From: Acidobacteriota bacterium
GTDB lineage: Bacteria; Acidobacteriota; Blastocatellia; Chloracidobacteriales; Chloracidobacteriaceae
Direction of reading: 5' to 3'
NCBI GenBank assembly: GCA_016208495.1
Contig: JACQXX010000096.1
Location: forward strand, 1-32,009
Length of the DNA: 32,009 nucleotides
The position numbers and the translations under genes were made by a program. The notes under the pieces are model-generated. The model worked only from the letters and a program-made list of their open reading frames with translations, ran no database searches and was not told the origin of the DNA. Below, one piece after another: positions 1 to 32,009 of the stretch (positions within the stretch are counted from its first letter, which is position 1; each line of letters starts with the position of its first letter).

Positions 1-74
1 AAATGGGTACTCCTGCCGATGTACCAGCCTGATCAATTAAATATCTTGGTACCAAGCCCTAAACCCCGAATCTT

Positions 75-106
75 GACAGGATGACAAGATGACAAGATGA
101 CAAGAT
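75..106. repeat. 8-bp tandem repeat (GACAAGAT), 4 units
   Basis: Four consecutive 8-bp units are visible, the first with one mismatch (GACAGGAT) and three perfect (GACAAGAT). They lie upstream of the response regulator. A related repeat in inverted orientation (CTTGTCAC units) lies on the other side of that gene at 650-690. Confidence 0.85.
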
Positions 107-114
107 GATTGATT

Positions 115-142
115 TCATCCCTCATCCCTCATCCCTCATCCC
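115..142. repeat. Heptamer tandem repeat (TCATCCC)x4
   Basis: Four perfect TCATCCC units are followed by TT. Exactly the same four-unit array recurs inside a coding region at 30497-30524. Just downstream, 154-168 carries a sequence whose reverse complement matches the start of the heptamer array at 13230-13244. Confidence 0.9.
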
Positions 143-182
143 TTCCAAAAAACCCCGAACCCTGATTGAAAAGGTCAACCCA

Positions 183-563
183 ATGCTCAAGGTTTTAGTT
201 GTAGATGATAACCCGATGATGCGGCGGCTCTTGATCAATTTGCTGTCGGAATTTGATCCGATTGTTCACGAATGTGGCGATGGGGTCGGGGCTCTGGCTG
301 CTTATCAAAAGACCCATCCTGATCTGGTGTTAATGGATATTGAGATGCCGCTTCAGGACGGATTGACCAGCACGCGTCAGATTCTGGACTTTGACCCAAA
401 AGCTGTGGTGGTGATCGTGACCAAATATCGTGATGAACGGATTCGGGAAAAGGCTCATCAGGCAGGAGCCTGTAATTTGTTGGGAAAAGAAAATTTACTT
501 GGGTTGCCTGAACTCATTCGTCTTACCTTAGGTCTCACCCATGAACTCAAATCTGATTGCTGA
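183..563 (+). CDS. Stand-alone response regulator receiver protein (CheY-like)
   Basis: A 126-aa protein consisting of one receiver (REC) domain and no output domain. Phosphotransfer residues are in place: acidic pair D8-D9, phospho-acceptor D52 in the strand LVLMDIEMP, T80 in VIVTKYR and K102 in LLGKEN. Such proteins accept a phosphate from a histidine kinase and signal by protein-protein contact in the cytoplasm. I chose the ATG at 183 because it begins directly at the first beta strand (MLKVLVVDDN). A longer frame from 105 would add 26 residues encoded largely by a TCATCCC microsatellite, which is implausible. An AAAAGG stretch lies just upstream as a weak ribosome site. No kinase is in the window, so the partner is unknown. 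Family assignment is firm; the role is open. Confidence 0.9.
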   Translation: MLKVLVVDDNPMMRRLLINLLSEFDPIVHECGDGVGALAAYQKTHPDLVLMDIEMPLQDGLTSTRQILDFDPKAVVVIVTKYRDERIREKAHQAGACNLLGKENLLGLPELIRLTLGLTHELKSDC

Positions 564-649
564 AAAAAGGCTAAAAAATTTAAGGATGAGTTAAATCATC
601 TCGGTTTTGCGCATGTGGCAGAACAAGGGGAATTCAAAGCTATCGCACT

Positions 650-690
650 TTGTCATTTATCACCTTGTCACCTTGTCACCTTGTCATTTA
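650..690. repeat. 8-bp tandem repeat (TTGTCACC)
   Basis: About five units of TTGTCAYY, the second shortened, lie between the response regulator and the first giant secreted protein gene. The unit is the reverse complement of a GGTGACAA motif close to the GACAAGAT units at 75-106. The response regulator is therefore bracketed by inverted, related microsatellites. The repeat ends shortly before the ribosome site of the 710 gene. Confidence 0.8.
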
Positions 691-709
691 CCAGTTTCTT
701 GGAGGTCCC

Positions 710-3700
710 ATGAGTGTTTCGTCACGCCACTCTGCCCAGCTTCGTCCGTTCGGATTGTTTCTTCTGCTTGCTCTTCCAACCCTTTCGTTTGGCCTCTTTA
801 CCTCATTGACTTCAAAGTCAGAGGGGCCAGCCCACCATCAGTCTCAAATTCAATCGGAAATTCTTCCAGCCACACTTCAATCAAGTAAAAATCAAAATCG
901 GATCATTCCTGGTCCGGAAGGAAGTTTTTTTCGCGTTGATGGTCATGCGCTGGTGCAGGTTTTGCCAAATGGGGAACGGTCCGTTTGGCATGAATTTTCC
1001 GAAACCGAAGCCGTCAATACACAGCTTTTAGATGTTGATGGGACGCTTTATGGGACAACTCAAACTGGCGGGGCGCAAAACCTGGGGACTCTTTTTGGCT
1101 TTAACCCCCAAACTGGCGAAGTGATGACCATCTGGAATTTTGGTGGACTGGACGGTGCCCGCCCGGCAGGGAATCTGATGGCCGACCACCAGGGAAACAT
1201 CTATGGCACGACGCTCAACGGTGGTGAAGATGACCACGGGGTTGTCTTTCGAATCAAGCTGGATGGAACTGGCTATAAACCGGTGTTTCATTATCTGAAA
1301 AGTGATGGGTATGACCCCACTGCCGGTTTGATTTTGCTCGCGGATGGCAGCGTCACGCCTGTGATCAACCCGACTGAACCGGAAAGCCAGCAATCTGAAT
1401 CACAACGGGGCGAATTTCAACCGGCGGCGACGTTTATGGTGGCCAATGCTACCGATCTGGTCAACGCCATCAACACCGCCAACTCGAACAATCAAGCGGA
1501 TGTGATCAACCTCACGGCCAACATTGGTCTGACGTCGGCGCTTCCGACATTTGCGAGCGACAGTGGAAATTCGACCACTATCAACGGTGGTGGTTTTACT
1601 GTTTTCAGGGCTGGCGGCTCGCTTCGCATTTTTACAGTGGGTGGCGGTGCCGTCGTCAGTATGAACAATCTGACGATTTCCGGCGGAAGCACTGGCGGCT
1701 TTGGTGGAGGGATTCTCAACCAGGGAAATCTCACCATCTCGAATTGCCAGATTTCCGGAAACAGTGGGAGCCGGGGTGGCGGCATTCGGAACCAAAGCTC
1801 CTTGACGATGACGGATTGCACAATTTCAGGAAATATCGCATCCCAGGAGGGTGGTGGCGCCAGCTTTGAATTTGGAACGTCTATCGTTTCGAATTGTACC
1901 TTTACCGGCAATACTCAAACCGATGGCGGCGCTGGAAGCGGGGGTGGTGTTTCTCATACCCAGGGCGGAAACGTGTTTTTGACAAATTGCACCATTACCG
2001 GCAACTTGGCAGCATCAATTCATGGTGGCGCCGGAATCAGCATCATTCTTGGATCGGGTGGAATCAACCTGGCAAACTGCACCATCACCAGCAATACCAC
2101 AGGCGGTCCTGGGGATGGCATTCGAAATTTTGTTGGCGCGCTTAATTTGAGAAATACCATTATTTATGGGAATGGAGATAGCGAGATTGACGGTGGGGTT
2201 TCTTTCGCCGCCAATAATCTGGTTGGAAGCAACGGTACGGGAGGTATTTCCAATGGCGTCAATGGAAACATTGTCGGACCAGATCCCCTCCTGGGGCCAC
2301 TCGCCAGCAATGGTGGCCCAACCCAGACTCACGCCATCGGTTGTGCCAGCCCGGCTCGCGATGCTGGAACAACCGTTGGTACACCCACCACTGATCAACG
2401 TGGCGTGACCCGCGACGCAGCACCCGACATCGGCGCCTTTGAAGGCCCGCTTGTCGTTTCGATTGGGGCACCCTCCGTTGCTTCGTTTGATTCTCCGGGG
2501 TTGGTTTCATTCCCGGTGACCTATAGTGGAGCGTCTTCCGTCAATTTGACGAATGCGGCAGTCACGGTGAATACCACGGGCAGTGTGGTTGGCACCGCCA
2601 ATGTCACCAACGGCACGACTTCGACGCCAACTGTAACGGTCAATGTGACGAGTGGCGCCGGGACAGTGGGGATTTCGATTGCGGCTGGAACCGCGACCGC
2701 CACCTGTGGCAATGGCACGACGAGTGCTGCCGCCGCCGGGCCGAGCGCCACGGCAACCGTCACTGTCCCCAATCATGGGGTAGCCGAGGCTGGCGCCAAT
2801 CAGACGGTTTGCGCCAGCAGCCCCGCCGTTACCTTAAATGGATCATTCAGTGGTGGTGCAACCAGTGCTACCTGGAGTGGTGGGGCTGGAACATTCAACC
2901 CAAATACCTCAACACTGAATGCCATCTACACACCGTCTGCTGGTGAAATCGCGGCTGGAACGGTCACCCTGACCTTGACCACCAACGATCCACCCGGTTC
3001 GGCTTTGCCAGGCAGCGACACCGTGACCATTACTATCAACCCGGTGGCCACAGTCGAAGCCGGAAACCCTCAAACAGTGTGTGCCTCCACTGGCGTGACG
3101 CTGGCTGGAATGGTTGGCGGTTCGGCATCAAACGGTACGTGGAGCGGCGGGGCTGGTAGCTTTAACCCGAATACGAATGCCTTGAACGCCGTCTACACGC
3201 CGTCGGCGGGTGAAATTTCAGCCGGAACCGTGACGTTGACCCTGACCACCAACGATCCAACTGGGCCCTGTGGATCCGTAAGCGACACCGTGACCATTAC
3301 AATTAACCCGGTGGCAACCATTGATGCTGGAAGTCCGCAAACGACCTGTGCTGATAACCCGGCAGTCACTCTGGCGGGCGTCATCGGTGGAACCGCCAGC
3401 AATGGCACCTGGAGCGGCGGGGCCGGAAGTTTCAATCCAAATGCCAGCACGTTGAATGCTGTCTACACACCGTCGGCAGGTGAAATTTCAGCCGGAACGG
3501 TGACGTTGACTTTGACGACGAACGACCCAGCCGGCCCATGTGGTCCTGTGAGCGACACGGTTGTCATTACTATCAGTCCAGTCGCTATGGCTGAAGCTGG
3601 AAATCCGCAAACGGTATGTGCCTCCAGTCCGGCTGTTACGCTGGCTGGAACGGTTGGCGGTTCAGCCTCAAGCGGCACCTGGAGCGGTGGCGCCGGGAGT

Positions 3701-5557
3701 TTCAATCCAAATGCTTCAACGTTGAATGCGGTCTATACACCGTCTGCTGGTGAAATCACGGCTGGAACAGTCACATTGACCCTGACCACCAACGATCCTG
3801 CCGGGCTCTGTGGCGCGGTGAGTGACACTGTGACCATTACAATTGATCCAGCCGCCACAGTGGATGCCGGTCCAAATCAGGGTATTTGTGTTGGTTCACC
3901 GGTTCAGCTTGCTGGCATCGTAGGTGGTGCCGGGTCAGGTGGCACCTGGAGCGGCGGTGCTGGTTCGTTTTCGCCAAATGCCAGTACGCTCAACGCCATG
4001 TACACACCTTCACCTGGCGAAATGGCAGGCGGCGGTGTGGTGTTAACGCTGACCACGAGTGATCCAGTCGGATCGTGCGGCCCGGTGAGCGATACCGTGA
4101 TGATTATGATCAATCCAGAACCAACGGTTGATGCTGGAACGCCACAGACAATCTGTTCAGATAGCTCCGTCACGCTCAACGGAAGCATCGGCGGTGCCGC
4201 GACGAGTGCCACATGGAGCGGCGGCGGAAGTTTTTCACCGAACGCCAATACTTTGAATGCCCTCTACACTCCGTCAGCGGCTGAAATTGCGGCTGGAACG
4301 GCAACGCTGACTTTGACCACAAACGATCCACCGGGTGCTTGTTCGTCAGTTTTCGATACCGTAGTTATTACCATTGACCCCCGCGTCACGGTTGATGCAG
4401 GAACCAATCAGACGCTGTGTGCTGACAACCCGATGGTTACCCTGAACGGAAGTATCAGCGGCAGTGCCACTTCGGCCACCTGGAGCGGCGGCAGTGGATC
4501 ATTTTTGCCCAATGCCAGTGCCCTCAACGCTGTCTATATGGCCACATCGGCTGAAATGCAGTCGGGCAGCGTCACTTTCACTCTGACCACCAACGATCCA
4601 GCAGGTGTCTGTGGACCGGCCAGCGATTCAGTCACCATTTTCTTTATCAATTGCGGGAGCGATACCGTGTTATGGGTGGCTGACACCAACAATAATCGCA
4701 TTCAACGGTTCGATGGTCAGAACTGGTTGGTGGTGGGAGGCGGAACCGTCGGTTCCGGCGACGGTCAGTTCCGTCAACCTGAAGCCGTGGTCGCGAGTTC
4801 CGACAGCCAGCGGGTGTATGTGGCTGACACCGGAAACAATCGCATTCACTGGTCAACCGATGGTGGAAATACCTGGGCGAACTTTGCCGTCAACGGCACG
4901 GGACTCAATCAGGTTCGGTCACCAAAAGGTCTGGCCTACGACGCGCTTGGAAATCTGTATGTCGCAGATACTGGAAACGGGCGGGTGCTGCGGTTTAGTG
5001 CTGGTCTTCCAGGAAATGCGGTTGTGATTGCCTCAAATGGAACCGCAAGCGGTCAGATTATGAGCCCCCACGGAATGGTGATTGATGGCACGTTCCGGCT
5101 GTTTGTCACCGATGAAGCCCAGAGCCGAATTCTGCGAATCAACAATGCCAGCACGGTGACGACTTCGACCACCGGTTCCATCATTTCCGCCAAAGGAGTC
5201 GGGCTCAATCACGTGATGAATCCGCAGGGGTTGGCGCTTGACCCGGCGGGGAATCTTTTTGTGGCCGACACTGGAAATTCGCGCATCTTGCGGTGGGCCA
5301 ATGCCAACCCGGCCACTGGCACCGCCTGGGCCTTGACCGGAAGTGCCCTGGGCCAGGTCAATCGTCCAGAAGGCGTGGCGATTAAATTTTTCCAGAATGG
5401 GCCATTGAGTGGTGATTTGTTGCTGGTGGTGAGTGATACCAGCAACAACCGGATCCAGGGTCGGTTTCTCTCCGCCGGCCCGTGGAATCTGGTCGGAGCA
5501 CCAAATGGCATCGGCAGTGGCATCGGGCAATTCCGGAGCCCGTCCAAGGTCCGGTAA
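710..5557 (+). CDS. Giant secreted GloVer / beta-helix / Ig-like / NHL protein
   Basis: A 1615-aa protein. Start: ATG at 710 behind GGAGGT at 701-706. Residues 1-40 form a signal peptide with a hydrophobic core (FGLFLLLALPTLSFGLF). Residues about 100-217 match the GloVer repeat pattern (TLYGTTQTGG, then IYGTTLNGGEDDHGVVF). Residues about 243-578 form a right-handed beta-helix with repeated NLTISNCQISGN-type coils and a choice-of-anchor Q ending (DQRGVTRDAAPDIGAFE). Residues about 690-1313 hold seven Ig/PKD-like repeats, each with a Cys near its start (QTVC). Residues about 1318-1615 hold six NHL blades (VADTGNNRI type). It ends in FRSPSKVR, with no LPXTG, PEP-CTERM or T9SS tail visible. Probably an exported adhesin or matrix protein; that role is inferred. 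The genes at 5858 and 13771 end in the same NHL module. Confidence 0.85.
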   Translation: MSVSSRHSAQLRPFGLFLLLALPTLSFGLFTSLTSKSEGPAHHQSQIQSEILPATLQSSKNQNRIIPGPEGSFFRVDGHALVQVLPNGERSVWHEFSETEAVNTQLLDVDGTLYGTTQTGGAQNLGTLFGFNPQTGEVMTIWNFGGLDGARPAGNLMADHQGNIYGTTLNGGEDDHGVVFRIKLDGTGYKPVFHYLKSDGYDPTAGLILLADGSVTPVINPTEPESQQSESQRGEFQPAATFMVANATDLVNAINTANSNNQADVINLTANIGLTSALPTFASDSGNSTTINGGGFTVFRAGGSLRIFTVGGGAVVSMNNLTISGGSTGGFGGGILNQGNLTISNCQISGNSGSRGGGIRNQSSLTMTDCTISGNIASQEGGGASFEFGTSIVSNCTFTGNTQTDGGAGSGGGVSHTQGGNVFLTNCTITGNLAASIHGGAGISIILGSGGINLANCTITSNTTGGPGDGIRNFVGALNLRNTIIYGNGDSEIDGGVSFAANNLVGSNGTGGISNGVNGNIVGPDPLLGPLASNGGPTQTHAIGCASPARDAGTTVGTPTTDQRGVTRDAAPDIGAFEGPLVVSIGAPSVASFDSPGLVSFPVTYSGASSVNLTNAAVTVNTTGSVVGTANVTNGTTSTPTVTVNVTSGAGTVGISIAAGTATATCGNGTTSAAAAGPSATATVTVPNHGVAEAGANQTVCASSPAVTLNGSFSGGATSATWSGGAGTFNPNTSTLNAIYTPSAGEIAAGTVTLTLTTNDPPGSALPGSDTVTITINPVATVEAGNPQTVCASTGVTLAGMVGGSASNGTWSGGAGSFNPNTNALNAVYTPSAGEISAGTVTLTLTTNDPTGPCGSVSDTVTITINPVATIDAGSPQTTCADNPAVTLAGVIGGTASNGTWSGGAGSFNPNASTLNAVYTPSAGEISAGTVTLTLTTNDPAGPCGPVSDTVVITISPVAMAEAGNPQTVCASSPAVTLAGTVGGSASSGTWSGGAGSFNPNASTLNAVYTPSAGEITAGTVTLTLTTNDPAGLCGAVSDTVTITIDPAATVDAGPNQGICVGSPVQLAGIVGGAGSGGTWSGGAGSFSPNASTLNAMYTPSPGEMAGGGVVLTLTTSDPVGSCGPVSDTVMIMINPEPTVDAGTPQTICSDSSVTLNGSIGGAATSATWSGGGSFSPNANTLNALYTPSAAEIAAGTATLTLTTNDPPGACSSVFDTVVITIDPRVTVDAGTNQTLCADNPMVTLNGSISGSATSATWSGGSGSFLPNASALNAVYMATSAEMQSGSVTFTLTTNDPAGVCGPASDSVTIFFINCGSDTVLWVADTNNNRIQRFDGQNWLVVGGGTVGSGDGQFRQPEAVVASSDSQRVYVADTGNNRIHWSTDGGNTWANFAVNGTGLNQVRSPKGLAYDALGNLYVADTGNGRVLRFSAGLPGNAVVIASNGTASGQIMSPHGMVIDGTFRLFVTDEAQSRILRINNASTVTTSTTGSIISAKGVGLNHVMNPQGLALDPAGNLFVADTGNSRILRWANANPATGTAWALTGSALGQVNRPEGVAIKFFQNGPLSGDLLLVVSDTSNNRIQGRFLSAGPWNLVGAPNGIGSGIGQFRSPSKVR
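2779..4647 (+). repeat. Seven tandem Ig/PKD-like repeats (about 88 codons each)
   Basis: In-gene tandem array. Each unit follows the order DAG-x-Q-T-x-C, a GTWSGGAGSF core, LNAVYTPSAGEI, TLTLTTNDP, then SDTVTITI. Several units are nearly identical at DNA level, for example around 3190-3300 and 3460-3580. Unit number could therefore change by recombination. Confidence 0.85.
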
Positions 5558-5610
5558 GGCACTCATAAGCGCCAGGATAAGGATCTTAGGCCCGCAGGGT
5601 CGTTGTGTAA

Positions 5611-5710
5611 TAGCCGTGGTGCGCAGCCCACGGTCATAATCCGGTGGTGTAAGCCCAAAATAGCCGTGGTGCGCAGCCCACGGTCATAATCCGGTGGTGT
5701 AAGCCCAAAG
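5611..5710. repeat. Perfect 50-bp tandem duplication with internal hairpin
   Basis: The unit at 5611-5660 is repeated at 5661-5710 with a single difference at its last base. Each copy contains the inverted repeat CCGTGG (8-nt loop) CCACGG, at 5614-5633 in the first copy. It lies in the 300-bp gap between the first two giant genes, which otherwise shows only the ribosome site of the downstream gene. Confidence 0.92.
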
Positions 5711-5857
5711 CGGCCAACCGACCGGCTATCCGAACCGCAACGCTTCGTGGTGCAAATTAAAAACCTACCCGTGAAAGGTTTCAAGGAGGAGGTGGTTCAA
5801 CGCAACGGCGCCCTTACACTTCTTTCGTTCTTTGACTGGTTTCCAAAGGAGGTCTCC

Positions 5858-8800
5858 ATGAGCAGTCCAACCACTCAACCGAACACCGGTATTCGTCGTA
5901 ACTGGGAAGGATGGAGTCTATCGGGGGTATTGGTCCTGCTGACAATCGGAATTGTCGGAATGCAAACTCCCTCGTCACAGGCAACTTCGGGGCGAGTCCC
6001 GTCGAAAGGGCAAAAAGTGTCGCTGACAGTCAGTCCTTCAGCCTGCACGATTACAGTCAACAGTCCCGTCCAGGAAGTTACGCTTGCCGCACCGGAAGGA
6101 GTGCGCAACGGCAATTGCACGCTGGGCGAGGCGATTCTGGCGGCCAATGGGAACCCGAACATCACGGAATGTCCGTGCGCGGGTGGCAGTCCGGTGACGA
6201 TTCAGTTACAGGCTGGAATGACCTACACCTTGACGACTGTGGCCACGACGCTCTATGGACCGACAGGACTGCCGGCAATTTCCAGCACCATCGTGATTGA
6301 AGGCAACGGCGCCGTCATCGAGCGAAGCAGTCTCGGTGGAACACCAGCCTTCCGGTTGTTTTCCATTGCGGGCACGATCAACGGCGTTCAGGCGGTTGAA
6401 ACAAATCCGGATTCGACAACTCCGGCGCCGAATACCTTGCTTCCAGCGGGGAATTTAACTCTGCGCACTGTGACGCTACGCAATGGTCTGACGCTGGGCG
6501 GCCTCGCGATTGGAAACGGTGGTGGCGGGCTTGGGAGTGGCGGGGCCATCTTCAACGCTGGTTCACTGACGATTGATTCCTGTACCCTCTCGGGCAACCA
6601 GGTCGTTGGAGGCGGGTCGTTTTGTTGCGAACCCGGCGGCGGCGGCGGCGGCATGGGCGGATTGGGTGGACCTGGGGCTGTTGGAATTGGTGGCGGTGGC
6701 GGTGGCGGCATGGCAGGTTCCGGTGCCGGCAGTACCATCATGAGAACTGGTGGCGGCGGCGGCGGGACAGTCAACAACGGAAACAGTAACAGCTCTGGCG
6801 GAAGTCTCAATGGCGGGAATGGCGGTCTCAGCGCCAATGGGAGCCCTGGAGGGTTTGGTGGAGGTGGCGGCGGGAACGGAAGATTTCCTGGCATTGGGGG
6901 CGCTGGCGGATTTGGCGGCGGCGGTGGTGGCGCGATAGATGGAATTGGAGGAAACGGAGGGTTCGGCGGCGGCGGCGGCGCCGGGGGTGGCGCATTCAAC
7001 CCTGGCATCGGGGGTTTTGGCGGCGGTGGCGGTGGCCAACAAAGCGGTCTCGGCGGCAATTTAGGTGGGTTTGGCGGTGGCTTTGGGGGAAGCAATGGTG
7101 GTGGCGGTGGCGGACTGGGCGGGGCAGTTTTTTCAACCGGGATGCTCGACTTAACCAATTCGACCCTATCTGGCAATTCAGCGGTTGGAGGTTTTACGAG
7201 TTTTGCCCAATCTGGAAGCGGATTGGGTGCTGGTCTCTTCGTCCGCAACGGAACCACAACCGTTGCCAACTGTACCTTCAACAACAACACGGCTTCACGC
7301 GGAAACGGCGCTCAGATCGGTGCCCATGCCGGCGGATGTCTCTACGTGCTGGGCGATGGGGAAACGGCCACCGTGACCGTGGTCAATTCGATTTTTGCGA
7401 ACTCGACGAGTATTGACGGTGGTGTCACCGATGCCTTTATCAACACCATCAACTCCGGAACGGTGACGCAAACCGGAAATGCCACCAATCTCGTCGAAGT
7501 CAATGGTGGCGGTGCCAATGCCTTGCTGGGTGTTACTCAAATGGCTGACCCGAACCTGGAGGTCCTGGCGCTCAACGGCGGGCTAACCGAAACTCATTTA
7601 CCGCAACCGGGAAGTCCGGTCATCAATAACGGTTCCGGCAGCCGTCCAAACAATGTGGATCAACGCGGCCTTTCCGCGTCCTGCCGGGCTGACATTGGGG
7701 CGGTTGAAATTCAGGGGATGGTTCCATCCATCTCGGCGGTATTAAGCAGCGGCGAAACGATTTGTAATGGAAGCCTGGCAACCCTCACCGTGACGGTCAC
7801 TGGCGGGACAGCGCCATATAGCGTCATGGTTGCAAACTATGGGTTTGTCGGTGTGCCAGACACCAATCCCTTTACCTTTAACGTCAATCCGGCCAGCGAC
7901 ACCACCTACGCCATTGACACAGTGGCCGATGCCAACGAGTGCGCCGGATCATCAAGCGGGAGTGCCACGGTGATCGTGAGATTGCCGCCGGTGGCAAAAG
8001 CAGGAGTCTCGCAGACGATCTGCGAATTTGGGACCACCACCACCTTGGTGGGTAATTCGCTTTCGCCCCATGAAACTGGCCTGTGGAGCGTCGTGAGCGG
8101 CGGAACCGGCACCCTGAGCAATGCGACTAATCCGAATACTACGTTTACGCATACGGGCGGCGCTGGGCCGATTACGCTTCGGTGGACAGTGTCCAATCCC
8201 CCCTGTCTGGCGGCGATGGCGGAGGTGACGATTACCATTCAACCTCCGGCCACGGTCAATGCCGGACCGGATCAAACCGTCCTGACAACCAATCCGACGG
8301 CAATGCTGGCGGCCACCTTCGGGAACGGTGCCACCAGCGGAATATGGACCGGCGGAGCAGGGGTGTTTACCGACGCTTCGGACCCGAACACAACCTACAC
8401 GGCGACGCAGAGTGAAAGCAACGCGGGAATGATCACGTTGACCTTCACGACCGACGATCCACCGGGGCCCTGTGGTCCAGTCAGTGATTCGGTGACCATT
8501 TTCTTGCGCAACCCGGTGGGATTGATGGTGGCTGACACGACCAATCATCGGATCCAGGGCTTTGACGGCACACAGTGGATCATTATCGGTGTTGGGACGA
8601 TTGGCACCGGTCCCGGCCAGTTCCGATTGCCCGAAGCCGTGACCTGCAGCCCCAATATTCAACGGATTTATGTGGCCGATACGGGCAATAACCGCATTCA
8701 GTGGTCAACGGATAGTGGCGCAACCTGGGCGAACTTTGCGACACTGGGTTCCGGGTTGAATCAGGTTCGTGTGCCGCAAGGACTTGCGCTTGATGGAGAT

Positions 8801-9409
8801 GGCAACCTGTATGTATCGGATACCGGAAATGGTCGGGTGCTGCGTTTCAATGGAGGCGTGCCGGGCGCCGGTGTCGTGATTGCCACCAACGGTGCCGCGA
8901 GCGGACAGGTTGGGAGCCCACGTGGTCTGGCGATTGATGCGACATTTCGATTGTTTGTAACGGATGAAAGTAACAGTCGCATTCTGCGTATCAGTAATGC
9001 CAACACGACGGTAAGTGGGACGAGTGGAACCATTCTGGCCTCATTTGGAACCGGCATGAACCAGGTGAAGAACCCACAGGGAATCACCATTGACGACACT
9101 GGAACACTCTTTGTGGCGGATACGGGGAATTCACGCATCCTGCGCTGGGCCAATGCCAACCCGGCGAGTGCGTCAACGATGGCATTGACTGGCTCAGGAT
9201 TGGGTCAGGTCAATCGTCCGGAAGGGGTCACGATCAGCCAGTTCCTCAATGGACCATTGTCAGGGGCTCCAGTCTTGATCGTAGGCGATACCTCAAACCA
9301 TCGCATCCAGGGCCGGTTTCTCCCAACCGGGCAGTGGAATTTGATTGGCTCGCCAAACGGCATTGGGACTGGAGTGGGGCAATTCCGGTCGCCATCGAAG
9401 ATCAGGTAA
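5858..9409 (+). CDS. Giant secreted CSLREA-type beta-helix / Ig-like / NHL protein
   Basis: An 1183-aa protein. Start: ATG at 5858 behind AAAGGAGGT; an upstream in-frame start at 5747 has no such site. A membrane-type segment (LSGVLVLLTIGIVGM, about residues 19-33) acts as signal peptide. Residues about 82-95 carry NGNCTLGEAILAANGN, a variant of the CSLREA motif (LGEAI in place of LREAI). Residues about 145-620 form a beta-helix interrupted by a Gly-rich stretch (about 248-425) and ending in a choice-of-anchor Q motif (DQRGLSASCRADIGAVE). One SprB/PKD-like domain and two Ig-like repeats follow (to about 886), then six NHL blades to the C-terminus, ending FRSPSKIR. Domain calls are by eye. Likely exported; adhesion is inferred. 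Confidence 0.85.
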   Translation: MSSPTTQPNTGIRRNWEGWSLSGVLVLLTIGIVGMQTPSSQATSGRVPSKGQKVSLTVSPSACTITVNSPVQEVTLAAPEGVRNGNCTLGEAILAANGNPNITECPCAGGSPVTIQLQAGMTYTLTTVATTLYGPTGLPAISSTIVIEGNGAVIERSSLGGTPAFRLFSIAGTINGVQAVETNPDSTTPAPNTLLPAGNLTLRTVTLRNGLTLGGLAIGNGGGGLGSGGAIFNAGSLTIDSCTLSGNQVVGGGSFCCEPGGGGGGMGGLGGPGAVGIGGGGGGGMAGSGAGSTIMRTGGGGGGTVNNGNSNSSGGSLNGGNGGLSANGSPGGFGGGGGGNGRFPGIGGAGGFGGGGGGAIDGIGGNGGFGGGGGAGGGAFNPGIGGFGGGGGGQQSGLGGNLGGFGGGFGGSNGGGGGGLGGAVFSTGMLDLTNSTLSGNSAVGGFTSFAQSGSGLGAGLFVRNGTTTVANCTFNNNTASRGNGAQIGAHAGGCLYVLGDGETATVTVVNSIFANSTSIDGGVTDAFINTINSGTVTQTGNATNLVEVNGGGANALLGVTQMADPNLEVLALNGGLTETHLPQPGSPVINNGSGSRPNNVDQRGLSASCRADIGAVEIQGMVPSISAVLSSGETICNGSLATLTVTVTGGTAPYSVMVANYGFVGVPDTNPFTFNVNPASDTTYAIDTVADANECAGSSSGSATVIVRLPPVAKAGVSQTICEFGTTTTLVGNSLSPHETGLWSVVSGGTGTLSNATNPNTTFTHTGGAGPITLRWTVSNPPCLAAMAEVTITIQPPATVNAGPDQTVLTTNPTAMLAATFGNGATSGIWTGGAGVFTDASDPNTTYTATQSESNAGMITLTFTTDDPPGPCGPVSDSVTIFLRNPVGLMVADTTNHRIQGFDGTQWIIIGVGTIGTGPGQFRLPEAVTCSPNIQRIYVADTGNNRIQWSTDSGATWANFATLGSGLNQVRVPQGLALDGDGNLYVSDTGNGRVLRFNGGVPGAGVVIATNGAASGQVGSPRGLAIDATFRLFVTDESNSRILRISNANTTVSGTSGTILASFGTGMNQVKNPQGITIDDTGTLFVADTGNSRILRWANANPASASTMALTGSGLGQVNRPEGVTISQFLNGPLSGAPVLIVGDTSNHRIQGRFLPTGQWNLIGSPNGIGTGVGQFRSPSKIR
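6606..7127 (+). repeat. Gly-rich low-complexity insert in the beta-helix
   Basis: Dense GGC/GGT runs encode GGGGGG and GGFGGGGG segments for about 170 residues inside the beta-helix domain of the 5858 protein. Similar poly-Gly loops are common in CSLREA/beta-helix surface proteins. The reverse strand reads as a Pro-rich artefact. Confidence 0.85.
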
Positions 9410-9419
9410 CAAGAAAAGA

Positions 9420-9461
9420 TTTGGAGTGCGGGGATTTGTCCCCGCACTCCAAATTGTTTTT
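9420..9461. terminator. 34-bp perfect hairpin plus T-run; short form of dispersed repeat
   Basis: A 15-bp perfect stem (TTTGGAGTGCGGGGA and its complement) with loop TTTG, followed by TTGTTTTT. It starts 11 bp after the stop of the 5858 gene and sits 8 bp beyond the stop of the convergent gene at 9469. It should act as an intrinsic terminator for the plus-strand gene. The same hairpin family occurs at 10117, 13455 and 22231. Confidence 0.85.
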
Positions 9462-9468
9462 CCAGGGT

Positions 9469-9840
9469 CTAGGGTTTATTGTTCTCCGGGGCTTTTTTGG
9501 CCCGACCAACTGGGCGAGCTTGAACCGTTGTCCCAAAATCCGCCAGCATCGGGCTGGTTTTCCCGTAAAACCCCTTGAGCGAATCACTGTCTTTGCTCAA
9601 ATCGGCTTCGCATTTAGTGAAATGTTCGGAATAGGCATCATAGGCTCGCTCAGCTTGACGCATAAAATTTTCATAGGTCAATCGTAACTCCTCCAACTGT
9701 TGCCGGGCAGTACGGCGTTCATCTTCTTTCAAGCGTGGTGGAAAATCAGGTTCAGCTTTATGTTTGGCAATGCCATCCGCCATTCGTTCCAACCGTTGAA
9801 CCAGAGCATCATATTCTCTGGATGTCAGCTTTCGCGGCAT
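9469..9840 (-). CDS. Hypothetical small charged coiled-coil protein
   Basis: A 123-aa protein that I do not recognise. It is rich in charged residues and probably helical (RLERMADGIAKHKAE, then LEELRLTYENFMRQAE), with a basic C-terminal tail (GRAKKAPENNKP). It has no signal peptide or membrane segment. I chose the ATG at 9840 because AAAGGAG lies just upstream; the frame stays open 39 bp further, to 9879, without a better site. It faces the 5858 gene, and the two share the hairpin between them. Function unknown; it is likely a real gene because of the ribosome site and ordinary composition. Confidence 0.6.
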   Translation of the reverse strand: MPRKLTSREYDALVQRLERMADGIAKHKAEPDFPPRLKEDERRTARQQLEELRLTYENFMRQAERAYDAYSEHFTKCEADLSKDSDSLKGFYGKTSPMLADFGTTVQARPVGRAKKAPENNKP

Positions 9841-9981
9841 AAACAAGCTCCTTTGTTTGATTTCAATTGAAGTTCCCATTCAGTGGAATGGCTTTTCCAG
9901 ATCAAAGATTGGATAAAACACGTCAAAATATGCACCGTGCCTGACACAGAATATCCATTTCCGTTGGAAAAAAACACCTTT

Positions 9982-10086
9982 CTTTTGAGTGACGAAGCAG
10001 TTTTTAAGAAAGAATGGACATTCCACACAAAGAAATGACCTTTCCTTATAAAAGAAATGGCATTCTTGATCAAAAAAAGAACATTC
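9982..10086. repeat. Degenerate 21-bp repeat, about 5 units
   Basis: AT-rich gap between the small protein and the RM gene. On the minus strand it reads as about five diverged 21-bp units, visible as 7-residue echoes (ECSFFDQ, ECHFFYK, ERSFLCV, ECPFFLK, NCFVTQK). Several units hold a small palindrome such as AGAACATTCT or GAATGGACATTC. I do not think it is translated, because the reading frame begins in the hairpin repeat and has no ribosome site. Confidence 0.5.
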
Positions 10087-10116
10087 TGTTAGAAGTTTAT
10101 TCCGAATAGAACAAAT

Positions 10117-10150
10117 TTTGGAGTGCGGTGACTTGTCACCGCACTCCAAA
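10117..10150. repeat. 34-bp perfect hairpin, short form, overlapping the RM stop codon
   Basis: A 15-bp perfect stem (TTTGGAGTGCGGTGA and its complement) with loop CTTG. It is the same element as 9420-9453, with one base pair changed on both arms (G-C to T-A). The stop codon and last four codons of the RM gene lie inside the right arm. Confidence 0.9.
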
Positions 10151-13100
10151 GGAAGGAGCTATCGCCGGTAATGATTTCACGATGCGGACGGTTTCAAGGC
10201 TGACGGTGATGACTTGTTTGACCAGCCGGACGATATATTCCGGGTCGTCCAGCCGGTTTGGGTCGTTGGTGATGCCGCTCCGGGCATCGGTCGAGACTTG
10301 ATACTGGTCAATCACCCATTCCAACGCAGAGCGATTACCCAACCGATAGTCATAACATTCCGGCGGGATGCCTTCGAGCGTCAGGAAGTCATTGTAAATC
10401 AGGGCGGTTTTGTCTTTTGAAAGCTTCATCTTCTCGACGCGCCACGACAGCGGCAGGTCTTCGCGTTCGACGTGACGGAGCCGGTATTCCGGCTGTTGTT
10501 CATATTCGACATGCAGTGTGGCAAGTTGCCGCCCGGCTTCGACAAAGCCCCAAAACTCCGGCGCAAAGGGGAGGCGCGGCAATTCGCGTTTCAGGTTGGC
10601 GGCATAGCGTTCGCGATATTCGGGATGATGCAGCAACCCATAGACATAATGGAAAATATCCCATTTGGTAAGGTTCTGGTCTTCGTAGTGGGTGCGGAAT
10701 TGCTCAAGCGCCCAGTCCGTGATGTTCTCGCGCCGGTTGGAGCCGTCTTCTGAGTAAGTGTAGAAGGGAAAACTTTGAGTCGTGCAGCCAGGGCTTACCA
10801 AATGTAAATCCGGTAAAATATTGACCAGCATCACCATAAATGGCTTTTCTGAGCCCGAATCTGTTAAGCAAATTACTTGATTTTCCTTTTCTGAATTTGG
10901 GTTTGGGAAAATAGAAGGGAATTGATACCGACGTTCGTTCAGGTACTGATCAAAGTAAAAAACTGCTTTTGTAAAAGGGCGATATAGAGCCGAACGAATG
11001 TGTGTTTCATCAAATTCAATACTCAGATTTCTTTCAAGGTATCTCTTCAGCCCCTCTGACCAACTGATTTTCTTGTCGTCATTCAACACAAAGTCATCAA
11101 TTTTAGTCCCTTTGGATTGACGGCTCCATTTGAAAACCTGTTCATTGTAGGTCTCGATCATTCGTTTGATATTTGAACTCAACTCATTACGGTTAAAGTT
11201 GTATGCCCAGTCATCCCGTGAGGTGGCGACTCCACGACCGTAATTTTTGAAAATTGCCTGAACATTTGTCTCTTTGGCCGCCTTTAACTCCTTTGTTCCC
11301 ATTGGAATGAAGGTATCAAATTCTGAATGCAATCCTTCAGTCAGCCAGGTATGGTTGTCATCAGGCGAAAGCAATTGCCAATTAACCTTTCCAGCCGAAC
11401 TTTTATCTTCAAGAAAGTGATACTTTTCTTCCTTGCGCCAGAATTCATCGGTTCGGGTATAAAAAATCTGCGGTTTTCCAGTTCGTTCTTTGCGCTTTAC
11501 AAGGATATTGATGCTTACGCCAACCTGAATTCCAAAAACATTGTGGGTTGTACCAGAGATCTTCGGGTTTTTGCGCACGTTGCCGCCTAAATCCAGGCAG
11601 TAGAGTGCATCAAAATTCTGCTCAAGATGTTTGCGCATGCCGTCAAACGCAATCTGATCAAGAAAGCTGTTATTGGTGACGAGCGCGACGATTCCTTCTT
11701 TACCGATTCGGTCGCTTGCCCAGCGAATGGCTTTCACATACGGGTCAGACAGCGAGTTTTTATTGGTCGCGGCTGAATCCTTCGCGTAGGTCTCAGCCAC
11801 GCGTTTATCCATCACCTTGTACTTGCGGTTTTTGTTGTTGTCGTTTTCATTCAACTGTCCGACGTTATAGGGCGGGTTGCCGATGATGACAAAGAGCGGC
11901 GTCTGTTTTTGCTTTTCAACCCGCGCCGTGTTTTCGGCATTCATAAAGGCAAAGGCGGTTTGCGAGCCTTCCGCCAGTTCAAAGGTGTCTACCAAACAGA
12001 TGCCTTCAAAGGGTTCGTAACTGCCGACGCGCTCGACATATTCGTGTTCGATATTCATTGATGCGATGTAGTACGGCAGGAGCATAACTTCGTTACAATG
12101 CAGTTCGTGTTTGTATTTGTGCTCCAGGGCCGATTTGCGGATTTCACATATCACGCGCACGATGAAGTTGCCCGTTCCGACAAATGGGTCCAGGATGTGA
12201 ACGCCTTTGTCGCTGAGTGAGCGGCCAAACTCTTTCTGCAGAATCTCTTCCACCGACTTGACCATAAAATCCACAATCGGCTGGGGTGTGTAAACAATGC
12301 CGTGGGTGTCGGCCACCTTGACCGAAAACCCCTGGAAGAACTTTTCATAGACGGTGTTGAGAAACGTCTGTTTCTGCCCGTAGTCGTCAATCGTGGCCGC
12401 CGCCACTTCAATCGCTTTGTAAAAGCGATCCAGACTCTTTAAAAACTCGTCACGGTTGAAGGCTTTGGAGGTCAGCGCGTAGATGACCTTTTCAATTTCA
12501 TGGGCAATCACATTGCGGTTGGCAAAGTCTGGATTGTTGAAGACCCGCCGGAAAATGCGTTCGGTGAGCAGGTGCTGAATCAACATTTCCTCAACCGCCG
12601 CTTCCGACAAATTGGGGTTGACCGACTGGCGGCACAGTTCGACAAAACCAGCGAAGGCATCAATGAATTTCCGGTTGGTTTTGCGTTCGGTTTCGATCAG
12701 CTTGAGGACACTTCCGGCGAGTTCGGGCACGCGGTCTTTAAACTCTTCGACCGCCTGACCCCATTCGGCATAGGCGGGCGGCACATATTCGAAGAATCGT
12801 TTCAGAACACCGACGAGTTGTTCGGGCTGACGAAGATTGACGACTTGAACCTCTTTTCCAGCCTGCCACAAAATGGCCTCGGTTGGTTTTTGGAAGAGGA
12901 TGTTTTCTTTGGGATAGCCGACATCAAACTTTTTCCTGGCTTCTTTGCGGAGGTCGTCCTTTTCGTCCTTGGCTTCCCAAATCCCGTGGGTGAGGTAAAA
13001 CGGGTCAATAATCGCTCCATCGGCATGGAGTGGATATTGCCCGGAACGTTTGATTGGATACTGGGGAACCAGGGTCAACCCGGTTTTGGTGCAGCAATAT

Positions 13101-13228
13101 TCCAGCAGCGACTGAAAGGGAACGCTCACCGCACCTTCGTGTCTGGCATCAACGGCGGCAAATTGTTCGAGGCGGTGGTAGTAGTCCTTAACAGGTTTTT
13201 GATTCGGGTTGAGTGGAAGGTTGAGCAT
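10136..13228 (-). CDS. Single-chain type ISP/IIG-like restriction-modification enzyme
   Basis: A 1030-aa enzyme. The N-terminal region carries a PD-(D/E)XK-type nuclease signature, D70 and E85-A-K87 (HADGAIID, then GIWEAKDEKDD). A helical linker follows, then an N6-adenine methyltransferase domain: IVYTPQPIVDFM (311-322), SAM-binding DPFVGTGNF (347-355) and catalytic NPPY (451-454). The C-terminal part, with LLHHPEYRERYAANLKRELP and GRQLATLHVEYE, resembles the specificity domain of type ISP enzymes. No helicase domain lies between nuclease and methylase, unlike classical type ISP proteins, so it may cut without translocation. Start: ATG at 13228, with an in-frame TGA two codons upstream and no clear ribosome site. 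Its upstream DNA is a heptamer array. The C-terminal residues FGVR and the stop derive from a hairpin repeat. Confidence 0.88.
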   Translation of the reverse strand: MLNLPLNPNQKPVKDYYHRLEQFAAVDARHEGAVSVPFQSLLEYCCTKTGLTLVPQYPIKRSGQYPLHADGAIIDPFYLTHGIWEAKDEKDDLRKEARKKFDVGYPKENILFQKPTEAILWQAGKEVQVVNLRQPEQLVGVLKRFFEYVPPAYAEWGQAVEEFKDRVPELAGSVLKLIETERKTNRKFIDAFAGFVELCRQSVNPNLSEAAVEEMLIQHLLTERIFRRVFNNPDFANRNVIAHEIEKVIYALTSKAFNRDEFLKSLDRFYKAIEVAAATIDDYGQKQTFLNTVYEKFFQGFSVKVADTHGIVYTPQPIVDFMVKSVEEILQKEFGRSLSDKGVHILDPFVGTGNFIVRVICEIRKSALEHKYKHELHCNEVMLLPYYIASMNIEHEYVERVGSYEPFEGICLVDTFELAEGSQTAFAFMNAENTARVEKQKQTPLFVIIGNPPYNVGQLNENDNNKNRKYKVMDKRVAETYAKDSAATNKNSLSDPYVKAIRWASDRIGKEGIVALVTNNSFLDQIAFDGMRKHLEQNFDALYCLDLGGNVRKNPKISGTTHNVFGIQVGVSINILVKRKERTGKPQIFYTRTDEFWRKEEKYHFLEDKSSAGKVNWQLLSPDDNHTWLTEGLHSEFDTFIPMGTKELKAAKETNVQAIFKNYGRGVATSRDDWAYNFNRNELSSNIKRMIETYNEQVFKWSRQSKGTKIDDFVLNDDKKISWSEGLKRYLERNLSIEFDETHIRSALYRPFTKAVFYFDQYLNERRYQFPSIFPNPNSEKENQVICLTDSGSEKPFMVMLVNILPDLHLVSPGCTTQSFPFYTYSEDGSNRRENITDWALEQFRTHYEDQNLTKWDIFHYVYGLLHHPEYRERYAANLKRELPRLPFAPEFWGFVEAGRQLATLHVEYEQQPEYRLRHVEREDLPLSWRVEKMKLSKDKTALIYNDFLTLEGIPPECYDYRLGNRSALEWVIDQYQVSTDARSGITNDPNRLDDPEYIVRLVKQVITVSLETVRIVKSLPAIAPSFGVR

Positions 13229-13231
13229 AAA

Positions 13232-13347
13232 TCAGGGTTCGGGGTTCGGGGTTCAGAAGTCAGGGTTCAGGGTTCAGGGTTCAGGGTTCAGGGTTTAGGG
13301 TTCAGGGTTCAGGGTTCAGGGTTTAGGGTTCAGAAGTCAGGGTTCAG
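13232..13347. repeat. Heptamer array (GGGTTCA)n upstream of the RM gene
   Basis: About 16 units of period 7, mostly GGGTTCA, with variants GGGTTTA, GGGTTCG and AGAAGTC. The array begins 4 bp upstream of the RM start codon, so it occupies the place of its leader and promoter. The G-rich strand has many GGG runs spaced by 4 nt, suited to a G-quadruplex. Similar period-7 sequence is seen at 50-75, 154-168 and 29896-29928. Confidence 0.92.
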
Positions 13348-13454
13348 ATCGAAACTCTCATGAAGAAAACGCTTTGAGGCAAAGACAGCAAAAAGGTGGA
13401 AGATGTGCTGTCATTCTATAGAAACGGCAAGAAAAAATACAACCAGGGATTTTC

Positions 13455-13552
13455 TTTGGAGTGCGGGGACTTGTCACCGCTTTTCCATAAGCCGACTTGT
13501 CGGCAGAAAAGTCGCTGAGTACCAAAGCGGTGATAAGTCCCAGCACTCCAAA
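13455..13552. repeat. 98-bp nested palindromic element (long form)
   Basis: The outer arms are TTTGGAGTGC plus about 19 further bases and a near-perfect reverse complement. The centre holds a second hairpin, GCCGACTTGTCGGC. Its reverse complement matches the element at 22231-22337 over most of its length, which has about 9 additional bases in the centre. The pair therefore brackets the third giant gene in opposite orientation. Confidence 0.88.
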
Positions 13553-13770
13553 GAAATGGCTTTTTCCAGTTGGATTGAAATGTTTTTCCAAATCTGTAAT
13601 AAGAAAGTGAAAACACTCACATTCAGGCAAATCCATAAAATCGAGCACCCAAAATCTATTACCCCCAATTTGAAGAATGAAGACTCCGAGGGCTGAAAAC
13701 CCATTGAAGCCCTGAGCTTCAAACCAGAGGTAACCGACCGGCGTGCCTTCACCGTTGCCCTGGAGGATCT
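13553..13770. other. Leader region of the third giant gene
   Basis: No gene seen. It ends with TGGAGGATCT directly before the ATG at 13771, a good ribosome site. No convincing -35/-10 pair was found by eye. Confidence 0.5.
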
Positions 13771-16700
13771 ATGCCGCAATCCCCCCGGTTGATTGGAATC
13801 ATTGCCATTGGTTTGTTCTTTGGCATCACCCTTGAATTGACACTGGTTGCAAGTCAAGCTGAATCTCAGCCCGGATTGGGTTCAAGTCATTTCAAAGCTG
13901 AACGTGCCACCCCAACCTTCATCGGTGAAAAAGCGATTGAACATTTGAAGCAGAATGGATCCTACGACTCACTGGCGGAGGCAGTGACCGCCGCACGCTA
14001 TGGGGTGAACTGGGCGGAGCATCCCCGATTCAAGCGGTTAAACGGGGCCTATGAAGCTGAAAATCCGGCCCAGGGGTTTACCAGCTACTTCACACCTGAA
14101 GGCGTGCATCTGATTGACGGAAAAAGCGGGAATCCAGGATGGTTTCTGGAATTGAAGCTACGCGGAATCGGCTATGGAAGCCAACTGGCTGAAATCTCCT
14201 CGGGCACGCCAACCGTGGTGACGAATCGGGTGGAACTGGTTCGAAATTCTTCATTCGAAATTCTTCATTCTTCATTCAAAGAATGGTTCGTCAACGGTCC
14301 GCAGGGACTCGAACATGGCATGGTGATCTCAGAGCGACCTGGGAAGAGTCAGAATGCCGAAAATCTGCGGGTGGTGTTTGACCTGGAGGGAAGCTTAAAA
14401 GCGCAAGGGGTAGACAATGGCCAGGCGGTGGAATTTCTCAATTTGGACGGGGACCGGGTGCTGCGCTATGACCAGCTCAAAGTCAACGACGCGACGGGGC
14501 GGGCACTGACGGCACGCCTCGCCATAGAGGCAGGTCGTCTGGTGTGGGAAATCGCTGATGAGGGAGCGGTGTATCCGATTACGATTGACCCAACCTTTAC
14601 CCAGCAATCAAAGTTGACGGCTTCAGATGGCGCCGCCCAGGACATATTTGGCGAATCGGTGGCGATTGACGGCGAAACGGCAGTCGTTGGGACACGATTT
14701 GGACCAGGTCCGACCAACAGCGACCAGGGCGCCGCCTACGTGTTTGTGCGAAGTGGCACGACCTGGAGTCAGCAACAAAAATTGACGGCTTCGGACGGGG
14801 CCAGTACTGACTTTTTTGGCGTTTCAGTGGCTATTGACCGGCAGACAATCGTGGTTGGGGCGATGGTCGGTCCAGGATCGGTAAGTGGCGACCAGGGTGC
14901 TGCTTATGTCTATGTCAGATCAGGGACGACCTGGACGCAGCAACAAAAATTGACGGCTTCGGACGGGGCGCTTGATGATCGTTTCGGGGCTGCTGTCTCA
15001 ATTGACCGGGAGACGGTCGTGGTTGGCGCGTCATTTGATCATGTCGGTGCCAATGCCGATCAGGGATCAGCCTATGTGTTTACCCGGAGTGGAACGACCT
15101 GGACGCAGCAACAAAAATTGACGGCCTCGGATGGGGCGAGCAATGACCAGTTTGGAACTGCCGTGGGGATTGATCGGGAAACGATTGTGGTTGGCTCGGC
15201 GGTGGGGCCGGGTTCAGCCAGCACTGATCAAGGTGCGGCCTATGTCTATGTGCGGAGTGGAACGACCTGGACACAGCAACAGAAGTTGACGGCTTCGGAT
15301 GGAGACTTGTTCGATGGCTTTGGTTTTTCGGCTGCAATTGACGGGGAAACGGTCGTGGTGGGGGCGACTTCCGGACCAGGTTCGGCCAATGCTGATCAGG
15401 GGGCGGCGTATGTCTACACCCGGAATGGGACAACCTGGACACAACAACAGAAGTTGACCGCCTCGGACGGCGCGGCAAACGACTTTTTTGGAACCTCCGC
15501 CTCTCTTTCTGGAGAAAGGATTGTGATTGGGTCACCGTCCGGTCCCGGACCGGCCAACGGTGATCAAGGCGCCGCCTATGTGTACGTGCGGGCAGGCACA
15601 ACCTGGAGCCAGCAGCAAAAGTTGACGGCTTCGGATGGGGGATTGGGTGACAATTTCGGAAGCTCAGCCGCGATTGACGGCGAAACAATCGTGATCGGGT
15701 CGAATTTCGACGACATCGGCGCCAACAATGAACAAGGGTCCGCCTTTGTCTTTACCTGCACCACGCTTCGCACCTGGATTGAACAGGCTAAAGTTGTGGC
15801 CTCCGACGGAGCGCAAGACGACAGTTTCGGCGAAGCCGTGGCCATTGACGGAGAAACCGTTGTGGTTGGGGTACCAGGTGATGACCTTGGTGGCTCCAAT
15901 GAAGGATCAGCCTATGTGTTTGTGCGGGCAGGAACCACCTGGACGCAGCAACAGAAATTGACCGCCCCTGATGCCGCATCAAACGCCTTTTTCGGCAGAT
16001 CGGTGGGAATTGATGGGGAAACCATTGTGGTTGGGACCCGGGCTGAGAAAGTGTATGTCTATGTGAGGACAGGCGGTACCTGGAATCCACAACAGACCAT
16101 ACCAAAGCCGGTTGATCCACAGGGAGGCACTGAATTTGGCTGTTCGGTGGCCATTGATCGGGATACTATCGTGGTTGGGGCAATGAACAAAAATTTTGGC
16201 ATTAATACTTCTCAAGGTCAGGCCCATGTCTTTGTGCGAACAGGCACCACCTGGAGCTTGCAACAATCAGTGCATGACTCCACCACCGGGAGGGAAGACG
16301 ACAATTTCGGCAATGCCGTCGCCATTGACCGGGACACGATTGTCATCGGCGCCTATCGCGCATTTTTTGCTGGAAGAGCTGGTGGAGCCTATGTGTATGT
16401 GCGAACCGGAACGACCTGGAACGAGCAGCAAAGGTTGGTTTCCAACGCCGGCTCCCCCGTCCGATTTGCCTATTCAGTGGATATTGACCGGGATACCATT
16501 GTTGCCGGAGCACCGGATGCTTTTACCAATGAAGGAGTCGGTGGCATCAAAGATGGGGCCGCCTATGTGTTTACGCGAACTGGAACCACCTGGGGACAAC
16601 AAGCCCGACTGATCTCCTTTGACGCAGGTGATTCCGATTTTGGTTCTTCAGTGGCTGTTGATGGCGAGCGGATGGTCAGCGGGGCCTATTTTGCTCAGGT

Positions 16701-19700
16701 TCCAGGGGTGAGCGGCTCACCTGGTGCGGCCTATGTATATACCCGAACCGGGACAAGCTGGAATGGCCATCAACGACTGACGGCCTCTGACAGGACTTCA
16801 GGGGATCGGTACGGTTTAGCGGTGGCCATGGATGGAGGCGCCATCATCGTTGGGGCACCCCTGGATTTTGTGACGGCTTCGAATCAGGGTTCAGCTTATA
16901 TCTATGACCCCGATTGCCCGACGTGTTCGACCGTGACCGGGACCGTAACTGGCAGCACAACTATTTGTGCGGGAAACTCGACCACCATCACGGTGACGGT
17001 GTCGGGTGGAACGCCGCCTTACACAGTGACGCTCACCAATGGCGGAGGAACCCAAACCGGGAACAGCCCATTGAATTTCACGGTGTCGCCAACCTTTTTC
17101 ACCAACTATTCAGTTCAATCCGGTATGGATGCCATCCTATGTCCAATGGGAGGAAGTGGGAGCGCCACCGTGATGGTTACCGCAGGGCCGACGGCTTCAA
17201 ACGCCGGACCCGATCAGTCGGTATGTACCAGTTCACCCGCCGCGACATTGGCGGCAAACAATCCATCGAACGGGGTCGGAAGCTGGTCGGTAGTGACGGC
17301 GCCGGCAGGCGGTTCAACCGATTCGTCACAATTTAGCAACCCAGCCTCACGGACAGCCGTCTTTACGCCAAATCCAGTGGTTGCTGGTGGTTACACCCTG
17401 CGGTGGACAATTAGCACCGGGTCGCCCTGCCCGGCTTCAACCACCGATGATGTGCTGATTACCTATGTGGCGACTGCCAATGCCGGGCCGGACCAGATCC
17501 TGTGTGTGAGTTCCCCAGCCGCGACGCTGGCAGCCGTGCCACCAACCAGCGGAAGCGGTGTCTGGTCAATCATCTCAGCTCCACCATTGGGTTCGGTGGC
17601 GGGAATCCAGATTGCCAATGGCAGCAGCCCATCCGCAATTTTTACAGCCGATCCAGCGGTAACGGGCGTGTACATCCTGCGCTGGACAGTCAGCGGGGCG
17701 TCGCCGCCCTGTGCGGCAACCACGACCGACGATGTTGCGATCACCTACCGGCCTGTCCCGACCACTTCCAACGCCGGATCTGATCAAACCCTATGTACCA
17801 CCTCTCCGGCGGTCACGCTGGCGGCAAACAATCCATTGGTCGGGGTGGGGAGCTGGTCGGTGGTGACGGCCCCGGCAGGTGGTTCAACCGCTTCCGGGCA
17901 GTTCAACAACACGGCCTCACGAACGGCGGTTTTTACACCAGTTCCAGTCGTGACCGGGAGCTACACGCTACGGTGGACCATCTCAAATACCCCTTGTTCA
18001 AACTCGACGGATGAGGTGACGATTACCTACACGCTTGGACCGACGACATCAAACGCCGGGTCGGATCAAACCCTGTGCCTGACCAGTCCGACAACAACGC
18101 TGGCGGCCAACAACCCATCGGTTGGGGTGGGAAGCTGGTCGGTGGTGACGGCGCCGGCAGGCGGTTCAACGGCCTCAGGGCAGTTTGGCAACCCAGCTTT
18201 GGCGACCTCAACGTTTATCCCAAGTCCAGCCGTTACCGGCAGTTATACATTGCGTTGGACGATTAGCGGAGGCTCTTTGTGTCCGGATTCAACCGATGAA
18301 GTGACGATTACCTACAATTCGTCCCCGACATCTGCTGACTCAGGGCCGGACCAGTCTGTCTGTGTGACTTCCCCGACCGCGACGATGGCCGCCAATGCCC
18401 CAACCAGCGGAAGCGGGATGTGGTCAGTCCAGGGGGCGCCGGGGGGAGCTTCAACCTCATCATCACAATTCAGCAACCCGACATCGCCGACGGCAACCTT
18501 CACGCCAAATCCGGTCGTGGTGGGGAATTATGCACTGCGCTGGACCATTTCAAGTTCAGGGTGTAGTTCATCAAGCGATGCCTTGACCCTTACCATCAAT
18601 CAGGTGCCAACAAGTGCCAATGCCGGGTCAAATCAATCCCGATGCACTGGAAATCCGGGTGTGTCACTGTCAGCCAACAATCCATCGGTTGGAGTCGGAA
18701 GCTGGTCAGTCGTATCGGCCCCGGCAGGCGGGTCAACGGCTTCATCACAGTTCAGCAACCCAGCCTCACGGACATCATTCTTCTTTCCAAATCCAGCGGT
18801 TGCTGGAATTTACACCCTCCGGTGGACCATCTCGAATCCCCCGTGCGCGGCTTCGACCGATGAAATGATCATTGGCTATACACAATCCCCATCGTCCAAT
18901 TCCGGACCGGATCAGACGCTTTGTGTGGGGACTCCGGCAGTCATGGCGGCCACCCCAGCGAACACCGGTTTTGGCACCTGGGCAGTTCAATCGGCTCCAG
19001 GTGGCGGCTCGACATCATCCGCCCAATTCAATAACCTATTTTCGCCAACGGCCATTTTTACGCCGAATCCGGCGGTGACTGGCGGGTACGCTTTGCGCTG
19101 GACGGTTTCCAATGGCACCTGCACACCGGACGCGATAGATGCTCTAACCGTTCTCTATAGCTCCCCGCCAACAACTTCCAATGCTGGATCGGACCAGACG
19201 TTGTGCCCTGGATCGTCGTCAGTCACCCTGGCGGCAAACAATCCAGGGACGGGAAGTGGCACCTGGTCGGTGGTCACGGCGCCAGCCGGAGGTTCGACCA
19301 ACTCAACCCAATTCAATAATCCAGGCTCGCCAACCGCGGTTTTCACACCGAATCCGGCGGTTGTCGGCAGTTACACGCTGAGGTGGACGATTTCCAATGA
19401 TGGGTGTACTTCAACTGACGAGATGGTGGTTGCCAACGTCGTGGGCACGATTTCAAACGCTGGAGCCGATCAGACGATGTGTGCCACCGATTCGGCCACG
19501 CTGTCAGCCAACACGCCGACCATCGGTGTTGGTGCCTGGTCGGTGGTGAGCGGACCGGATACGAATGTTTCACAGTTGAGCAATCCAGGCTCACCGACGT
19601 CGAGTTTTACGCCGTCGGGGGGTACTGGCACCTACATTCTCCAGTGGACGATTTCAAACCCACCCTGTACCGCCTCAACCGATACGGTTTCGATCACCGT

Positions 19701-21249
19701 GAATGCACCGGCCACCACTTCAAATGCCGGGCCAGACCAGGCAGCATTGTGTATCACCACGCCAACCACGACCCTGGCGGCCAACCCGCCGGCGTCTGGA
19801 ATCGGAAGCTGGTCGGTGGTTTCAGGACCATCAACCCTGCTGTCGCAGTTCAGCAACCCAGCATCGCCAGCGGCCCTATTTACAGCAGCAGGTGGGGCCG
19901 GAAGTTACAGGCTTCGGTGGACAATCACTCCGACGGTGCCATGTCCAGCTTCGGTTGACGAAGTGGTGTTGACCTATGCGTTTCCACCGACGACGGCGAC
20001 TGTTGGTAGCGCGCAGACAATTTGCGCGAATAGTACAACCTCCGGACTGGGCGGTAACACCCCGACGAATGGAACCGGAAGCTGGAGCGTGGTCAGTGGC
20101 GGGACAGGAACCTTCGGTCCAAATGCCACGACGCCGAACGCCACCTTTACCCACACGGGAGGGACGGGACCGGTGACGGTGCGGTGGACAATTTCAAATT
20201 CACCCTGCACGCCAGATTCAAGCGCCGATGTGACAATCACGATTACTCCAGGGCCAACAACTGCCACAGTTGGCGGAGCGCAGACGATCTGTGCAACTGG
20301 CACAACGGTTGGTCTGGGTGGGAACACGCCAGTGATTGGAACGGGAAGCTGGAGTGTGGTGGGCGGCGGAACAGGAAGTTTCAGCAGCGCCAGCGACCCC
20401 GACGCGACGTTTACCCACACGGGTGGAGCCGGGCCGGTCACAGTGCGATGGACGATTTCAAATTCACCCTGTGCCGCTTCATCCGCGACAGTGACGATTA
20501 CCATCAACCAGCCGCCGAGCACCGCCACGGTGGGAGGAGCGCAAACAATTTGCGCGAATGGTACGACCACCGGTTTGGGTGGGAACACTCCGACGAATGG
20601 AACCGGAAGCTGGAGCGTGGTGGACGGTGGAACGGGAACCTTCAACCCGAACGCGACGACGCCGAACGCGACGTTTACCCACACCGGCGGGACGGGACCA
20701 GTCACCGTGCGATGGACAATTTCAAACGCACCCTGCACGCCGGATTCAATAGCGGATGTAACGATTACAATTACGCCATCGCCGACACCAGCCACGGTTG
20801 GTGGGTCGCAGACGATTTGTACAAATGGGACAACGCTTGGTCTGGGGGGCAACACGCCTGTGAATGGAACAGGAAGCTGGAGTGTGGTGGGAGGTGGAAC
20901 GGGAAGTTTCCTTCCGAATGCCTCCACGCCGAATGCGATGTTCCAGCATACGGGCGGCACGGGGCCGGTGATGGTGCGGTGGACAATTTCGAATGGAAGT
21001 TGTCCGGATTCAACAGCCACGGTGCTGGTGATGGTCAACGTGCTGCCAACGGCAACAGCAGGTGGGCCGCAAACGATTTGCACCAGCGGCACGACGACGG
21101 GATTGCGGTGGCGACACTGGCAGCCAGTCTTGGAGGCGGTGCCACCTCGGGAATGTGGTCAGGTGGAGCCGGAACCTTCACGCCAGACAATACGTCGCCA
21201 AATGCGACCTACACGCCGACGGCGGGAGAGATCGCGGCGGGAGCGGTGA
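13771..21249 (+). CDS. Giant secreted FG-GAP / Ig-like repeat protein, frameshifted at its 3' end
   Basis: A 2492-aa frame. Start: ATG at 13771 behind GGAGG. Residues 1-30 form a signal peptide (LIGIIAIGLFFGITLELTLVASQA). Residues about 40-270 are an N-terminal domain shared with the 30036 paralogue (AENPAQGFTSYFTPEG, then GAVYPITIDPTF). Residues about 278-1046 hold 14 FG-GAP repeats, pattern QQQKLTASDGA..D.FG, then VVVGA, then GAAYVYVRSGTTW; 14 equals two seven-bladed propellers. Residues about 1048-1140 form one SprB/PKD-like domain, followed by about 14 Ig-like repeats. The last repeat runs out of frame near 21100 and ends in an Arg-rich nonsense tail (QTIRRQMRPTRRRRERSRRER) at 21249. The proper continuation is at 21102-22220. 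Likely an exported adhesin-like protein; the break may be real or a sequence error. Confidence 0.8.
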   Translation: MPQSPRLIGIIAIGLFFGITLELTLVASQAESQPGLGSSHFKAERATPTFIGEKAIEHLKQNGSYDSLAEAVTAARYGVNWAEHPRFKRLNGAYEAENPAQGFTSYFTPEGVHLIDGKSGNPGWFLELKLRGIGYGSQLAEISSGTPTVVTNRVELVRNSSFEILHSSFKEWFVNGPQGLEHGMVISERPGKSQNAENLRVVFDLEGSLKAQGVDNGQAVEFLNLDGDRVLRYDQLKVNDATGRALTARLAIEAGRLVWEIADEGAVYPITIDPTFTQQSKLTASDGAAQDIFGESVAIDGETAVVGTRFGPGPTNSDQGAAYVFVRSGTTWSQQQKLTASDGASTDFFGVSVAIDRQTIVVGAMVGPGSVSGDQGAAYVYVRSGTTWTQQQKLTASDGALDDRFGAAVSIDRETVVVGASFDHVGANADQGSAYVFTRSGTTWTQQQKLTASDGASNDQFGTAVGIDRETIVVGSAVGPGSASTDQGAAYVYVRSGTTWTQQQKLTASDGDLFDGFGFSAAIDGETVVVGATSGPGSANADQGAAYVYTRNGTTWTQQQKLTASDGAANDFFGTSASLSGERIVIGSPSGPGPANGDQGAAYVYVRAGTTWSQQQKLTASDGGLGDNFGSSAAIDGETIVIGSNFDDIGANNEQGSAFVFTCTTLRTWIEQAKVVASDGAQDDSFGEAVAIDGETVVVGVPGDDLGGSNEGSAYVFVRAGTTWTQQQKLTAPDAASNAFFGRSVGIDGETIVVGTRAEKVYVYVRTGGTWNPQQTIPKPVDPQGGTEFGCSVAIDRDTIVVGAMNKNFGINTSQGQAHVFVRTGTTWSLQQSVHDSTTGREDDNFGNAVAIDRDTIVIGAYRAFFAGRAGGAYVYVRTGTTWNEQQRLVSNAGSPVRFAYSVDIDRDTIVAGAPDAFTNEGVGGIKDGAAYVFTRTGTTWGQQARLISFDAGDSDFGSSVAVDGERMVSGAYFAQVPGVSGSPGAAYVYTRTGTSWNGHQRLTASDRTSGDRYGLAVAMDGGAIIVGAPLDFVTASNQGSAYIYDPDCPTCSTVTGTVTGSTTICAGNSTTITVTVSGGTPPYTVTLTNGGGTQTGNSPLNFTVSPTFFTNYSVQSGMDAILCPMGGSGSATVMVTAGPTASNAGPDQSVCTSSPAATLAANNPSNGVGSWSVVTAPAGGSTDSSQFSNPASRTAVFTPNPVVAGGYTLRWTISTGSPCPASTTDDVLITYVATANAGPDQILCVSSPAATLAAVPPTSGSGVWSIISAPPLGSVAGIQIANGSSPSAIFTADPAVTGVYILRWTVSGASPPCAATTTDDVAITYRPVPTTSNAGSDQTLCTTSPAVTLAANNPLVGVGSWSVVTAPAGGSTASGQFNNTASRTAVFTPVPVVTGSYTLRWTISNTPCSNSTDEVTITYTLGPTTSNAGSDQTLCLTSPTTTLAANNPSVGVGSWSVVTAPAGGSTASGQFGNPALATSTFIPSPAVTGSYTLRWTISGGSLCPDSTDEVTITYNSSPTSADSGPDQSVCVTSPTATMAANAPTSGSGMWSVQGAPGGASTSSSQFSNPTSPTATFTPNPVVVGNYALRWTISSSGCSSSSDALTLTINQVPTSANAGSNQSRCTGNPGVSLSANNPSVGVGSWSVVSAPAGGSTASSQFSNPASRTSFFFPNPAVAGIYTLRWTISNPPCAASTDEMIIGYTQSPSSNSGPDQTLCVGTPAVMAATPANTGFGTWAVQSAPGGGSTSSAQFNNLFSPTAIFTPNPAVTGGYALRWTVSNGTCTPDAIDALTVLYSSPPTTSNAGSDQTLCPGSSSVTLAANNPGTGSGTWSVVTAPAGGSTNSTQFNNPGSPTAVFTPNPAVVGSYTLRWTISNDGCTSTDEMVVANVVGTISNAGADQTMCATDSATLSANTPTIGVGAWSVVSGPDTNVSQLSNPGSPTSSFTPSGGTGTYILQWTISNPPCTASTDTVSITVNAPATTSNAGPDQAALCITTPTTTLAANPPASGIGSWSVVSGPSTLLSQFSNPASPAALFTAAGGAGSYRLRWTITPTVPCPASVDEVVLTYAFPPTTATVGSAQTICANSTTSGLGGNTPTNGTGSWSVVSGGTGTFGPNATTPNATFTHTGGTGPVTVRWTISNSPCTPDSSADVTITITPGPTTATVGGAQTICATGTTVGLGGNTPVIGTGSWSVVGGGTGSFSSASDPDATFTHTGGAGPVTVRWTISNSPCAASSATVTITINQPPSTATVGGAQTICANGTTTGLGGNTPTNGTGSWSVVDGGTGTFNPNATTPNATFTHTGGTGPVTVRWTISNAPCTPDSIADVTITITPSPTPATVGGSQTICTNGTTLGLGGNTPVNGTGSWSVVGGGTGSFLPNASTPNAMFQHTGGTGPVMVRWTISNGSCPDSTATVLVMVNVLPTATAGGPQTICTSGTTTGLRWRHWQPVLEAVPPRECGQVEPEPSRQTIRRQMRPTRRRRERSRRER
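14243..14277 (+). repeat. In-frame heptamer repeat (TTCATTC/GAAATTC), 5 units
   Basis: Five consecutive 7-bp units: GAAATTC, TTCATTC, GAAATTC, TTCATTC, TTCATTC. They encode the peptide SSFEILHSSF. It falls at the same place, just before EW..NGP.GLE.G, where the 30036 paralogue carries (TCATCCC)x4. Confidence 0.9.
14602..16909 (+). repeat. Fourteen FG-GAP repeats
   Basis: About 51 to 60 codons per unit. Units 1-7 are close copies (LTASDGA core). Units 8-14 are more diverged, with EQAKVVASDG, LQQSVHDSTT and EQQRLVSNAG at the unit starts. This suggests recent expansion of the first propeller. Pattern matches the FG-GAP_2 type of bacterial beta-propeller repeat. Confidence 0.85.
17191..21101 (+). 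repeat. About fifteen Ig/PKD-like repeats in two subtypes
   Basis: Units 1-10 follow SNAGPDQTLC, LAANNPSVGVGSWSVV, TLRWTIS. Units 11-14 follow ATVGGAQTICANGTT, GLGGNTPTNGTGSWSVV, FTHTGG, VTVRWTISN. Units 11-14 are very alike at DNA level. Unit 15 begins as the second subtype and, after the frameshift, continues as the GGATSGMWSGGAGTF type seen in the other giant genes. Confidence 0.82.
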
Positions 21250-22220
21250 CGTTGACCTTCACGACGAATGATCCGGACGGCCCGTGTCCGGCAGCCTCAG
21301 ATGACGTGACGATTACGATTGCCTCGTGCATTGGACTGATGGTGGCGGATACAACGAATCATCGGATTCAGGGTTTCGATGGTACACAGTGGAGCGTCAT
21401 TGGTGTGGGGACAGTTGGCACCGGTCCTGGCCAGTTCCGATTGCCGGAAGCGGTGACATTTGACCAATCAGGAACGATTTACGTCGCCGATACAGGGAAC
21501 AACCGCATCCAGTGGTCAACCGACAGCGGAGCGACGTGGACGAACTTCGCCACGATTGGTTCGGGGTTGAATCAGGTGCGGGCGCCGCAAGGGCTGGCAC
21601 TGGACAGTGCCGGCAATCTCTATGTGTCGGATACTGGAAATGGGCGGGTGATGCGATTTAACGGTGGGGTTCCCGGACCAGGCGTGGTGATTGCCTCGAA
21701 CGGAGCCGCCAGTGGCCAGGTGGGAAGTCCACGCGGATTGGCGATTGATGCGACATTCCGGTTGTTTGTAACGGATGAAAGTAACAGTCGAATCATGAGA
21801 ATCAGCAATGCGCACACGACGGTGAGTGCCACGAGCGGGGCGATAATCGCGACACTGGGAGCCGCGTTGAATCGAGTCAAGAACCCACAGGGAATCGCGA
21901 TTGACGGAAATGGAACACTGTTTGTGGCGGACACAGGGAATTCACGAATCCTGAGATGGATCAACGCGAATCCGAATAATGCAACGACGCTGGCGTTGAC
22001 GGGTGTGGCATTAGGCCAGGTGAATCAACCAGAAGGAGTCACCCTTACTCAGTTCATCACCGGGCCGCTGGCGGGAAATACTCTGTTGGTAGTGGGAGAC
22101 ACGGCCAACAACCGCATCCAGGGACGACCGCTGCCGACGGGAGGCTGGACCTTGATCGGAGCACCAAACGGCATTGGTTCGGGTGTCGGACAGTTCCGGT
22201 CACCATCGAAGATCCGGTAA
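21102..22220 (+). pseudogene. Out-of-frame C-terminal part of the 13771 gene: last Ig-like repeat plus NHL propeller
   Basis: Reading from 21102 in the frame one base back from the upstream gene gives IAVATLAASLGGGATSGMW, the rest of an Ig-like repeat. Six NHL blades follow (VADTTNHRIQGFDGTQW, VADTGNNRIQWSTDSG, VSDTGNGRVMRF, VTDESNSRIMRI, VADTGNSRILRW, VGDTANNRIQGR), ending FRSPSKIR. This is the exact C-terminal module of the genes at 710 and 5858, so it belongs to the 13771 gene. Adding one base in the G-run at 21099-21101 would rejoin the frames. It has in-frame ATGs at 21153 and 21339 but no well-spaced ribosome site, so independent translation is doubtful. The open frame upstream to 20184 is a shadow. 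Confidence 0.8.
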
Positions 22221-22230
22221 CAAGAAAAGA

Positions 22231-22337
22231 TGTGGAGTGCGGGGACTTGTCACCGCTTTGGTACTCAGCGACTTGTCGCTGTAACCTGCCGACAAGTCGG
22301 CTTATGGGAAAGCGGTGACAAGTCCCCGCACTCCAAA
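22231..22337. repeat. 107-bp nested palindromic element (long form) at gene 3' ends
   Basis: Outer arms of about 29 bp are almost perfect complements (GGAGTGCGGGGACTTGTCAC and onward, against the right arm ending in CACTCCAAA). Two hairpins lie inside: GCGACTTGTCGC and GCCGACAAGTCGGC. It lies 10 bp after the stop at 22220, with the same flank (TAACAAGAAAAGAT) as the short element at 9420. The AlkB-type gene ends inside it. Confidence 0.9.
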
Positions 22338-23434
22338 GAAATGTTCAACTCATCAATTTTGGAGTTCATCAACCAAAACCAGAGCGGTGGAAAGAGGGCC
22401 AGAATCATCATTCCTGGATAACCGGTTGGCAAGTGCGGGCTTTCAGGGAAGGAATCCAACGTTTGATAGGGTTTGTTCGCTTTAAAATGATGGTCGGAAT
22501 GGCGGGGAAGTTCAAACATCAACGATCTGCCGAAGAGATGATCAGAATTCCAGGAGTGAACCGGAAGAACCCGTTCATATTTGCCATCAGCTTTGACTCT
22601 TCTGGTCAATCCGTAATGTTCGATATAGTTTACCGATTCAAGAATCAATTTTCCGATGATGGCGGCAGCAATAAAGGCCAGCATAGTTTTTAATCCAAAT
22701 CTGAAGTACAAACTCAGCAACAGGCAAATTTGGGCTATCGTGTAACCAACCATTCGATTATGAACTGAAAACGGGTGACGGTGTTTCCGGCGCTGGTTGT
22801 GGATTTCAACCTGCCAGGCTTGAATATAGCTCCCAATCTGGGATCGAATCCAAAACCGGTAAACTGATTCGTTTCGACGCGCGGTTGCCGGATCCTGTGG
22901 CGTTGCCACATTTTTATGGTGGCAGTAATTGTGATAGGGCAAAAACTGATTTTCCAAAGAAATCAGCAGGGCAATTTCACCCAGCAATTGCTCCATTCGA
23001 TTTGAACGATGCCCGAGTTCGTGACCCAGGTTGATTGCCACACCACACATCATTCCCATTGAAATGATTCGACCGATAAAATTGGAAGCGGTGAGCCCGG
23101 GATCTGAGATCGTCGAAACAAAAAGTACGAGCACTGAAAGCAGGATCAAAACCAGGAGATACAAAAACCAGTTGAAGAACGCTTCATGGGCGAGCGTCAT
23201 TTTTTCGGGTTCGCTTTTGTTCTGGTGATCGGGTTTGAGTATGAGTTCCACTGCTGGAACAACCCCAAAGAAAAAGAGTGCTGGCAGCAGCGTTGAAACT
23301 CCAGTTGTCAGGAAGGCGATGCCGGCTAAAACCGGTAAAATCAAGACGATGCAGTACTTTAACTTACTCAGGTTATACACACCTGACTGAAAATTGATTG
23401 AGACTGGGATGAGTGAATCAACCGCGATTTTCAT
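22265..23434 (-). CDS. alkB: AlkB-type membrane alkane monooxygenase / fatty acid desaturase family
   Basis: A 389-aa integral membrane di-iron enzyme. Histidine boxes are HELGHR, HNYCHHKNVATPQDPATAR and LPRHSDHHFKANKPYQTL, plus NYIEHYGL, all characteristic of alkane 1-monooxygenase and relatives. Several hydrophobic segments precede and separate the boxes. The expected reaction is terminal hydroxylation of an alkane or a similar substrate using rubredoxin electrons; no rubredoxin gene is nearby. I chose the ATG at 23434 with GGAAAGGGG upstream, because the longer frame to 23512 would translate an operator-like palindrome. The last about 25 residues (SLECGDLSPLSHKPTCRQVT and on) are encoded by the palindromic repeat 22231-22337, so the native stop has been lost. 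The Crp/Fnr-type gene lies 104 bp upstream on the same strand. Substrate is uncertain. Confidence 0.85.
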   Translation of the reverse strand: MKIAVDSLIPVSINFQSGVYNLSKLKYCIVLILPVLAGIAFLTTGVSTLLPALFFFGVVPAVELILKPDHQNKSEPEKMTLAHEAFFNWFLYLLVLILLSVLVLFVSTISDPGLTASNFIGRIISMGMMCGVAINLGHELGHRSNRMEQLLGEIALLISLENQFLPYHNYCHHKNVATPQDPATARRNESVYRFWIRSQIGSYIQAWQVEIHNQRRKHRHPFSVHNRMVGYTIAQICLLLSLYFRFGLKTMLAFIAAAIIGKLILESVNYIEHYGLTRRVKADGKYERVLPVHSWNSDHLFGRSLMFELPRHSDHHFKANKPYQTLDSFPESPHLPTGYPGMMILALFPPLWFWLMNSKIDELNISLECGDLSPLSHKPTCRQVTATSR

Positions 23435-23470
23435 GCCGTAGGTAACCCCTTTCCTCAAATTTCTGGATCG

Positions 23471-23476
23471 AGGATA
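23471..23476 (-). promoter_or_regulatory. Possible -10 box (TATCCT) for the alkB-type gene
   Basis: On the minus strand, TATCCT (4 of 6 matches to TATAAT) lies 22 nt downstream of the 14-bp core of the nearer FNR-like site. This is the spacing of class II FNR-activated promoters, where the site centres at -41.5. No -35 hexamer is needed in such promoters. The transcript would start about 30 nt before the ATG. Confidence 0.45.
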
Positions 23477-23497
23477 CCGACAACCACTGAAAATTAT

Positions 23498-23513
23498 TTT
23501 GACCAAAATCAAA
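23498..23513 (-). promoter_or_regulatory. FNR/Crp-type operator palindrome, proximal copy
   Basis: The minus strand reads TTTGATTTTGGTCAAA, an inverted repeat TTTGA-N6-TCAAA. It matches 9 of 10 defined bases of the FNR consensus TTGAT-N4-ATCAA. It is about 64 bp upstream of the alkB-type start codon. Confidence 0.6.
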
Positions 23514-23519
23514 AACGCA

Positions 23520-23535
23520 TTTGACCAAAATCAAA
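23520..23535 (-). promoter_or_regulatory. FNR/Crp-type operator palindrome, distal copy
   Basis: An identical copy of the proximal site (18 bp identical as a direct repeat), exactly 22 bp further upstream. That is about two helical turns, so both sites face the same side of the DNA. It lies 3 bp beyond the stop codon of the Crp/Fnr-type gene. Confidence 0.6.
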
Positions 23536-23538
23536 AAA

Positions 23539-24102
23539 TTACTTTTTGGCTCTGATTCGGCTCAACGTTTCCTGGGTAATGCCAAGAAAAGACGCAATAT
23601 GTCCAAGCGACACACGTTGGAGCAGATTTGGATGTTTTTCAGTAATGTACTGATACCGCTGGTGGGCATTACTGAATTGTAATGCTGCATTTTTATCAAG
23701 TGTTTGTTCGAGAATCTGAATCAAAATCAGACGACTGACTTTTTGAATTTCAGGGAATTTCTCAAACGATGTTTCCAAATCGGCATACGTCATGGAGAAA
23801 ACAATGGAATCTTCAAGCAGTTCAATCGAATACCGGCTTGGCTTCCGTTGAAAAAAACTATCAAAGGCCGTGATAAATGAATTTTCCAGCCCAAAGGAGT
23901 CGGTAATATCTTTGCCATCCTGGTTGTAATAGTACCAGCGTGCCAGTCCCTGTTCGAGGTAATAGAGTTTCTGACAAATCTCGCCTTGTTTATGGAGCCG
24001 GTAGTGTTTGGGCAAATAGTCTTTTTGAGTTTTGCTAAAGAGTTCCTCCGCCGTTGCCGGCGATAATGGAACGAACGAATTGATGTATTCGACGAAGTTC
24101 AT
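23539..24102 (-). CDS. Crp/Fnr-family transcriptional regulator
   Basis: A 187-aa protein. An N-terminal cyclic-nucleotide-type beta-roll (residues about 20-110, LHKQGEICQKLYYLEQGLAR) is joined by a long helix to a C-terminal helix-turn-helix (VSLGHIASFLGITQETLSRI). The recognition helix keeps the E-x-x-S-R spacing (ETLSR) that FNR uses to read TTGAT. No N-terminal cysteine cluster is present, so it is not a 4Fe-4S oxygen sensor; the ligand is unknown. I chose the ATG at 24102: AAGGAG lies 10 nt upstream, whereas a TTG start at 24111 would nearly abut that site. The FNR-like palindromes just downstream, before the AlkB-type gene, are likely its targets. Low-GC, AT-rich codon use differs from the giant genes and may indicate transfer. 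Confidence 0.85.
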   Translation of the reverse strand: MNFVEYINSFVPLSPATAEELFSKTQKDYLPKHYRLHKQGEICQKLYYLEQGLARWYYYNQDGKDITDSFGLENSFITAFDSFFQRKPSRYSIELLEDSIVFSMTYADLETSFEKFPEIQKVSRLILIQILEQTLDKNAALQFSNAHQRYQYITEKHPNLLQRVSLGHIASFLGITQETLSRIRAKK

Positions 24103-24111
24103 TGTGATCAA

Positions 24112-24780
24112 GCTCCTTGCCCGGATATTGTCTGAAAAGAACGGAAATACTGAGACAATTCTTTTATGAACAATAGTTTAAAAGGGAAGGGAGTAACTTT
24201 ACGGTCATTTATCATACCGAAAAATGAGCGAGCTTCCAATGTATTTCCTGTTCCACTAATCTTTCGCGTGCAGGTTTTAGGTTGGGTTCAGTCTGGTCAA
24301 ACTCAAACAACAAACCTGAAAACGACTTGCTTTAATTAAAGCATAAATCCGCAGTGAAAACCCGAACCCTGGTTTCTCCAGTCCAGTTAAAACGTTTTTG
24401 AGATATGCCATAAGGAAACACGTGACCCATGGATATTAACGCTCCCTTAGCTTCACCGTCTGAAATTTGCTAATCCCCCCGGATTTTGTGGGGTAAGCTC
24501 AAAAATGAGTCCAAAAGCCCTAAAAATGGCCTGTTTTGAGCTGTTTTACCTGTTACCCACAAAAACGTGGGTTAGCTAAGTCATTTGTTTTCAATAGAGG
24601 ACTAATCATTGAGGCTTTGATAAATTCTTTGTTTTCAACGAACAGTTTTTTCAACTCTTAACTGGCATTATACCATTTTGGAATGAAGCTATCGTATTAG
24701 AGAATAGTTAAGTTATTCAATCAGATGGGGTTAGGGAACTACTGACTACGATCTACTGACTACAAACTGGTATTAACTAG
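24112..24780. other. 669-bp AT-rich gap between the regulator and the kinase gene
   Basis: No coding region is convincing here. It contains the 108-bp inverted-repeat element at 24469-24576 and a scrap resembling the heptamer family near 24360 (AAAACCCGAACCCTGG). It should also hold the promoter of the Crp/Fnr-type gene, which I could not pin down. The DNA just beyond the kinase stop (24700-24780) has no strong hairpin terminator. Confidence 0.5.
24469..24576. repeat. 108-bp inverted-repeat (MITE-like) element
   Basis: It begins GCTAATCCCCC and ends GTGGGTTAGC, imperfect terminal inverted repeats (GCTAAYCC). A nested pair, GCTCAAAA at 24497 and TTTTGAGC at 24534, lies inside. It is unrelated in sequence to the GGAGTGCGG hairpin family. 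It may be a non-autonomous transposable remnant; no transposase is nearby. Confidence 0.5.
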
Positions 24781-27700
24781 CTATTGACTGTCCCCGCCAG
24801 GGATTTTCCAATTGCCTGGAACTAACATATCGGCCATGCGAGCGGGATTTTTGATTTCTTGCTCAATCATCCAGGCTTCCGACTGTTGAATGAGCGCTTT
24901 TCCTTCGTCGTTGGCCAGCAACTCTCCACGCCGTCGGCACGCTGCCGCCGCATAGAGTTTCATATCGGCTTCGGCCAATTTGTTCTCCGCCGAATGTAGA
25001 TACTTGAGGGTCTCGACCGTCCTTCCCCTGGTGGCTTCAATGCCGGCGAAAATCAACTCTGCCCAGCCTTCGGCAAAGAGCATTTTTTCGTTCTGAATTT
25101 GTCTGGCATTGGTTTCGGCAAGTTTGAGAAAGGAACTAGCCTTCCTTTGGTTTTGCGCCATTGCCAGGGCAACCCGTGCCTGGAACTGGAACGACTGGAT
25201 AAACCCCATTTGGTGGGAGAGAACGCCCGCCCGTTTGAGCTGCGGCCACTGCCTGAGAATTTCAGCCCAGGCTGGGCCAGGATTCGAGCTGTACAGCCCA
25301 ATTTCAGCTTTTCCCAATAACTTCCAATTGTCTTGAGCCCCAAATCTTCCCTGGCTCCACAAAGTGCGAGTTTGTTCTAATTCCCGCAAGGCTTTTTCAG
25401 GTCTGTCTTCCGCTAAATAGTTCAGGTATACAATATAGGTTTCTAAATTAGTCAGCATCAATAAATTTTCCCGAGCTTTTCCATCGTCAAGATAGACTGG
25501 CAGGCGTTCCCGCAATAATTTCATCTCCCCCCGATAAAAAAGAGCCCGGAGCGCCCAAACCACTGAATTTTCGATTCCGCGCAACGCAAATCCATTGTTT
25601 TTTCCCAGGCATTCTTTGCGGGTAATTGCTTCGCCGCCACAAAAGGACTCCCAGGCATTTTTCCATTCGCCCCGAGTGAATGAAATAAATCCCCGGCCAA
25701 AATCAACCATAGCTTTTGATTCCGGGTTTGCTGTCCGGTGAGCTAAATTCTCAGCTCGTTCAATCAAGTTCGTAGCGATTTGTCCTTTTCTGGTGCCACC
25801 TAAAGCGGAAAAGATGGCCTCGTAGACAAACGCTCGCGTCAATCGGTAAGGTTCACCCGCCTTTAATGCCAACCAAAAGTGTTTGGTCTGCAAATCATAC
25901 GCCTGTAATATATTTACGATAAACAGCGAATCCACGGCGGTGAAGAGCGCGTTGATACGGACCAATTCATGATTAGGGATCTCCGATTCGTTTTTTTCCC
26001 GGTGGTTGATACCGCTCAACCAGAGTTTTGTCCGGCCAATGCCAATGGAGAACAGCGTTTTCAAGTTGCTGTGCGACAGCGGTTCACCAACTTTTTCCAA
26101 AACCTGATTGAGGATCCTCACCCCTTGCTCAATTTGTCCGGCATTGAGAAATTGTTCCGCTGCTTTATGCTGCAAATTTAATTGGTTTCCCTCATTACAA
26201 TGATTTGCGGCGGCGAAATATGCCTTTGCGGCTTCAGCCCCTTGACCGGCATTGGCCAGGGCATTGGCCATCTCAATTTGGATTTCTCCGATTTGCTCCG
26301 GGTCACTGGCTCTTTTGAACGCGAAGAGTTGCCGGTACAGGTCGGCGGCTCGCTCAAAGGCAAATGATTTTTCAGCTTGCCTGGCTGCTCGAATCGTGTA
26401 ATCAAAGGCTTTGTCTTCCACTTCAGCGAGTCGAAAATGTTTGGCCAACCGTTCGAAATCAATCTCTGTGATTCCTTCCAGGGCTTGTCCAAGAGTGGAA
26501 TGATACTTTTTAAGTACTTCCGGAGTTAACTGTCCGATGACCACTTCACGAATTTTATCGTGATAGGTATCCACCTCTTGGGAATAGTTTTTGCCTGTGG
26601 AGCGGATGAAATGATCGCAACGCAGAGCCGTCAGGTGGTTTTCAAAATGCTCTAAACGGCTGGCCGCTTTGGCGGCTCGACCGGTGATTGGTTGGCCAGC
26701 GACGGCTACCAGTTCGAGTACTGTTCGTTCCTGGTCCGACAAACTTTCGACCTGAAAGCTAATAACCTGCTCCAACGACATTTTTTCGTGTTCTCTGGCA
26801 GATGGATTGAGCCGGTTTTTCTCAGTCAGATATTTGGCTAATTCACCAATAAAGAACGGACTCCCACCTGCTTCCTGGGCAATTTTTTCAGCGTGTTTTT
26901 TATTACTTTCGGTTCCAAGGAACAATACCGCCAACTGCTCGGATTCACACGCTGACAATCCGTGTAAATCAATTTCAATCCTTTGAGCTTGCCTGACTCC
27001 TGGAACCGGAGTCGAAAAGAAGGCTTGTAAAAATTGGCTCCGTTCAACTTCCTCGCTCTGATAAGATCCGATAAACAACATTCTGGGAGACCCTGGCGGC
27101 TGCAAAATTTCTCTAACCAGGCCAACACTATCCAGGTCGCCCCATTGCAAGTCATCAATAAAGAGAATCAAACCCTGCTGGCCCGCCAAATTGGCCAGGA
27201 CCTGCTTGAGTGCCTTAAATGCCAGACGTCGCATTTCAAGCGGATCGGAAATCGGAGCGGCACCTTCGCGCAACTGACCGATCTGTTTGATTTGTTGAAA
27301 CACCGGAAACAAGATTCCAAGCGCCGTGCTTTCAACCGGCAACAAAGTGTTCACGACTGGAGCGGGTAATCCAGCTAAATACTGGCTCACTTGATCAACT
27401 AAACTATCCAGCACTTTATACGGCACGGATTCCTGTTCATAGCACCGTCCCCAAAACATGATGCCGGGCTTCTCATACTCTGGCAATTGCTCAAGGAAAT
27501 GGCGCACCAGCGTACTTTTGCCGATACCTGAGGGCCCTTTCACAAATATGGTTGCGGGCTGACCTTGTTTGGTGGATTCCCAGGTCTGATTTAACAGGGC
27601 TAATTCTATTTCGCGCCCAACAAACGACACTTTCGACAGATCTCCAGGCGTTGCTGTGGGATTTAAAGACAAGTCAGCGTTGGTCTCTAAGGTTTGGATG

Positions 27701-28893
27701 GTCTCAAGTATGTGCTCTCCCGATGGGCGTAGCCTGGGATCCTTGTGCAGTAAAGCCATACAGAGACGAACCAACGGGTCGGGAAGTCCTGAAACCAGGT
27801 CACTGAGCATGGGTGGTGCATAGCGTTGTTTTTTTAATAAAATTTCTATGTCGGAACCACCAAACGGGACTCTCCCGCTGAGTGCTTCATACAATATCAC
27901 TCCCATGCTATACCAATCTGATGCAACCGTTGTCGTTCGGCCAAGGGCCTGTTCCGGCGACATATAAGCCGGAGTGCCCAATATACCGTCGCTGACCACT
28001 CCTCCCCGCTCATGGGAAACTTCACGTGCTAAGCCAAAATCCAAAATGACGACTCGCTTATCTTCAGTTACCAGCACATTGGAAGGTTTGATGTCTCCGT
28101 GTAATTTGTTCATTCCATGTAAGGCGAGGAGTCCGGTTACCAACTGCTTTACCGCCGGATAGAGTTTTTCCAGGTCTGCCTGGCAAGGTTTGGCTTTTCC
28201 AGTCTGTTCGGGGATGACAAGATGTTTGGAGTAAGAAAGTTGGGCCGCCTGGATTTTCAGGCAAGGCAACTCGGGTGCTTGAAAACTTGAAAAATGGTCG
28301 GACTCAGAGGGAAAATTCCTCACATACTCAATGAAGTTTCTTCCATTGATTAATTCCATCGTGAAGAACCATTGATCTCCTTGCGAAAACAGTTCATAGA
28401 GTGTGACCAGGTTGGGATGATTGACATCGACGAGAGTGCGGAATTCCCGCTTGAAGCGATACAGCCCCGAACCATCGCTTTTTTTGAGGACTTTGAGCGC
28501 AACGGAGCAATTCCACTCTCGATCCAAGGCGTGATAGACGACTCCAAACCCCCCGGCTCCCAGGCGCTTTTGAATGGAAAAACGTGCTGTCCCTTCAAAT
28601 TCATTTTGAATGAGTTCGATTGGTTTGCAGGATTTTGTTTTGGAGAGAGCCGTTAAGAATGGTTCCAGCTCCTCGATTTTATTTGCAAATTCCGAGCCTG
28701 TTTCGGTTTCCGGCTCTGGCCAATAGTTGTTAACCGTTGTGTAATGAAAGAGTAAAGCTTCCACCGATGCACGTATTTGTTGGTCCTGGCAGTTGCTGTC
28801 AAGGTAGGTTGTTTGATCAGCACAAGGCAAATCTTTCAAATGAGAAAACAGGGATTTCACCTGTTTGTATTGTTCGGCGCTAGCAATCTTCAT
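24781..28893 (-). CDS. Ser/Thr protein kinase with AAA ATPase and TPR-like region
   Basis: A 1370-aa cytoplasmic signalling protein. Residues 1-60 form a helical N-terminus typical of acidobacterial kinases. The kinase domain spans about 104-400: glycine loop LGAGGFGVVY (111-120), K134, E150, HGDIKPSN (265-272), DFG (285-287), GTPAYMSPEQA (306-316). HGD replaces the usual HRD, making it a non-RD kinase whose activity may not need activation-loop phosphorylation. Residues about 424-600 form an AAA-type ATPase with Walker A GPSGIGKST (453-461) and Walker B LILFIDD (575-581). The remaining 700 residues look like helical TPR-type repeats. This order resembles PknK-like regulators. The start codon lies inside the sigma factor gene (14-bp overlap), so the two are translationally coupled. 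No transmembrane segment is seen. Substrate unknown. Confidence 0.88.
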   Translation of the reverse strand: MKIASAEQYKQVKSLFSHLKDLPCADQTTYLDSNCQDQQIRASVEALLFHYTTVNNYWPEPETETGSEFANKIEELEPFLTALSKTKSCKPIELIQNEFEGTARFSIQKRLGAGGFGVVYHALDREWNCSVALKVLKKSDGSGLYRFKREFRTLVDVNHPNLVTLYELFSQGDQWFFTMELINGRNFIEYVRNFPSESDHFSSFQAPELPCLKIQAAQLSYSKHLVIPEQTGKAKPCQADLEKLYPAVKQLVTGLLALHGMNKLHGDIKPSNVLVTEDKRVVILDFGLAREVSHERGGVVSDGILGTPAYMSPEQALGRTTTVASDWYSMGVILYEALSGRVPFGGSDIEILLKKQRYAPPMLSDLVSGLPDPLVRLCMALLHKDPRLRPSGEHILETIQTLETNADLSLNPTATPGDLSKVSFVGREIELALLNQTWESTKQGQPATIFVKGPSGIGKSTLVRHFLEQLPEYEKPGIMFWGRCYEQESVPYKVLDSLVDQVSQYLAGLPAPVVNTLLPVESTALGILFPVFQQIKQIGQLREGAAPISDPLEMRRLAFKALKQVLANLAGQQGLILFIDDLQWGDLDSVGLVREILQPPGSPRMLFIGSYQSEEVERSQFLQAFFSTPVPGVRQAQRIEIDLHGLSACESEQLAVLFLGTESNKKHAEKIAQEAGGSPFFIGELAKYLTEKNRLNPSAREHEKMSLEQVISFQVESLSDQERTVLELVAVAGQPITGRAAKAASRLEHFENHLTALRCDHFIRSTGKNYSQEVDTYHDKIREVVIGQLTPEVLKKYHSTLGQALEGITEIDFERLAKHFRLAEVEDKAFDYTIRAARQAEKSFAFERAADLYRQLFAFKRASDPEQIGEIQIEMANALANAGQGAEAAKAYFAAANHCNEGNQLNLQHKAAEQFLNAGQIEQGVRILNQVLEKVGEPLSHSNLKTLFSIGIGRTKLWLSGINHREKNESEIPNHELVRINALFTAVDSLFIVNILQAYDLQTKHFWLALKAGEPYRLTRAFVYEAIFSALGGTRKGQIATNLIERAENLAHRTANPESKAMVDFGRGFISFTRGEWKNAWESFCGGEAITRKECLGKNNGFALRGIENSVVWALRALFYRGEMKLLRERLPVYLDDGKARENLLMLTNLETYIVYLNYLAEDRPEKALRELEQTRTLWSQGRFGAQDNWKLLGKAEIGLYSSNPGPAWAEILRQWPQLKRAGVLSHQMGFIQSFQFQARVALAMAQNQRKASSFLKLAETNARQIQNEKMLFAEGWAELIFAGIEATRGRTVETLKYLHSAENKLAEADMKLYAAAACRRRGELLANDEGKALIQQSEAWMIEQEIKNPARMADMLVPGNWKIPGGDSQ

Positions 28894-29443
28894 TGTGATT
28901 TAACTCGATGTACAACCAGGTTTTTGCAATTGCCCATTCGTTTGTGACGGTGGTGGTTGAGATATCTAAAGCCTGTGCCGTTTCCTTGATGGTCAGGCCA
29001 CAAAAAAAGCGCAACTCAACAATCCGCATTTGAAGGGGATCTAATTGTTCCAGTTTATTGAGCGCCTCATTCAAGGTAAGGACATCAATATCTTGCGGCG
29101 CGATACTTGTCTTGAATCCCGTTAAGGATACGCAATAATACCCGCCCCCGCGTTTTCGAGCATTTTCTCTCCGGGCATAATCAACCAGGACTCGCCTCAT
29201 AGTATTGGCCACAATGGCAATAAAGTGAAACCGGTTCTCGTAGTCGCTGTTGGTTCCCAGCAGTTGAACGATGGCTTCATTGATCAAAGCTGTTGGTTGT
29301 AAGGGATGGTTGTTTTTTTCTCCTCTGATATAAGATTTAGCCAGCCTGTAGAGTTCCTCATAAATAATTGGAATTAAATCATCTAAGGCAGCTTGATTAC
29401 CGTTCTTCCATTTTTCCAACAGGATGGTTACGGTATGCGGCAT
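28880..29443 (-). CDS. ECF-type RNA polymerase sigma factor (Acidobacteria/Planctomycetes type)
   Basis: A 187-aa sigma-70 family factor with region 2 (ALDDLIPIIYEELYRLAKSY, then FHFIAIVANTMRRVLVDYAR) and region 4 (LDPLQMRIVELRFFCGLTIK, then ETAQALDISTTTVTNEWAIA). The R-x-x-L-V-D-Y-A-R-R signature is typical of the short ECF group widespread in Acidobacteria and Planctomycetes. It directs RNA polymerase to a set of promoters unknown here. Start: ATG at 29443 behind GAGGAG. It overlaps the kinase gene by 14 bp, and no anti-sigma factor is present. Control through the kinase is therefore the simplest model, by analogy with kinase-linked ECF groups. Its targets could include the neighbouring giant secreted proteins, but nothing in the sequence shows this. 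Confidence 0.88.
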   Translation of the reverse strand: MPHTVTILLEKWKNGNQAALDDLIPIIYEELYRLAKSYIRGEKNNHPLQPTALINEAIVQLLGTNSDYENRFHFIAIVANTMRRVLVDYARRENARKRGGGYYCVSLTGFKTSIAPQDIDVLTLNEALNKLEQLDPLQMRIVELRFFCGLTIKETAQALDISTTTVTNEWAIAKTWLYIELNHNEDC

Positions 29444-30035
29444 TTCGTCTCTCCTCTATCTTAGATAAGTAAAACTATGATACTCGGAGTGATTCTTTCT
29501 CACCAGTAGAAGTGAGACTTCTAATCCTCAGGTCAGGAAAGCGTCCGATGAAGGTGATTCCTTGGTTTCCTCAATGGATTTATTCGGAAATGCTTAAAAA
29601 TTATACTTCAAAAACAACGGAAATTATAAAAACACAAAAAAATCAATTACTTGAGATATATGATTTTTTGATCAATTTCTGAAGTGATATTGAAGCGGTT
29701 CGGAATTTTTCAAGCCGCGCCCAAAAATTTGAAAAAATTACTATATAAAAATTTACCAGTTTGCGCCTTAGAGGAAACAGACGCCTTTTTTCTCGGTCAG
29801 AAAGCCATTCTTTCCGCTCACTTTGGAGCTTATACCCTTGTTAACTCATATCCTCGACTTACCAGAGGATTAAACAATTGAAATCATTGGTTTTCCTTGA
29901 ACCTTGAACCCGACATCCTGAATCCTAAATGGTATTAAGTACCTTACCGAAAATTTCCAGACATTTTAACCACGAAACACACGAACTACACGAAAAGAAT
30001 CAAACACTTACCAAACCCAATATCTCAGGAAACTT
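29444..30035. other. 592-bp AT-rich divergent intergenic region
   Basis: It should contain the promoters of the sigma factor (leftward) and the FG-GAP paralogue (rightward). Visible items: a 6-bp stem TCTCAC/GTGAGA at 29498-29517, an AT-rich block at 29580-29760, degenerate period-7 sequence at 29896-29928 related to the 13232 array, and a 9-bp repeat at 29971-29997. A 65-codon open frame at 29684 lacks a ribosome site and any recognisable motif; I do not call it. Confidence 0.5.
29971..29997. repeat. 9-bp repeat (CACGAAMNN)x3
   Basis: CACGAAACA, CACGAACTA and CACGAAAAG in exact 9-bp register. It is about 40 bp upstream of the start of the truncated FG-GAP gene. Similar CACGAAACACACGAA motifs occur between genes in many environmental bacteria. 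Confidence 0.75.
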
Positions 30036-31882
30036 ATGACAAGGTACTTACCTATGAATCCCCGACGTTTTTGGTTTCCAGCAGTGGTGGCAATCGGTAT
30101 TGCTCTCGTTTCCATGGCTCAAGTTTCAGTGTTCCAGCTTGCTCGGGGCAGTTCCGCTAGAGCCCCCACCGCTAAAAAGCCCTCAACCATCTCAAAGAGG
30201 AAGGAACTTACGATTCACTGGCGGAAGCGATGGCGATGGCGCGCTACAGCGTGAATTGGGTCAATCAGCCGCGACTGACAAAGTTGGGCGCCGGGGCGTA
30301 TGAAGCGCACAATCCGGCGCAGGGATTTACCAGCTACTTCACACCTGAAGCGGTGGCCTTGATGTCAGGAACGGAAGCCCAATCGCCCTGGACGTTGGAA
30401 ATGAACCTGAAGGGAATCGGCTACGGCGACCGACTGGCGGAAATCTCTTCGGGAACCCCTTCGGTGAAAAACAACCGGATTGAATTGAATCGATCTTCAT
30501 CCCTCATCCCTCATCCCTCATCCCTTTCGGAGTGGTATGAAAATGGACCGAAGGGGCTTGAACAAGGCTTGACGATTCCAATGGCTCCTGGTGAGCGAAG
30601 CGAGGGAGACTGGGTCAGGGTGTCGTTTGGGTTGGATAGTTCGCTGGAAGCCCAACTGGTGGACGAGGGGCAGGCGATAGAGTTTCTGAATTGGAGCGGT
30701 GAGCGAGTCCTTCGGTATGACCAACTGGTCGTGACCGACGCGAGTGGCCGACAATTGCCATCGCGAATGGACCTTGGTGGAAGTCAGATTCGGCTGGAGT
30801 ATGACGACCGGGAGGCGGTGTATCCGGTGACAATCGATCCGACCTTTGGACAGCAGTCAAAGCTGGTAGCTTCGGATGGAGCGGCCAATGACCTTTTTGG
30901 AGTTAGAGTGGCTATTTCCGGCGAAACGGCGGTGATCGGCGCCATTGGGGACACCGTCGGCGCCAATGGCAGCCAGGGATCGGCCTATGTCTTTGTACGC
31001 AGTGGGACGGCCTGGAGTCAACAGCAAAAACTGACCGCTGCCGATGGGGCGGCAAGCGACCTGTTTGGGATTTCAGTGGCCATTGATGGGGATACAGTGG
31101 TGGTCGGTACCCGAGGGGATGACGTGGGAGCCAACGCCAATCAGGGCTCAGCTTATGTCTTTGTACGCAGTGGGACGACCTGGGCTCAGCAACAAAAACT
31201 GACCGCCTCGGATGGCGCGGCAAACGACAATTTTGGACAATCGGTGGCCATTAACTCAAACACGGTGGTGGTTGGGGCTAATTTGGATGACGTCGGCGCC
31301 AGCGGCAACCGGGGTTCGGCCTATGTGTTTGTCAGGACTGGAACAATCTGGACCCAGCAACAACAATTGACGGCAGCGGGCGGGGCAGATAATGACCAGT
31401 TTGGGTCATCAGTGGCCATCAGCGGCGATACGGTGGTGGTCGGGGCATTCCAGGTTGATGTAAGCGGCAGGTTTGACCAGGGTTCGGCGTATGTGTTTGT
31501 AAGGAGCGGAACGACGTGGAGTCAGCAGCAACAATTGACAGCCAGTGACGGGGCGGGAGCCGACCTGTTTGGAGTATCGGTGGCCATCAGCGGCGAAACG
31601 GTCGTGGTGGGAGCCCCTCAGGCTGATGTGAGTGGCAGAAGCAGTCAGGGCGCGGCCTATGTCTTTGTGAGGAGCGGCACCGTCTGGAGCCAACAGCAGA
31701 AGTTGACGGCCAGTGATGGGGCGGCAAATGACGATTTTGGGCGGTCGGTGGCGATCAGCGGCGAAACCGTGGTGGCCGGCTCCCGACAGGACGATGTGGG
31801 AGGCAATGGCAATCAGGGCTCGGCGTATGTATTTGTCAGGACTGGAAGCGTCTGGGTCCAGCAACAACAACTAAGTAGGTGA
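30036..31882 (+). pseudogene. FG-GAP secreted protein paralogue, frameshifted and truncated
   Basis: The ATG at 30036 (CAGGA just upstream) starts a signal peptide (FWFPAVVAIGIALVSMAQVS). The frame is lost at the A5 run 30174-30178: codons after it read nonsense and stop at 30254. The frame beginning GCC at 30179 instead reads ALNHLKEEGTYDSLAEAMAM, the match to EHLKQNGSYDSLAEAV of the 13771 protein. One extra base in the run would restore it. From there the frame is open to 31882, with the shared N-terminal domain and six FG-GAP repeats (LTASDGAANDNFG type). Similarity stops at QQQQL, the first residues of a seventh repeat, followed by a stop at 31880-31882 in what appears to be inserted DNA. 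Probably a dead gene, or one with a phase-variable start. Confidence 0.78.
30497..30524 (+). repeat. In-frame heptamer repeat (TCATCCC)x4
   Basis: Four perfect TCATCCC units inside the FG-GAP paralogue encode SSLIPHPSS. It is identical in sequence and unit number to the array at 115-142. It occupies the position taken by the TTCATTC/GAAATTC array in the 13771 gene. Confidence 0.9.
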
Positions 31883-32009
31883 TAAAAAGTCCCTTGACAC
31901 TTGTGTATACTCCCAAAACGGTTGAACCATGAAAAAAGGAACGAAGCCAAATGGGATTCAAACTGAGAGAATCAGAACGCCAAGAGCTGAAGGAAATAAT
32001 TGCGCACAC
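31872..32009. mobile_element. Probable left end of an IS630-like insertion element (partial)
   Basis: FG-GAP similarity breaks off at a TA dinucleotide (31872-31873), the target used by IS630/Tc1 elements. About 75 bp of non-coding DNA follows, then the start of a transposase-like frame. TTGACA and TATACT occur at 31894-31910 but only 6 bp apart, so this is not a normal promoter. The element runs off the window and its right end is unseen. Confidence 0.4.
31951..32009 (+). CDS. Putative transposase N-terminus (partial, runs off window)
   Basis: ATG at 31951 with AAAAAAGGAACG upstream. Only 19 complete codons are visible (MGFKLRESERQELKEIIAH). The L-x-E-x-E-R-x-E-L pattern resembles the beginning of IS630-family transposases, ahead of their helix-turn-helix. 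The identification rests on this short stretch and on the truncation of the FG-GAP gene just upstream. Confidence 0.4.
   Translation, partial: MGFKLRESERQELKEIIAH

Follow-up and report, generated by a model that had tools for sequence, protein, structure and literature searches.

The dispersed hairpins of the window (the whole 32,009-nucleotide stretch of Acidobacteriota DNA analysed here) most likely constitute a family of REP sequences and REPINs copied into the 3′ flanks of genes by a cognate single-strand HUH/Y1 transposase, a divergent RAYT (probability about 0.87). In the broad sense this is a REP/RAYT system, an already known kind, with an untypical head, GGAG or GGAC instead of GT[AG]G, a departure that we count against this reading. 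The evidence comprises the copy number of the unit, the covariation in its stem, the architecture of its doublets, the linkage of one RAYT class to it in other genomes, and the sequence and predicted fold of that RAYT. Each REP unit consists of the head TTTGGAGTGC, a hairpin whose stem varies but stays paired and frequently has CTTG as its core, and a GCTTT tail; the approximately 100-bp copies are REPINs, in which two units point their heads outward around a spacer that often holds further hairpins, and lone units and 34-bp palindromes (collapsed REPINs) are taken as remnants. By analogy with other REPs, the RAYT would recognize the foot and the folded hairpin on one strand, cut, and rejoin there; we infer that it cleaves and moves REPs in this manner.

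Hairpin copies in the window and across its genome

The window holds four copies of the family, with the following parts:

9420–9453, no strand assigned: 34-bp palindrome TTTGGAGTGCGGGGATTTGTCCCCGCACTCCAAA with a 15-bp stem, interpreted as a collapsed REPIN of which the two outer halves are left
10117–10150, no strand assigned: 34-bp palindrome TTTGGAGTGCGGTGACTTGTCACCGCACTCCAAA with a 15-bp stem, given the same collapsed-REPIN reading
13455–13483, plus strand: left REP unit of the REPIN 13455–13552, one mismatch to the unit pattern
13491–13504, no strand assigned: inner hairpin GCCGACTTGTCGGC between the two REP units (from sequence)
13524–13552, minus strand: right REP unit of the same REPIN, diverged, GGAGTGCTGGGACTTATCACCGC (from sequence and the second-pattern search)
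22231–22259, plus strand: left REP unit of the REPIN 22231–22337, 11 bp past the stop codon of ORF 20184–22220
22266–22281, no strand assigned: inner hairpin CAGCGACTTGTCGCTG (from sequence and fold)
22288–22301, no strand assigned: inner hairpin GCCGACAAGTCGGC (from sequence and fold)
22309–22337, minus strand: right REP unit of the REPIN 22231–22337 (from sequence and the unit-pattern search)

The initial annotation had described four copies with shared arms and a shared core. All four were recovered at their coordinates, with the corrections that the core at 9420 reads GATTTGTC, so that the proposed GACTTGTC does not hold there, that the left end at 22231 is TGTGGAGTG, and that the right arm of 13455–13552 ends in CAGCACTCCAAA. 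As it had also described, the two short copies have perfect 15-bp stems, closed by a 4-nt loop, that differ by one pair altered on both arms (G-C at 9420 versus T-A at 10117); their DNA folding energies are −19.0 and −17.8 kcal/mol, and for each 0 of 200 shuffles folded as well. ORF 10136–13228 on the minus strand has its 3′ end within the palindrome at 10117–10150, which contributes the last codons and the stop (FGVR*). The long copies fold into long branched hairpins (−36.3 and −47.7 kcal/mol; z −11.3 and −12.1 versus shuffles), and the further hairpins described for them are present at 13491–13504, 22266–22281, and 22288–22301, while the second inner hairpin of 13455–13552 has decayed. The long form is not an extended version of the short one but a REPIN of two tail-to-tail units with inner hairpins between them. 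No Rfam family scored above its gathering threshold in the window, and none of the five sub-threshold matches overlaps a hairpin copy. Tandem GGGTTCA/GGGTTTA heptamers lie at 13230–13340, just upstream of ORF 10136–13228 and near the REPIN at 13455. An element of 115–116 bp with the ends TAAGTACC...GGTACTTA, near-identical at all three places, occurs at 29936–30050 of the window, at 1382 of locus L037, and at 2353 of locus L087; it interrupts a Y1 transposase gene in L037, a REP unit of L086 is split by a diverged copy, and it is probably a second, MITE-like family.

Across the draft assembly of the window's genome (G000; 8.38 Mb in 177 contigs), the unit pattern GGAGTGCGGYGRCTTGWCRCCGCTTT has 139 matches at up to three mismatches and a second unit pattern, GGAGTGCNNNGACTTGTCNNNGC, has 124 at up to two, with no match to either reversed-pattern control, positions being available for about 100 places of each; the exact arm TTTGGAGTGCGG occurs 61 times, against eight for its reverse. 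The second pattern leaves three stem pairs free, and from its 36 exact places we read the covariation: the free pairs are Watson-Crick in 32, 36, and 24 of the 36, with two wobbles in addition at the third, and they vary on both sides (G-C, C-G, A-T, and T-A). None of 10,000 shuffles reached as high a count, a figure that is no probability because the copies are related and the shuffles ignore their kinship; counted by type of place, Watson-Crick pairs are found in 10/12, 12/12, and 7/12. Pairing is not strict at the third pair, since G stands opposite A in 10 of the 36 units and a wobble in two, and we count these G–A oppositions against the REP/RAYT reading. The initial annotation had named a genome with only these four copies and no covariation as the outcome that would speak against a dispersed hairpin family; with 139 and 124 units and covarying stems, both the family and its covariation are borne out.

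For the forms of the element and their gene context we used 61 distinct G000 sites from the retrieved loci, which are part of the 139 matches and exclude sites within 60 bp of a locus end. These divide into 41 lone units, 16 convergent pairs with heads outward, two sites with units in one direction, and two clean palindromes, the latter being the window's own short copies; two further, decayed palindromes were seen by eye in loci L007 and L030. Since 41 of the 61 sampled sites are lone units, and just one of the 41 has a recognizable decayed partner up to 200 bp away, REPINs do not make up the majority in G000, and we count this too against our reading. Outward-headed inverted doublets recur in loci of many other genomes, with a spacing that is similar within a genome (for instance 186 bp in Verrucomicrobiota LBMAG hypo.bin2, 126 bp in Blastocatellia SSF51, and elsewhere 120 bp). 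Over all loci, an inner hairpin with the CTTG core is present in the spacer of 31 of the 63 REPINs sized 85–230 bp (shuffled expectation 0.0006, copies within one genome not being independent), and REPINs with inner hairpins are also found in other genomes, including the two just named.

A RAYT class linked to the repeat

The nine Y1 (PF01797) genes of G000 have no copy of this REP within 1.5 kb, which counts against our reading. We rejected Y1 genes in general as the movers, since those of G000 adjoin other repeats; the palindromic repeats adjoining them (loci L031–L039; e.g., GGGGCGGACCTGCGTGTCCGCCC at L039, by eye) raise the possibility that several REP-like systems coexist in this genome. 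In a screen of 92 Y1 loci for units with at least six paired stem positions, four loci matched, of which L271 and L306 were judged to be chance matches and L317 and L329 led to the cognate RAYT class. Two divergent Y1 genes adjoining units in this screen, from genomes G070 and G042, were combined with a homologue from a Chlamydiota MAG (G067) into profile A1, whose strong matches have e-values of 2.7 × 10–45 or better, plus the fragment of one broken gene. Clustering the ORFs of 127 loci (L100–L226) for linked protein families gave no transposase cluster, and several of the large clusters proved to be in-frame REPs. Such translated REPs yield recurring peptides (e.g., LECGDLSPL and GDKSPHSK) and protein clusters over 13 loci, and peptide stretches of this origin may pollute protein databases.

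With a grammar of the head GGA[GC]TGC, a hairpin, and GC[TC]T[TC] within 320 bp of the gene, same-head units were found at 23 of 26 strong RAYT loci, on both sides in 15; leaving aside the three profile seeds, the counts are 21 of 23 and 14 of 23. The denominator covers 26 of 27 strong loci, L361 having been left out as the other part of the gene in L372. The next, weaker RAYT class has such units at 0 of 19 loci (18 distinct, L336 and L362 being one stretch counted twice), and other Y1 loci at 1 of 57, a set that also includes at least one stretch counted twice (L231, L257). Of the three strong loci that failed, L347 starts at a contig end, L353 has GGACTGC hairpins by eye, and L375 has none that could be seen by eye. 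Where units occur on both sides, the gene mostly lies inside a plus/minus pair, like the spacer of a REPIN, and between RAYT genes the loops and stems differ while the head is constant. Upstream of the full gene in the Anaerolineales MAG G042 (L346, 1073–1490), a short REPIN together with the start of the RAYT gene is present in three tandem copies. The association also appears at the level of genomes: a strong RAYT is present in four of 39 relatives, namely four of the 15 with the REP and none of the 24 without (Fisher P = 0.017), and in 16 of a further set of 50 that had been selected because they contain the REP. Among the latter, the median number of units is 57.5 with the RAYT (n = 16) and 14.5 without (n = 34; p = 0.013, unscaled for genome size). 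The 34 genomes that have the REP and lack the RAYT, some of them rich in units (116 in G064, 97 in G044), are counted against the reading.

The cognate RAYTs are proteins of 176–200 amino acids, 40–65% identical to the first row of our alignment (A2). The HYH and Y residues are invariant in 20 aligned sequences, with N-[PA] after the Y. The NCBIfam model NF047646 (REP_Tyr_transpos) matched above its curated cut-off in nine of 11 tested, the other two falling below it (71.0 and 73.4 versus 80), and the PF01797 match is weak. In a search of the PDB, the sequence profile recovered 4er8 (E = 1.5 × 10–6), and the predicted fold (pLDDT 87.5) likewise has 4er8 as its top match (E = 1.8 × 10–8), at only 16% identity, followed by IS200/IS605 transposases. 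The HUH motif and catalytic Y with its Y...NP-type motif, together with the Y1 fold as modelled, place the protein in the RAYT/TnpA-REP family. We built a tree, whose bootstrap had not settled, from 24 of the 27 strong and three of the 19 weak loci; in it a 100/100 branch separates all 24 strong RAYTs from the weaker class. The tree mixes phyla (e.g., a 95/90 group of Planctomycetota, Verrucomicrobiota, Acidobacteriota, and Hydrogenedentes), with phylum labels more clustered than when shuffled (10 changes versus a mean of 15.3). In three Acidobacteriota genomes (G015, G050, and G076; loci L333, L358, and L367) one RAYT lineage stands between the same two neighbours (proteins 86–90% and 83% identical), which look like an enoyl-CoA hydratase and an acyl-CoA dehydrogenase; this constancy argues for long residence in these genomes.

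In the window's own genome, a 177-contig draft, profile searches at 10–15 found no RAYT of the cognate class (best e-value with the G001 protein 0.67), a further point against our reading. The link to a REP-associated tyrosine transposase that the initial annotation had anticipated is found in relatives and other phyla, where the RAYT is flanked by the REP, and not within G000. In the same-family genome G001 the RAYT lies between units, with GGAGTGCGGGGACTTGTCACCGC upstream, as at position 13455 of the window, and GGAGTGCGGTGACTTGTCACCGC downstream, as at 10117. The absence from G000 would be explained if an ancestor of the window's lineage carried this RAYT and the gene was lost after amplification, or if the repeat-flanked gene lies in a contig gap. 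As REPs lacking their RAYT are described as frequent by Nunvar and Licha (2013; PMC3686654), the absence is not disqualifying. Plasmid and phage collections, considered as possible vehicles, held no match to the G001 RAYT at 10–5 (one query protein).

The position of the hairpins relative to genes bears on a rival explanation, in which they are non-mobile structures selected at gene ends as (bidirectional) terminators or stabilizers of mRNA 3′ ends and owe their likeness to constraint and gene conversion. By crude ORF calls, the median distance from the 61 sampled sites to a neighbouring gene is 13 bp for 3′ ends (55 neighbours) and 45 bp for 5′ ends (41 neighbours), upholding the preference for 3′ ends raised in the initial annotation; they fall mainly outside genes, with 48 between called genes, eight inside long ORFs, and five unclassified. 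Sites between convergent genes make up 15 of 48, compared with nine of 58 other junctions at the same loci (counts only, from the same crude calls). Together with the compensatory stem variants, this would suit terminators, yet selection for a terminator would leave unaccounted for a head, TTTGGAGTGC, that is fixed though outside the stem, doublets with a genome-specific spacing, linkage to one particular RAYT class, and the eight sites within long ORFs. We thus regard this rival as improbable, while single copies may possibly have taken on a terminator role after insertion. MITEs of an ordinary DDE insertion sequence would likewise have terminal inverted repeats and a length near 100 bp. However, lone half-elements are common here (41/61), the ends are themselves hairpins, we came across no insertion sequence bounded by these ends, and an HUH/Y1 RAYT is what the gene linked to the repeat encodes; we regard this second alternative as very improbable.

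Origin of the short palindromes and the paralogue flanks

An ordinary unit ends in GCTTT, whereas the 34-bp palindromes end in GCACTCCAAA, the reverse complement of the head and thus the far end of a REPIN. They are best read as REPINs collapsed by a deletion between the two loops. The joining of two outer REPIN halves gives symmetrical arms at once, so that the "compensatory" pair of the palindromes needs no second mutation. The initial annotation had seen in this doubly changed pair a sign of selection or gene conversion; as one deletion suffices, it is no evidence for either by itself. At 9420 the palindrome pairs G with C, whereas in the 10 of 36 ordinary units that have G at this place it always stands opposite A; joining the outer halves of a REPIN like 22231–22337 gives the G-C pair, which fits the collapse. 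Suitable parents exist, 22 of 85 REPINs having outer halves that match exactly over 13 nt, and a third clean palindrome lies beside a RAYT in genome G080 (L355). Palindromic remnants from deletion inside REPINs are mentioned as an unpublished observation by Bertels and Rainey (2011; PMC3116915).

An alternative is that each palindrome derives from one REP only, with arms that became longer or symmetrical through selection, compensating mutation, or gene conversion. The pair altered on both arms between 9420 and 10117 and the genome-wide covariation of the stem would suit this, and collapse alone leaves unexplained why the only two clean palindromes among the 61 G000 sites lie within 700 bp of each other. 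The GCACTCCAAA end, the G-C pair at 9420, the availability of candidate parents, and the previously mentioned deletion route all stand against it, and we consider it unlikely.

The collapse reading also fits the paralogue flanks. As the initial annotation had noted, equivalent 3′ flanks of two paralogues are followed by the two forms: TAA plus CAAGAAAAGA is exact at 9407–9419 and 22218–22230. The paralogues upstream of the elements are 73% identical over 1.1 kb, in an alignment that stops inside the left unit. These facts fit a single ancestral REPIN that predated the duplication and collapsed in one copy, with local gene conversion a possible alternative; the forms may interconvert or move, as had been suggested. 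The large protein encoded at 5747–9409 combines an NHL-type part (weak ScyF match) with a choice-of-anchor Q domain that scores above the cut-off, and its paralogue lies downstream. A third paralogue (ORF 650–5557) lacks the REP, and its 3′ flank (5590–5720) carries a repeated GTGGTGCGCAGCCCACGG hairpin of another repeat family.

Relation to known REP systems and occurrence across phyla

The REPINs of Pseudomonas fluorescens SBW25 (Bertels and Rainey, 2011; PMC3116915) resemble the present family in their short hairpin units, inverted doublets with a preferred spacing, lone units as remnants, compensatory changes, and link to a RAYT. They differ in the head (GTGG or GTAG in SBW25 versus GGA[GC] here), and set against them the present family has inner hairpins in about half of the sampled REPINs, occurs in many phyla, and lacks a RAYT of the class in G000. 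The GTAG and CGTC super-families (Di Nocera, 2013; PMC3733652) are similar as palindromes of 20–40 bp with a 5′ unpaired tag, sub-families set apart by complementary stem changes, mostly head-to-head dimers, and positions near gene 3′ ends, with some families occurring in distant species. The tag here, GGAG or GGAC, is neither GTAG nor CGTC, and we therefore do not file the family under the GTAG super-family with its GT[AG]G tag, a separation drawn from the text description rather than a consensus figure, so that overlap with a listed family is possible. The TnpA-REPs of subclass 2.8 (Nguyen et al., 2018; PMC6006769) share an NHYH motif, a W followed by an aromatic residue or H, a Y...NP-type motif, a length of approximately 180–200 amino acids, and hairpin-flanked genes. 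That subclass is associated with GT[AG]G REPs and a proline-rich N-terminal part and comes from Cyanobacteria in the sample of that study (with relatives elsewhere noted), whereas the present class has GGAG/GGAC heads and a short N-terminus that lacks a proline-rich part. The TnpA-REP of PDB 4ER8, determined with its REP hairpin, is the best match to the cognate RAYT in both sequence profile and fold, and its REP is said to carry a GTAG guide (PMC8266576). Our literature search, which covered papers with GGAGTGCGG and "repeat" in part, and had figures and supplements outside its scope, found no GGAGTGC-headed REP.

The exact 26-nt unit pattern was found in at least 118 stretches from at least 11 named phyla, six stretches having no phylum assigned. 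Those among the matches listed are Verrucomicrobiota, Acidobacteriota, Planctomycetota, Chlamydiota, Coatesiibacteriota, Chloroflexota, Armatimonadota, Lentisphaerota, Hydrogenedentota, Kiritimatiellota, and Pseudomonadota; MAG contigs can be misbinned, and one Chloroflexota record (G084) has a single unit. Fifty of the matching genomes hold from 1 to 399 units at up to two mismatches, with a control of zero in each, and a Chlamydiota MAG of 1.6 Mb holds 155. Among the relatives, the REP is present in 15 of 39, the window's genome included. The Chlamydiota RAYT gene has a G+C fraction of 0.326, close to the low value of its contig (0.324), and is thus no fresh binning error from a G+C-rich genome.

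This phylum range is unusually wide. REPs are usually described as lineage-specific. We tentatively raise the possibility, which we hold to be rather doubtful, that a single REP/RAYT system, its REP sequence nearly invariant, has passed from phylum to phylum (Acidobacteriota, Verrucomicrobiota, Planctomycetota, Chlamydiota, Chloroflexota, and others), with REP-RAYT-REP itself as the mobile ancestor and REPINs as its gene-less derivatives. The REP would then stay almost fixed because recognition by the RAYT holds the head and the tail while the stems drift by paired changes, and the RAYT gene would occupy the place of the REPIN spacer. The usual view, to the contrary, is that RAYTs are domesticated and stay put.

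The proposed collapse of REPINs corrects a common inference, in that one deletion can produce a "compensatory" change in a long palindrome. More broadly, the choice of REP by a RAYT is known for only a few pairs. The present family links one RAYT class, across divergence at the level of phyla, to one unit pattern whose heads are not GTAG, and many of the genes have natural stem and loop variants beside them. These REP/RAYT pairs offer ready material for dissecting recognition, and they make the movement of REP systems from one phylum to another a directly testable question.
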